NCBI GenBank assembly: GCA_024811115.1
Contig: JAKOGH010000732.1
Location: forward strand, 92,019 to 156,018
Source: Terana coerulea
Taxonomy: Eukaryota > Basidiomycota > Agaricomycetes > Polyporales > Phanerochaetaceae
Reading direction: 5' to 3'
Length of the DNA stretch: 64,000 nt
The first letter of the stretch is position 1; the number at the start of each line of letters is the position of its first letter. The notes under the pieces were generated by a model. The model was not told the DNA's origin. It saw nothing but the letters and a program-made list of their open reading frames with translations, and ran no database searches. A program made the position numbers and the translations under genes. Positions 1 to 64,000 of this stretch are shown here, in pieces.

Positions 1-1
1 G

Positions 2-97
2 GAGCAACTCGGGCAGCTGTACGAGCTCATGCACGCCACCAAGGACGTGTGGAAGCCGGTCGCCGACCTGGGAGATAATTCGGAGGGCGGCCAGTGA
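2..97 (+). CDS. 3' end of an unidentified gene
   Basis: An open frame runs from the window edge to a TGA at 95-97 and gives about 31 C-terminal residues containing LYELMHATKDVWKPVADL. It is the tail of a gene whose body lies before the window. The segment is hydrophilic with a short Gly-rich end, and I do not recognise the family. It is followed by the cyanase promoter on the same strand. The call rests only on an open frame with coding-like composition. Confidence 0.45.
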   Translation, partial: EQLGQLYELMHATKDVWKPVADLGDNSEGGQ

Positions 98-467
98 GCA
101 GTGTGTGACTTTATGCGTACACATCCGGCATGTGTGCTGCAGAGATGTACGGTCGCATGTACCGCTGTTATCGCTTTGCAAAGGGTCCTCCTGCGTCTGG
201 ACGATGTTAGAGACAGTTAGACTCGCCACTCTTACCCCTCCTCTTCTTATCTTATCCCTTTACACATATAGCTGTGCCCTCTATCTTGCTTAGGGGCCTC
301 GACGTCTACGCGGCGAATCGCTGCAGGTGATTGGCTGGCTGCTCGCCGGGTCACGGGTGGGCGAGTAGGCGCCCCTCCCCGCCGGGTTGCTGAGATGACG
401 CGCTGATCAGGTCGATCGGGAGTGCTTCGGCAGGGCTCTTCCGACTCTCTTGGACTCACAGAACAGG

Positions 468-476
468 CTATATAAA
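468..476 (+). promoter_or_regulatory. TATA box of the cyanase gene
   Basis: CTATATAAA lies 91 bases upstream of the cyanase ATG at 567, a normal distance for fungal TATA promoters. The leader between them is pyrimidine-rich. The stretch 98-467 shows no gene I can support. Confidence 0.6.
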
Positions 477-566
477 CTAGGGCAGCCATGGGACCTCTCG
501 TCCATCCTCAGCCCCTTTCTTCTCATCTCCCACCCACTCCTAGCTTTCTGTTCTAATTCTCCAGCC

Positions 567-1481
567 ATGTCTGCACCGTCCTCTGGCTTCCAACCTGGTG
601 CGCGCCGCGCCCTTGCTCTCCTGCACCACCGTCTTTCTGACCATAGCCACAGAAAGTGAACGCGGCCGCTGAACCATACGCCGGCATCCCCTCCATCTGC
701 TCGCAGCTCATCGAGGCGAAAGCCAGGAAAGGTCTGTCCTGCCTTGCGCGCACACCTCCTCCCCCCGCCGCCCCACTCACACTTACGCTTGCTCACCGCG
801 CGCCAGGCCTGACCTTCGAGGCGATCGGCAAGGCGATCGGGCGCGACGAGGTCTGGGTCGCCGCCGCGTTCTACGCGCAGGCGAAGATGACGCCGGACGA
901 CATCGCGAAGCTGTCGCAGGTGCTCGAGCTGCAGCCGGAGCTCCTCGAGGCGGAGCTCGGCGCGCACTGGTGGCCGCGCCGCGGCCTGGGCCCGATGCCC
1001 CCGACGGACCCCGTGCTCTACCGTCTGTACGAGGTGCGTCGTCCCGCTCGTCTGCGTTCACGGTGGTGCAGCGCGTACTCACGCGCACGGCGCAGGGCGT
1101 GCTCGTCTACGGCAACGCGATAAAGGTACGTGGCGCCCGTCCAGCTCTGCCTGCAGCGTGCGACTGACCCCTACGCGTTATCCCCTGCACGCTCCCTGCT
1201 ACTGCTACACTCCCACCCCAGGCGGTCGTGCATGAGAAGGTGCGTGTCCACGCATCGCTCCGGAGCCGCGCACGCGCTCACGCGCCGGGACAGTTCGGCG
1301 ACGGCATCATCTCCATGATCGACTGCACGGTCAAGGTGGACAAGAAGGAGGACCCGAAGGGCGACCGCGTCCTGCTCACCTTCGAGTGCGTGCTCTTCGC
1401 GTCTCGTGCGCTGTGGCCGTGGCAGGCTGACGCGATGTTACATGTTACAGCGGCAAGTTCCTGAAGTACGCGCAGTGGTGA
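567..1481 (+). CDS. CYN1: cyanate hydratase (cyanase)
   Basis: Cyanase converts cyanate and bicarbonate to ammonia and two CO2. Seven exons can be assembled: 567-597, 657-731, 807-1033, 1096-1125, 1222-1239, 1294-1385 and 1451-1481. They give about 167 residues, a normal length for fungal cyanases. The N-terminal helix-turn-helix-like part reads LTFEAIGKAIGRDEVW. The catalytic C-terminal part has YRLYE, which carries the Arg and Glu of the active site known from the E. coli enzyme, and FGDGIISMID with the catalytic Ser. The protein ends GKFLKYAQW. The splice between exons 1 and 2 is the weakest point, because the frame demands an AAAG acceptor at 656. The gene reads without frameshift. Confidence 0.93.
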
Positions 1482-2002
1482 TCACATGCGTGCGGCGCCA
1501 ACGCCGCGACGGTGGAAGTATTAATGGGCCCCTTCTCAGGGTATACACGGGGTACGACCGGATGTGGCGGTTTGTACGAGTAGACCGTGTGTGTATTGTA
1601 AATCAGTGGAATGTACTATGGACAGTCATAAGCTCAATAATGCGACATGGGCTCTCTTTGTGTGGTGCGACAATCATATCGTGTTGTCAACCTGTAGTCG
1701 AAGCGCTCCTCGACTTGTGACTTACCTATTTGAAGGTCTGTTTGCACAAGAACAAATGTCACCTTCACCGGCTTCACAAGGTCGTGTACATAGAAGAGAA
1801 AAGATCGGAAATCTTCAGTGATTCTCACGCTGACAACTAACGACTGACCCGATGGCAATGCCAGCTGCTCTCAAATCATCGTTGTTCTATAGATATGTAG
1901 TACATCTTTGCCTGTGTAGTCATCTGTTGTACTTGTGCCCCATGTCTATCTTCGTCCATACTGTACAACCGGGGTTGTCTTCGCTTCCGTTTTGATCTCT
2001 GT
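1482..2002. other. convergent intergenic region
   Basis: This stretch separates the 3' ends of cyanase (plus) and transketolase (minus). Open frames here are short and show no family features. It probably holds the two 3' UTRs and terminators. Confidence 0.5.
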
Positions 2003-4581
2003 TCACTGCGAGAGCTGCCTGATCTTGAGGATGATCGCTGTATGCAAACCTCAGGCGTTAGCAGGGCGGAAAAAGAAGGGTAGAGAAACACGTACACTGC
2101 GGGTCAAGGCCCTGGTGGGGGATCTGCTCAGTGAGACCACCGCAACCCTCCTTGTTGGTGCCCATGTAGCCAAACTTGGGCGTGAGCTGGCGCTCCAGGA
2201 GCCAAGTACCGAACTTCGAGCCGAGCTATTCAACACAAACCTCAGTTTACCATTATACGACTGAACAGGAAGAATACATACGCCAGTCTTCTGGTTCAGG
2301 GACTCGACGACGAGCACGAAGGGGCTCTCGCCGACCTTGCGAATCGTCTCCTCGTCGACGAGGTTCAGCGTCGGCTTGTTGACGAGCCCGACGTCGAGGC
2401 CCTCCTGCCGGCAGCGCAGGACGGCGTCCCAGGAACGGTACAGCATGTCGCCGAACGAGACGACGTAGCCGGCCTTGCCCTCCGCGATCACCTCGTCCTT
2501 GCCCGGCACGAACTTGTAGTCGTTGTCGAAGAACCGCGAGCCGTCCTCGCGGAGGATGTACGGGATCTTGGAGCGCGTCGAGAAGATGAAGCGGAGCCCG
2601 CGCTCGAAGAAGACGCGCTCGACGATCTTGATCATCTGCGCGCCGTCGGCGGGCCAGTACAGCCACGACTGGGTGTCCGCGAGGCCGTTGTCGGCGAAGA
2701 AGTGGTTGACGCCGAAGTGGCAGGTGTTGTCGGCCATCTGCACCGCATTCCGTCAGGGTAGATACGAAGCGAGACGCAATGAGCATACGAACCTCGTCAA
2801 CACCAGAGTGGGAGAAGTGGCAGAGGACGTTGCAGAAGTTGAGACGGGCCATGGTGACCTCGGAGACGATCATCTCGAGGAAGGCACCGAAGGTGGAGAA
2901 AACACCGAACTTGTCCTTGTCGAAACCGAAACCAGCGGCAGCACTGAAGTTGCCACGCTCCATGACTGTGAAGCAATCTTAATCCACTGACATGGATCAC
3001 AGAAAAGGGGACACCTACTTCCAGAAGGGACGAAAACTTCAGGGTGCTCCATGTGAATCGCCTTCAGACCAGTCGAGCCCTCCAAGTCGCTGTCGATGAC
3101 CATAACCTTTGACGCAGCCTCCTCCTTGCTGAGTTTGTCAAGGACGCCATTGACCGCCTCACCGAAGATGACACGGGTGGCGCCAACCTCCTTCGTGGAG
3201 CCTATGTACAGGTACGGGAACGCGTAAGGCTTGATGTTGTTGAGGATGTCGCCCGGCAAACTCTGGCGGGAAGCCGCGAGCCTCAAAGTACTTGAGGGCG
3301 GCCTTCACGGGGACGACATCATGGCCGTGAGTAGTTCCCTCAATGTCAGCGATGCCCGGCGCCATTTTACGCTTAGCAACAACTAGACCACACTATGAGA
3401 GTTTGCAACTATGACCCACGGAAGGAACACACCTGCAGCAGGACCCTTGTGGTTCAGAACCTCCACAAGAGCAGCCCACAGAGCGGGGAAGTCCTCTCCC
3501 TGAGCGACAACGACCTTGAGACCATGACCAGAGAGGGTCTTGGCGAGGTCGTAACCCTTCAAGTATTCAGAGGGGTGACCGGCGATCGTGACATCGTTGT
3601 CGTCAATGATGAGCTTGACATTGAGGCCCTGGGCGACCGCGAGACGGGCGGCTTCAGCGTCGTTTCCTTCCTGCTGCGAGCCGTCGGAACCGAGCAAGAA
3701 CACGGTCTTGTCGCGGTTCGCCATGGCAATACCGTTGACCCATGGCCAGATGTGGCCGAGACGGCCGGAGGAGAACTGGACTCCCGGCGTGAGTCCGAGC
3801 TCGGGGTGACCCGGGAGCTTGGAGTTGGCTTCACGGTAGTGGAGAAGGTGCTCCGCGGGGAGATGTCCATGGATAGCAGATAGGAGGTATTGAGTAGCGA
3901 CACGGTGACCTAGTGGCAGATGGAATTAGTACGTCTATGTCGGACTCGCTCACATCAAGCACCAGTCCGGCGGTAGCGCGCCTCATTAACGCAGACGCGT
4001 CGAGGCGCTTCGCTCAACATCTCTCTGGCTAGCCCCATCCTGGGCTGCCCATATACGCAGATCTTTCCAGTTTTTGCCTTCCAAACTGTGTCGCGTAGAC
4101 AGCTCCTCGCCGTGATGCCCATTCCATTCCGCGCTGTGCGCACCACATCCGACTGGCTTCATGCCTGTGATGATGTACACTTACCAGCTTCGTCAAAAAG
4201 GATTGGTACGTATTTGTCTGACTGGCCAAACAAGGACAGGAGCATGTTCACCTCAGGAACTGTATCATAGGCACCGCCTATAATGTTTTGCAGTGAGTGT
4301 ATGCTGATACGAAGATCAAGGTGTACGTACCAGTGTGTCCGCTGACTCCCCTCGCTGCTCCAGTGGCAGTGAAGAGCACGATGGCATCCCGCATCAACTG
4401 AATGTTGTGCTTGAGCGTGGTGAGTTGCTCATCGGTGAGCTTAGGATTGCTCGGGTCGAGCTTGAGTCTGAGAAGAGATGGGTCCCGATGTCAGCATCGC
4501 GGGCGATGACGACGAAAAGCACGGTGCGTACGGCTTGAGGCCCTTGAGGTCGATGGGGAACTTTGCGTCTGTGCCCGACAT
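2003..4581 (-). CDS. transketolase-family enzyme (thiamine diphosphate dependent)
   Basis: This is a multi-exon minus-strand gene. It starts MSGTDAKFPIDLKGL (ATG at 4581) and ends in DPQSIILKIRQLSQ (stop 2003-2005). In order it shows a substrate-channel segment GVSGHTGGAYDTVPE, the ThDP/Mg motif region GSDGSQQEGNDAEAARLA followed by LIIDDND, a pyrimidine-binding domain around MVIDSDLEGSTG, and a C-terminal domain with QSWLYWPADGAQM. Such enzymes transfer two-carbon ketol units in the cytosol. The motif is GSDG rather than the canonical GDG, so this is a divergent transketolase-like member and its substrate is uncertain. Exons include 4532-4581, 4331-4467 and 4195-4277. Exon 4 begins HRVATQYL near 3911. 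The frame breaks once, where the CCC run at 3252-3254 (GGG on the coding strand) appears one base too long between EFAG and DILNN. Confidence 0.85.
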
Positions 4582-5744
4582 GGTGGTACGTGGATAAGCC
4601 GTAGACCAAAAACCGGGTGATATAGGCTCTTTCGTCCCACTCAAAGTGAGCACTGTGACTTGTGTAACGTCATAGTTCCCATATCCGGCCCGGCATGACC
4701 GGCATCCTTTCGCACACTTGCCGGGTCGCAGCTCGTCGCCGTCGTCCACACACTCCGCGAGGGACGACGACGACGCGGAGAAAGTCCAGCTCGGACAAAG
4801 TCTACTCATTCCACGGGAGTGGCTGCAATCACCGCACGGAAAACGGGCACCGCAGGCACAGCACGAAAGCAGGTATTTTTGCTCAAGGACATGGAGACAT
4901 GGGTTCTGATGACTTCGATCCGGCACGAGGCGTCGCGCTGTAGCTCTAACGCTGCGTTAGTGTTTCGCCGTGCAATTATTACGGTAAGCCATGTTCTTAT
5001 GTCCAATCTGTATCGCTATGTTCATTCCGCAACGTAGCAGGTGATGAAATTGTAGCGAGCGCATCGAGGATAACGAACGCCTATGCAGCACCATGGGAAT
5101 ACATGTCCTCTCAGAGTCAAGTCTCCATATCACAATCCACATCTCCTTCTCCTCCCGGTGGTCGGCGATCTGCTCTCGGGTGTGTGGTGGTACCGCTTAC
5201 ATCCCCAAGTAAGCATGCAAGGGTGGTTTCTGCCGCTTTCGTGCTCGTCAGCCTTCCTGGCCCTCGCCTGATAGACACTCCACTGTGTTTTGGCTCGTGG
5301 GTAGGTCACAAGAAGTCCTCCCCAAGGCACTTTGGTTTATCCTTGACAGGCGCACCGACTGTCGGCCTAATCACTTGACAATCCTGAACTGTTTCTCCCT
5401 TCTCACGAGTGAAAATCCGTCCCGTTACGGGCAGACACTACACTGTGGGACCAATGAAGGCCCAACGTCCGCTGCTAGGCGACATGTTCAGCTCGCTAAG
5501 TTGACACAGGGAGTTTGTTGGCCCTGTGGGGGTGGGATAGTATGCCTAAAACAAGCTGGCGGTTACGAGTGACGATGAGCCGAATTCGCCAAGTTTGTTC
5601 CAGCCCGCTCAGTCAGACTTCAGGGAGCATCGGCCTCTGCGCGTATTTAAGGGCACCAGCCCTGCGATATGCAGCATACCAATAAGCCCTCTGCGCGACT
5701 CTTCTTGTCCTCCACGCATAGCTGCTTCATCGCACCTTGCAATC
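4582..5744. other. intergenic region between divergent genes, with the HGD TATA box
   Basis: This is the shared upstream region of transketolase (minus) and homogentisate dioxygenase (plus). GTATTTAA at 5643-5650 sits about 100 bases before the dioxygenase ATG and is a good TATA candidate. The open frames in between show no recognisable features. Confidence 0.5.
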
Positions 5745-7901
5745 ATGGTGCGTCCACTCGCGCAGCTGTAACAGGCAGGACTGACACGGCCCGCAGGCAA
5801 CATCCACAGCCGGATTCCTGGCCTCCCGAGGGAAGGGTGATACATACCGCTACCAAGTTGGGTTCGGTAATTCATTTGCATCTGAGGCCCTGTCAGTCAT
5901 ATGTTCCTCTACTGCACCCATTCCGATGATTAACATTCCGACACGACAGCCCTGGTGCGCTCCCCATAGGTCGGAATAACCCGCAGAAGGTCAAGTATGA
6001 TCTGTATGCGGAGGGTGTGAGTCTCGTCTTCGGGGAACATATATTTTGTTTTTAATGATCCGCTTGCAGATCAACGGCACGCCCTTCACTACTCCCCGAG
6101 AACATAATGAACGCACGTTCGTAGCCTCCATTATTCGGCAGTCTATGCTCATCTCACGGACTTTGTAGATGGTTCTATCGCATCCGGCCCTCTGTTGCGC
6201 ATAACGGCTTTGCCAAAGCCGAAAAGCAGAACCCTAATGTCCGTGCTCAATCCGCCTTGACGTCTCTCACTCCGCCTTTGCTAACAGCCTATGCTTGCTA
6301 GCTCGTAGCCGAATTCTCCCTGAACGACCCAAAGCAGCATGTTACGCCGACACAGCTCGCTTGGACTCCTCATGAAGCGCCGTCAAGTGAGAAGGTGACG
6401 TTTATTGACAGCCTCACCACAATGATGGGCAACGGCGGCCCTATGCTCCGGGAAGGCCTTGCCATCCACTTGTATGCGTGCAACGCGGACATGGGCAAGC
6501 AGGGCTTCGTGAACATGGATGGCGACTTCCTGATCGTACCGGTGAATGGCCGGTTGGATATCCAGACTGAACTTGGCAAGTGCGTCTTCAAAAACAAATG
6601 GAACCGATGAGCTGTATATTCATGATGTCGTAGGATTCTGGTGTTCCCTGGCGAGATCGCCGTCGTGCAGCGTGGCATCAAGTGGAAGGCATATACCTTT
6701 TATTTGCCTTGTTATGACGATTTACTAAAAATGGTCCTTAGGTTGCTCTCCCTGATGACAAGGCAACTGGATGTAAGCATGACTGAACTCAAGCGCTGTG
6801 TTATTCATGGGGGCTAACTTCACAAATTCCTTAGACATTCAGGAGATCTTCGGCATGCATTACGAACTGCCTGAACTTGGGTCCCCTTGGCGCCAACGGT
6901 TTGGCGAATGTCCGCGATTTTGAGCATCCCGTCGCTCACTTCGACATCGATCAGAGTCCCTGGGAGGTTGTCTACAAGTATGTATACCATTATTCTCGGA
7001 AAGCCCGTCCCGCTGATAGTTCGCCCCTTAGGCTTGGTGGCAAGTTGTTTGTCTGCCATCAAAACCATACGCCGTTCGACGTTGTCGCTTGGCATGGAAA
7101 GTCAGTAGGACAATCCAGCCTCACGCACAGGTCGTATCACGTACTGACGGTGCCTCTCCTTGATAGCTACGTTCCTTACAAGTACGACCTGGACGCATTC
7201 ATTGCCGTGGGCAGTCTCACCAAGGACCACTGCGACCCGTCCATCTTCACCGTCCTGACCGCGCGATCGAAGACGTCCGGGCGTCGCGCTCGCCGATTTC
7301 GCGGTCTTCAAAGAGCGGTGGGATGTCGCGGAGGGCACGTTCAGGCCTCCAGTACGTCTCTTCTACTTTGCGCGTTCCCTTGTGCTGAATGGTATCGCAG
7401 TATTTCCACCGCAACACCTGTTCAGAGGTGCTCGGTCTCGTGTTCGGCGACTATGGCGGTCGCTCGGATGGCTTCGTCCCCGGCGCCCTCAGCTTTGAGA
7501 CAGGCTTCTGTCCGCATGGCGTTGATATCAACGTGTTTAACGCTGCGTCGGAAGGCGAGCTGAAGCCGCAAAGGATCCAGAAGAACGCGCTCAGTGAGTT
7601 TCTACTTGCGCACTGTAAACCACCGCTCGTGGCTAATTGTAAATCAGTGGTGATGTTCGAGTCGAGCATGATGATGACGATCACCGACTACGCTATGAAC
7701 ACGGACAAGCGTCACGGTACGTTATTCGGCTTTCGCTCTGAATGTCTGGTGCTGACTCCCGCGGAAGAACACGAGCCTGCGATGTGGGATGATCTGGATG
7801 CGAAGTTCTTGACACACCTTGATGCGATCCAGAAGGAGCTGAAGGCGGCAGGGCTACCAGGCCTGAATACTCAGGCAAGTGGGCAGTGTACCGTGTTGTG
7901 A
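5745..7901 (+). CDS. hmgA: homogentisate 1,2-dioxygenase
   Basis: This iron dioxygenase opens the homogentisate ring to maleylacetoacetate in tyrosine and phenylalanine breakdown. Exon 1 is only the ATG (5745-5747). Later exons include 5797-5891, 5950-6016, 6070-6116, 6169-6238, 6302-6579, 6634-6688 and 6742-6772. The N-terminus reads YRYQVGFGNSFASEA, with YDLYAEGINGTPFT and GDFLIVPVNGRLDIQT further on. The active-site His is in FDVVAWHGN. The iron-ligand motifs YFHRNTCSE and CPHGVD match the family His, Glu, His set. The protein ends SGQCTVL. Two single-base gains, in GGG at 6879-6881 and GGG at 7279-7281, break the frame and look like sequence errors. One intron (6689-6741) appears to use a GC donor. 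Confidence 0.92.
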
Positions 7902-8472
7902 ATCGTTCTTATGTCGTGCGCTATCAGGCATAATACCCTGCCTTGATTTGTCATTAGTCTGCTTGGTCGTCTTGTCTCGAATAAACTGTACATTAGTAAA
8001 TGTGTATTGTGCTCAGTGTGGGGAAATGGAGAGTGTCATGATTGCCCTGCATCAAGTAGCTGAAGTGCTTATAGTCTTACCACAGTCTGAGGAACTGTCA
8101 ACCAGCAGTTCAAATGTAACTATATTCGCAACGTTGCAAATTAGGGGCAAACAGCATCGTGTTAGACTCGCTATCTCCCCACACCACTTGGAAAGGTTCC
8201 ACCTCACAGGTTCACACTTTTGCTGCTTTGGGTCGCTACGCAGTTGAGCGTTATGTTGATACGGTGCGTACCGAAGTTATAGTGAAGGTGGTAGTATTCT
8301 ATAGAGTCATGCAGCAAGGAGCGTGGGTCAGGTGCAAGAAACTGATAAGGTAGCTAAATGAGTGTGCATGGCGAACGCTCTGCGGTGGATTGGCGACAAC
8401 TCTAAACACAGACAAGAGAGAAGAAGAACAGAGAGCAATTCTCCGCCGGCATTCTGCAAGAGAGCGAACAAG
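7902..8472. other. convergent intergenic region
   Basis: This lies between the 3' ends of homogentisate dioxygenase and the minus-strand zinc-finger gene. I see no supportable gene in it. Confidence 0.45.
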
Positions 8473-9206
8473 CTAGGCCCCGCAATAATGCCTGTGCTGG
8501 AACGTCTCCATATGATGCTTCAGATGTGCCTTGGACGTGGCACGAAACCCGCATCCGGAAACCTTGCACGGGAACGGTAGGAAGCTCTTCGTATGCTTCG
8601 GCCTCAGCGGGGACGTGCTCCCGCCCGCGTGTGCAGGCGAGTGCGGACGGGGGATGCGAATCGGATGGGCACAGGACCAGGTGCGAGCATGGGGCTCCCC
8701 GGGGAGACAGGCCTGCCAGGGATGTACGACTGGTCCTCATCCACAGCCATGCTGTCTTCCTCTTCCTCTTCCTCGAGGGGCGACTCGGGGATTGGCTCTG
8801 GCGGCGGGGTGCTCGCGCGCCGGTAGTCGGGCGTTGAGTACAGGACCTCGACAGGTTCTGCGCGTTTGCGTTTGCCCGGGCTGGCGGTTGAGGAGGGGGC
8901 GGAGTCGCGACGAGCCAGGTATGGCCGCGCAGGAATTCTGATGGTCAACCGTTCGCGGTCCACGTCCATCTCGTCACAAGCAGGACGAGCATTATCGTTC
9001 ACGTTCTCGTCATCTTCGGATTCTGTGTCGGTTTCGCTGTCGGTTGAACACGCACAGGGCGCTGAGTCACAGCGTGTACAGTGCCCCGGTTTGACGTTCG
9101 ACTTGGGTCTATTGCGAGAGGTGCAATCGAAGTCGTGGTCTTCGAAGTCAGAACCTTGCTGGTTCATGTCCCTGCGGTCTCGGAGCTGTTTCAGAGGCAA
9201 GACCAT
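8473..9206 (-). CDS. acidic Ser/Pro-rich protein with a C-terminal C2H2-type zinc finger
   Basis: The minus-strand frame from ATG 9206 (an alternative start, MNQQGSDFEDHDF, is at 9168) is acidic and low complexity. It has a Cys cluster HCTRCDSAPCAC, a nuclear-signal-like GKRKRAE and a Glu run SPLEEEEEED. The first frame ends near 8610. If the CCC at 8620-8622 lacks one base, the frame continues into SFLPFPCKVSGCGFRATSK and AHLKHHMETFQHRHYC. That is a C-x4-C-x12-H-x5-H finger, ending at TAG 8473-8475. About 245 residues result. I infer a nuclear regulatory protein; the family is not recognised. A TATA box lies about 100 bases upstream. Confidence 0.6.
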
Positions 9207-9307
9207 GATAAAGCTGAGCGGCGGAGCGTGAGCAGATGTGCCTCGCCGGTGTCTGCGGGTCCCTAAAGAAAACGGTAGTGAATGACATGAGCAGAGAGCA
9301 GCTCAGC

Positions 9308-9315
9308 TTTTATAT
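9308..9315 (-). promoter_or_regulatory. TATA box of the zinc-finger protein gene
   Basis: TTTTATAT on the plus strand (ATATAAAA on the coding strand) is about 100 bases upstream of the ATG at 9206. Confidence 0.5.
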
Positions 9316-9568
9316 GGTACGTCGAAGAGCTGTGGCCACCGGGCGCGTGTTCTTTGCACATCCCATCAGTATAAGTCCTTTGTCTTTGTTTTCGCTGGCC
9401 ACCGAGTGGCGATAATGTCCAGGTCTATTTCAGCCCTCTATACGGTATTTCAGCATAAGAGTCGTGCAGATTAGCATGGCCGCTTGCTTGGGTATTTAAG
9501 GAGTATATCTGCGGTCCTGCGATGACGTTCAAACGTTCAAGACCGGTTTACGACAGAAGAGGTTCAGC

Positions 9569-9724
9569 ATGAGCGGCGGCGCAGGCCCAGACTGGGCTAA
9601 GCCGATGCAGGCGGCAATCACAGACGTCCCTGTGATTGCGAAGAAAGCGACGCGTCGCGATTTGTCCCCGCGGGGCGGTGACCGCGTCTCGCATGCGCTC
9701 ATTTCGCACATTTTCCGTTGCTAG
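9569..9724 (+). CDS. possible small protein (51 residues)
   Basis: A GTATTTAA box at 9492-9499 is followed 70 bases later by ATG 9569 and a 51-codon frame beginning MSGGAGPDWAKPMQ and ending SHIFRC. Its second half (ATRRDLSPRGGDRVSH) stays open in the same frame in duplicate copy B near 22697-22757 with few changes. Conservation could simply reflect the recent duplication, and the frame could be leader sequence of the coiled-coil gene. No family is recognised. Confidence 0.25.
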   Translation: MSGGAGPDWAKPMQAAITDVPVIAKKATRRDLSPRGGDRVSHALISHIFRC

Positions 9725-12700
9725 CGGGCGTCTGATCCCTCCGTTCCAGACGTCCTTCAACTTGTTACTTGAAGTTCCAATTTCTTGTCCAGACCGTCCT
9801 TTGATTCCTGTCCCTACCCCGCCCCAGCCGAGACCAGACCCCATTCCTTCTCCTAAAACATATCGCCGCATATAGGCCCCTCTATCACTTCTACCACGAC
9901 CTTCAAGACCACATACGACCACCACAGGAGAAGGCGCGACCGCAAAGGCTGCCAATCACAGGACGAATAGATCAATGAGCGCGCCGTAATTGAACAAAGT
10001 GCGTCGAAGCCCTACCTTTGTTTGAGAAAGCTCACTGAAATCATGCTGCTACGGTTGCCGAGCAGGGTCAGGCTTATTGCACGAGTTCGAGTCCGAAGAT
10101 CAAGCGCTTGATGCGAGTTTGATGGCGCATCACGCCGCCTCCGAAAACTGGGATCAGCCGATTTGGCCGTTTTGCATGTGCCAGTGTAAATTGTTGCCTT
10201 CAGAGAGCTGAAAATGGTATGTTCTGAGATGCTAGGAGGCATATAAGATGCTAAGTGCACGAAATTTGAGGACGGCGCTTGGGCGCTTACTTTCGGACTT
10301 GCCCGAGTGAGCCACTACGCCTCCTGATTTGGCAATTTTATGATAAGTACCAGATCAATTGCAAAGCACAAGCTATGACGAGAACAGTGCCAATGTCCGT
10401 TGACGCGGCTAATGTAAGGCTATGATTGTTTCTTGCTATTGCGGAATATACCAAGAAAATAGGTGCATGTGTTATAGCACTTAGCGCCAAGTGGTTATTA
10501 ATACAGTTACCTGCGCTTTTCATTTTCTATCACATCCTTGCTATTATGAAGTAATTAAATCAATTGGATAAACAGCAAGGTAGCAGACTGATTGTTGAGC
10601 ATTCATATCCTACTGGCAGTCCGCTTTAACTTGATACTCATCAAGAAATTGCCAGATCAGGAGGCGTAGCGGCTCACTCGGGCAAGTCCGAAAGTAAGCG
10701 CCCAAGCGCCGTCCTCAAATTTCGTGCACTTAGCATCTTATATGCCTCCTAGCATCTCAGAACATACCATTTTCAGCTCTCTGAAGGCAACAATTTACAC
10801 TGGCACATGCAAAACGGCCAAATCGGCTGATCCCAGTTTTCGGAGGCGGCGTGATGCGCCATCAAACTCGCATCAAGCGCTTGATCTTCGGACTCGAACT
10901 CGTGCAATAAGCCTGACCCTGCTCGGCAACCGTAGCTGCAGACATTATATTATCACTCCCACAATGCTGGGATTTTTGCAGAGCTTCGTAACGTCGCAAC
11001 CACTGGAAGCAACTGAGCGAGATGATACCAGCAGTATCTCGAGCTGCGAGACGGACTGCAACTGCGAAAGCTGCACGGTGCGTACCGAGTTCCGACACTG
11101 TCTGAGTGGTGTTGACTCCTCTTCGCAGCATGCTGAAGATGCGCCTGTCACACCAGAGTGGACCGAACCCCACATATGCTCAGAGACGCAGGGTACAGAG
11201 CCATCATACAACTCGCTGAGGCGAAGCAAGACGCATCCAACTGCCACCGTCGCCTGGACACCCTGCAACAAGCCCACGATGAGCTCCAGGTGCGCACCGC
11301 CATCTGCTATATTTGCGCTCTATCATTCATATCACGTCCAGGCCCGCTATGATCTTCTGGACAGCCTGAAGTCGCAGCTCACGCATGACCTCGAATCTCA
11401 ACTCTCCGCTGCGCAATCCGTGTGCACGAATGTCACAGGCCAGCTCCAGAGCGTGCGCGACGCGCTCGAGCAGCAGACCGCGTCCGGCCGCGACCGTGAG
11501 CGCTCCCTGGCGTCCCTGCAAACCGAACACGACCGCCTTAGCACCGCGCTCCGCGCCTCCGACGAGAGCGTCCTGAAGGCCTCGGCCGCCCACGACGCCG
11601 CGCGCAACGAGCTCGCCGACGCCCAGCACTCCTTGTCACGCGAACGTCAGCTCACGTCCCAGCTCTCCGACACGCTCTCCTCGGAATGCCGCAACTCGGA
11701 ACGGCTCGCGAACACTCTGGCGGCGTTGGAGGCCGAGCGCACGGAGCTGTCCCAAGCACTCGCGCGCGTAAATGCGGACAACGCGCAGCTGGGGCTGAGC
11801 ATCGGGCGGCTGCACGATCAGCACAGAGAGGAGAGGGAGCAGTTGCTGGGTGCGGCGAAGGAGAGGGAACAGGGGCTGAGGTCGAGGCATGGGGAGAAGC
11901 AGGCCGCGACGATGAAACAACTAGAGACCGCGAACGCGTCGCTCGCGCTCCAAACACAGAAGCACGATGCCGCCATTCTGGAGGTGAAGGGCCTGGAGGA
12001 GAAGCTTGCGTCCGTCTCTCGGATTCTGCACACAACAGAAACCGAGTTGGGACAGACCAAGCAGGGGTTCCAGGACCTGCTGCGGCGTTTCGAGCTGCGC
12101 GGAGACGAGGTCACCGAGCTCTCCAGCTCAGTGCCCGACCTGGAAGCGAGGAACGCCAGCCTTGAGTCTTCCCTCCACCACACCACGTCCACACTCGAAG
12201 CAAGCCACTCGTCTTTCGCGGGCGCACAACGCAGGAACGATGCCCTCGCCCACGACCTCGACGTGCTTCGCACTCAGTCCACTGAGAAGACCCGTGAACT
12301 CACTCTGCAACACCAAGACACCCTTCAGGCGCTCCATGCCCTCGAGGAGGCTGTGGCCGCGGAACGGAGCTCCAAGGAGGAAGCTACCGCTTCTCTTGAA
12401 CAAGTCCGTGCTCAGTACGCCGAGGAAGTCGAGAAGCTGAAGACTGAGATCGAGGAGAAAACTTGCGTTATAGCTGACGCCACCTCTGCCACTGAGGCCG
12501 CGCACGCGTCGAAGGTGCAGGTCGAAGCACAGTTGGCAGCGCTGTCCAAGGAGATGCGTGCGCGGATCGACAACCTTATGGAGGAGCTGCAGGCTAGGAC
12601 GTTGGCTTTAGAGCAGACGGAAGCCGCCCGAGACGCCGCCATCGGGATGCACGCCGGATGCGAAGCTTCGCTCGCATCGTTGCAGGACGAGCTGGCCGGC

Positions 12701-12895
12701 ACGACCGAGCAGCTGCAGCGAGAGCTGATGACCAAGTCCGCAGAGCTCGCGACCTCGGGGGCCGCCCAGGATGGCGAACGCCGGGCGAAGGAGGGCTTGC
12801 AAGACGTGCTCGACGCGCTGAAGCAGGAATTCGAAGAAGCCCTGGTACGTCTGCGCGACGAGGTTGAGTCGCTCACGCAAAGCTTCGCCGCTGAG
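9607..12895 (+). repeat. segmental duplication, copy A
   Basis: The sequence from the GCAGGCGGCAATCACAG at 9607 to about 12895 matches 22664 to about 24990 in the same orientation. Identity is high across the leader and most of the coiled-coil coding region and drops in the last 300 bases. The only large difference is the inserted 887-base element at 10049-10935, absent from copy B. Confidence 0.85.
10049..10935. mobile_element. 887-base foldback/TIR element with no transposase gene
   Basis: The element begins CTACGGTTGCCGAGCAGGG and ends with the exact reverse complement. The inverted repeats continue with few mismatches for about 290-300 bases (10049 to about 10345 and about 10640 to 10935), leaving a core of roughly 290 AT-rich bases with no transposase frame. 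Copy B gives the empty site (CATGTTGCAGAC), and the insert in copy A is flanked by CTG on both sides, a probable 3-base target duplication (2 bases cannot be excluded). It looks like a non-autonomous cut-and-paste element; I cannot assign the superfamily. Confidence 0.85.
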
Positions 12896-13150
12896 CAAGT
12901 CCGGGAGCTGCTCCCCGTGCGCGGTGCAGCCATGACTAAAACCTACATATTACAGGTTGAAACAACGTCGGTGAGTGGGTGCGACGGTGCGACACGATGC
13001 TGCTTTAGGGGCGTGCAGCGCGAAAGAGCGGCTAGATACAGGCAGACACATGTATATATAATTCCAAGACGAATATATTTGTTTCATAGCTACTCTTATT
13101 TGCTCGTTGAACGCGACGATACAATTAATAGTGCTGGTGTGAACAAGTGA
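10964..13150 (+). CDS. long coiled-coil protein, copy A, truncated
   Basis: Comparison with copy B places the start at ATG 10964 (MLGFLQSFVTSQP). The open frame that begins further up, inside the transposon arm, is not the native start. After a Ser/Cys-rich head the protein is almost continuous heptad coiled coil (for example LEQVRAQYAEEVEKLKTEIE). Copy A parallels copy B to about 12895 and then runs into unrelated sequence ending at 13150, so it lacks the second half of copy B. Copy B splices a 53-base intron after HDELQ. In copy A the matching intron is 52 bases, and the C run at about 11167-11170 is one base short. Either that is a sequence error, or the retained intron happens to restore the frame. 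The role is unknown; such proteins often act as scaffolds. Confidence 0.6.
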   Translation: MLGFLQSFVTSQPLEATERDDTSSISSCETDCNCESCTVRTEFRHCLSGVDSSSQHAEDAPVTPEWTEPHICSETQGTEPSYNSLRRSKTHPTATVAWTPCNKPTMSSRCAPPSAIFALYHSYHVQARYDLLDSLKSQLTHDLESQLSAAQSVCTNVTGQLQSVRDALEQQTASGRDRERSLASLQTEHDRLSTALRASDESVLKASAAHDAARNELADAQHSLSRERQLTSQLSDTLSSECRNSERLANTLAALEAERTELSQALARVNADNAQLGLSIGRLHDQHREEREQLLGAAKEREQGLRSRHGEKQAATMKQLETANASLALQTQKHDAAILEVKGLEEKLASVSRILHTTETELGQTKQGFQDLLRRFELRGDEVTELSSSVPDLEARNASLESSLHHTTSTLEASHSSFAGAQRRNDALAHDLDVLRTQSTEKTRELTLQHQDTLQALHALEEAVAAERSSKEEATASLEQVRAQYAEEVEKLKTEIEEKTCVIADATSATEAAHASKVQVEAQLAALSKEMRARIDNLMEELQARTLALEQTEAARDAAIGMHAGCEASLASLQDELAGTTEQLQRELMTKSAELATSGAAQDGERRAKEGLQDVLDALKQEFEEALVRLRDEVESLTQSFAAEQVRELLPVRGAAMTKTYILQVETTSVSGCDGATRCCFRGVQRERAARYRQTHVYIIPRRIYLFHSYSYLLVERDDTINSAGVNK

Positions 13151-16100
13151 GGACCTCTCTGACCTGTGACCAACATCCTATGCGCTAAGACTAATCTCTT
13201 CGAGTAACCATGTAAGTATCTTCTCTTGAGAGCAATGGATTTATGAGGTGGGGATGCATCCAAGGATATCTGATAGGCTTGCACTTCCTACGCCGTGATA
13301 TACGAGGCGGGAAATCTCGTCTAATCTCGGTAAACATTGACGAGACATTGAGCACGAGCGCAGATCACTGCGATCATGTGCGACTCATAATACACGTATA
13401 ATATTTACTTTGCCGCATGCACTTGTCATCGTAGAGGTCCCTTGGGTATAGTATGTCTGTTCTGCACTGGAGGTGCTTCTTCTTTGTGGCGTTGGGCTAT
13501 TGGCGCCCACCCATCTCTCTCGCTCTCTCTCATCACCTCTCCCATCCCCATCCGCACACTCACGTCCCGTCTCATTCAACACTTGAGATGAGTTCAGACG
13601 ACATGCTGGTAGTCACTACTCGAATTTCATGCACCCTCGTTGTGGGCTGCGTTCGCTAGGCCGGCTTGAATCCGCCAGCTGAACAGCAACGTCCCACCAC
13701 CCGGACGGTCCACCTCTCCGTGCCCTCTCGACTCTGCGCAAGCCGTCCCGTCGGAATAGAGACCTCAAGTTTCATTTGAAAGTATGCACAGGTGCGGAGC
13801 TCAAAAATGGCGCGAATGCATCGAGTGCACCGGCGGCTACAGCGACCGCAAGTCCTACCCTTCTCTTCACGAGACACTCTCCAGCACTCGCCCTCCTCAG
13901 CACACACGACGTGTCGTGCGACTTCGGGCTCTTTCCCGTCGACTCTCTGTCCTATGATGCATTGATTTTTCGCGTCCCAAGTTGATACGCGCGAATCTTG
14001 ACTTCCGACGCTGGGCTCTTTAACGCATCGCACCAGGCCCCAATCTCGGCTCTTTCGCAGCTAGGTTCGACAGATGCTACGACTTGAGCTGAAGGCTGGC
14101 GTAATAAGATCAGTGCAGTGACCTTGCAAAGTTTGAGAGCAGCCACTTACAAAAAGGCGAAGGCAGCACTCACAGACTTCTCGGGAAGACACCCAACACT
14201 TCTGGCCCCGCACGGCTCTCCAACATCCGTCAGAGTCACGGCAACAATGCTGGTGTGCGCGTTGCTGCATACGTACCGCTAGGCCTGTGTCTGAAGGCGC
14301 TCGACGGGCCTCTAGTGTTGTTCACCGGAGATCTAGTCCCTGATCCCAGCGCATAAGCACCGACCGTCCACTGCAAAGACTCCACTGATCCCGACGCTTT
14401 GATGCATTGCCGGGCATGAGAGCCCTGCATGCCGCCCTCTATGACCGAGTCCGCTACCGAATGCTAGCAAGGGCGGCGCGCCTTCGCCACTTCCCGACCT
14501 GAACGCCGCCCAGTGCGTATGCTGGCAATGGGCACCGGCCGGGTGGTCTGACCGCTGGCCTCTTGTCTCATGCACGCACATCGCCCGGGACCCGACCTCC
14601 ATTCACTTCATACCCCGTGGTCTCATCCGCCTGACGGCGGTGCTTGGCCCACTCGGGTGCAAACGACGGCTTTCCCGTCAGCTCCAAGTCTACGGCGCCG
14701 GACGCGCTTCCTGTGGTCCGGTAGCCGCACGGGTCGACGACGGTCGACATTGCGGTGCCACCGCTTCCTCGGTACGTTCCTCTCCTCCCACCCCCGTCGG
14801 TTCCGTCCTAACTCATCTCCCGCAGACATGACTGAACGGGAAAGCGTCTGAATGCCGAATACGCGCAGCCCGGGCGCGACCAGTTGGGCAGGAGGGAATG
14901 TACACATCACACGGGAAAGCGACGGCGAAGTCACTTTGCCCGGGATAGATTATAGATCCCGCGCCGCCGCCATGGGGCCACGCCGAGTCCAATTCGTGCG
15001 TGCGCGAGAGACCAAGCCCCCGCATGCTGCTTGCACCGTCGACCACCAGAGCGGTGAGCACGAAAGAAGCAAGGCAGGGCGCAGCGGCTGGCACACCTGC
15101 CCACGTGCAACATGACAATTAGACCCACCGAGAACAAGAGGCTTGGGACGTACCTGGGCTGAGAAGCTCGAGCGCTTCAAAGCTGTCGAGCTCGCATCCG
15201 CTTGACGCGGTCTGCGTCCCGCTGAAGCCTCGGTGCAGAGTAAGCAGACAGATAGATATGCGGGCACCTCGCTCTCCTCTCCACCCGCCCAGCCGCGGTG
15301 AACTGGCACACCGACGGCAGGACGCTGTCCGACACTCGAACGGCGGTGGCGTCGCACGTCCAAGACCGTCCGCATTGCGTATCGCCGAGCTCTCGGCCGC
15401 GGGACGGCGATTTGTTGCCTCGGCACTATTGCAGACCGCGCGACTAGACCTCAGGGGGCTTGGGCAGGAAGATGGCGGTCTCACCGGGCTCTTCGAGCGC
15501 TGCTCGACGGACGACGTGCCTGTCGTCGATAGCTCAGCCGCTGCTTAATCGGAGAGCGGACCGTGGCAGCATGCGGTGTTCGCGGCAGCATCTCGCCAGC
15601 GTCCGACAAAGTCGCCGCGTAGTGGCCCTTCATTTCGACCTGCAGACGAAAACACGGGCGTCTATCCCCGTCAGCCCAAACAGCCTCTGGAACAAGAGAT
15701 TTAGGCGTACCTCGACCGCACAACATACCCCAACAAGGGATCAGCCAGCCAGCACGCCGCCGCCGTCCGCTCGCTCGCTCGCTCGCAACCAGGCGGGGCC
15801 TCGCAGTGCTTGCAGAGTCACAGCGCAGTATGCATCCCGTAGGGCGTAAGGAGCCTGAGAGGGCATTATTGCTGCACAGTTCGATGCACGGATGTAAAGG
15901 CAAGCCTAATCAAATACAATATAAGATGTACACAAGCGCCTTGAATAGTAATAAATAAGTGTTTGACATACCACTGGCGGACTGTACAGCATGCCTGAAA
16001 GATAAGAACATATTTGTGAGTGCCGTGATGCATTACAGAAACTGTAATACATACTATATGAAGGATATGAGGACTAGACTGCAGGATCTTGTGTCCGCCA

Positions 16101-16271
16101 TGCAGCAATGCCCGCCGATAAACTCTCGTGAACTGAATCCGGCATCGTTGCACATGGACATGGGTCCATTGGCGCCACACGAGGAGACAAATATCTATAT
16201 AGACAAGGTCAGCATGAGTTATTTGATATGGCTGTAAGGTGACATCACTTGGATGTTGCGCATGGGGAATT
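13151..16271. other. gene-poor region between the duplication copies, left part
   Basis: No gene here meets my standard. Frames of up to about 160 codons exist on both strands between 14.3 and 15.9 kb, but they overlap each other, are GC-driven and match no family I know. A splice-like branch point and acceptor before 14826 and a short minus frame at 14568-14750 (MSTVVDPCGYRTTG) are the only hints of coding sequence. Confidence 0.4.
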
Positions 16272-16627
16272 AGTGATAGGCAGGGGTTTGCAAACCCTCC
16301 AAGGGTTAAGGGTAAGGGTACAAAGAGTAAGGGTAAGGGTTGGAGAAAGTTAACCCTTGTCTGCCAGGGGTCTGCATGCAAATGCCAGACATGTTGCTGG
16401 ATAGGGCTGCAAGTGTTGTGAGTGCTTTCAATATCAATGCAAGCTACTCAAATAGAAGGCTGACATTATAAGTGAATGAAAAAAGCACTCAAAGCACCAT
16501 TTTCTGCCCATTTTGGCAAGAGTTTGAAGGGTAGCCCTGACCCTTACCCTTTATGAGGGTAAGGGTTTTGGAGGGTAAGGGTAAGGGTTAGCCTTTAAGT
16601 ATGAAGGGTTTACCCTTGCCAATCACT
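16272..16627. mobile_element. 356-base MITE with 10-base target duplication
   Basis: The element starts AGTGATAGGCAGGGGT and its right end, read in reverse complement, starts AGTGATTGGCAAGGGT, giving imperfect terminal repeats of about 28 bases. Both sides carry the same ten bases, ATGGGGAATT (16262-16271 and 16628-16637), a target-site duplication. The interior is rich in GGGTAA-type runs. There is no coding frame. A 9-11-base duplication is typical of Mutator-like elements, which I suggest but cannot prove. Confidence 0.85.
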
Positions 16628-17349
16628 ATGGGGAATTGCATGAGAGGTATGTCGATGGACGAAGCCTGCTTCTCGCCAGCCGTCAGGATGGTAGGTGCAG
16701 CCTGGGTTGGCATTTGAAAGACACCTGGAATGCCGTAGAGATGCCTCATAGTACAGCTGCGACCGTCAGATCAGTAATAGTAGTAAGACCATACAAATGG
16801 CCACATGCCTGAATAACTGACAGTTACCGCACTAGTAACAGCGCCGGAGAGTACAGTAATACAACATTTACCACATCCCTATCAATGCCATTCAGTACGC
16901 ATTCAATATGATGAGGGTTCGGAGTTACTTACCTAGGGCCATAGTCTTACGTTCACAGTCCACTGTCTGGTATACCGATGTCTGAGTCATTCAACGCAAC
17001 ATCTGCTCGCCACGACGAGCGAGTGGGAAATGGCGTGTGTACTACAATGAGGAAAAGGTCTGGACTGGACAGCGGTATGAGTGCATGGTTCAGCGAGACT
17101 ATAGCTATTAGAGTGACTGACGTGATAAGCTGACAAATAAGGTTGTAAAATCTGTGCAATTCAATCAGTAAAAGAACGGACACGCAAAAAGAATTGGTCC
17201 TCACCTTTGCTCTACAGTAGCACCAGTATCACGGCAACTAGGCGCAGCGTCTATGCAATATTACGGGTATAGAGGAACACAAGAACGGCTACAAACAATA
17301 ACTCCAATTTAGCATACAACCTAATACAGATCAGCGCGCTTGCACTTAC

Positions 17350-17571
17350 CATTCATTGATAGCGCCATATTGGAGAGCGGCGTAGAAAGCGAGCGAGTGC
17401 AATGTCCCGAACAACGACGAAAAGCAAAAGAATTGGGTCGTGCAGCAAGGCAGGCGGAAGGGCCAGCTCGAGAGAGAGCAGAGAGGGAGGAAATGAGGAG
17501 GGGGAGGAAGGGAGGAGAAGAGGAGGCAGAGGGGATGTGTTCCTCAGCCATTCCCTTGCAGTCCTTTATAC
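17350..17571 (-). promoter_or_regulatory. probable promoter, leader and first exon of an unresolved minus-strand gene
   Basis: GTATAAAG (reverse complement of 17564-17571) is followed by a CT-rich leader, then ATG at 17368 and a short exon MALSMN ending at a good GTAAGT donor (17350). A second exon (DAAPSCRDTGATVEQR) and a hydrophobic third exon (LICQLITSVTLIAIVSLNHA) join in frame through good splice sites near 17240-17100. After that the frame cannot be carried on cleanly, so only the 5' end is reported. It may be a decayed gene. Confidence 0.3.
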
Positions 17572-20500
17572 CCTTCATCTCGGCACTTTCGGGATCTATC
17601 GCCTCTGTCCGTTGCTCTTTCTGCCCTCGCGTTCACACGGCGTACCTGTGCGCCGGCTACGCCGCTCCAACTGCTGAGACAGCAACAACGAAAGGGCCGA
17701 AATCGAGCTCGGCTGTCTCTTTGTTGCTGTCCCAACGCAGCAGCCTGATCGTACATCTGATTGAGCGCGCGCTCCATCACGGCATGCCGTGAGCTTGCGC
17801 GTGCGTTACAGGGTGCCTCCGTCGGAAGATGCGCTTAAGCACGCAGTCCAGAGCGTGCGGGAAGGCTTCTAGCATAATCCCACATTGTGTCAGTATCCAG
17901 GTCCTTTTGTTGTCTGTATAGTGCACACACCTCGGCTAAATGGGGTACTCGACCTGCCTGAGCCCTCCTGGCATTGGTTGCACGTCACTTCTACTCCAAA
18001 GGCTTCAAGCAAGCCGTCTCGCAGGTAGAGTGCGAATCCGACGTCCGAGAAAATACCATGTACCGATGATAGGTACAAGTTCGCACTCACTTGCCGGCAT
18101 CACTGATTTAATGCCAATGATCTGTGAGCCGGAATGTTGAGCAGACTATGTCATGGACGGACGCAAGTTGAGCGTGAACGGACGCAGGGCGCTGTGAGCG
18201 CGCTGAGCATGCTTCTTCTTTGTGGCGTTGATGGCTATGGCGCCTTGCCATCTTTGGCCGCTTTCCGGAGAAATTCTGGCCTTCGCTCCTAATCCTGACT
18301 TGTTTGGACCAAACTCCATGCGCAGGTTCTGCGCCTCCGCTCGCATGAATGTCAGCAACTGCGTCAATCCTCTTCGACTCCGGCCATTTCGAGGCCAACA
18401 TGCATCCCTCTTTGTGAAAATAACTTGGAGTGAGAGAATTAATCAGTTTTCGCGCGTTTACGCACTGCTGATGTTTCACAGCTGGGCTACAAGGCACCGA
18501 CATTTGCACTATGCATCTAGGACACATGAGGAGAATCAAGTATAATAGATGACATGCTTTGGGGTATGTTTTTGGTCACGTCGCGGACACAAACTCGGGT
18601 TTCAGCATCCGGGACACAGAAATTGTGACATTCTGATCTTCGAATGACAGACCGCCGTCTACTGCCGCCTACCTTCATTAGCACTGCCTTAACATATTTT
18701 TACCATGCAACTGGCACCATCAAAGCACCACCGTCTTGCATCGCATCAGACTCATTGCGCAGCAGCCAAGGCACGAGGCGGTGATAACCCGTCAGGCCGT
18801 CGCCTAACAAGAGGACTAGTGCAGGCTCCGTGGGTTTCGCACTTCATACAGCCGCAACACGGCACCTTCTCCATTTATACACCAGTTCCCTAGGCATTGC
18901 GGGTGATGGAGCTTATCACTTTGATACGCTCTAAACTGCCTGGGATACCTGTGCCCTGGAATTAACAAATCAGCCTTCCTGTCAAATGCCAAGACTTGCA
19001 AATAGGGGTTAGACCAACTGAATTATCTTTGGCAGTACCAGCACAGCGAAGCAGAACCTGCCAGCTCTGCCATGCTGGGCTGGTATGGCCAAAGGCACAG
19101 ACAGGCACCAGACAATATTCTGCGTGAATGTGAAAATTGATGATCAGAATTCCCTGGTTGCGTGCGTCTCGAGGTGCCAGCTCGAGACATCGCCTACCAG
19201 GGCTTACGGTTGCAGGGCTGTTGTGTCACCTGCTGTTCTGATCCTGCTTCAAAATGGTGCCGCCCGGTCTCCATGCCCACACTCCATTGGCGGACGCCGG
19301 AAGGTGGAAGCCATTGTCCTCTGAGTTGCCGCTTGCATTGACATTGCCCACCACAGCCTGGCCTCGTAATTCCTCTTCTGTGCAATCCACATCCCGCTAT
19401 CACAGCTCCGTGCCCACCCACTGCGCGCCATGGCCATCCGAAAGGTTCCCAAGACAGAATGGCAACGTCGTAGTGCCCTGCATCTGACCCGTAGAGGCAA
19501 GGCATTGACACAGCAGCAGCGGCCGCGCCGAATACCTCGTGAGTCCAGCAATCTCCGCCGCGTCGTGCGCATAAATTGACACTTCAGCATGCCTCTCTTG
19601 CAGACCTCGCCGTGCGCGCACCACAAGCCGCGATTCGCGCGCGTCGCCACAAGAGCGAGGCCACCAACGCCCATTCTGCCCGCGCACCACGAAGGCACGG
19701 CAGATCGCATTCCGGCGCCCGCGGCCTTGTCGGCAGATTCGCAAGCCTGCATTCGTGTCGCGCCTGAAGGGAGAACGGTGGACGGACGAGGTGGAGGCGA
19801 GCACACGCGGCGCGTGTCATGTAGCCAGCAACACATTCATATGAATATGTGCGTCTCATTTTCGTGCGCGCCGTCTCGTTGTCGTCAAACGGAGCTGACG
19901 GCGTGGTGCCGCAGGGGTGTTCATATGCCGTTCAGGTGAAGTCGCGGTCCCGCTACCACGACACACGAGCCGAGCCGACGCATTGCCATCGGTAGCGAAG
20001 ACGGCAGATCTATCGCGAAGAGTGAGCACTAATAGACTGAGTGCAGAAACATTTGATGCTCACCTGAGCACCCGAAACGCAGTGCTCTACCAACGCACGC
20101 AAGGCCTTGATGGCGGGGCTTGGGATGGAGGGTGCGCCGTACTCGGTGCGGTGATCCAACGCCCGACGCGCAAGCGATCTCGCGATCTCGGCGCGTGCCC
20201 AGTGCACCGCGTACGACAGCCGGCGCGCCGCCCCGCATAGAACGGCCGTCCATCGAGGGGCGCGTCCACAAGTAACGCGCCTGCACGGCGGCGGGCAGGT
20301 CCTCCTCGGCGGAAACGCTACGCCCGTGCACTTCCGACGCCTCTTCGCCATCTTCCGCGTCACCGATCGGACTAAGCGTCGCCACCGGGAGACGAGGATG
20401 GATGCGGCGAGGACGCACACAGCGACGTCGGCGAACCCGAGACGCATGGTGCAGAGGCCGTTTCGGCTGACACTCAATAGACGCCCATGTCTGCGTTCTG

Positions 20501-20611
20501 GAGCGAAAATGACGGCTCCTGTGCCGGGAGTGTGTCAACGCGCAGCAGGATGCCGCCGCGTCCGACGTCCTCCGCCTCCACGTGCAGACCCGAAGCCATG
20601 TCGACGAGAGC
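17572..20611. other. gene-poor region between the duplication copies, middle part
   Basis: I find no confident gene. A 20-base match (GCTTCTTCTTTGTGGCGTTG) near 18210 recurs near 13471, suggesting old repeat fragments. Minus-strand frames at 18108-18539 and 19249-20477 are open but unrecognised and overlap one another. Confidence 0.35.
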
Positions 20612-20936
20612 TTCTCGTCCCCGAGCAGGGCCCGCGAGGGCCCTGCGAGGTCTCGCCGCGGCCGTCTTGGTCTCTGGGGGCGGCGGCGGCGGCAGCGAGC
20701 GAAGCACCTATGCCGCAGAGGCTCTTCGGGGGCGACATTCAATAGACGCCCGTGTTTTTCATCTCGAGGGTGGCGGCGTCGCATCGCTCGCCGGGATTTT
20801 GTCGATGCACCGCGGGATGCAGCCGCGTGCAACCTCCTGCGGTTCGACGCCCACGCCCGACGCCGCGCCGCGCCGCCGCCGCCGACGGACTCCCGTCCCC
20901 GAGCAGGGCCCGTGAGGGCCCTGCGAGGTCTCGTCG
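20612..20936. repeat. pair of related GC-rich repeats, each with a perfect hairpin
   Basis: A block of about 45 bases at 20612-20657 recurs at 20890-20936. Each copy contains GCAGGGCCC, a four-base loop (GCGA or GTGA) and GGGCCCTGC, a perfect 9-base-stem inverted repeat. The sequence CATTCAATAGACGCC just before 20750 also recurs near 20475 with one difference, so a unit of roughly 270 bases seems to have been duplicated in tandem and then diverged. Confidence 0.6.
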
Positions 20937-21179
20937 TCGTGGTGTTGGTCGCTGTGGAGTGCGTTCCGGGTCCAATTTGTTGGTGGACGATGAAACGGCG
21001 TCGCGCGAGCGGGGTGCACACGCAGGGACATCCAGACACTAACTGCCACGTGTTTAGGCGGGGCACTCCGCAGTGTCCGGCGGCGGCGGCGCGACAAGGA
21101 CATGGCCTGTCAATACCATTGGAGGGTCAGTGTTCACGTCTACCAAGAGTAAACTGTCTGAACTGACCCGTTGTCCGTC

Positions 21180-21900
21180 TCCCTGCAGAGTGCGCTGCCG
21201 CACGTGCGAGGTCGCGCCGTAGGGGTGCTCGAGCCGCCGCTTTGCGGGTCGATTTTGCCGTTCTACGACAGATCGACGCCCCGCGACCGGGGTCCGACGC
21301 AGGCGCGCCGCCGCCCAAGCCCGTTCGAGCCCACGCGGCGTTGCCGGATGCCGTCGCCACGGCGGCGCACCGATGCCGCTTGTGTGCGCAGCGGAGGGCA
21401 GCATGGCGGGTCGGCTGCGCCGTTCCGCAACGCGTCGCCGTCCGGCAGCCGACGTCCAGGCCTCCGCCCTGTGCGTGGGCCAGACTACGTCGCTGAATGC
21501 CGGAGACACGGCGGCGCGTCGACGCGCATGGCGTGCGCCGCGGATGGGCGACGGCTGCAGGGAGCGTCGGGGCGGATTTCGTCGTTCCGCAACGGATCGC
21601 CGTCCGCCGACCGGCGTCGCGCCGACACGCATCCGTACGGCGCGCGGTCGACTCGGCGCGCGTCGGTGTGCGGCCGCGGCGTCCGTGCATGTTGAGACGA
21701 TGGACGTTTCTGCGGACGAAGGGTGAGTTTTGAAGATCCTCGAGCGAGATGTACTCTCGCTCACCTGAACTGTGGCCTGTAGCGGAGGCCAGGGTCGCAT
21801 CCAACAGCGCACGCCGTCGACGCGCCCGTGCCTGTGCGTATGGATAGCGGGGTTGCCGTTCCGCAACAAACATGCGTCCGGCGAGCGGCGAGGGCGCATC
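21180..21900. repeat. degenerate GC-rich repeat array (about four units)
   Basis: A core resembling GCCGTTCCGCAACG occurs near 21257, 21419, 21591 and 21854. The first three are about 165 bases apart, each followed by a GCCGTCCG-like stretch. On the minus strand this gives repeated GRRSVAERRNPP-like peptides. Whether it is coding or a minisatellite cannot be told from sequence alone. Confidence 0.45.
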
Positions 21901-22663
21901 TGATATCGAAATGGTCATGGACATGCGTGCGCACACCCAGGCTTGCGTTTTCATGGCCTGTACGCGGCGGGAGGAGTCTACAACGAGACAAATGCAGTGA
22001 GTGTCTGCGATTGCTCCGCGAGCCCTGACTGTACTGACCTCGAACCGACGTTGCCGCGCAGCCCTCATTCACGCGAGTCAGAAACTGTCAGTTTCGTGGT
22101 CGGTTATGTTGGCCGACGGCGAGATCGCCCTGTGAGCTCTCGCAGTGCGCTTCGACGCGCGCGCGTTGGTTGTACAAGGTCAGACGGGCACGGCGCATCT
22201 TTTCCGGTGGTCGCGGGGGCGAGCAGGCGAACAGCGCTTTGGTGACCGGAACGCACTGGAGAGGGGGCGAGGGGGCAGACAGACGCTGCGCGCCATTTGG
22301 AGGGGTCAGCGCGCGGACAGAGTGAGGAGAGAGATCTGGGGAGGGACGATATAGCAGCGGACGGGACGAATGACGCAGGCACTGACCGGCTGCCACGAGC
22401 GGCTGAGAGATCGGACGCGGCGCACAGAGCGACTGCGCGAGCCAGGACGAGTGAGCCCGCGTCCGACGGGCCCACCACGCAGGAAAGGAAGCTTACGGAT
22501 AACTATACCCCTGTACTGCCCTTTCTCGTGTTTTTAGATAACACCTTTTTCCCTTCGGAGGGCGAACCCTTGCCCCTGCGTTGCGTGCACAGCGCCCGTG
22601 GACAGCGACTGACAAGTGAGAGTGAGAGTGACAGCGACAGCGACAGCGAGCGAGCGCGTCCAG

Positions 22664-24990
22664 GCAGGCGGCAATCACAGACTTCCCTGGAGAAAGCGAC
22701 GCGTCGCGATTTGTCCACGCGGGGCGGTGACCGCGTCTCGCACATTTTCCGTTGCTAGCGGGCGTCTGATCTCTCCGTTCCAGACGTCCTTCCGACCAGA
22801 CTGTCCTTTTATTTCCTGTCCCTACCCCGTCCCCGCCGAGCCAGGCCCATTTCCTCTCTGTCACTTCTACCACGACCTTTAAAACCCCATACGACCACCA
22901 CAGGACTAGGCACGACGGCGAAGGCTGCCCATCCCAGGACGAATAGATCAATGAGTGCACCATAATCGAACAAAGTGGGCCGAAGTCCTGCCTCTATTTG
23001 AGGAAGCTGAATGAAACCATGTTGCAGACATCATATTATTCCTCCCACCATGCTGGGATTTCTGCAAAGCTTTGTATCGTCGAAACCACCGGAAGCAGCG
23101 GAGGGAGATGATAACAGCAGCATCTCGAGCTGCGAGACAGACTGCGACTGTGCAAGCTGCACGGTGCGTGCGGAGTCACTGTGCCGTCTGAATGGTACTG
23201 ACCGCTCTTTACAGCGTGCCGAGGATGCACCTGTCACACCAGAGTGGACCGAACCCCCACATATGCTCAGAGACGCAGGGTACAGAGCCATCATACAACT
23301 CGCTGAGGCGAAGCAAGACGCATCCAACTGCCATCATCTCCTGGACACCCTGCAACAAGCCCATGATGAACTGCAGGTGTGCCCCGCCATCTGTCTATAT
23401 TTGTGCTCTATCATTCATATCACGTCCAGGCCCGCTATCATCTTCTGGACAGCCTGAAGTCGCAGCTCACGCATGACCTCGAATCTCAACTCTCCGCTGC
23501 GCAATCCGTGTGCACGAATGTCACAGGCCAGCTCCAGAGCGTGCGCGACGCGCTCGAGCAACAGACCGCGTCCGGCCGCGACCGTGAGCGCTCCCTGGCG
23601 TCCCTGCAAACCGAACACGACCGCCTTAGCACCGCGCTCCGCGCCTCCGACGAGAGCGTCCTGAAGGCCTCGGCCGCCCACGACGCCGCGCGCAACGAGC
23701 TCGCCGACGCCCAACTCTCCTTGTCGCGCGAACGCCAAGTCACGTCCCAGCTCTCCGACACGCTCTCCTCGGAATGCCGCAACTCGGAACGGCTCGCGAA
23801 CACTCTAGCGGCGTTGGAGGCCGAGCGCACGGAGCTGTCCCAAGCACTCGCGCGTGTGAATGCAGACAACGCGCAGCTGGGGCTGAGCATCGGGCGGCTG
23901 AATGATCAGCACAGAGAGGAGAGGGAGCAGTTGCTGGGTGCGGCGAAGGAGAGAGAACAAGGGTTGAGGTCGAGGCATGGGGAGAAGCAGGCCGCGACGA
24001 TGAAACAACTAGAGACCGCGAACGCGTCGCTCGCGCTCCAAACACAGAAGCACGATGCCGCCATTCTGGAGGTGAAGGCCCTGGAGGAGAAGCTTGCGTC
24101 CGTCTCTCGGATTCTGCACACAACAGAAACCGAGTTGGAACAGACCAAGCAGGGGTTCCAGGACCTGCTGCAGCGTTTCGAGCTGCGCGGAGACGAGGTC
24201 ACCAAGCTCTCCAGCTCAGTGTCCGACCTGGAAGCGAGGAACGCCAGCCTTGAGTCTTCCCTCCACCACACCACGTCCAAGCTCGAAGCAAGCCAGTCGT
24301 CTTTCGCGGACGCACAACGCAGGAACGATTCCCTCGCCCACGACCTCGACGTGCTTCGCACTCAGTCCACTGAGAAGACCCGTGAACTCACTCTGCAACA
24401 CCAAGACACCCTTCAGGCGCTCCACGCCCTCGAGGAGGCTGTGGCCGCGGAACGGAGCTCCAAGGAGGAAGCTACCGCTTCTCTTGAACAAGTCCGTGCT
24501 CAGTACGCCGAGGAAGTGGAGAAGCTGAAGACTGAGATCGAGGAGAAAACTTGCGTTATAGCTGACGTCACCTCTGCCACTGAGGCCGCGCACGCGTCGA
24601 AGGCGCAGGTCGAAGCACAGTTGGCAGCGCTGTCCAAGGAGATGCATGCGCGGATCGACAACCTTACGGAGGAGCTGCAGGCTAGGACGCTGGCTTTAGG
24701 GCAGATGGAAGCCGCCCGGGACCACGCCGTTGAGGTGCACGCCAGATGCGAAGTTGAGCTCGCCATGGCGCGGGACGAACTGGCTGAGACGACCCGGCAG
24801 CTGCAGCAAGAGCTGACGACCAAGTCCGAAGAGCTTGCTACCGCGGAGGCCGCCAAGCACAGTGAACACCGCGCGAGGGAAGAGCTGCGAGACGAGCTGG
24901 ACGGGCTGAAACAGAAGTCCGAAGAAGCCCTGGCGCATCTGCGCGACGAGGTCGAGTCACTCACGCAAGCCCTCGAAGCTGAGCGAGCCG
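22664..24990 (+). repeat. segmental duplication, copy B
   Basis: This matches 9607-12895 (copy A), lacks the 887-base insertion and therefore shows the pre-insertion site. It is preceded at 22616-22655 by a short hexamer-like run (GTGAG and ACAGCG units). The match ends about two fifths of the way through the coding region. Confidence 0.85.
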
Positions 24991-27334
24991 CCAAGTCCGA
25001 CGCATACACCCAGCTATCCGACCTACAGACGCGCTTCGACTCCCTGCAGACATCGTTCGACGACACCGTGCGCTCTCTCAAGGCCGAGCTCACGTCCTCG
25101 GAGGATCTTGCCCGCTCAGGCGCGGAGAAGCGCGCTACCGCGGACGCCGCGCGCACAACGGCCGAGGCGGCGCTCGGTGCGCTCCGCGCAGAGTACGACG
25201 CGATGGGCGCGAGCCTCCGCGAGAAGCTCGAGGCGGAGAGCGCCGCGCTGCGCACGGCGGTCGGCGTCATCGAGCGCGAGCGGCAGACGCGGGAGGTGGG
25301 CGAGGAGCGGATGCGGGGAGAGCATACGGCGGCGCTGGAGGCGTTGAGGAGGGGAGGTTGAGGGGAAGGTGCGGGAGGTGGAAGGGCTGCGGGAGACACT
25401 GGAGACTGAGAGGCAGGGCTGGGAAGCCGCGAGGGTGGAGCGGGAGACGGAGGCGGAGGAGAGGAAGGTGGAGGTGGAAGGATTAAAGGGGGCGGTGGAG
25501 GAGAAGACAAGGGAGCTTAGCGAGTTGAGGGACGCGTTGGACAAGCAGGCGAACGCGAAAGGCGAGCTGGAGGCCGCCCTGCAACGGGCAACAGAAGAGC
25601 ACCGCACAGCGGTCGACGCGCTGAGTGCGCAATTGGAGGCCAAGTCTCAGGCCGTGACCGAAGCCGAGGCGGCCGCAGCAGACGCGCACCGTGCGCACGA
25701 CGAGGCGATGAGCGCCGTCAACGCCGACGTGCAGGCTCTGTCATCGCAACTGCGGACCGCCGAAACGTCTCTGACGGTGGAGCGGCAAGCCAGGGACGCC
25801 TTGTCAAGCAACCTCGAGGCGCTTCCGCGCTCAGCATGATGAACGCGTTCAGGAGCTCACTGCTGAGGTAGGAAGGCACAGTGAGGCCGCAGGTGAAGCT
25901 TTAGCTACGGCTACTCGCGGACAACAGGTTAGAGCGGACGCGGAGGCAGCTTTGACAGAGGCAAGGGACGCCTTTCGCCAAGATAAGTGAGGAGAAGAGG
26001 ACCTTGCCCATCAGCTTTCAAATACGTCTCAGCGGTTGAGCGACGCTGAAAAGCTTGCGTCCGCTGAGAACGAAGCGAAAGAGCACCTGGTCGCCGAACT
26101 GGACAACGTGCGGACACAGTCGTCGGCAGAGGTAGAGCAGCTCAAGGCAGAGCTCCGGAGCAAGGCCTCGGACTTGGCAAACGCAGAGGAAGCTCTCTCC
26201 ACGCAGTCCGCCTCTCAACATGTCGTGCTTGAGTCCACTGAATCCTCTCGCCAGGAACTCCTCGCCCGCAACACCGCCCTACAGTCCGAGCTGGAGGAGA
26301 AAGCCTCTGCTCTGGCGGCCGCAGAGTCGGCCGCGGCCGCCGAACGCAAGGCGAAGAAGGGCATGGCGACCCTCCTCGAGTCGATTCGCGACGAGCTCGC
26401 GGAGCTCTCCGCCGAGCTGGAGGCGCGGGGGAAGGCGCTGCAGGAGGCCGAAGCTTCTGCGGCGGAGCTGCGTGCCGCGCGAGACGAGCTGGAATCTGCG
26501 TTGCATGCAGCCCAGGACACAAGTGGTGGTGCGTTCAGGGACGTGCACTCTCGTGCATTCTCGGGTGAGTAGCACGTTGGTCTTGGATTCCGCCGTACGG
26601 CCTAATAGTGTTCTGTGCTGATATAGGCACGACCCTCAATGGAGATCAATCCAGTCCGGGAAGCATGTTTTTGGATCTGAACGACGCACCCTCAAGTCCA
26701 AGTCGCCCGGCATTATCCCATTCCAGACCTTCCTCGTTCTTGCATCCTCACCACGGCACAAGCAGCGAGCACGGCTTCGACATGCGCTCCTCCAAGAGTA
26801 CCTTCGAGCACTACGTCGAGTCGTCCCACGCCGGCCACGGGCAGGACGACCCGCCCTCAGGCTCGGGCTCGCCGCTGGGGAGCGTCAGCGGGAAGAAGCG
26901 AGGCAGCAAGATCAGGGAGCGCGTCACGTCGTTCGTCCGGCGCAAGAGCTCGGGGACGCACACGCAGTCGCACTCACATGGCCACAGTCCGCAACACCTA
27001 GCGGAGCCGCTGCCCGTGGCGTTTCCGACAGCGGGCGCGGAATCGGGCGAAGACTCGAGGAGCGCGAAGTCCTCGCACCCGCACGAGCGCAACAGGGTGA
27101 AGAGCCTGATACACAAGCTTACCCCCTCGAAAGCGGTGAGTCGCTCGCTTGCGTGATGCTTGGCTGAGTACTGAATGTCTTTTACAGCACCCTTTCCGCC
27201 GTGCGTCCTCGTCCTCGATGTCGCACCACCAGGCTAGCCCAGGGAGCCTACCGGAGTCGCCGTCTCTGACAGGCTCTGCAGCCGAGATCATGACAGATTC
27301 ACCACCAAGCATACCTGTCGGCGGGCGCATATAA
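23050..27334 (+). CDS. long coiled-coil protein, copy B, near full length but disrupted
   Basis: Start MLGFLQSFVSSKPPEAA at 23050. Exon 1 is 23050-23376, then a 53-base intron. The long coding exon runs to 26564, and later exons are 26627-27135 and 27188-27334. About 1,350 residues would be continuous coiled coil followed by a Ser/His-rich basic tail (GKKRGSKIRERVTSFVRRK). Three defects are seen. The G run at 25351-25354 is one base too long (frame moves from EALRR to EVEGKVREV). Another +1 shift lies near 25821-25830. An in-frame TGA sits at 25988-25990 with conserved-style coding on both sides (DAFRQDK, then GEEDLAHQL). The first is probably a base-call error; the TGA could be a C-to-T change of CGA. 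The family is not recognised; a scaffold or cytoskeletal role is a guess. Confidence 0.65.
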
Positions 27335-27871
27335 CTTGTTCTTACAGTATGTCTCCTATGGTGTTCGCAGTCGTATTCTGCCACACCTCGATTGCCGCCG
27401 AAGTGTAAGTTATCTCCTATACGTTACTTAATTTGCTCGTCGGTCCTTCTCAGGATCGATTGTTTTCTTGTAGCCGTAATCGACCATATGCATAGACTTT
27501 CGCATAGCTCTTTTTCTTGACACGCCATAGGTACTTATCCGCTGTTGTTTTAGTACAATTCTTGTGAATACATTCCCTGTCCTATCTGTGGTAAATCTAT
27601 GTGACGGATGTTAAATCAAGGGCCTCTGAGGCGGTAGTGGGGGACATACGATGCAGTCATCAGGGTCAAACTTAGACTCGAAGTCTTTCTGATTCTTCCT
27701 CCCTGACCTCGTTTGTAGGAAGGCGTGTACGTCCATCTCTGTGGGTACAGTCTGAGTCTCCCCGATCGGCGTCGCCAGAACCGAGATCGGGCTTCGCTCC
27801 GCCTGTCGTACTGCTTTCTGGATGCGTGTGACTGGAGATTTGACGAGCATGCATGCAATAAGAAACGGGTT

Positions 27872-28455
27872 TCATATCCTGGGTAGGACGAGACCGAGTG
27901 TTTGCGCAAGTGCTTGAAGACGAGCCTCGAGCCTCGCAACATCCTCCATCGTCGGCCTGCCTGCTTTCTGCGCCGGCCCGCCCCCATCCGATTCATCATA
28001 TCCTCCAGACTCTCCAGTTCCCGCTTCTCCTGCAGCTCCTCCGCCACGACCACGTCCTCGTTCACGTCCTCGAGATGCTCCCGTGCGTGCTCTTCCGCCT
28101 GCAGATCGGGCGGGGCGATGTCAGAGAATCGGATGCGCGACAGCTCTGCGGAGAGCGTGCGGGCTTCGTCCTGCACTTGTCCGCGTGTGGCGCTGTCAGG
28201 GAGAGTAAGAGGGCGGGTTGAGGCTGCGAGAGCGACGAGTGCGGAGGCGTATCCGCGAAGCAGGCCGAGGCTTTGGCCGATGGGTGCGCCGGTCTGCGCG
28301 AAGCCCTCGTCGAAGCCCTCCTGCAGGGCACCCTCCTTGCCTGCCGTGATGCCCTCGCGGTAGCCTACGTTAACAAAATCTGATGAAAGCTTGGACCATT
28401 CGGCGTCTTGAAGATTCTTGTCGTTGTCCTCCCATGGAGAGTCGTCAATATCCAT
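27872..28455 (-). CDS. YAE1: YAE1-like deca-GX3 protein
   Basis: Start MDIDDSPWEDNDKNL at 28455. The family signature GYREGITAGKEGALQEGFDEG shows Gly at every fourth position and is followed by GLLRGYASAL. In yeast, Yae1 with Lto1 acts as an adaptor delivering Fe-S clusters to Rli1/ABCE1 in the cytosol; I infer the same here. The C-run at 27981-27985 appears one base short. Restoring frame there gives the C-terminus DVARLEARLQALAQTLGL ending at TGA 27872-27874, which resembles the C-terminal helix of animal YAE1. Without correction the frame would run to 27616 through unrelated sequence. An extra coding-like frame at 27611-27850 (MLVKSPVTRIQKAV) is unexplained. The gene is divergent from the AA14 gene. 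Confidence 0.82.
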
Positions 28456-28877
28456 GGCGAGAGAGTTGGTTGAGATGACTGTTGAGGGTGAAACCCAGGA
28501 GGCAATTTCAGCCCTTCCCCGACGCCACCAGGCGGGCGCTTACTGTCTTGCACGGAGCCTTCATCAGCTTTCATCCTGACTTCGGCCAACGCTCGACTTT
28601 CGCCGTTTTGGGAGTCTTATCCGCCATGAAGCCTTTCAGTCGACTTGGAATACCTGGATGTAACCCGCTCATACTTACAAGCCTTGGCATGTTACGTAGA
28701 AACACGCTCGAGAACAATGGCCACGCCGAACAATGGCCGCCTTAATGAAAACCTGCAGTCAGCCTTACTTCCAGTTCCTGTTCTTGAACTGCACCCCTGC
28801 TCTCCGATCCGACTGCTTGCTTACCGGGCCTGGTGCTCTGCTATTCTCCCTGCTGGACTAGACTTTCCAACTTAACG
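28456..28877. other. divergent promoter region, YAE1-like and AA14
   Basis: The 422 bases between two divergent starts must carry both promoters. I see no clear TATA box and no gene. Confidence 0.4.
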
Positions 28878-30285
28878 ATGCTTTCCACGAACCTGAAGTA
28901 TCTCGCATTTGCTCTTGTGGCGGACTGGATCCCTACAGCGGTCGGCCATGCTTGTAAGCATTACAGTGTCTTTCAACTACATGCTGATTAACGTCGGGTT
29001 CTAGCAATATGGCATCCGAGCATGTACGGCTTCAATGTCACCTCCAGCACGTACTCTTACGACAACCGGCCTGTTGTCCCGCTGTTCAACATGACCTTCG
29101 ACCAGTGGTGGTTCCACGGCCACCTCGACCACCCACCCAACGAAGGAGAGTTTTTCGAACTGCCTGCAGGCCAGGCAGCCACGGCAGAAATCGCATGCAC
29201 GAAGGCCGCCACGTCGTACCATACACCGGCGGACGGTGAAGATATACAAGATGGGAACAATCCATGCCCGGGCTCGCCCATGTCTGAGTACCACACGAAT
29301 GGCATCAACGACGTGAAGGGGTGTGCACTGGCGATTGCGTACAAGTCAGACGTCACATCAGTGCAGCCTGAAGACTTCGCGGTGTTCTCTGTCAACCAGA
29401 CGTGCGTGTGGAACCGCTTCACAGATTTCATGTCCCCCAGAAGATGCCTCCATGCCCTGAGGGCGGTTGTACTTGTGCATTCTTCTGGATACATTCAGTG
29501 CGTGTCTACATGATTCGTGATGATATACTACTTAATGGATTGAAACACTAGCCCGATAGTGGGGGTGAGCAGAGTGAGCGGCTTGTCCTCTAGAGGTCGC
29601 AACGTTTTACTCACGACTGCACAGATTACATGAACGGCTTCAAATGCAACGTTACTGGGTCAACTTCGACGGTCGCCGTGGCCCAACCACAACTACCACG
29701 TCGCTGTGGTGCCGACCCCGACAACGGCAAACCCCAAGCTGTCCCAGGCAACTGCACGTATGGTGCTAAGCAACCGTTCTACTGGCTACAACAAGAGCGC
29801 AACAACGTACGTCGAGACACTCTTGATCTCACCGCTCACCTGCTCAGTTGTGCCAATTTCGCAGATGTTCGAAGGTTACTACGCTCCGCCATTCTACACG
29901 GACCTCTATAATTTTCAGGATGGTGCCCAAGAAGACATCTTCCTGGACTCCTACACAAGCATACCAACGCCCAGTGCAAACTCAACCGTCGTCCCTACCA
30001 CTGTAAACGCTCCTACTGGCAGCACAACTACGTCTGGCTCCTCTCAAACTTCGGCCCCCAAACCTCCATTCTCAAATCCGAACGGGACCACGCAGCCTAA
30101 CAAGCCACCCTCATGGTTAGTCGCGCTGTCTTCTTCAGTTCCGGCGCTTGACTAACCATCGTGATAGTAAACTACAACTGAATCCGTCCCTCCAACGTCG
30201 GTCGCTTCTGAAGCGCGGTTTCCTTCAGCGGAGCAAGAGTCGTGGTATCTATCATCGCAGCTTCAGCCTGTGGTATCCCTTCTGA
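28878..30285 (+). CDS. AA14-family lytic polysaccharide monooxygenase
   Basis: This secreted copper enzyme family attacks xylan on cellulose in wood-decay fungi. Exon 1 encodes a signal peptide ([17 protein letters not shown]) and is spliced so that the mature chain starts [12 protein letters not shown], with the N-terminal His of the copper brace. Then come [34 protein letters not shown] (a likely second copper His), [12 protein letters not shown], a Cys-rich [46 protein letters not shown] and [21 protein letters not shown] Ser/Thr/Pro linker and a C-terminal exon [11 protein letters not shown] follow, ending at TGA 30283. The C run at 29434-29438 is one base short, and restoring it joins FTDFMSP to [10 protein letters not shown]. 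At least five introns. Confidence 0.9.
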
Positions 30286-30496
30286 GCCGTATGTTATGCA
30301 TATCATGTATCTCGCAAATGGTTCATACCAATGCATGTATTATCCAGTGCAGTTCGGGGTGACGCTTTCGAGCCGTAAGCTGTGGATTTTCCGATGAATC
30401 TGCCTGAGGCGAGTGCATGATAGTGGACGTCGTACTATTTGAGCGAGTATGTGTAGCATCGGACCAGCCAAAGTCTATAACAATCGTTCTCACAAA

Positions 30497-30917
30497 CTAA
30501 CAACTTGAGGCGCGGAATGGTTTGGTAGCCTCCCTACTCCATGCTGGCAAATTCGACTCGCGCCATACCTCGGGATCCACTGGGGCACTCTTCCAGCATG
30601 CCGGATTCCACAGCACAGGCAATCTCGTCGGGGAGGATGACCGCGAGCCGCTGCACGGCGAGGAATTGTCTGAGTGGGTGGCGGCTGGACGCGAGAGCCC
30701 GATCAACTCGTCCTCGAGTTCTTCCTCAGTGTCTTCCTCGATGGGCACGAGGGTAAGCTCTATGATGTTGCCTACGATGTAGACTTCGGCGTCTGCGATG
30801 AAGATGAATAGTCAGGGGCGAGCGTGGAGAAAATAAAAAGGACAGATGCTTACAAGGAGTGGTACTGTTGCTGGGTTCGTTCATATAGATTTCGTCTTCG
30901 TAGATGATGCTCAACAT
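30497..30917 (-). CDS. small acidic orphan-family protein S1
   Basis: Two exons (30854-30917 and 30497-30792) give 119 residues. It starts MLSIIYEDEIYMNEP. The 61-base intron interrupts a Tyr codon after its first base, and exon 2 continues AEVYIVGNIIELTLVPIEED. The middle is acidic and Ser-rich. The C-terminal part has WNPACWKSAPVDPEVWRES and ends FRASSC. There is no signal peptide or membrane segment. I do not recognise the family, but three more members lie in this window (S2 33330, S3 53260, S4 58872), always beside GST genes. Upstream on the coding strand an ATAAATAATGG TATA box lies about 130 bases before the ATG. The frame is intact. Confidence 0.72.
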
Positions 30918-31670
30918 GGTTGTATGCAAGCGATGAGAGGCGGTGATGTGCGAAGAGGGACAATTAAGGGAGTTCGAGTTTATCTTTCTCGGAGGCTGCG
31001 ATGGCGTGTGAGGAGGTTTATGAGATCTCTGGTACTCAGCCCAGCCATTATTTATGCCTCCAGGCTACATTGAATTTAATGTGGGTCAGGCAACCGGAAC
31101 ACCTGCTTCGAGTGCTGCACTGGCAGCGCGGCATGATGTAGTGCACGGATGATTTTGCCCCGCTGCAGCCCGTCGGCGGGCGGGATCAAGTCCTTAAAAG
31201 GCAATGCGATCGGCGGGAGCGGGACCTAGAGCCTAGGCCGCGGGTTCGAATCACTGCGGGTGCACCTGCTGCTGCACGCCGCCACGGGCGTGCGCGACCG
31301 ACACACCGCGATTCATGAGGTGCACGAGGAAATGGCGTCGGGCTGTGCTTTATTTCAGGCCCGTAGACGGATTCGAACTACCGGAAGCAAGTTGGGCTTC
31401 CGCAGCTAATCCCCCTGAACCCCTTAGTATTCAGTGAGCCCGTCAAGAGACTGGTACTCAAAATCATTCACAAATACTTCTCAATTTAACTGCGCCATAC
31501 GTGCGGATAGCTAGACGATGTTCCCGCCGCCGGAATCAGCCACAGATGCACATGGCATAGGCGCTAGTCAACGTCAACAAATTGAACTCGTGTATACCAT
31601 TTTGGTAGTATGGAGATAGGTACATGTTTTCCAACTTCATTCGACCACTACCGAGGTGTTACTTTCTGGC
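30918..31670. other. intergenic, duplicated flank of the S1/GST1 unit
   Basis: It holds the S1 promoter (ATTTATG near 31048, reverse complement) and about 170 bases (31090-31260) that recur, diverged, upstream of S2 (33950-34110). A GGTTCGAATC at 31249 resembles a tRNA T-arm, but no cloverleaf can be built around it. The part after 31385 resembles the downstream flanks of GST2 and GST3. Confidence 0.5.
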
Positions 31671-32550
31671 TTAAGGTGGGGGTAGCGTAGCCCTGATCGC
31701 GAGGATCTTCTGGAACGCAGGACGCGCCATGAGCTTCTCGTGCCACCTGTGCCGTATGTTAGCGAAACAGCGACGACTGGCGCATGCGCCAAAAAACTCA
31801 CGCTGCGGTAGCAGGGAACTCTTTGCGAAGTCAAGGCCCTTCAAAGTCAGCCTGAGCGCCGTGCGGTTCCACCTTCACGGTCGTTTAGTACCAAAGTCCA
31901 AAGTCACCCTATAGTGCATACTCACTCGATAAAGGCAAGGTCTGCGACGGTCACCTTCTCGCCGAGAATATAGGGCTGCTTTGACAGCACACCCTCGAGC
32001 ACGCCGAAAATACGGAGCTCCTCGTCCTCGTACCGCTTAATGGCGCTCGGGAGGTGCTCCTCGTGCCGGACTGTGAACCAGTGCGCCTGCCCGAAGTACG
32101 CGCCCTGGCCCGACGCCTGGAAGTACAGCCACTGCAGCTGGTGGTACGTCTCGTCACCGGGGGCCGAGATGATGTGCTCAGGGTCGTACTTGTCGACGAT
32201 GTATTGGATGATGGCGTTGGACTCCCTGCCAGGGGCTGTCAGCAGAAGGGGGAGAACGGGGGCGAGCGACGCACCAGACGACGAAGTCGCCGTTCTTATG
32301 GTCGACGATGGCGGGGATGCGCCCGTTCGGGTTGAATTTGACGAACTCGGGGCTCTTGTGCTCGTTCTTGGCGAAGTCGAAGTAGACCGACTCATACGTG
32401 AGGCTGAGCTCTTCGAGGACGAGGGCGACCTTCCTGAAGTCCACCGTAGTGCTCAGCGACATAGCAACACTTACAGTCAGAGCAGAAAACTTACCATCCG
32501 TTGGGTCCACCGAGGTGGGAGTACAGAGTGAATTGCTTGCCGTGCGACAT
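31671..32550 (-). CDS. Ure2p-like glutathione S-transferase, copy 1 (GST1)
   Basis: Five exons. It starts [19 protein letters not shown] (ATG 32550) and ends TLPPP before TAA 31671. The thioredoxin-like half has [31 protein letters not shown] and, after the second intron, ESNAIIQYIVDKYDP (the ES pair contacts glutathione in this superfamily). The helical half has [18 protein letters not shown] and KVTVADLAFIEWN. Intracellular conjugation or peroxidase activity on small toxic compounds is the usual role of this class. One base is missing near 31815-31822 compared with its paralogues (AAG-AG-TTC instead of AAG-GAG-TTC), which shifts the frame after GLDFAK. It could be a base-call error or a real lesion. 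The closest copy is GST5. Confidence 0.82.
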
Positions 32551-33329
32551 GGCGAAGTGTTGTCGGAAGTCTACTGAGTGGGTTTAGTTGTGAAGAGATG
32601 AGGTGGTTGTTGGATGCTGTCGAGTACCTCAGTACTGTCTGCCTTATATACCACGCTGTCCCTCACATATCTTCACTCGGATGTGTCTGCAGGTCGAATT
32701 CTCCCAGCACGCCTTCATTGCTTACCGTTCGTGACCGTACGCGTACCCTGCCTTCTGTCAACTGTGCGCATTACGCGCACTTCCCTGTAGCCTGCTGATA
32801 CATTGATTAGTCAGTCTACACGGTGGAAATATGGCTAAGTGCTCACACTGCGCGGGTGTAGCTGAGTGTCGATCCCCCTTTGGGCTTCGTACCCTCAGGT
32901 GAATCATCTGGCGCTGAGAAAGCAAGGTACATTTCGAGTGGTAGTAAGCGTTTGTGCGCCTCCACCGTGTCGCCGTGCTGCAGCGGACGGCGCCACGCGG
33001 AGGTTATGTATGTTGCTTGAAACATCTGGATTCTCCAAGTCCTTGTCAGAGTTGCATCGCACGTGTGTAGCAGATCGGGAAGCGCACTTTCAACCTTCAA
33101 TCGGAGTGGTCTTTCTTTGCCTGATAAGCTGTATGGCAGAATTTTGGGGTACTTGTCATGAACATATAACTGACGCCCTAACTTTCGAGATGCAGAGCAG
33201 CAAATCTAACATCTTGAACTTGAAGATATGAGCATTGCAGTCACCGCGCAAACTAGCGGAAGCGTGTTATACAGTGTTTTATTTGTGCATGTGAAGCGTT
33301 GGACCAGCCAAAGACTATCATCCCGCCGA
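32551..33329. other. GST1 upstream region and S2 downstream region
   Basis: No gene is visible. Near 32793-32822 there is a GATTAGTCAGTC element similar to those upstream of the other GST copies. The part before 33330 matches the 3' flanks of S1 and S3 (TTGGCTGGTCCAACGCTT, reverse complement of 33296-33313). Confidence 0.45.
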
Positions 33330-33762
33330 CTACCAACTTGAGGCCCGCAATGGCTCGGCATCCTCCCCATTCCACGCTGCCAGGTCCGACTCGCGCCACA
33401 CCTCGGGGTCCGCCAGGGCACTCTTCCAGAAGCCGGGATTCCATCGCACAGGGAGCCTATGTGGGGAAGGAGACCGCGAGCTACTGTGTAGCGAAGAGTC
33501 GTCCGAGGGGGCGGCGGCTGGCCGCGGGAGCTCGAGCGACACGAGGTGATCTGCGTACTCGTCTGAGTCCTCGAGTTCTTCCTCTATCGGTGCGAGGCTG
33601 AGCTCTATGATGTTGCCTACGATATAGACTTCTGCGTCTGTGATGGCGATGGGGGGTCAGAGGCAAGTGTGGAGAAGCAACAAAGGAAGGATGCTTACAA
33701 GGAGCAGTGCTGCTGCTGGGCTCGTTCATATAGACTTCGTCTTCATAGATGATGCTCAACAT
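33330..33762 (-). CDS. small acidic orphan-family protein S2
   Basis: Exons 33699-33762 and 33330-33637 give about 123 residues. Start MLSIIYEDEVYMNEPSSS. The intron again splits a Tyr codon (T|AC). Exon 2 has AEVYIVGNIIELSLAPIEEE, an acidic SDEYADHLVSLELPRP, a Ser-rich stretch, then RWNPGFWKSALADPEVWRES and the end RASSW. It is the best intact member for defining the family: an acidic N-terminal half, a Ser-rich linker and a conserved Trp-rich C-terminal motif. A TATA-like ATAAATAGCGGCC lies about 140 bases upstream on the coding strand, shared with S3. Function unknown. Confidence 0.75.
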
Positions 33763-34813
33763 GATTGAAGGAAGTGTTGATTGGTGGTAGTGGGCGGGGT
33801 AGGAGAAAGACCTTTGAGCTGGGGTTTATCTTTCGAAGATGCAGCAGGCCAAGGATTTGGAGAGTGAAGAGGTTCTTGTGCTGCCCAACACTCAGCCTGG
33901 CCGCTATTTATGCCTCCAGGATGTAATGTGGGTCAAGCAAGCGGAACACATGTTTCGAGTGCTGCAGCGCGGCATCATGTCGTGCACAGGCTTTGCTTCC
34001 GTGGTGGGATGCAGGCGGGCGGGATCAAGTCCATAAAAGGCAAGATCATCAACACGAGCACGGGCCCGGCAAAGGCCGCGGGCATGTGTCTCGGCATCCG
34101 CGGCCGACGCAGTCCACCACGAGCGTGCGCGGCCAACCGTAACACTGTATGCCTGGCGTTAGGTGCTTTTCACCATGTGAGTCACCCGATAAAGTGGCGA
34201 TTCTCACCCACGAACCTAGGAATAGTGCCTATGAAAACGCAAGCGCTGAAAACGCGGGTTGGTGATTTTCGCCGGACACAGTGGTAGCTTCGATGTGAAA
34301 AGCACCCACCAAATGTCCGATTCACCAACTGATTTTATTCCAGGCCCCCGGTCACCCATCGCACATCTCTGACAATTCACCATCTTGCATAGGAATAGTG
34401 AGCGCACAAGCTTGGTGACTATCACCATTCTATATAGCTCATTGCAATCCAGCTAATCCCACTTTTTATAATAATCACCCAATTTTATTAATTACCGAAC
34501 CAATACAGGAAGTAACTAATGCACTATCCTATCGCTACTGCAAGACTACCACTAACAACTTACATATGACCCATCCCAGCCTTGGAGTTTCTCGGCAGCA
34601 GCACTTCACGGGCAGCACAGGTACACAAGGCCTCGCCCGTCGTCAAGTCCCGAGGTGCAACCTATGAAGACGCGGCCACCAGTGCCCACCAACATTGTTC
34701 GCAGAGATGGTCCCACCATCAGCGCCCGTGCATTCTGAACGATACCTGGCAGACGCACCATGACTCTCCTGGCACGCGTAGTTACTGTTAGCCTGACTCG
34801 AGGCGAGACGAGG
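33763..34813. other. intergenic, S2 promoter and short CACC-rich repeats
   Basis: It contains the S2 promoter and a diverged copy of the S1 upstream block (33950-34110). From 34160 to 34500 there are several TTCACCA and GTGATT motifs in both orientations and AT-rich sequence, which may be remnants of a mobile element. No gene is supported. Confidence 0.4.
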
Positions 34814-35468
34814 TCATGGAGCGCAGACTGTAGTTGGTCGCCATGCCAGATACTGGGCTGCAATCCTCCGTGCTGGCGGCACACTTGCCAGTGCGTCATG
34901 GGGCTCCGGTGTCCATTCACGTGCATGCTCTTCAAGCCATAGCACAAGGCAGGCACACAACCTGGAAAACTCTACAACAGCATCACCGCCGCCTGACTTC
35001 AGTACGTACACACCGCCCGGTCACATCCAACTCACACATGCAGTGAACCTTATTGTGGTGCAGAACGGTGAGGGCGTGCCGTTCGGGAAGCTCTTCAGCA
35101 GGCGGTGGATGTTCATGACGTGTTTTCTGTATTGTCGGTCAGCGCTGACCATAAAAGTTACATGCAGGTGCTCACTGTGCCAGTATCACACATACCACGT
35201 CTTGCGGGACATGAACGTCGACGCACACAGCCGAGTAAGTGTTGACCTCATCAAAGTCGGCAATGACTCACCGGAAACAGTTAGGACCTACGAACGCACA
35301 TCCCTCAATGCCTCTGACCGCAGACACATGGCTGATGTGGAAGCTGCCTTCTCCGGAGATCTTCAGAGCGCCGTTTGCGCCATACACTAACTCGGGAAGT
35401 CGGGGCACTGCGCGTATTATGTCGTGAGGATGACACTGTGCACAATGGCTGGGATGAGCTGCTCTGAT
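34814..35468 (-). CDS. uncharacterised spliced gene inside the GST array (partial model)
   Basis: Three minus-strand exons join in one frame through good splice sites: 35272-35468, 35036-35174 (donor GTGAGT on both) and 34814-34996. The peptide includes HPSHCAQCHPHDIIRAVPRL, LVYGANGALKISGEGSFHIS, HVTFMVSADRQYRKHVMNIH, FPNGTPSPFCTTIRFTAC and the C-terminal EFSRLCACLVLWLEEHAREW, ending TVCAP. Cys/His pairs could bind metal. The 5' end is open; the long frame at 35492-35872 may supply a first exon. I do not recognise a family. The three-exon frame agreement is the main support. Confidence 0.45.
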
Positions 35469-36408
35469 CTGAGACGATACAAGTAACTTAGCTACAAGGC
35501 TTGGTGTTCATAATCTTCAAACTGTTTGTCTGGTATGCTGCGTTGCGTGGTTGAAGCTTGAAGACGTGGAAGCGGGGGCACCGCGCGATGCGGAGCAGCA
35601 GCCTTTGAAAGCCCAGGTGACCAAGAGGGAGTAAATAAGTTCGAATAGGCCGGCGACGGTGATACAACACTGAAAAAGAGGATGCCGTGAGGGTGTTGTC
35701 CAGGAGGAGGCGGTGGTAGAAGACAGAACGCCGTTGTAATGCGTCGAAGTCCCAGCAGCACTATAGGTCTCTCAGCAAGCGCCCAAATACGCGCCATCAA
35801 AGTGTCGGCATGGGCAACTTCACCACCTTTAGTCGGGGTGGGTATATTCACCATATCATTCACTGTCACCACCTTACCACCGCTTTAGATGGTGATTCAC
35901 AAAAATCACCATCTAAGTTGATAGGCGTCACCACTTTCCGGGCTCACAGTGTAAGTTGTCAACCGTACACTGAGATCCACAAGGTAAACAAAGACATGGC
36001 GATTTACAGCGCGATATATAGGAGCGTGAGACCAAATGGTGACCTCTGGAAGCAAGACAGAGGCTTAGGATGACTGGGCTTCCGCAGCTGGTCCGAGTCG
36101 CGATTGAAATCCCTTAGTATTTAGTAGGCCCGTCGAGAGCCTCGGCATTATTCGCAAGTACTTATCAGTGCAGCTGTACCATATATGCTGATGTATAGAT
36201 ATAGTTTTTGTTGTTTCTGCGCGCCCGACGCCCAAACAAGCGGTGACGCGTGAAGCGATGCTCGAAAGCGAGCCCAAACCGCACTCGGCCGCCACACCGT
36301 CGATGTCAATCAGCAATGTCAAGCAGTGTGTCATGCAAGCTTTAGGTACATGCTTTTTAAATCCAACGCAGACAATGCTGAGGCGTAGCGTTTCCGTAGC
36401 CTCCACAT
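35469..36408. other. intergenic, possible first exon of the preceding gene and GST2 downstream flank
   Basis: A 127-codon minus frame (35492-35872, MVTVNDMVNIPTPT) could belong to the gene at 34814. Around 35800-35950 there are paired GGTGAT and ATCACC motifs including a perfect TTAGATGGTGATT inverted pair. The part 36060-36400 is a diverged copy of the GST1 and GST3 downstream flanks. Confidence 0.4.
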
Positions 36409-37293
36409 TTACGCGAATGCGGCCCTGATCTCGAGGAGCTTCTTGTACGCGGGGCGCGCCAGGAGCTTCTCGTGCCATCTGCAACGCATGTCAGCGAAAT
36501 GCTAGCGATCGCAGCAGGCGCGCAAAGACTCACGCGGCGGTCGCGGGGAACTCCCTCGCAAAGTCGAGGCCCTCCAGCGTGAGCTTGAGCGCGATGACGT
36601 TCCACCTTCATGTTGATTCAGCACCATCACCAGTCTGAACCATAGGTCACTTTATAGCATATACGCACTCGATGAACGCAAAGTCCGCGACGGTCGGTTT
36701 ACCGCCGACGAGCCAGTCCTGCTTCGACAGCACGCCCTCCAGCACGCCGAACACGCGGCGCTCCTCGTCCTCGTACCGCGTGACGGCGCTCGGGATCTGC
36801 TCGTGGTGCCGGTGCTTGAACCAGTACGCTTGGCCGAAGTAGGGGCCCTGGCCTGACGCCTGGAAGTACAGCCACTGCAGCTGGGTGTAGCGCGCGTCTC
36901 CGGGCACGGAGATCGTGTAGGTGGGGTCGTACTTGCCGATGAGGTAGCCGATAATGGCGTTGGACTCCCTGCAAGAGGTTCTCAGCAGAAGGAAGAGAAG
37001 AAGGGCGTGCAACGCACCAGACGACGAAGTCGCCGTTCTTATGGTCGACGATGGCGGGGATGCGACCGTTCGGGTTGTATTTGGTGAACTCGGGGGCCTT
37101 GTGCTCGTTCTTGGCGAAATCGAGGTAAATCGTCTCGTACGTGAGCCCAAGCTCTTCGAGGACGAGGGCGACCTTCCTAAGTATCAACGCAGTGCACTCA
37201 GCAACACAGCAGCGGTCAGGGTTAGAGCAGAATCTACCATCCGTTGGGGCCGCCGACGTGAGAGTACAAAGTGAACTGCTTGTTGTGCGGCAT
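36409..37293 (-). CDS. Ure2p-like glutathione S-transferase, copy 2 (GST2)
   Basis: Five exons from ATG 37293 ([19 protein letters not shown]) to TAA 36409, about 221 residues, a normal class length, with an intact frame. Features in order: [92 protein letters not shown] and the last exon [18 protein letters not shown]. Its start differs from the other copies (MPHN instead of MSHG). It is most like GST3. Introns sit at the same places as in the other copies, so the set arose by duplication after the introns were in place. Role: cytosolic glutathione conjugation or reduction (family inference). Confidence 0.92.
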
Positions 37294-38320
37294 GCTAAAG
37301 TATTGCTGAGGAGCTGATAAAACGAGGAGGACTTTAAGTTGGAGAGATGAGAAGGGCTCCTCGATGCTGTCGAGTCCTTCAAGCTCGTCCGCCTTATATA
37401 CCCTCCTCCTTCCCTTAAATTGCTCTTCTACGAGGTCAGCTGTTTAGAATTTCCGACAGACCTTCATTGTTCACCCTTCAAGTTCGTAACAGTATACGTA
37501 CCCGCCCTTCGCCGTTTGACGCTATACGCTGTTATACACATTTCACACCGCCCTGAGGCTGACTGATGCTTCGATTGGTGAGTTCGAAGATGGACGTACG
37601 GCTAAACATCGCCTGGCGTGGGTGCAACTGACAGTCGGCGGTCGATCGCCCTGAAGTTTTGCACTTCGCAGCTTGGAGTGCATCAACGGCGCCTCGGATG
37701 AAATTGTACTCTCGGTTCCAGACCCTTGGCCCGCGTTACTGATGTTTGTTATCGGATAACAACAGCGGGTCTGGTGAGCTTGGTGCATCGCGGCGTAGAT
37801 GGAACTCCGGTGAGCGGCGCCTACTGTGTAGAGGGTAAATACACGTGTAGTGTGCTGCACGATATCTATGGGCGTGAAAACGAATGGTGACATTGATCTC
37901 CGGGAGCAGGAGGCCGCGGGGCGGTAGTCTCGCTAGGCAGAGTAGACAGACACAGACGTGACGGACGGTCGTACGTCCAACGAGGATGGCTGTGCTGGGG
38001 CGGATGGTTGCGACTAAGATCCCTTCAAGTTGTTGAGTAGGCCTGCCAAGCTGCCGTCAAAAGCCTCAGAGATATTCGCGGAAGCGTTCATTGGCGTAGC
38101 TGCAGCATGTGTGCTGACGTCGAGACATAGTGCCCATTGCCTTGGCCCGGCCGACGCCCGAAACGTAGTGGCTCGTGACAAAGCTCAAAAGCAAGTCAAC
38201 TCCGCGCTCGGCACCGGTGTGAAGCAATATATATCCTGTGGAACGCGAACAGGTACATGTTTTCGAATCTCAGGTAGCCAGTACTGAGGCGAATATTCGC
38301 CGTGGCGTCCCACGTTTTGT
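37294..38320. other. GST2 upstream and GST3 downstream region
   Basis: A GACTGATGCTTCGATTGG element near 37560 is part of a motif shared with the other GST upstream regions. The segment 37990-38320 is a diverged copy of the other GST downstream flanks. No gene seen. Confidence 0.45.
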
Positions 38321-39209
38321 TCAAGCGAGTGCAGCCTTGATCTCGAGCAGCTTCTTGTACGTGGGGCGCGCCACGAGCTTCTCGTGCCATCTGCAACGCG
38401 TGTCAGCGAAACACCAGCGATCGCAGTGGGCGCGCACAACTCACGCTGCGGTCGCGGGGAACTCCTTCGCAAAGTCGAGGTCCTCCAGCGAGCGCTTGAG
38501 CGCGATGGTGTTCCACCTGCAAGTCCATTCAGCACCGTCACCGGTCGGAACCACAGGTCACCCGATTATGTAGCATGTACGCACTCGACGAACGCAAAGT
38601 CCGCGACGGTCGGCTTGCCGCCGACGAGCCAGTCCTGCTTCGCCAGCACGCTCTCCAGCACGCCGAGCACGCGGCGTATCTCGCCCTCGTACCGCGCGAC
38701 GGCGCTCGGGATCTGCTCGGGGTGCCGGAACTTGAACCAGAACAGCTGGCCGAAGTAGGGGCCCTGGCCCGACGCCTGGAAGTACAGCCACTGCAGCTGG
38801 GCGTAGCGCGCGTCGCCGGGCACGGAGATCGTGTGCTTGGGGTCGTACTTGTCGATGAGGTAGCCGATGATGGCGTTGGACTCCCTGTGCGAAGCGGTCA
38901 ACAGACGGGGAGAGGACGAAGGGCGAGAGACGCACCAGAGCACGAGGTCGCCGTGCTTGTGGTCGATGATGGCGGGGATGCGACCGTTCGGGTTGTATTT
39001 GGTGAACTCGGGGGCCTTGTGCTCGTTCTTGGCGAAGTCGAGGTAAATGGACTCGTACGTGAGCCCGAGCTCTTCGAGGACGAAGGCGACCTTCCTGAAT
39101 TACGACGCCGTGCTCAGCATCACAGCAGCGGTCAGAGTCAGAACAGGACTCACCATCCGTTGGGTCCACCGTTGTGGGTGTACAGAGTAAATTGTTTGCC
39201 GTGCGACAT
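38321..39209 (-). CDS. Ure2p-like glutathione S-transferase, copy 3 (GST3)
   Basis: Five exons from ATG 39209 (MSHGKQFTLYTHNGGPNGW) to TGA 38321, frame intact. The glutathione domain has [20 protein letters not shown] and [20 protein letters not shown], then [20 protein letters not shown]. The helical domain has [39 protein letters not shown] and DFAKEFPATAAWHEKLVARP. Differences from GST2 (LF for AY near the H-site helix, GEI for DEE) are the kind that may alter the hydrophobic substrate site. It is the first gene of the left array, reading outward, with about 2.4 kb of gene-free sequence upstream. Confidence 0.92.
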
Positions 39210-39394
39210 GCTGGCTCGAGAGTCCTGTTGAGAAGTTGATTAGATGAGTAGGCTTCGAAGAGATGAGACGAGTTCCTCGATGCTGTCGAGTCCTTCAAAC
39301 TGGTCCGAGTCTGTCTTATATACCCCTCCTTCCACCCACTTCTTCAGCTTAGACATCTGCATTTCGTAATATCCGGCACAAACCTCCTTGTAGC

Positions 39395-39418
39395 TGACTA
39401 ACACCTCAATTGGTCAGT
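39395..39418 (-). promoter_or_regulatory. candidate GST promoter element with CCAAT core
   Basis: About 190-210 bases before the GST3 ATG the plus strand reads CTAACACCTCAATTGGTCAG within an interrupted palindrome (CTGAC...GTCAG). The reverse complement of 54237-54266, upstream of GST4, has TTAACACCTCGGATTGGTCA. Weaker forms lie upstream of GST2 (37560) and GST1 (32793). ATTGG is a reverse CCAAT box. Conservation in diverged promoters suggests a binding site, but it may be simple inheritance. Confidence 0.4.
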
Positions 39419-41580
39419 CAAGAAGATGGATGTACGACCGAGCGCTTACTTGTCGTGCCCTGAAAACTTCGTAGCCTGGGATGGATCAGTGATGCTGATA
39501 AAGCAAGGCCCAGTTTGCGTGGTATGCGTCCACTATAGCACCGCGCTCCGTCGGACGGCGCTACGCGGATAGCATGTAGTTTGCGTACAACACCGCTGCT
39601 TTACGGACCAACGTTTAGAAAAAAAGCTTTATAAAACAGCAGAACGAAGAACTTACTCTTAATTTCGTTCAGAAAGGCCCTTCGACGTCTCTGAAAGCGA
39701 ACGAGGCGGGCTGGCTCAAAAGCGGTATTCCAATATTCTGTAAGGAGAGATTGCTCTAGTTAGCACAACTGCGTCGCGCATGTTCTCGCATGCTGAGGAG
39801 CAGCAGGAACGAGGTATTCTGCTTGAGCATGAAAGCCATGCAGTCAATATGAGAGCTGCATAAAGTCCTCTGTCAGACACCCATAGCATAAAACGTTTGC
39901 AGGCGTGGCAGCGGTACCACATCTGAATGCGTGAAATGATAGACGACAGTCAAGCGTCCGAGTCAGCCTTCAAGAATGCTGAATAACAGCGACAAGCAGA
40001 GAGAGGCTATGTAATCGCTTGATGCACAATGCATCAGAAAGGGTCCTGGTTATCTACAAACAGCAAACCAGATCCACCAGGACTGTGATGTAGCGTGTAC
40101 GTATACGGCACTCACCAGAGCTGCTAACACAAATCTCTTATGAGTCATCAGAAGACGCGCAGTATTGCTTTGTAACGGTCGTATTGGACTATGTGCAGTG
40201 ACCGTCGAGGCTCAAAAACGGCGTGAGGCTTAATCAGCAGGCAGAAGGCCAATCAGAGGTCCGAGCCTGGCTGGATTTCAGAGTCAGGTCCGCTCAGGGC
40301 AGCCGTGCGCGTCAACGAGGCTGCAGAAGGCCAGGGAAAGCAAGACGGCGTTCTCGCGCAAGAAGTGGCGTCCATGTGGTCATTAGCAGCTGCATCGATT
40401 TGGTTCGATAAGGAGGTGTTTGACAGTCCGTATAGCGAGCAGCGAAGGTCAAGAGGAAATGGCAACCGGCTCCTCCCGGGCGCCACAAAGCCCTGTTGAT
40501 AGCGGATCAGGTCGGGATTGTCGCGCCATCACACCGCCCATGCCGAGTGGCCGAGGCCTTCCAGCTGCTGTCATGCACGCTTTCCTTCACACTATATTCA
40601 GTCTTCTTTCCACAACCGTTTGACTGCAACCCGACACATCTTCACTCACCCCGCACTAACTACGCAGACAACGAACCTCACCATCCTGCCCACCTTGCAG
40701 GTCTATCTCCACGTGTCTATCGGAATTTCGAGAACGACACCCACCTACCCACCCGTCGCCGCGGATCTGTCCAAGTGGCTCCCCACCGTGCCGCCACGAT
40801 CCAGGCCTTCACAAAAGACCCCGACGCGGCGCCGATTTGCAGCACCGCGGCTCGCCCCACCGTCGTCTCCGTACGGGACGGCGCGGGCGATCATCGTGAG
40901 CACGGGCAGGCGGGCGGCCGTCGCGCCACCCGTACGTGCACAGGGACACACAGGCCCCCACTGCGCACGCCGCCGTCCGCAGCGCACCCCCGGCTTCGGC
41001 GTCCGAGGGCTTGGAAACGAACGATAACATGGCGGAAGCCGCCGACGGCAAGGCAGCTCGATTCTGCCGGGCCTCGGAATATGACGTGCGCACAGAGCGT
41101 TGGATGCGCTCAGGGAACCTTCCAGCTCACAATCAGTTTGCGGTAAATACATTACATTTAATTCTTATCCTACACTGGGCTATGTATCAACGTCCAGGAT
41201 CTGGTCGCCGTTCTATCCCGCCGTCTTCGGTTCAATGTCAAGCAGAACAGGCACTGCGAAACGTAAGCTATATAATACACCGCTGACGGGCCAGGCACTG
41301 CGCGCCGCGTCAACAGAAAGAAACGTAAGGGGATCGGGCAAAGTTGGGCAAGAAAGCGGAGCACAGGAGGGAATATCGGGAGAGTATTATGCGGAATAAG
41401 AAAGTCATACTGTACAGAAAAGGGGAAGGAAAACCGGGAAAGATATGCCCTCTCTTGCATTTCGAACTGCGCGCCCCATCGACGCATGGAGAGTTCGCGG
41501 ATCGAACAGAGCACCAAAGTCTAGAGGGCAAAGCACGGAAGAAAAGGTCCATAACGATACGCTCGGCACAAGCGAGCGTT
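39419..41580. other. gene-free region between GST3 and the transcription factor gene
   Basis: Frames on the plus strand at 40496-41146 and 40518-41027 overlap and look like GC-driven noise. I see only a possible intron end before 40695. The first part holds the GST3 promoter and the last part the 3' UTR of the transcription factor gene. Confidence 0.4.
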
Positions 41581-44500
41581 TTATGCTTGGGGATACGCGA
41601 GGACGGGCGACGGCTGCTGCGCGCCGTTCTCGGCGTCCGGCGTGCGCCGCGGTGCGGATGGGCGGGAGCGTCATCGACGCGCCGGCCGTCGTGCCCGGCA
41701 GGCTGAACCGCCGCAGGCCCTGCGCCGCCTGCTTCGCATACAGGCGCCCCGCGAGCCGGCGCGCGCCCTGCTCCTCCTCCCCGTCCTCGTCCTCGTCCAG
41801 CGCGCCGTCGTCCGGCGCGCGCACGTCGTCCCAACCCGCAGGGCCGAGCAGTGCGCGCTTCGCGTGCGCGGGCCCGAGCGTCTGCGACGCGAGCCGCTTG
41901 AACGACGGCCGGTACGACGCCGCGGACGCCGCGCTGTCGCTCTCCGCGCCGACGGACGACTCGCGCGGCGAGTCCGGCGAGCGGCTGCTGCCGCCGTAGC
42001 GGTGCGGCGGCTGCTCCGGGTACGCGTGCTCGTGCGCCGGCGACGGCGACGCGAACGCGTCCGCGAGGCTGCTCGACGACGAGCTCGACGGGCGCCCGTC
42101 GTGGTTGAGCAGCTCGCCGAGGCTGCTGCCCTGCCCGCCGCCCGTCGCGTGCGACAGGCCCCGCGCGTCGGTGCTCACGGGCGGGCTCATGCTCGTGCTC
42201 TTGTTCATCGCCGGCGCACTCGAGCCCGGCGGCAGCGTGCCGCGCCGCTTCGGGACGAGGTTCAGCGTCGTCGGCGCCTTGCGCGCGAGCACCGCCTGCT
42301 CGTAGCTCTTGAGGTCCTCCGCGTCGCCGTGCAGCGTCGTGCGCATATTCGAGAACGTCGGTTGCGTTGACTGCCGAGTGCCCTGCCCGCCCATGTTGCT
42401 GTGCTGGCTCTGGCGGTCACGCGTCTTGGGGGCGAGGTTGAGACTGAAGTTGCCCTGCGGCGCGAAGCTGTTGAACTCCATCGTCGGGTTGCCAAAGATC
42501 GGAGGGAGTCTTCATGCTCGGCAGACTGGCGACCCGCGAATGTCTCCGTGTGGGGCTGGGCCTGCCGGCGGCGCTCGAGCCAGTGTATCCTGCGCCAAGC
42601 TGCTGACCTGGGCCTGTCGGGGTTTGCAACGGGAACAGCGGTGTGTTGGCGCCAGGTCCGGTAAGGGGCGTGCGCATATACTGCTTCCAGAACTCCCGGA
42701 GCTCCTTCGAATCAATCGCGTCGCGCCCACCAGCACTGAGCAGGCCTCCGTTCCTGAGCGATGCGATCAACTCGGGGGTGGGGGTCGGCAGGCTGAGACC
42801 ATACGCAGCATTGCTGCCTGAAGACGAATGGCTTGTGTGGCTGGTCTGCGAGCCGGCATCATTGGAGTTCTCGGAGTGCAGCGACGTACTCGAGGAGTTG
42901 GCGCTGTGGCTCTCGCCCTCTGCATTGGTGAAAGAGGATTGCTGAAGCGCAGAGAAGAATGGCGCTGAGTCGTCCGCCAATCCCGCCAATACGTTCGGAT
43001 CATCAAGACTCATCAATCCAAACGCACTCGAGAATCCTCCCTCGCCCGTGTCATCTTTGCGTCCGCTGTGTTGGTAAGGAATCGTAGGGCTCCCCGACTC
43101 CGCGGTGTAAGGTCTGCGCTGCGAATGATGGTCACCCACCATCGGCAGATGCACGGTACTCGGAGTTCGCGGAGGAGGGCACGCTGCCGCCTGCATCGCT
43201 GCCAAAATCATCGCTCAGCTCTTCTGAACGCCTGTGGTGGCCGGAAGAGTGGGCTTGTCCGGCGTGAGTGCGGTGGTCGGGGAAGGGAACGCCGGCACCG
43301 TAGGCTGAGGCAGCGGCATGGGCAGCAGAACTAGAGGCATGGGCAGAGTACTGCGCTGAGTGCGTGGGAGGATGGGTCGATAGCGCCGCGTTCCCTCCTC
43401 CGCCTGGAAAGGACCGTGCATCGTTGTAGTCGTGAATATCCTTGTCCGCATACTGGTGGCCGGCCTGCTGATCCCACGCCTGGGCCTGAGACGAGGCGAG
43501 ACCATACCGGGCAAGAGATGCGTTGTCTGCACCATACATGCCGGATAAACCGTTTCCGGCGCTGGGCACGCCTGCGAGGGCCCCGTTGGGGAGCACACCG
43601 GCGCGGGAAAGCAGCTCTGCTTGCGCACGATACCGGGCCAACATTTCTGCTGATGGTTGGTCCACGTCCCTCCCGTCGGTTAACGTGAGGGCCTGCCCGG
43701 CGGATTGGCGAGCGTCATAGGGGTTGGCGGCGTAGAATGAGGCCGCAGGCAGGGGATAGTCGCTGGGCAGGAACATCCCGGCCAGCGCGCCTGCGCCGCC
43801 GGAAGCAGCCATCATGTACTCGTCGGGGAGTCTTCCGCCGAGGGCCATCGGAACGCGTACGCTGTTCGCGGGGAGTGCATTGGGCGGGGCGTGCCCAGGA
43901 CCGGCTGGAGCTGTCTGGCGATGGAATTTAACGTATGTGCACCGGCACTTTCTCTGGACACATTTCGCTGCAATGAACCATGCGCGGTCAGTGTTGGCCG
44001 CGGCCTCCGACACACTACTGGACGTACAGCATGGGTTGCAGCCGTCGCAAGGAAGGCTGGATGTGACACATTGGTCGCAAGCTTGCTTTGAAGTGGTAGC
44101 CCTCGAGGCGGCGGCAGTCCCCTTGCGACGGTTGTTGGGAGCCGTTGTTGTCGGTGGCTTCTCTGCTGCGTGGCATTTGTTTATGTGGCGGGAAAGTAGG
44201 TCACTGTAGGACGACAAGGACAAAGATTCAATATGCAATTTATGTGGATATATGCGCCCGACAACGCACCTTCGCGCGAACTGGTCCCCACAGTGCTGGC
44301 ACTTGTATGGTCGGTCTCCGGTGTCTGGAGAGCAGACAGAGTATTAGCTTTCGTTCGCTGCGCGGAGTGTGGGTCCAGGTGTGGGCAGTGAGGGCGCTGG
44401 AGGGCGGTGGGGCTTGTCGGGATTGATGACGGCGGCTGTGGTCGTGGTGTTTCCATCTGCGATATCCTCGGGGTTCGCCCTCCACTCCCTCGTCCTGCAC

Positions 44501-44672
44501 CCTGAGCAATGTTTGGGACTTACGAGAACGCATATGTCTGGCGACATGTTGTGGCCTGGTAAAGGTGGAGTTGCAGACGGGGCACTGTACGAACGGGCGA
44601 GGAGGAGTAAGTAGGCGATCAAGCGGGGGCGGACAAACGCTGGGCGGGGCGTACTTTGTGATCTCCCGCCAT
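41581..44672 (-). CDS. transcription factor with two C2H2 fingers and a Zn2Cys6 cluster
   Basis: Start MAGDHK at 44672 is spliced to CPVCNSTFTRPQHVARHMRS and HTGDRPYKCQHCGDQFARSD, then LLSRHINKCH: two classical C2H2 fingers. Within 80 residues follows ACDQCVTSSLPCDGCNPC, spliced to SKCVQRKCRCTYVKFHR, a fungal binuclear cluster. The remaining 700 or so residues are low complexity (Ala, Ser, Gly, Gln) with a short conserved-looking ELREFWKQYMRTPLTGPG. It is a nuclear DNA-binding regulator (family inference); the target is unknown. The frame breaks at CCC 43135-43137 and GGG 42504-42506, each apparently one base too long. Without a third correction near 41660 the last frame runs to 41405 instead of ending LAYPQA at 41581. 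Confidence 0.8.
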
Positions 44673-46615
44673 GGCTGAGGAGCGGGCTGGGGTCGAGTGG
44701 GCTGAGTGGGTCTGAGCTGGAGAGGTGGAGGAGAGGCGAGGAGACGTTCTTCAATTGATCTTCTGGCGGGGCGAGCTGCACGCAGGCCGACTGTTGTGGA
44801 GAGAGACAAGAAACAAGGTGGAGCCACGCAGCCACGACAGAAACAGGTCACAACAAGTCACGCCGACAAATCACACATGCTATATGCAGAAACCGACATG
44901 CTATTCTCGGAAAGACACCGCGCTACATAACAGCAAATGTGACATTTTGTGACCGATTGTGGAGCAATGACGTCATAGGGTTACTGACGCGAGATCGTGG
45001 CGGAGATCAAACCGCTGCATACGTCATTCATCATCAGTAGAAGTATCGCACCAGTCAACCGGGCGCACTCACCTCGGGGCTGCGACGGGCACAAACACCT
45101 CTGCTTTGGCTCTGCAAAGCAAAGCGTACAGGTCAGTAATCGTCAATATACACAAAGTACTCTTGCGTGAAAAACTGAAAGTACACTGGGGGTCACGGGC
45201 TGGGCCCGCAATCAACGCCAAGACTCATACCGCCGGCTTCTCTGACACCCGACCCCGACAGGAGAAAAAAAAAAAGAACAAAACATGGCATGACGGGGAG
45301 TGACAGGTTGGTGCCCACCCTGCAACAACCTCCGTGCCCCCTTCTCAACAACCATCTCTCATCTGCTGAGATGGAGCCGTGGATAACGCTAACGAACCAG
45401 CGGTCATATACAGTCCACGGAAGCAGAAACTTATCTCGTGCGAAGGTCGCCGGGGCACCCCGCACGCGCAATTATACGCTCGCGCTAATCCAACTCTGAT
45501 AGTATGTCCATGCCCCCGTCGTCAGAGGCCTGCCCACCTGAGACACAACAATCGGGCCCTCGGTAAAATGCGTACCGCGCTCCGTGCGCGGAGCCCTTCT
45601 GCGCACAGGCAGGCACGCCCGCCGGGTCCAATCACAACGAGGACACCGGTGGAGCAGGCGAGCACGCATGAGACCACAGGACACCACAGGCGAAAGCACG
45701 CTGATCGCCCTTCCCGCCTTCGCGGGGGCCGCCATGCGTTGCGCGCGCACACCGCAAAGAGGCCGACTCCACGAGCACAGATGAACACCGGACGTCAACG
45801 CGGCGCCACATCCGGCGGCTCGCCCGCAGACATCACCACCACGCTCGCAGGCACATGCCAGGACGCAGCAGAGGCAATTTGCCAGAATGCGATGCGCCTG
45901 GGAAAGCGCCCGCGACGGAGCATGGTGCGTTGCCGGTGGCGGGAAGGGGGCAGCTGAGTGTTCCCAGCTGCGGCACCCAGCGATGCAGACGCAAGGGGAA
46001 AGCATGTCGGGGTGGTGCGAACTGCTGCGGGTGCATCTCGCGGAGCATTCGATCGTAATCGTAGAACAGATACGAACGAATGGATACGAGAGCTAAACAG
46101 AAATGAAGCAAACGGTGACAGAGAAGAACAGAAGCATGGATATCGAAGGGTCGTGCCCGCAGGAGCTCATTGGTTGAGAATTCCTTGAAGCGAAAGTGGG
46201 GGAGGCAGGCGAAGCGACCAATGAGCACGGAGGAAGGCACGAGCCAATAGAATGCGCCGACATAGACGCACGGAAAACATTGGCCACATTGTCCCATGAT
46301 GTGTATATGTCAGCTGAGAGCCAGACGATATGAGGTGGCAATGGATATCCGTGCATCATCCGCCGATAAGCGGTGGCGAGCAAGAACACATACACGGCCC
46401 TGTGATGCCGGCATAGACAACAGGAATTGTGGCGATCCATCACCGACCCCGTGCCAGTAGTCGCGAATGGGCTGCGGAAACACGTGTGGCATAGTGCCAG
46501 AGTGACGTGAATGGCAAGGTGGAGAATGAAAGGAAGCGAGAAGAAAGAGGCGGGAGGAGCACCGATAGGGCAACGTCGAGGGCAAAAGGTAAACGCAAAG
46601 GGAAGAGGGACGTAC
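44673..46615. other. transcription factor upstream region and unresolved urate oxidase 3' end
   Basis: No independent gene is supported. Overlapping frames at 45379-46005 on both strands are GC-driven. The missing last exon of urate oxidase must lie at about 46300-46600. Confidence 0.4.
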
Positions 46616-47839
46616 GGGGTCAGGTTGTCAAGGCCCGCGTAGCGCATGTCCACGGGGATATAATGCTTGTTAGGCAGCTCGTACGACACCGTCTGGACGT
46701 GCTTGTTCTCCGTGAGGATACGTTCGGCCATTTTGTACAACGTTGCCTGTGACCCAGAACAATGAGTACAACAGCACCTGCCTTCATGCAGAATGCGTGA
46801 AAGTGAAGATAGCAAGCTGTATGCGCACCTGAACACTTGCGCTCTCGTCCTCCGCAAACACCTCCAGCGTCGCCGTGCGCGCCTTCACGACTACGGCGTT
46901 CCCGTCCCAGGCGGTGCCCTCCGCGCTGAGCTCACTTGGAAGGGTGAAGGCGTCGAGCTTGGTGTTGGGGGAGACGCTGAAGGTCGCGTACGTGTACTTG
47001 AGCTCGACGGAGGTAGAGAAAATCCGGTCGTTCACTTCCGCGAGAGTGGTGTGTTCGTCCCGAATGAAGTTCTCGAATGCGGAACCAGTGGATTTGAGCA
47101 CTAAAATGGAGTAGATATAAGTACGTTGGGAGAGTGCTTGGGACAAGACGTACCGAGCAGGTCGGAGAGTCCTGCGGAGACAGTAGCAGTGATCTTGTCT
47201 TTGCCTTGCGAGGCGTCCACCTGAGTGCATTCATTAGCCCTTGTTAGATGATACTAATGGGAACGAGGCGTACTGCGACGTCCACCACTCGCTTCTCATC
47301 CCCATCCCTCCAGAACGCATGGCTATGTTCCTGGCCGTTCAAGTCGATGCGCTTCCAGCGCAGCTGCTCGACCTTCACGAAGGACTTGTGTATATGCGCA
47401 TACTTTGAGACGAAGTACGTCCCAAGGTGCAGCGCAAAGCGTTCGGGGTGCAGGATGTGGGGCGAAGTCTTCGCAAGGTCTAGGCAACATTATCATATTT
47501 GGTTCCATAACGTCGTAAATAATGAAGACGTACGGTAGGTAATGTTCTTGACTGCACCCAATAGTTAGAATGGAACAGGCTCGATGTCTAAGATACGACG
47601 TACTGGAGTCTGTGGCGACGATGGGAGAATTGTCTGCCTCGGTGTAGCTTCAGGCAATTGATAGTCAGTATATGCGCCTGATCATGTAGCATCCATACAC
47701 ACGCAATGTCCACTTCGCCCTCAAGCAGCGCAGTAACGTTGTACTCGACGATGGTGTGCCATTTGTCCTCGCGAACGATGCGGAAGACTCGAATGGCCTG
47801 CTTGCCGTAACGCGCGTGGGAGAGCTTCACACTGGCCAT
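46616..47839 (-). CDS. uaZ: urate oxidase (uricase), last exon not resolved
   Basis: Uricase oxidises urate in peroxisomes during purine breakdown. It starts MASVKLSHARYGKQAIRVFR at 47839, with the catalytic Lys motif YGK. It continues IVATDSIKNITY (the conserved Thr-Asp of the active site), LHLGTYFVSKYAHIHKSFVK, QEHSHAFWRDGDEKR, LKSTGSAFENFIRDEHTTL and ELPNKHYIPVDMRYAGLDNL. About seven introns; the frame is otherwise intact. The chain is followed to LTP, where a GTACGT donor occurs (exon edge 46616). The expected C-terminal exon, with AEVF and a PSGLI-like motif and a peroxisomal tripeptide, could not be identified; a degraded-looking VYVFLLATA stretch lies near 46390. The gene may be complete with errors, or truncated. 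Confidence 0.88.
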
Positions 47840-48501
47840 AGCTAGAATTTATCAATGGTCACTTGGGATGGAGCCGTGCGAGCAGTAACGATACAAGAGA
47901 GTAGAGGGTGGGAGGTACTCCTGAGCCTACGGGGACTCGTACATATAGCGTGATCGACATCCAGATACGCCGCCACAGGCGACCACCCCGAGGGAGATAA
48001 GAAGCGGAATGCCGTGTGCTATTTGGCTTTAGGTGGGTCTCAGCCCGGCCAGAATGTGTCGAGGCAATACAGTTTATGTTCGTCCAGTCCACTGGAGGGT
48101 TTAGAAGAATATTCCCGCTTTGCATGTCAGACATGTGTCGAGACTGGGAGAGGACGAATTGAGTATCAAAGTCGAGAAATACTTGGCGTAAAATTGGTGG
48201 AATTTGACAGAGTAGCGGGAAGTATAGTAGGCATAGCATACATCGACTACGGAGTACAGACTGGTGGTGGCGGCCAAGGTCAGCAGGATTCCTGAAATCG
48301 TCCGGGGTGCAAGCGAGGAGGAAGGTCGGCCGGAGAAGCCGCCCGCTACCTCCGCATCTCGCGTGGCAGAGCGGTCAATTCCGGGACCCGCCTTTTTCCA
48401 GAGAGTGTTGCCCGCCGGTTGCTCGTCACCGTCCACGCCGTCGCCCACGCCGCACTCCTGCCCTACCACCTCGTCTCAGGCGTCGACGACCATCGCCCGC
48501 C
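47840..48501. other. divergent promoter region, urate oxidase and ATP synthase g
   Basis: This separates two divergent starts. I see no gene. The last 150 bases before the ATP20 ATG are CT-rich, as is usual for strongly expressed fungal genes. Confidence 0.45.
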
Positions 48502-49189
48502 ATGGTTCGCCCTGCTTTCCGCTTCCAGGCCCTCCGTCCCCGCCTGACCCAGGCGCGCTTTGCGTCCACCAACCCGAGCACTGAAGCTGCACAGAAGAAA
48601 GCCCAGGACGCGCTCGCCAGTGCCCAGAAGTACGCTGAGCAGGCCGCTGCAAAGGGCAAGCAGTTCTTGGGCCCGTTCGGCGATAAGCTCGCCAACATGC
48701 TTGGTGGTTCGTGCTACATTGCTTTTGCCAAATGACCCTTTTGACTCATAGCTGTTCTTGGAATACTGTGCTTTCGCACCGACACACATGATGATATCCG
48801 AACATCTCCCCGATTTCAGCCTACCGTGAACCTCTCAAGTACAACTTCGCCGTCGCACGCGAGGTCTTGAAGCAGATCTACGTCGCAGAGCGCTTGAACC
48901 CCCAACCGTGGACTCAGTCAAGACTGCGTACAGCACAATATGGTCGCGTGCTAAGAACCCTGGATACTGGAGGGAGATTTCGCGGACTGGCGAGTACGCC
49001 AAGATCGGCGTGTATGCACTGGAGGCGTACGGTATCTACAAGGTGAGCCCCGCTTCCCTGCTCAGCGCCGGCACTACCTCCGCTCCCGTCCTTCCGCCCG
49101 CAAGCAAAATGAGAATGGCACTGACTCTTGATTTCCAGGTTGGAGAGATCATTGGACGAAGAAGCCTTGTAGGATACAAGACCGAGTAA
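48502..49189 (+). CDS. ATP20: mitochondrial ATP synthase subunit g
   Basis: Subunit g is a small inner-membrane protein of the Fo stalk that helps ATP synthase dimers form. Exon 1 encodes MVRPAFRFQALRPRL and a mitochondrial-targeting-like N-terminus, then GPFGDKLANML. A second exon adds AYREPLKYNFAVAREVLKQI. The conserved core YWREISRTGEYAKIGVYALE and AYGIYK includes the single membrane helix region. The final exon gives VGEIIGRRSLVGYKTE with stop 49187. Three exons in the usual arrangement. The C run at 48899-48903 is one base short, so the raw frame breaks between ERLNP and TVDSVKTAY; restoring it gives a normal-length protein. Confidence 0.93.
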
Positions 49190-49734
49190 TTGCATCGTTC
49201 AAGGACTATTTTGCTACCTCAAAATACACTTAGACGTGAAGGCGTGTACAGACCGTTCGGCGATGCGACTATGCAACCACGTCTTCCTCACATACGCATC
49301 CGCCCAGTCATACTGGATATCAAACTCCGTCGTGTAGATTTGCTTTATTTTCATGGGACTAGTGAGCCGAGCATTGCAGGAACGAACGTTGAAGGTGTCA
49401 TTGACATGCTAGTAAGTGGGTGGTCCACCGTCACGATTACTGAGTCGTTCCGAGAACTAGTCGTCTGCTGTGGCCACTTCATATTGGTCAATCAGCTCCT
49501 TTGTGACAGAGCAGCCTTTGGCGACATTGTCACACGCAGTGGCCACAGCAGTCTATCTGGCCGCTGCCCTCATTCAGTCGTGACTTCAGTCCGCAAACTC
49601 CCCCGAGCCCAGCTTGTCTAGATTCTACTTCATACGTTCCACTCCCTCACTCCACTCTCAACGCCGACGCAATTCAGGTAAGTGTCGATATGCCCACTAT
49701 TCCATCCAAGCTTCAATTATTTTGACAGAGAGCC
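49190..49734. other. intergenic region after ATP20
   Basis: A 143-codon plus frame (49190-49621) directly follows the ATP20 stop but has no start context or family features and is probably 3' UTR and spacer. A CAG acceptor-like site and AT-rich leader precede the kinase start. Confidence 0.4.
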
Positions 49735-51675
49735 ATGGGGAAGAAACGTGCAATCAAGGCTCTGGAACATAAGGTCTATCACGACTATCCAATCCGCGAC
49801 TTCATTCACAAAGTCTGGAAAGTAGAAGAAGACGACTTTCGTAATGCCAACAAAATCTCTCTGCCCAAGCCTCTTCGTAGTGAGGTAGACAGCACGCGTC
49901 CTTGAAAGCTGTGTTCACCTTTGCCAGGACTTGTGGAATGCTACGGGGCCCGAACTCTCCGCAGAGGTACTCGCTACTTTCCTCTGAACATCCGGCACCT
50001 CGATCAAGCTTCAGATACATGGGTGGGCGTGAAATCTCGGGTATACGCGCTGGACAACCAGCATATATGGCATTCATGCGATTCTGCGGGGGTCGACGCG
50101 GTGCCCTGGCACAAAATGCAAGCCTTTGTCGAGATTAGGAAGGACTCGGACTCGGACTCGGAGGATGGGTTCGTCGCCGTCAAGGGCAGGTCTAAGGGAT
50201 GGGGGAACCTCCGCCCGCACGAGCTCGAGACCGTGCCGTACGCTCTGGCCCTAATGTCCTCTAATGTTCGGGACTACACTACAGGTATCGTCATTCGGGG
50301 TACAGACGCAACATTTTGGTATGTCGACCGTATGGGCGCCGTCATCTCAGAATCGTTCGACATACTCCTGGAACCCCATCACATCTGGGCCGCGGGCGTT
50401 GCAATAGCGAAGGGCCGACCGACGTTCATGGGTGTTTGCCCGCTCATCACGTTCACATCCTACAACGACGTGGATTTCCGACGTGCGACGATGTACGCAG
50501 ACAATGTCGTCGATGGCGAGGGTGTCCATCTCGAAGGCATCGCGTTGAAGACTGCGGGAGAGCGGCACGCGTTGACGCTGCACGACATTGTGGGACGGGG
50601 AACAGCGGTGTTCTTTGCCGAGGCGACGGGCCCGACGAAGAAGCTCCTCGGCAGCGACTCCCTCGCCGTGAAAGTCATGTGGCGAAGCGTCAGCCAGCCT
50701 GCCGAGGACAGCATCGTACATGCGATACGGAGCGCGCTGAAGAAGCAGAAGCCGAACTACCTGAAGTGCGTCACAGAGCTCAAATGTTCCGTGGAGTTAA
50801 ACATGGAGGAGCTCGGGCTGCCGCGGGCACGTATGGAGCTACCCCACCCCGTAGAAGAGCGGGTGTGTCTAGTACAGGTTATGCGACAGTACCTGCCATT
50901 GACAGCGGTCGAGGGAGTGCACGAGTTTCAAGCTGCTATGCAGGATGTTGTTGAAGGTGCGTTCCCCGTCTCCTTTATCTCGACCACATCCGTTAACTGT
51001 ACTCGTGCAGCGCATCATTGGGTCATGGAGACCACAGGTCTCCTCCATCGCGACGTCAGCATCGACAATATCCTGATCCAGTACCGGAATAAGCAAATCT
51101 TCGGCGTCTTGGCGGACTGGGACCTTAGCTTCAGTGCCGACATACCGAGGCTTCGACAGCGAACACAGGCAGTCGGTCGGCACGAGGCCTTTCACGTCGG
51201 CGGACTTCTCTGCGGCTTGGTGGGCGGGCGAGCACACATACCGCCACGACCTCGAGTCCTTCTACTACGTCATCGCCGCGTTCTGCGCTGGCTTCGACCC
51301 GCTCACGCACGAGGTATCGATACCCGTGGGCTGGATGGCGGAGGCGAAGGGGGCAAGGCAGATAAGAGGCGCATGATGAACCGCTACCACGACAACCTCT
51401 TCCAGTACGCTGCGCCAGAATACCGCGAAGTTGTGGATAGCTGGGTTGTGTCGCTGCACGAGCTCTTCACGCCGACTGTGGACACGATGTATACGCAGCT
51501 CAGCTCGATGTGGGCCGTGTATGAGAAGGCACTGGTAGATGGAGACGAGGACCTGGCGGACGATACGAGCGACTTGATGCAGAAGTACATCGACGACAGG
51601 GAGAAGGCCGTCACGTACAAGAAGTTCCTGGCGTGTATTGGTGCTGAAGACCTCACTTGCGGTTGCGCACGATAA
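49735..51675 (+). CDS. fungal-type (FunK1-like) protein kinase 1
   Basis: It starts MGKKRAIKALEHKVYHDYPI at 49735 and ends LTCGCAR at 51675. The first half is the long N-terminal region typical of these basidiomycete kinases (PWHKMQAFVEIRKDSDSD, GIVIRGTDATFWYVDRMGAV). The catalytic loop is GLLHRDVSIDNILIQ, the metal-binding segment VLADWDLSFS (DWD in place of DFG), and the later part has YRHDLESFYYVIAAF. After one intron at about 50958-51011 the frame slips +1 near 51165 and returns where the G run at 51349-51353 is one base short. The second is homopolymer-like; the first is not. The exon 1 to 2 junction near 49880-49928 has two possible readings. Targets are unknown; the family is expanded in Agaricomycetes. 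Confidence 0.78.
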
Positions 51676-51875
51676 TCAGTAAGCATTCTCTGGTCATGGA
51701 CAAGCACCCATTCGTAATACACTTCGGCCGTAGCTGATATTATGGATCGTAGCACGCGTAACATACAATCATTTGTGCACAGAGTAGTGTAATATATTCC
51801 GAGGTCAACTCTGCCATCCTGTCCAACGAAGGTCCGTGGATCGACTTGCAATCCAATCTTAGCTAGACATGGGAA

Positions 51876-52451
51876 TTATTTCCTAACCGTAGGTGATGCC
51901 CGACTTTCCCTCCTCCTTTCCACCCATGCCATAACAGATTTCTTGAACTGGGACTCGCTCATCTCCAGCTCCGGCGAGAACAGGTCCGAGGGGAGGTGAT
52001 AATAGGCTTCTTCGTCAGCCTCGCCCAGCTTAGCTCCCGGCTGCATGATCGGGCTGTGGAAATCGAACGTCTTGTAGGTGGGCGACGGCGTACGCAGCGG
52101 CGACTCGTCGCTTTGGGTGGAGGACTCAGAGTCTGCTCGCTGGCGAAGAGGACTAAGACGTGGTGGCGGCGACGGCAATTCGACCTTTGCGTGCCACTCG
52201 ACAGGTGCTGGGCCCATGACGGGGCGTTTCACATGTGTGGTTGGAGGTGTAATAACGCCGAAAGTTGGTGACACTTCCGAGGCTTCACGGTGCGCTGCTT
52301 CGCGCTTGTTATGAGTAGGTGTGAGGATAGGGGTAACATTGTCACGCCTTGGGCATGAAGCGGCGTCGTAGACAGCTGAGTTGGTCGGACGCGTCGATTG
52401 GCAGACTGGTCCAGCCAGCGAGATGAGAGTAGTACTGGAAGTAAAAACCAT
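51876..52451 (-). CDS. Ser/Pro-rich hypothetical protein
   Basis: A single-exon frame of 191 codons starts MVFTSSTTLISLAGPVC at 52451 and ends SPTVRK at 51876. It is Ser, Pro and Thr rich with a few possible phospho-sites (SPPPRLSP, TPSPTYKT) and a C-terminal amphipathic part ESQFKKSVMAWVERRRE. No signal peptide or membrane helix is evident, and I do not recognise the family. A CATAAAAGG TATA box lies about 85 bases upstream on the coding strand (plus 52530-52540), supporting a real gene. It is convergent with the FunK1 kinase gene. Confidence 0.65.
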   Translation of the reverse strand: MVFTSSTTLISLAGPVCQSTRPTNSAVYDAASCPRRDNVTPILTPTHNKREAAHREASEVSPTFGVITPPTTHVKRPVMGPAPVEWHAKVELPSPPPRLSPLRQRADSESSTQSDESPLRTPSPTYKTFDFHSPIMQPGAKLGEADEEAYYHLPSDLFSPELEMSESQFKKSVMAWVERRRESRASPTVRK

Positions 52452-53259
52452 TGCTGATGGTGGGCTAGGCTTGAGGTAGTGTGGGGTAGGTGATTGAGAG
52501 TTTGTTATTTTGTGAAGTCGTTCGCAGAGCCTTTTATGCTTTGGCCAGACCGCTGTTGATGAGTCCGAAGGAAATGCGGATGTACCGTTTTCGGGCTCAT
52601 CACTGAGCGAACGTCAATGTTCTCCTTCGCGGAAGTATATTCGCTCGTCCGAAATCTAGTGTCAGGGATTTCAATCGGGACCGTTGTACCAGTGGCAGCC
52701 GCCTGCAGCCGCCGATCGAGCTCAACGTCCTCGGTTAATTTAGCTTACTGGATAGCTGTTACACCTCTACATGTCTGATTTCTTACATCATCGAAAATTT
52801 CTTTAATATATTTCCAGGTTTTATTACGCTCTGGTAGAAATCCAGTAAGTTCAGGCATAGTAGTTTGTGCATACACTTAGATTAGAACATGTCACGGTCG
52901 ACCCACGTCAATTGCCTTTTATGGCCAGCTTTCCGGAGCTGGGAACGGATCAATTTTACCGACTTCCGGAGTTCGATCATCCCGCACTCTCATCCCGACC
53001 ACCATGATCTCGTCCCGCCCGCCGCCGTGCTACGGCGGAAGCAAACCCGTGCGCTGCATCACGCCGCGCTGCAGTACTCGAAGCAGGTGTTCCGCTCTCC
53101 TAGCCCTCATTGTAGTCTAGAGGTATAAATAGCGGCCAGGCTAAGTGCTGGACAGTGCAGAAATCTTCTACACTCCAACACCCGCCGCATCCTCGAGTGA
53201 AAATTTGCGCCTTTCTTCCGGGCTTCACACATCACCACTTCGCACAGCTTCATACAATC
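52452..53259. other. upstream region of S3 with TATA box
   Basis: The first part is the promoter of the 51876-52451 gene. TATAAATA at 53124-53131, in the context AGGTATAAATAGCGGCCAGG, sits about 130 bases before the S3 ATG and matches the S2 promoter. The part 52740-52900 is AT-rich. No gene seen. Confidence 0.5.
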
Positions 53260-53668
53260 ATGTTGAGCATCATCTATGAAGACGAAGTCTTCATCAGCGA
53301 ACCCTGCGGCAGCACTCCTCTTTGTAAGCACCCATCCTTTGCATCTCCTTCACGCTCGCCCCTAACCCGGACCCTCTATCTCCTTTACAGACGCCGAAGT
53401 CCACATCGTAGGCAACATCATAGAACTCACACTCGCGCCCATTGAGGAAGACATCGAGGAAGAACATGACGAGTCAGACGAGTACGCCGGAGTCGCTCAA
53501 GCTCCCGCGGCTAGCCGCTGCCCACTCGGACGACTCTTCGCTGTGCAGCAGCCCGCGACCACCGTCTCCGACGTCCCTTCCGTGTGCGGTGGTATCCTGG
53601 CTGCTGGAAGAGTGCCCCTAGCGTATCTTGAGGTCGTGGCGCGAGTCGGACCTGGCAGCGTGGAATAG
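53260..53668 (+). pseudogene. small acidic orphan-family member S3, frameshifted
   Basis: Exons 53260-53323 and 53391-53668 start MLSIIYEDEVFISEP, split the same Tyr codon with the intron, and continue AEVHIVGNIIELTLAPIEED up to SDEYAG. Compared with S2, eight bases are missing just after this point, so the rest is read in another frame and ends at TAG 53666. The lost frame still shows PRLAAAHSDDSSL and, in a third frame, RWYPGCWKSAP, so the C-terminal Trp motif is broken. It may make a protein with a new tail, but the conserved end is gone. Its 3' flank matches S1 and S2. Confidence 0.65.
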
Positions 53669-54501
53669 GGGTGATGTCAGACCGTCCGGAGCCCCAAGTT
53701 CGTAGTTCGTGGGGGAAATATTGGTTGGCTGGTCCAACGCTACTATTACCCAAATGGAACACTGAACAATATACTTCTTCCAATTTTCACGGAGACTACA
53801 AGGCTCGCATTTTCAAGCTCAAGATTATACATATGCCGGTCCACAAGGTGCAACCGCACGCCATGTAGTTGGTGCTTGTTATGTCGGAAGACGGACTGTC
53901 AATCATTTGTTCTAGTAAGTACGCAAGAGTCCTGTCTTTTCGCCCTTTCAGCGGTAACGAGCGGCCGACGCGACGGATGATTGAAAGTATGAATTCCGCT
54001 CCGTTACTCTATACAACCCTAACAAAGAGGTGATTTCAGCAGCATAAAGCCCTCCGCGTGGCGCCGTTCACTGCAACGCGGTGACACGGTGGAGGTGTGC
54101 CACGCTTGAAACCGCGCCAATTGTTCCCTGATTTCTCAGCGTCTTTGACGCACCACAGGCTACGAAGCCTGAAGCTAGGCGAAGGACGATCGATGTTCAG
54201 TTACTGTGAGCGCCTTACCACATTGCCACCGTCGTGGCTGACCAATCCGAGGTGTTAACCGAGCCACCGGGAGGTATGTAACATACATACAGCGCCAAGT
54301 GACGGAAAACGAGCGGCGCGTACTGTTAAAAAGGTGAGGAGCGAAAGTTTGCCGGAAACCTCAAACTCCAGACATCCAACCAGGAAAATCTCAGGGAGCA
54401 ATACGTAAGGCGGATCGACTTCAAGGACTGGACAGCATCAAGGGTCTCGTCTCATTTCTCCAAGGCTCGCTTCCCTTATCCTTCTCTAGTAGCACGGCAG
54501 T
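53669..54501. other. GST4 upstream region
   Basis: No gene. It contains the reverse form of the GST promoter element (54237-54266), a region 54080-54300 resembling 56770-57000 upstream of GST5, and a GTTAAAAAGG TATA-like box near 54325. Confidence 0.5.
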
Positions 54502-55403
54502 ATGTCGCACGGCAAGCAGTTCACTCTGTATACCCACCTCGGTAAACCCAACGCCGGCTCATGGTAAGCTATGCTCTGGATGTGACTGCTGCTGCGATGC
54601 TGAGCACCAGGTTCGAATTCAGGAACGTCGCCCTCGTTCTTGAAGAGCTCGGACTCACGTACGAGTCAATTTCCCTCAACTACAGCAAGGGCGAGCACAA
54701 GGCCCCCGAGTTCACTGGGCACAACCCGAACGGGCGCATCCCCGCACTCGTCGACCACAAGAACGGCGACTTCGTTATCTGGTCCGTGTCTCTCTTGCAC
54801 GTAACTCCTCCAGGATGCTGACACCGCCGCACCGCGCCACGCCCCAGGGAGTCCAGCGCCATCGTCAGCTACCTCGTCGCTAACTACGACCTCGAGCATA
54901 CGATTTCCGTCACCGGCGACGCGCGCTACACGCAGCTCCAGTGGCTATTCTTCCAGGCGTCGGGCCAGAGCCCGTACTTCGGTCAAGCACACTGGTTCAA
55001 AGTCCGGCACCACGAGCACATCCCGAGCGCCATCAAGCGGTACGAGGATGAGGAGCGCCGCGTATTCGGGGTGCTCGAGAGTGTCCTGTCGAAGCAGGCC
55101 TGGATCCTCGGCAACAAGCCGACTGTCGCGGACTTCGCTTTCATTGAGTGCGTATAAGCTGTAAGGTGACCAGGAACTTGCGATGGTGCTGAATAAACTT
55201 GAAGGTGGAACCGCATGGCGCTCAGTCTCTTGGAAGACTTCGACTTTGGGAAAGAGTTCCCCGCCACCACAGCGTGAGTTCTAGGCGTATGCTGCGCTTG
55301 CCGTTGTTTCGCTAACATGTGACACAGATGGCACGAGAAACTTCTGGCACGCCCTGCGTTCAAGAAGCTCATCGAAATCAGGACTGCACTGCCAGCGGCT
55401 TGA
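54502..55403 (+). CDS. Ure2p-like glutathione S-transferase, copy 4 (GST4)
   Basis: Five exons, frame intact, about 221 residues. Start MSHGKQFTLYTHLGKPNAGS, then [99 protein letters not shown] and [20 protein letters not shown], with stop 55401. It differs most from the other copies: two extra residues before the first intron, Ser for Asn after ES, and FF for YF. It may have its own substrate range. It is the only intact GST of the right array and is transcribed away from the central block. Confidence 0.92.
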
Positions 55404-57271
55404 GCAAGGAAGTGAAATTTCGACAGTGGACAAGCGAGATTTAGGGAGCACTGGCACGTATCTGTAACTGTATATGATAGAATCAACGTGCAGCCAGCGT
55501 TGTGTTTCGGTTGCGTCGTGTTTTCAACATCTCGAATAGCTAATGTCAATTCGAAGGCGGCGAGATAGGAGAGCCACTAAATACTACTCACAGCCACTTG
55601 CTCTTGGAGTGTAGGGTGAATGCAATCTATTCACCGCAAACTGCAAGCCGGAAGGTGTCATGGATACTTACACCGCCCTTGGCACACTCTGCCCTGCAGA
55701 ACCTGAACTGCCGTGTTGTTGGCTTCGTTTCGATTTGTTCAAGGCTTGTTCTTTGGTCAACCAGAGGTCACCTAAAGTCTAAGACGTGAATGACAGTCGG
55801 AGTACAGTATGACAAGGCGGGAGTGTGATGGCGCGGTACCCCAGAGCCCCGACCTGATCCGCCCATGATCATCAATTGGGCTTTGTGGCACCTGGTAGGC
55901 GCCGGTTGCAGTTTCGCTTCTCCGTGGCTGTTTGTTATTGGTTGTCCACCATCTTCCACAGTGTCTGCAGTACCCAACCGACTCAACGCTACTCAACGTT
56001 TCGACAGCGCCTCGTGGATGAGGACTCGGACATCTTGCTCAGGCTTCGGGCTCTCTGCAGTCTCGCTGTCGCACCCACCCAGCTCTGGACCACGACGTCA
56101 TACCAATTTTGTGCCTATCAGTGTACTCTGAAGCCGTGGTTGACCGTGGTGCATACTTGGCGTAGCTCATCAATCTGCTCAAAAACGACGTCGTGCGTCT
56201 GCTGATGACCTGTAATCTTGCTAGAGACTCGGAACTTGTGTAAGCAACTCTGGTGAGTGCTGGGCTACACACTACATTCAAAGTCTGCTTGATCTGATTT
56301 GGGGTTGTGAGCAATAGGGGTCGATCATTGTGAATACATTGTACGCTTAGCAATTGCATGGCTCTTTACGCTTGTGATCATCAATCTCGAAAGCCGACGC
56401 GAGACCGTCGTTGTCAGTTGATCAACTCTCCCCTACGCGTGTTTACCTCAGTTGCAATTGCTTCTGTAATGCACGTGGCACGATGTCCAACAGAGGAACA
56501 GTTCATGTTCGGACGGTGGCTGCAATGTTCGTATATTCAAGTGCAAGGATTCTTCCCGCCGCTCTTCACGGTGCAAGAGCATGCTCGACGCAGTCAGCGG
56601 GAGTGGGATTCAGAGCGAAGGTCGGACGGAATAGCAACCAGATGCTCCGAGGGCCAAGCATCGAAGGATTTTGCTTGGTAATCAATCCTCATCGGAGGCG
56701 TTGAAGAGCTGAATCGACCGAGATTTGAATGTGCGTTTTCTATTCTGCTGCATTGCGCCATCTTTTGTTGAATTCTTGTATAGCTGAGATGGTTATGAGC
56801 ACAACGAACGCCACCCGCGTGGAGCCATCCGTTGCGGCACGGCGACACGACGGACTTGTGCCACGCCTGCTATCGCACAACATGTACCTTGATTTCTTAG
56901 CGTCGATAATGCAACTCAGCCTACGAAGCCTGAAGGACGATCGATATTCACTTACAGACCCACGTCAGATGAGCGCTTAGCCATACAGACGCCGTCTCGA
57001 CTGATGAATCCAGATGCTGGTCAGCCATCGAGAGTGCGCCATATACACGACAGCGCCAATTAACGGAAAGCAATGGGTGCATACGGCTACGAACGGTGAA
57101 CAGTGAAGGTCCTGCTGGAAAATTCGACCTGCAGCCACATCCGAGTGGAGATATGCGAGAAACAGCGCGGGTATATAAAGCAGACAGAGCTGAGGTATTC
57201 GACAGCATCGAAGAACCGTCTCATCTCTTCACAACCAGCTCTACTCAGTAGACTTCTCACAGCACTTCAGA
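55404..57271. other. long intergenic region before GST5
   Basis: A plus frame at 55876-56205 (QRLVDEDSDILLRLRALCSL in its middle) is open but unrecognised. Nothing else is supportable. The stretch 56770-57000 resembles the GST4 upstream region. GTATATAAAG at about 57170 is a TATA box 100 bases before the GST5 start. Confidence 0.4.
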
Positions 57272-58152
57272 ATGTCGCACGGCAAGCAGTTCACTCTGTA
57301 CTCCCACCTTGGCGGACCCAGCGGATGGTAGGTTCTGCTCTGGCTGTAACTGTCACTGTGTCGCTGAACGATATGTCGGACTACAGGAAGGTCGCTCTCG
57401 TCCTCGAAGAGTTCAGCCTTACGTAAGAGTCGATCTACTTCAACTTCGCCAAGAACGAGCACAAGAACTCCCGAGTTCGTCAAATTCAACCCGAACGGGC
57501 GTATCCCCGCCCTCGTCGACCACAGAACGGCGACTTCGTCGTCTGGTGCGCTGCTCGATCGTCTCCTCCTCCTTCTGCTGACAGCCCCTGACAGGGAGTC
57601 CAACGCCGTCATCCAATACATCGTCGACAAGTACGACCCCGAGCACATTATCTCGGCCCCCGGCGACGAGACGTACCACCAGCTCCAGTGGCTGTACTTC
57701 CAGGCGTCGGGCCAGGGCGCGTACTTCGGGCAGGCGCACTGGTTCACGATTCGGCACGAGGAGCACCTCCCGAGCGCGATCAAGCGGTAAGAGGACGAGG
57801 AGCTCCGTATTGTCGGCGTGCTCGAGGGTGTACTATCCAAGCAGCCCTATATCCTCGGCGAGAAGGTGACCGTCGCAGACCTCGCCTTTATTGAGTGAGT
57901 GTACACCATGAAGTGACTTTGGACTTGAAACGAGACTGAACGAACCTGAAGGTGGAACCGTACGACGCTCAGGCTTACTTTGAAGGGCCTTGACTTTGCG
58001 AAGGAGTTCCCTGCTACCGCAGCGTGAGTGTTCTGCGCATGCTTAATCTCCGCTGTTTCGCTAACGCACGACACAAATGGCACGAGAAGCTCATGGCGCG
58101 CCCTGCCTTCCAGAAGATCCTCGCGATCAGGGCTACCCTGCCGCCGCCTTAA
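57272..58152 (+). pseudogene. Ure2p-like glutathione S-transferase, copy 5 (GST5), pseudogene
   Basis: The gene is nearly identical to GST1 in layout (start [19 protein letters not shown], end ATLPPP). It has several lesions against the other copies: a nonsense TAA for the Tyr in SLTYES (57424), an extra base in EHK-SPEF (about 57467), a missing base in DHK-NGD (about 57525), a second TAA for the Tyr in KRYEDE (57788), and the last intron ending CACAA instead of CACAG (58076). The rest ([18 protein letters not shown] and KVTVADLAFIE) is well preserved, so the decay is recent. GST1 is its closest intact-looking relative. Confidence 0.9.
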
Positions 58153-58871
58153 GGCAAGGAAGTAACACCGCGGAAGTGGACAAATGAGACTGGAAAGCGT
58201 GTTTCTGTTAAATCACATGTACCAGTACTAGGACAATGTACAGTTGCCCAGCGCCGATGGCAAGCGCGGCGTGGGCCAGTTCTCAAATTTCAAGTTGGTT
58301 CATCTTTTGTTTTGTTGGCCAAGTCACGCCAACAGTGGGCAGAGTATATACCGATGCGCATACCCAGCCACACCGATGCGTCTTTAGGAATTCCGGACTC
58401 TTTTCTGGTGCGCTAGTTTGGGAAATTTCAACCTTGACTGACTCTGGGGGCTCTTTCACCGTTCACCGTACGACATTCAGCTTCAGGTTGTGGCGGAATG
58501 AAGCGGAAGCAGGCCGCGGCAAAGCCGAGCGATCATGTCGGTCGTTCCCGCGCACAACTGCCTTTTTGAGCTGGCTCCTGAGTCCCGCCCGCCCGCACAA
58601 GCGCCGGAAGCAAAGGCCCGACTTGAACGACGATCTCATCCGTCGTCTCGCCGCCCAATAGTCTCGGGGGCGGCGTTCCGCGATCGTACCCGCAATGTTT
58701 CTCATTCGACACCAGATAATGCTTCCGGAGAGAGATAAATAGCTGGGGCACTGAGAGGTGAGTTGTCAGAAACCCTTCACTGCATCTACCCGCCTACTAC
58801 TCTTTGCTGGCCAAAGATATTCTCATATCCACCACTCTACTATCTCGCAACCTTACCGCTTCATCACAATC
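58153..58871. other. upstream region of S4
   Basis: No gene seen. AGATAAATAGCTGGGGC at about 58731-58747 is a TATA box, about 130 bases before the S4 ATG, similar in spacing to the other S genes. Confidence 0.45.
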
Positions 58872-59341
58872 ATGGTCTACCACTGCTACGCTTTCTTCAC
58901 CCGCTGTGCTTCTACCGGTGTTCGCACCTGTATGTCTTCATCCAGCCCCTTATTATTCCCTTGTGCTCACACGCCATCGTCACAGACACTACTGCAATCA
59001 CCATAATGGGACATAATATGCCTATAACCCTGTCCCCCATCATAGAGGAGGCTGAGGTCGAATGCATCGATCTTTTCGAGTCGTTCGACGCCCACCAATC
59101 ACCCGTATTCTCGGACTCGGACGATGATCCTAGCACCTTTTTGCGCTATACACCCGCGCATTATGAAACCGAGGTCCCCGCGACGCCGAAGCTCCCCTCG
59201 ATACCGAGGTTCACTAGCAGCAGCTTTCCGTGTCATTGGGAAATCACGGTCCCATCCGCATACCGCACGCCGGACTTGCACACGTTGGAAGAGGCAGGCC
59301 CTTCCACCAACGCGAGGATTGGTTTGGGGTTGTTCATGTGA
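58872..59341 (+). CDS. small orphan-family protein S4, divergent member
   Basis: Exons 58872-58929 and 58986-59341 give about 137 residues. Start MVYHCYAFFTRCASTGVRT. The 56-base intron splits a Tyr codon after its first base, as in S1-S3. Exon 2 reads TTAITIMGHNMPITLSPIIE, lining up with the family block IVGNIIELTLAPIEE, then an acidic FSDSDDDPSTFL and a C-terminal WEITVPSAYRTPDLHTLEEA that may match the Trp-rich motif. Identity is low, so the shared intron phase and layout are the main evidence of kinship. The frame is intact and function is unknown. Confidence 0.6.
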
Positions 59342-59525
59342 GGACCTGAGCAGCTCAAATCTACATTCACGACTCCTGGATATGTAGGCCACGCAGCGCT
59401 TGGCTTGTCCAATGAAACATTTGCAATGAAATATTTACAAAGTTTCTATCGTATTCTAACTCTGCCCGCTTCATCTCGGTGCACGGCTGCTAGTGCTGAA
59501 TGCATGCCTTAGCCCTCTTGGAACT

Positions 59526-62027
59526 TCACATATTTCCGTTACCAGAGTTTTCTTCGTCCATCTCGTTGAGCTTCCTCTTCTTGGGTACCGTGCCAAGGAG
59601 TACAAACGGCCCGTCCTGAGGAAAAGGAAATTCGGGAAAACGGCCTGGGCAGGACCATCTGCGAGGAGCGGCATGAGTGCCCCAATCCTTGAACGGATCG
59701 GTTTCTTGCTTGTCATTCGGGGGAAATTGGTCTGCAACAGTGTCCGACACAGCCCAATCGTCACGACGGAGGTACAGATCGAATTTCTCCTTCCACAAAG
59801 ACGCTTGGGATAGCTGTTTGCGCTGGGTATCTGTCGCTTCGCTGCCATCCGGCGCATGGAGAAATGAAAGCACAATTTCGTCTAAAGGATCGATTTCGGT
59901 TGGCTTGGATGCGTCGATTTCCAACGCACGTTGCTTCATCCTCTGCTGTGCACGCACCATCTCCTGAAGGGCGTAGTACCTGCTCCAAGTTGTGGCAAGG
60001 TCGGCGATGAGGTCGCGTAGCGGGGTGCAGACAAAGCTAAGGTCTTTGAGTTTTTGATTCATGAGCGCATAAAGTTTCATTGTGCCTCCGAGTATCTCGT
60101 TTGGATCACCTTCGTAGGGCTCCTCGGCCTCATTGAACATATTCATGGGAAACCGCTTGATCATGGACTGCAAATTGTCGACTTTGAAATAGTGCAGGGC
60201 ACCGTATAATAGGACCCAGAACAGTGATTCCAGGTCATCGAGTACGTCGTGCGGCTTCTTGGGGTCCTGAAGGATAGCGATGGACATGAACGGCCAGGTT
60301 CCCTGAGACGTGGATGAGTCGCAGGCAGACGTAAGATGCAACACATAGCTCACCGTGCGGTAGGCGATGTCCGTAGCTCGCCCTGAGTGATCCCAATCAT
60401 TGAGAACGCCCCTGCCTGCGAGGCTGATCATGATGTTGCCGATGCTCAAATCGCGGTGCAGTATATTCTCCTTCGAGTTGAATGCTGCCTCGACAGCTTC
60501 GACGTGACACAGAATCAACACGCATGAGATTACCGGAGCAATGTAAATACTCACTGTCAATCGTATCGCGTAGAGCCTGGACGAATTCCCTAGAATTGAG
60601 ACATGACTCGATGGGAAATGCGACGTCTTGTAAAAGCCTGTGATGAATGCGGGCCGTGAATTCTCCATGACGTCTGCGCCACACGAGGTAGTTCGGGTCA
60701 GTCGACTCCGCAATTTCTTGAGTTCTGCGTCTTTGCGGACGGCCCTCGACAGGCACATCGCCAGCAGCGAGGACGGTTGGGAGATGGGGGACCCCTAATC
60801 CCTTTAGGTTGACGTAGAGTTCACTTTCGGGGAGATTTTCAGGGTGGACAACACGCCAGCTATCCTTCAAAAACTTGATCTCTGAGGTCTTGAGGTCGAA
60901 AGCCAGGTAAGCACGGGTAGCCCTTCCGCAGGGAGATCTTGTTTCGACGAATGGGGTCCCGACTATAACGTCTCTGCGGTCTGCGGTATCGACGGTAATC
61001 TTGTAGATCTCGTAGGCTCTGCGTCATGAGTTCTCGGCGTTGGGAAGCTTGCGGTAAAGAAAGGGTAGAGTCTCGGTCACGTATCGCTTAATGGCAGTTT
61101 TAAACAGCTCTTTCTCTGCGGTACTGGCCACGCTGACGGTGGGGTCCCATCCACGCTGGGTGTCGTCCATGTGGGCGTACCGCCAGAAAAACTCGGCCAG
61201 AAGCTCGGGGTTGGCGAAGTAGTCAAAAGACTCAGTGACGACAGGACCCGCGCGGTCCCAACGGAGGATTCGCGCCTTCTTCCCGACAATGAGGACTTGG
61301 AAGAAGGAAGAGGTTGGCGAGCGCACTGCTCATGGGCGTAAGAGATCAGTTCACCGCGCGTCAACGTGCCCCGGTCGTCTGGCTTCTCGCAAAACCTTCT
61401 TGTCACATTCGGAGGCCGTCCTTTGCCAGGCACGATATCCACAAACGCGTCATCGCGCGCGTCGATCTTGAACACAAAGCCCACTAGAACGCGCGCGAAG
61501 TCAAAGTGTTCTTGGGCGGCATCCCTTTGATCATGTCCTGCCTCCTCTGAAGTCGCTCGTCGGAGACCGATGTCAGGGTATGAATAGCACTTGTTCCGCT
61601 TCGCTTCGTCTATTCTTTGAAAGAGCCTCAATCCCGGGATAAGTCCCGCACGCAGGGTGTTTGTGATCTATGGACGTAAGGCAATAAATATCAACGACAT
61701 CTAAGGTCTTCCAGAGTAAGGAAATATACTCACAAACGGCAACAGCATGTCCGTTTTCTCAGCAAGCCGTCTCATGCTCAAACGATAGTCGACGGTGGGG
61801 GTATGAGAGGCGATGGCAGGTGCAACTGGCATGAATCTGTCGTATAAAGTACTGAGGGGCATAGTTCCCAAAAACTGCCCTTTCATTTCTTCAGCGTATT
61901 CTTTCCATAGCAGCTCTACTGTTGGTACTGGCGTGCGACGGTGCGAGCTCTGAGTCTCCGGGCGTGGCTTGACAGGAGCAGATGAGACTCTACGGTAGGT
62001 TACGTTTCTGCCGGCGGCGGGAGGCAT
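59526..62027 (-). CDS. fungal-type (FunK1-like) protein kinase 2, disrupted
   Basis: It starts MPPAAGRNVTYRRVSSAPVK at 62027. Exon 1 ends DMLLPF, and the second exon begins ITNTLRAGLIPGLRLFQRI. The N-terminal region has FDFARVLVGFVFKI, VLIVGKKARILRWDRAGPVV and DYFANPELLAEFFWRYAHM. The kinase part has NILHRDLSIGNIMI, GVLNDWDHSGRATDIAYRT and GTWPFMSIAILQD, followed by HDVLDDLESLFWVLLYGALH. The C-terminus ends KKRKLNEMDEENSGNGNM at 59526. One frameshift lies near 61330-61345 (between ARQ and FFQVLI). One in-frame TGA sits at 61026-61028 (AENS-stop-RRAYEIYK), where CGA would fit. It may be a recent pseudogene, an allele or carry errors. Confidence 0.75.
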
Positions 62028-64000
62028 CTTGCACGTTGTCAGAGAGTAGCGATAAATGAGGGGGAAAGATGAGCTTACCCTTCAGACGGAAGTGTCTAAA
62101 TAGTGATCAGGTAGCAGCCAGAGACGTGACGGTGGCCTTTCAAGGTCCACTGGTCGAATGATTGAAGTTGGGAAATGGCCAAGGCCTAGCGACAGGTAGC
62201 GAACCTGCCTTTCTGGGGCACAATACTCCAACCTCAGGATCACTGGCCATTGTTCGAACTACCATATCAGAAAAACTTCACGCCTCAGCGCTTACGCAGA
62301 GGCGAAGTTTCACCGACTACGGAGACAGACTTCCCTATAGCGCAAGGATTTCAAGTGGCCTTATACGTAAGGAGAGGAATGGTAGCGAACGCGGAGCTCC
62401 GTACACTCGCGCTCCCTGCCGCTCAGTACGGAAGTGTTGTTCAGGAAGGTCGTTGTGGCAACGGGAGAGCAGATTTCCTGCCACGAAGTCAACATCTAAT
62501 ATGGTTTCTATTACACCTGAGTAGCGATGTACTTCACCTTAGCATAGCTTGAGGTTAGTGAAGAGCTTGTAGAGAGACTATTGAAGAGCTCATCATGTCA
62601 CTCATAGAAGTGTTGCTCTAAGCGCCCGGCTACATCCGAGCGCCGTGGCGCAATCTAGTAGCCCTTTCTCACGATCCCTAGCTTCGTAGTGTTTGCTTAG
62701 GAACAAGTAAGTGACCGCGGTCAGATGTACACCCAGTCAGTGACTTGAGTAGACTTACAGATCCCGGTCATGCATTGAATCACTCTTGTCCTATTCTCGT
62801 CATCATCATCATCATATATCACTTCTTCTCCCTGTAAGTACAAGTTCAACAGCATGACTCCAAGTTGCTCCGCCTGAACACAATTGTTCTGGAGACACCA
62901 ATTTTTGCTCAAGGGCAAACATTTGTCTGATACTTGCAAACACAAACTTAGGAATGTAGGAATTTAGGCGTGTGTTGGTTTCCCACCCAGATATGACATC
63001 TGGGGTAATTATCCCGAGGACCACGTAAAGTTCCACGCCAGGACCAACATCCTCAGGCAATGCTGGCCCTCCTCGGGGACGTACCTTGGATAATTTCGGA
63101 CAGAAACGTGAAACTGGATGGCGCGGCGGAACGGACAGCTGGCGACTCGCAGCACAGCGCTCAGGCTTCAAGCCCTGGCTGCTTTTGCCACCGTCAACGC
63201 ACGGCGGGGCCGGAGAGGAGGAGAAAGGGAGAGAGTCAGGTCTGGCGACACGACGAGACGAGGAGGAACACACAGCACGGGAGCCTAGTATCCTAGGCAC
63301 GAGGCTGGGACTCTAGCGGAAAAACGGGCTGGGCTGCGGAGGTTGACGGACACCATGGGTCGTCGGCGCATCCGCCCCACGACTTGGACGTGGGCCAACC
63401 CGAGCGCAGCGCTGTAGAGTGCGAGGGACCTCCTGGCGGGTAGGAGTCCGTGCTGTGTGCTATGAGTCTGTGGTATCCACCGTCGCTCGTAGCGTGTCTG
63501 GGGAAGATGAAAGAGGAGAGAGGGTGAGGGCTGGTGAGGATGAAGAGGCCAGCAGACGGGGGTATTTATACGCTGGCAGACAGCCCGTTTATTCACAATC
63601 AACAAGGGCGTCACGAGCCTCGTCGCGCTCTTCACGCTCCAAAGCGGTTCACTTGCCTAATTAGGCTGTGGCGCAAGGCGCTTATATTCGACGCCCGGCG
63701 ACGCTCCCCGAGAGCCGATGACGACCTTTGTCCCAGACTGCCATGTACCCCTCCTAATTCGCCACACCCTTTTGCCCCGGTATTGGGCACATCCTCTGAG
63801 CGTGCCGGGCTGCGGCAATGCTGAACTTTTGAACTAGAAATCAACCAAAACATAGACCTACGCCGCGTTCAGTCGCGTCTCAGATGTCCATCGAACAACG
63901 TCTAAGCCCACGCCAGCATCCAGTATGCCCAATAATCATACATTCATGGCAGTTTTATAACGTGATAGAGCAGCTGAGATGCAGAACAACTGCACGCCGG
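62028..64000. other. right end, no confident gene
   Basis: A minus frame at 62812-63300 (ELYVVLGIITPDVISGWETN, SYIPKFVFASIRQMFALEQK) and an overlapping AT-rich one at 62721-62945 (LLNLYLQGEEVIYDDDDDEN) look more coding-like than their surroundings but have no recognised family. A TATTTATAC box near 63564 suggests a plus-strand promoter whose gene I cannot see. Confidence 0.35.

What the first reader, a model, noticed from the sequence alone, without database searches (positions are those of the whole stretch)
33330..33762. S family: undescribed small acidic proteins linked to GST genes
S1, S2 and the start of S3 share MLSIIYEDE, an IVGNIIEL block, a Ser-rich acidic linker and a Trp-rich end (WKSA..DPEVWRES). 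All have one phase-1 intron splitting a Tyr codon and a TATAAATA promoter. I know of no family with this signature. Regular spacing beside Ure2p-like GSTs suggests a stress or detoxification role, perhaps as a partner or regulator (inference).
Basis: partly seen in the sequence, partly recalled or inferred. Interest (0 to 1): 0.78.

Follow-up and report, generated by a model that had tools for sequence, protein, structure and literature searches.

The report
Orphan small-protein genes beside detox genes
A fungus, probably a wood-decayer, carries a small family of genuine but undescribed protein genes, for which no relatives were found in the searches made, that were copied along with neighbouring detoxification (GST) genes; whether they help those enzymes is unknown.

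Summary
The S genes look real. S1 (33330-33762, -) and S2 (30497-30917, -) encode 123 and 119 aa, each with one phase-1 intron splitting a Tyr codon. S3 (53260-53705, +) has an interrupted frame in the window; its allele on another contig is open (124 aa). dN/dS between copies is 0.25-0.51, lowest in the sense frame for all three pairs. I found a missed, divergent fourth member, S4 (58872-59341, +), with the same promoter and intron.

All four loci lie in this window, 0.7-0.8 kb from Ure2p-like GST genes on the same strand. The S promoter signature (up to 2 mismatches) occurs only there and at their alleles. S1-S3 found no relative among about 5.8 billion proteins (a GST control gave 584); S4 was not searched there.

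Two claims fail. TATAAATA is only at S3; S1 and S2 have CATAAATA. The GST linkage is not independent evidence of partnership: an S-GST unit was co-duplicated, S and GST core promoters differ, and 18 other GST loci show no S within 1.5 kb.

Verdict: an orphan gene family in a duplicating GST cluster. An intracellular binding or regulatory role is plausible but unproven.

The parts
33330..33762 (-). S1 gene: exon 1 33699-33762, intron 33638-33698, exon 2 33330-33637; 123 aa, D+E 24, K+R 7
   Evidence: dN/dS
30497..30917 (-). S2 gene: exon 1 30854-30917, intron 30793-30853, exon 2 30497-30792; 119 aa
   Evidence: frame open in both alleles
53260..53705 (+). S3: exon 1 53260-53323, intron 53324-53390, exon 2 region 53391-53705; frame interrupted in the window copy, open in the allele on C77 (124 aa)
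58872..59341 (+). S4, divergent fourth member (137 aa): exon 1 58872-58929, intron 58930-58985 (phase 1, splits Tyr), exon 2 58986-59341
   Evidence: allele on C861
33891..33916 (-). S1 core promoter signature with CATAAATA
31035..31060 (-). S2 core promoter signature with CATAAATA
53120..53145 (+). S3 core promoter signature with TATAAATA
58730..58755 (+). S4 core promoter signature with GATAAATA
33992..34024 (-). upstream element TCCCGCCCGCC..CGGAAGCAAA of S1
   Evidence: 6 exact sites in the genome, all S1/S3/S4 alleles, control 0
53013..53045 (+). upstream element TCCCGCCCGCC..CGGAAGCAAA of S3
58583..58614 (+). upstream element TCCCGCCCGCC..CGGAAGCAAA of S4
31674..32550 (-). GST-A, Ure2p-like, between S1 and S2
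36418..37293 (-). GST-B, Ure2p-like
38327..39209 (-). GST-C, Ure2p-like
54502..55394 (+). GST-D, Ure2p-like, next to S3
57272..58149 (+). GST-E, Ure2p-like, frame interrupted in the window, next to S4

Best explanation
S1-S4 are a genuine, apparently lineage-restricted (orphan) family of small acidic protein genes embedded in a tandemly and invertedly duplicated cluster of Ure2p-class GST genes in a fungus near Phanerochaete. Shown: gene structure, purifying selection, four loci, a promoter signature found at no other gene, and duplication of an S-GST unit. Inferred: the products are intracellular (by eye, S1-S3 have no signal-like N-terminus), fold only over a short N-terminal strand-rich block around AEVYIVGNIIEL, and carry a disordered acidic Ser/Pro linker and short Trp/acidic helices near the C-terminus, so they most likely act as small binding or regulatory proteins through short motifs. 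Physical linkage to the GSTs arose by co-duplication and need not mean that the proteins interact.
For: Conserved ATG, splice sites, intron phase and stop position. dN/dS 0.25/0.42/0.51, lowest in the sense frame, Fisher P 6e-8 to 6e-3. S4 alleles: 6 synonymous and 4 non-synonymous differences, dN/dS 0.19. Promoter signature at 8 sites in the genome with up to 2 mismatches = 4 S loci x 2 alleles, control 0. Upstream element at 6 sites, all S1, S3, S4 alleles, control 0. S4 homology: 1-7 of 500 shuffles reach the alignment score in 6 comparisons, plus the same promoter, intron phase and Tyr split. Co-duplication: the S1-GST-A and S3-GST-D spacers align (32883-33003 with 54169-54051, 76%) and dS is similar, 0.48 and 0.53. 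The AlphaFold2 model of S1 exon 2 has a hairpin E2-6/E9-13 at pLDDT about 70. No homologue of S1-S3 found.
Against: No transcript or protein evidence. Model confidence is low (mean pLDDT 51.6, pTM 0.18, 54 of 101 residues below 50, 2 rows, exon 1 missing), so the functional part is inference. S3 in the window and the S1 allele on C297 have interrupted frames, which would also fit partial dispensability. Orphan status rests on predicted proteins, where short two-exon genes may be missed, on a search that needs shared 5-residue words, and on S1-S3 only. The duplication history is not simple: S1-S2 dS is 0.75, and GST-A is closer in dS to B, C and E (0.36, 0.33, 0.32) than to D.
Confidence: 0.55

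Rival explanations
1. S proteins are dedicated partners or regulators of the neighbouring Ure2p-class GSTs, co-expressed with them under wood-extract or xenobiotic stress.
For: All 4 S loci are next to a Ure2p-like GST on the same strand at 0.7-0.8 kb, in two arrays of opposite orientation. Some basidiomycete Ure2p genes respond to wood or aromatic compounds (PMC3815920, passages).
Against: Linkage is explained by co-duplication. The S promoter elements occur at no GST. Core promoters differ: GTATATAA upstream of GST-A, B, C and E, BATAAATA at S. 18 GST loci on nine other contigs show no S within 1.5 kb. In PMC3227518 tandem PcURE2p4/6/8 are not all regulated alike (passage), so even neighbours there need not share control.
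Confidence: 0.15
2. S genes are functional but unrelated hitch-hikers: a lineage-specific gene that happened to sit in a duplicating GST segment, with its own regulation and role.
For: Promoter signature found only at S loci, no S seen at other GST loci, no S copy in the GST-C/GST-B gap or upstream of GST-C, S3 frame differing between alleles.
Against: Four loci all beside GSTs and none found elsewhere in the genome.
Confidence: 0.25
3. Not genes: conserved non-coding or decayed repeat sequence read as protein.
For: S3 in the window and the S1 allele on C297 have interrupted frames; the upstream region is 69-79% identical between copies, about as much as the end of exon 2 (73-79%).
Against: dN/dS lowest in the coding register, conserved splice sites and stop, exon 1 and early exon 2 more conserved (80-90%) than intron (74-77%) or 5' leader (63-64%).
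Confidence: 0.05

Closest known systems
Orphan (taxonomically restricted) small-protein gene families of fungi (the kind is recalled; PMC7105643 abstract start in the listing says most fungal small secreted proteins are coded by orphan genes)
   Same: Short, no recognised domain, no homologue found for S1-S3, local copies
   Different: S1-S3 lack an evident signal peptide (my reading) and S1 has no Cys, unlike typical small secreted proteins; they carry a shared promoter signature and sit in a GST array
Tandem Ure2p-class GST clusters of wood-decay basidiomycetes (PMC3227518, PMC3815920; passages only)
   Same: The neighbouring GST-A to E form such a cluster; Ure2p genes are described as duplicated in tandem in many species
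   Different: The passages I saw mention no interspersed small-protein family; S proteins are not GSTs
Yeast Ure2p-Gln3 type regulation (PMC3815920, passages)
   Same: Only an analogy: a Ure2p-class protein that acts on a regulatory protein
   Different: No GATA-factor match for S1 or S2 in Pfam; that paper says the prion-related N-terminal extension occurs only in some yeasts

Membership tests
Any Pfam-A family | score above the family's gathering cut-off | tested here: not met
   S1 best PF05440 12.4 bits (cut-off 27), S2 none; S4 best PF05503 10.4 bits (cut-off 27); the S3 allele was not scanned
Proteins with a solved structure | significant sequence match of the S1-S3 profile | tested here: not met
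   3 matches up to E 10, best E = 1
Known or predicted proteins of public genomes (S1-S3) | homologue at E <= 10 | tested here: not met
   0 of 54 and 0 of 6128 candidates; control GST-A 584 of 815 candidates at E <= 0.001, including many Polyporales
Known or predicted proteins of public genomes (S4) | homologue in the protein collection | not tested
S family (S4 as member) | promoter signature, phase-1 intron splitting Tyr, IxG...LxPIxEE core | tested here: met
S family (S4 as member) | MLSIIYEDE start and WKSA..EVWRES end | tested here: not met
   both ends diverged
Small secreted proteins | signal peptide | not tested
   no predictor at hand; by eye S1-S3 begin MLSIIYEDE, without a hydrophobic signal core; S4 not judged
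Partner of Ure2p-class GSTs | co-expression or binding | not testable with these tools
   no transcript or interaction data here

The most novel reading that the evidence does not exclude
S1-S4 are a newly evolved family of small disordered adaptor proteins that bind and regulate the Ure2p-class GSTs they are duplicated with, evolving fast in protein sequence (S4 against S1-S3) under a strictly kept private promoter, i.e. a lineage-specific accessory layer of the fungal detoxification network.
Probability: 0.1. Interest if true: 0.7.

Novelty: new member of a known kind. Interest (0 to 1): 0.38.

Why it matters
If S proteins regulate their neighbouring GSTs, they would be a non-enzymatic accessory component of the GST detoxification network of wood-decay fungi, and physical linkage would have pointed to it. 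Even without that, the set is a clean case of a lineage-restricted gene family with a kept promoter and a diverging protein, useful for studying how orphan genes are retained. As it stands it is an ordinary kind of thing, an orphan family in a duplicating cluster, of moderate interest.

Tried and rejected
Distant relatives elsewhere in the genome: weak hits on C829, C197, C243, C359, C432, C787 and C367 were fetched and examined. C197, C243 and C359 are near-identical copies of one repeat (98.8-99.8%). The hit on C829 has two stops; its DNA shows no similarity to the S3 allele above shuffles, and S1 exceeds 20 shuffles slightly (31 against 28) in one short stretch; I saw no S exon 1 or IVGNIIEL block in its three forward frames. 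None of these contigs has a promoter signature site. Rejected as chance. A weak S4 hit on C572 (E 0.41) and an S1 hit in L018 (E 0.23) were not followed.

Viral and prokaryote contigs: 60 and 15 pattern matches, none a relative by tblastn; low prior, done for completeness.

Promoter co-regulation of S and GST: no word of 8, 9 or 10 bases shared by at least 2 of 3 S (S1-S3) and at least 3 of 5 GST promoters, but both controls also gave 0, so the test has little power. Counts of known elements (Yap1, STRE, CCAAT and others; motifs recalled, not from a call) showed no pattern common to S and GST.

S copies in other gaps of the arrays: 6 regions scanned; S4 found after GST-E; an S2 match in the GST-A..S2 gap is S2's own flank, where the two stretches overlap by 21 bases; nothing else passed the threshold.

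Not done: fold search (model too poor), folding of full spliced proteins (the tool admits contiguous translations), second structure job, Pfam scan of the S3 allele.

Full report
What is there. The window is the right end of a 156 kb contig (C571) of a 48.4 Mb genome in 896 contigs. S1 lies at 33330-33762 on the minus strand and S2 at 30497-30917 on the minus strand. Each has a 64-nt first exon, a 61-nt intron of phase 1 that splits a Tyr codon, and a second exon ending at an aligned stop. S1 is 123 aa with 24 acidic and 7 basic residues; S2 is 119 aa (20 and 8). S3 lies at 53260-53705 on the plus strand; in the window its second exon is interrupted, but the allele on contig C77, 98% identical over 5.6 kb, is open and gives 124 aa. 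C297 carries alleles of S1 and S2 (98.4% identical over 10 kb); the S1 allele is interrupted, the S2 allele is open. That C77 and C297 are the second haplotype is inferred from this identity and colinearity. Indel events between alleles run at 2-3 per kb, mostly single bases (18 of 21 and 13 of 17), and one falls in an LPMO AA14 exon, so assembly error is possible; but the S3 second exon has four in 316 bases, while exons 2 and 3 of GST-A and GST-D have none.

Are they genes? Between copies, dN/dS is 0.25 (S1-S2), 0.42 (S1-S3 allele) and 0.51 (S2-S3 allele), with Fisher P 6e-8, 9e-4 and 6e-3 on rounded counts. In a six-frame control the sense frame has the lowest value in all three pairs (0.25, 0.44, 0.51); the next is the antisense register that shares its third positions (0.33, 0.50, 0.57). 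Exon 1 and the start of exon 2 are 80-90% identical, the end of exon 2 73-79%, the intron 74-77%, the linker 68-75%, the upstream region 69-79%, the 5' leader 63-64%. I take the protein-coding reading as well supported; expression is not shown.

A fourth member. Scanning 6 intervals around the GSTs against S DNA found a clear match after GST-E. There S4 (58872-59341, +, 137 aa) has a 58-nt first exon, a 56-nt phase-1 intron splitting a Tyr codon, and a second exon starting TTAITIMGHNMPITLSPIIEE, matching AEVYIVGNIIELTLAPIEE of the others. Protein alignment scores against S1, S2 and the S3 allele are reached by 1-7 of 500 shuffles in 6 comparisons. An open allele lies on C861, with 6 synonymous and 4 non-synonymous differences. 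Sequence between GST-E and S4 differs between the haplotypes. The MLSIIYEDE start and the WRES end are not kept in S4, so the family core is the short strand-rich block and the PI.EE motif, not the Trp-rich end.

Promoter. TATAAATA, claimed for all, is only at S3; S1 and S2 have CATAAATA and S4 GATAAATA. The wider signature GAGRBATAAATARYKGSBRSRCTRAG, derived from the four, occurs at 8 sites in the genome with up to 2 mismatches, being the four S loci in two alleles each, with 0 in the reversed control; with 3 mismatches two more sites appear (C640, C664, not followed) and the control gives 1. An upstream element TCCCGCCCGCC-N(8-16)-CGGAAGCAAA occurs at 6 exact sites, all S1, S3 and S4 alleles, control 0; S2 has its first half and an altered second half. 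These patterns were made from the S loci, so finding the S loci is by construction; the information is that no other place has them.

Family size and reach. Genome searches with S1, S2, the S3 allele and S4 find these loci and alleles, apart from weak matches that were examined and rejected or, on C572, not followed. In the public protein collection none of 54 (S1 query) and none of 6128 (S1-S3 alignment) candidates reached E <= 10. The same collection gave 584 proteins for GST-A, the best from Phanerochaete carnosa and P. sordida at 67 and 71% identity, with many other Polyporales among the 120 listed. So it holds relatives of this fungus, and the fungus is probably a Polyporales species near Phanerochaete (inference from one gene family).

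Neighbourhood. Five Ure2p-like GST copies lie in the window: GST-C, B and A on the minus strand (38327-39209, 36418-37293, 31674-32550) and GST-D and E on the plus strand (54502-55394, 57272-58149), GST-E with interrupted frame. 'Ure2p-like' rests on the names of homologues (e.g. P0047, a Trametes coccinea 'glutathione transferase Ure2p class', 59%). Reading each array in its own direction: GST-C, GST-B, S1, GST-A, S2; and S3, GST-D, GST-E, S4. S-to-GST gaps are about 780 (S1/GST-A), 760 (GST-A/S2), 800 (S3/GST-D) and 720 bases (GST-E/S4), from these coordinates. The wider gap between GST-B and S1 holds a repeat at about 34143-35952 that matches many other places in the genome. The S1-GST-A and S3-GST-D spacers align, and dS is 0.48 for S1/S3 allele and 0.53 for GST-A/GST-D exons 2 and 3: an S-GST unit was most likely duplicated. 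The rest of the history is less simple: S1-S2 dS is 0.75 and GST-A is nearer to B, C and E than to D. Linkage is thus largely inherited and not four independent events. Of 30 GST loci fetched (each with 1.5 kb on both sides; some may be alleles of each other), 18 lie on nine contigs other than C571, C77 and C297; a profile of S1-S4 found nothing at them among the 30 best rows printed (down to E 0.36), nor in one 3.9 kb gap of the C561 GST cluster. Tandem Ure2p genes are known in wood-decay fungi, and members of one P. chrysosporium tandem set are not all regulated alike (PMC3227518, passages); Ure2pA genes reach 20 in P. carnosa (PMC3815920, passages).

Mechanism. AlphaFold2 on S1 exon 2 with two rows gives mean pLDDT 51.6 and pTM 0.18: a hairpin (residues 2-6, 9-13) at about 70, then a low-confidence linker and short helices at 25-31, 67-73 and 82-88; 54 of 101 residues are below 50. 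This fits, weakly, a small strand-rich head, a disordered acidic Ser/Pro linker and short Trp/acidic motifs, i.e. an intracellular binding protein acting through short motifs. I put that as most likely, inferred, with the GST-partner version at about 0.15.

In print: searches for Ure2p with glutathione transferase and Phanerochaete (15 of 26 papers listed), three of GST, gene cluster, white-rot, orphan gene (12 of 27 listed), Ure2p with tandem and Polyporales (2 papers), lineage-specific small proteins with GST (none), taxonomically restricted genes in Agaricomycetes (none) and the three peptide strings (none) showed no description of this family in titles and abstract starts; I saw passages of two papers. 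The library holds open-licence papers only.

Noticed in passing
34143-35952: Repeat of about 1.8 kb upstream of S1; 46 listed matches in the genome, itself and its allele included, many covering only the first 300 or last 150 bases; perhaps a DNA transposon or MITE-like element.
   Followed up: partly
10937-12899 and 23023-24987: Direct repeat of 1965 bases at 92.5% identity overlapping two long ORFs (826 and 663 aa) with only weak, below-cut-off coiled-coil-type Pfam matches; also an inverted repeat of 309 bases at 10044-10352/10632-10940 (97.7%).
   Followed up: no
28992-30152: LPMO AA14 gene next to S2; further AA14 matches lie on C571 outside the window and on C880.
   Followed up: partly
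49906-51672 and 59529-60794: Two ORFs with Pfam Pkinase_fungal matches flank the right-hand S/GST array; the first has frame-changing allele differences.
   Followed up: no
58213-58321: The second haplotype has different sequence between GST-E and S4 (contigs C77 and C861 both depart from the window here), on C861 including a repeat also found at 16271-16629.
   Followed up: partly
6835-7560 and 46096-46884: Homogentisate 1,2-dioxygenase and uricase Pfam matches in the wider window.
   Followed up: no
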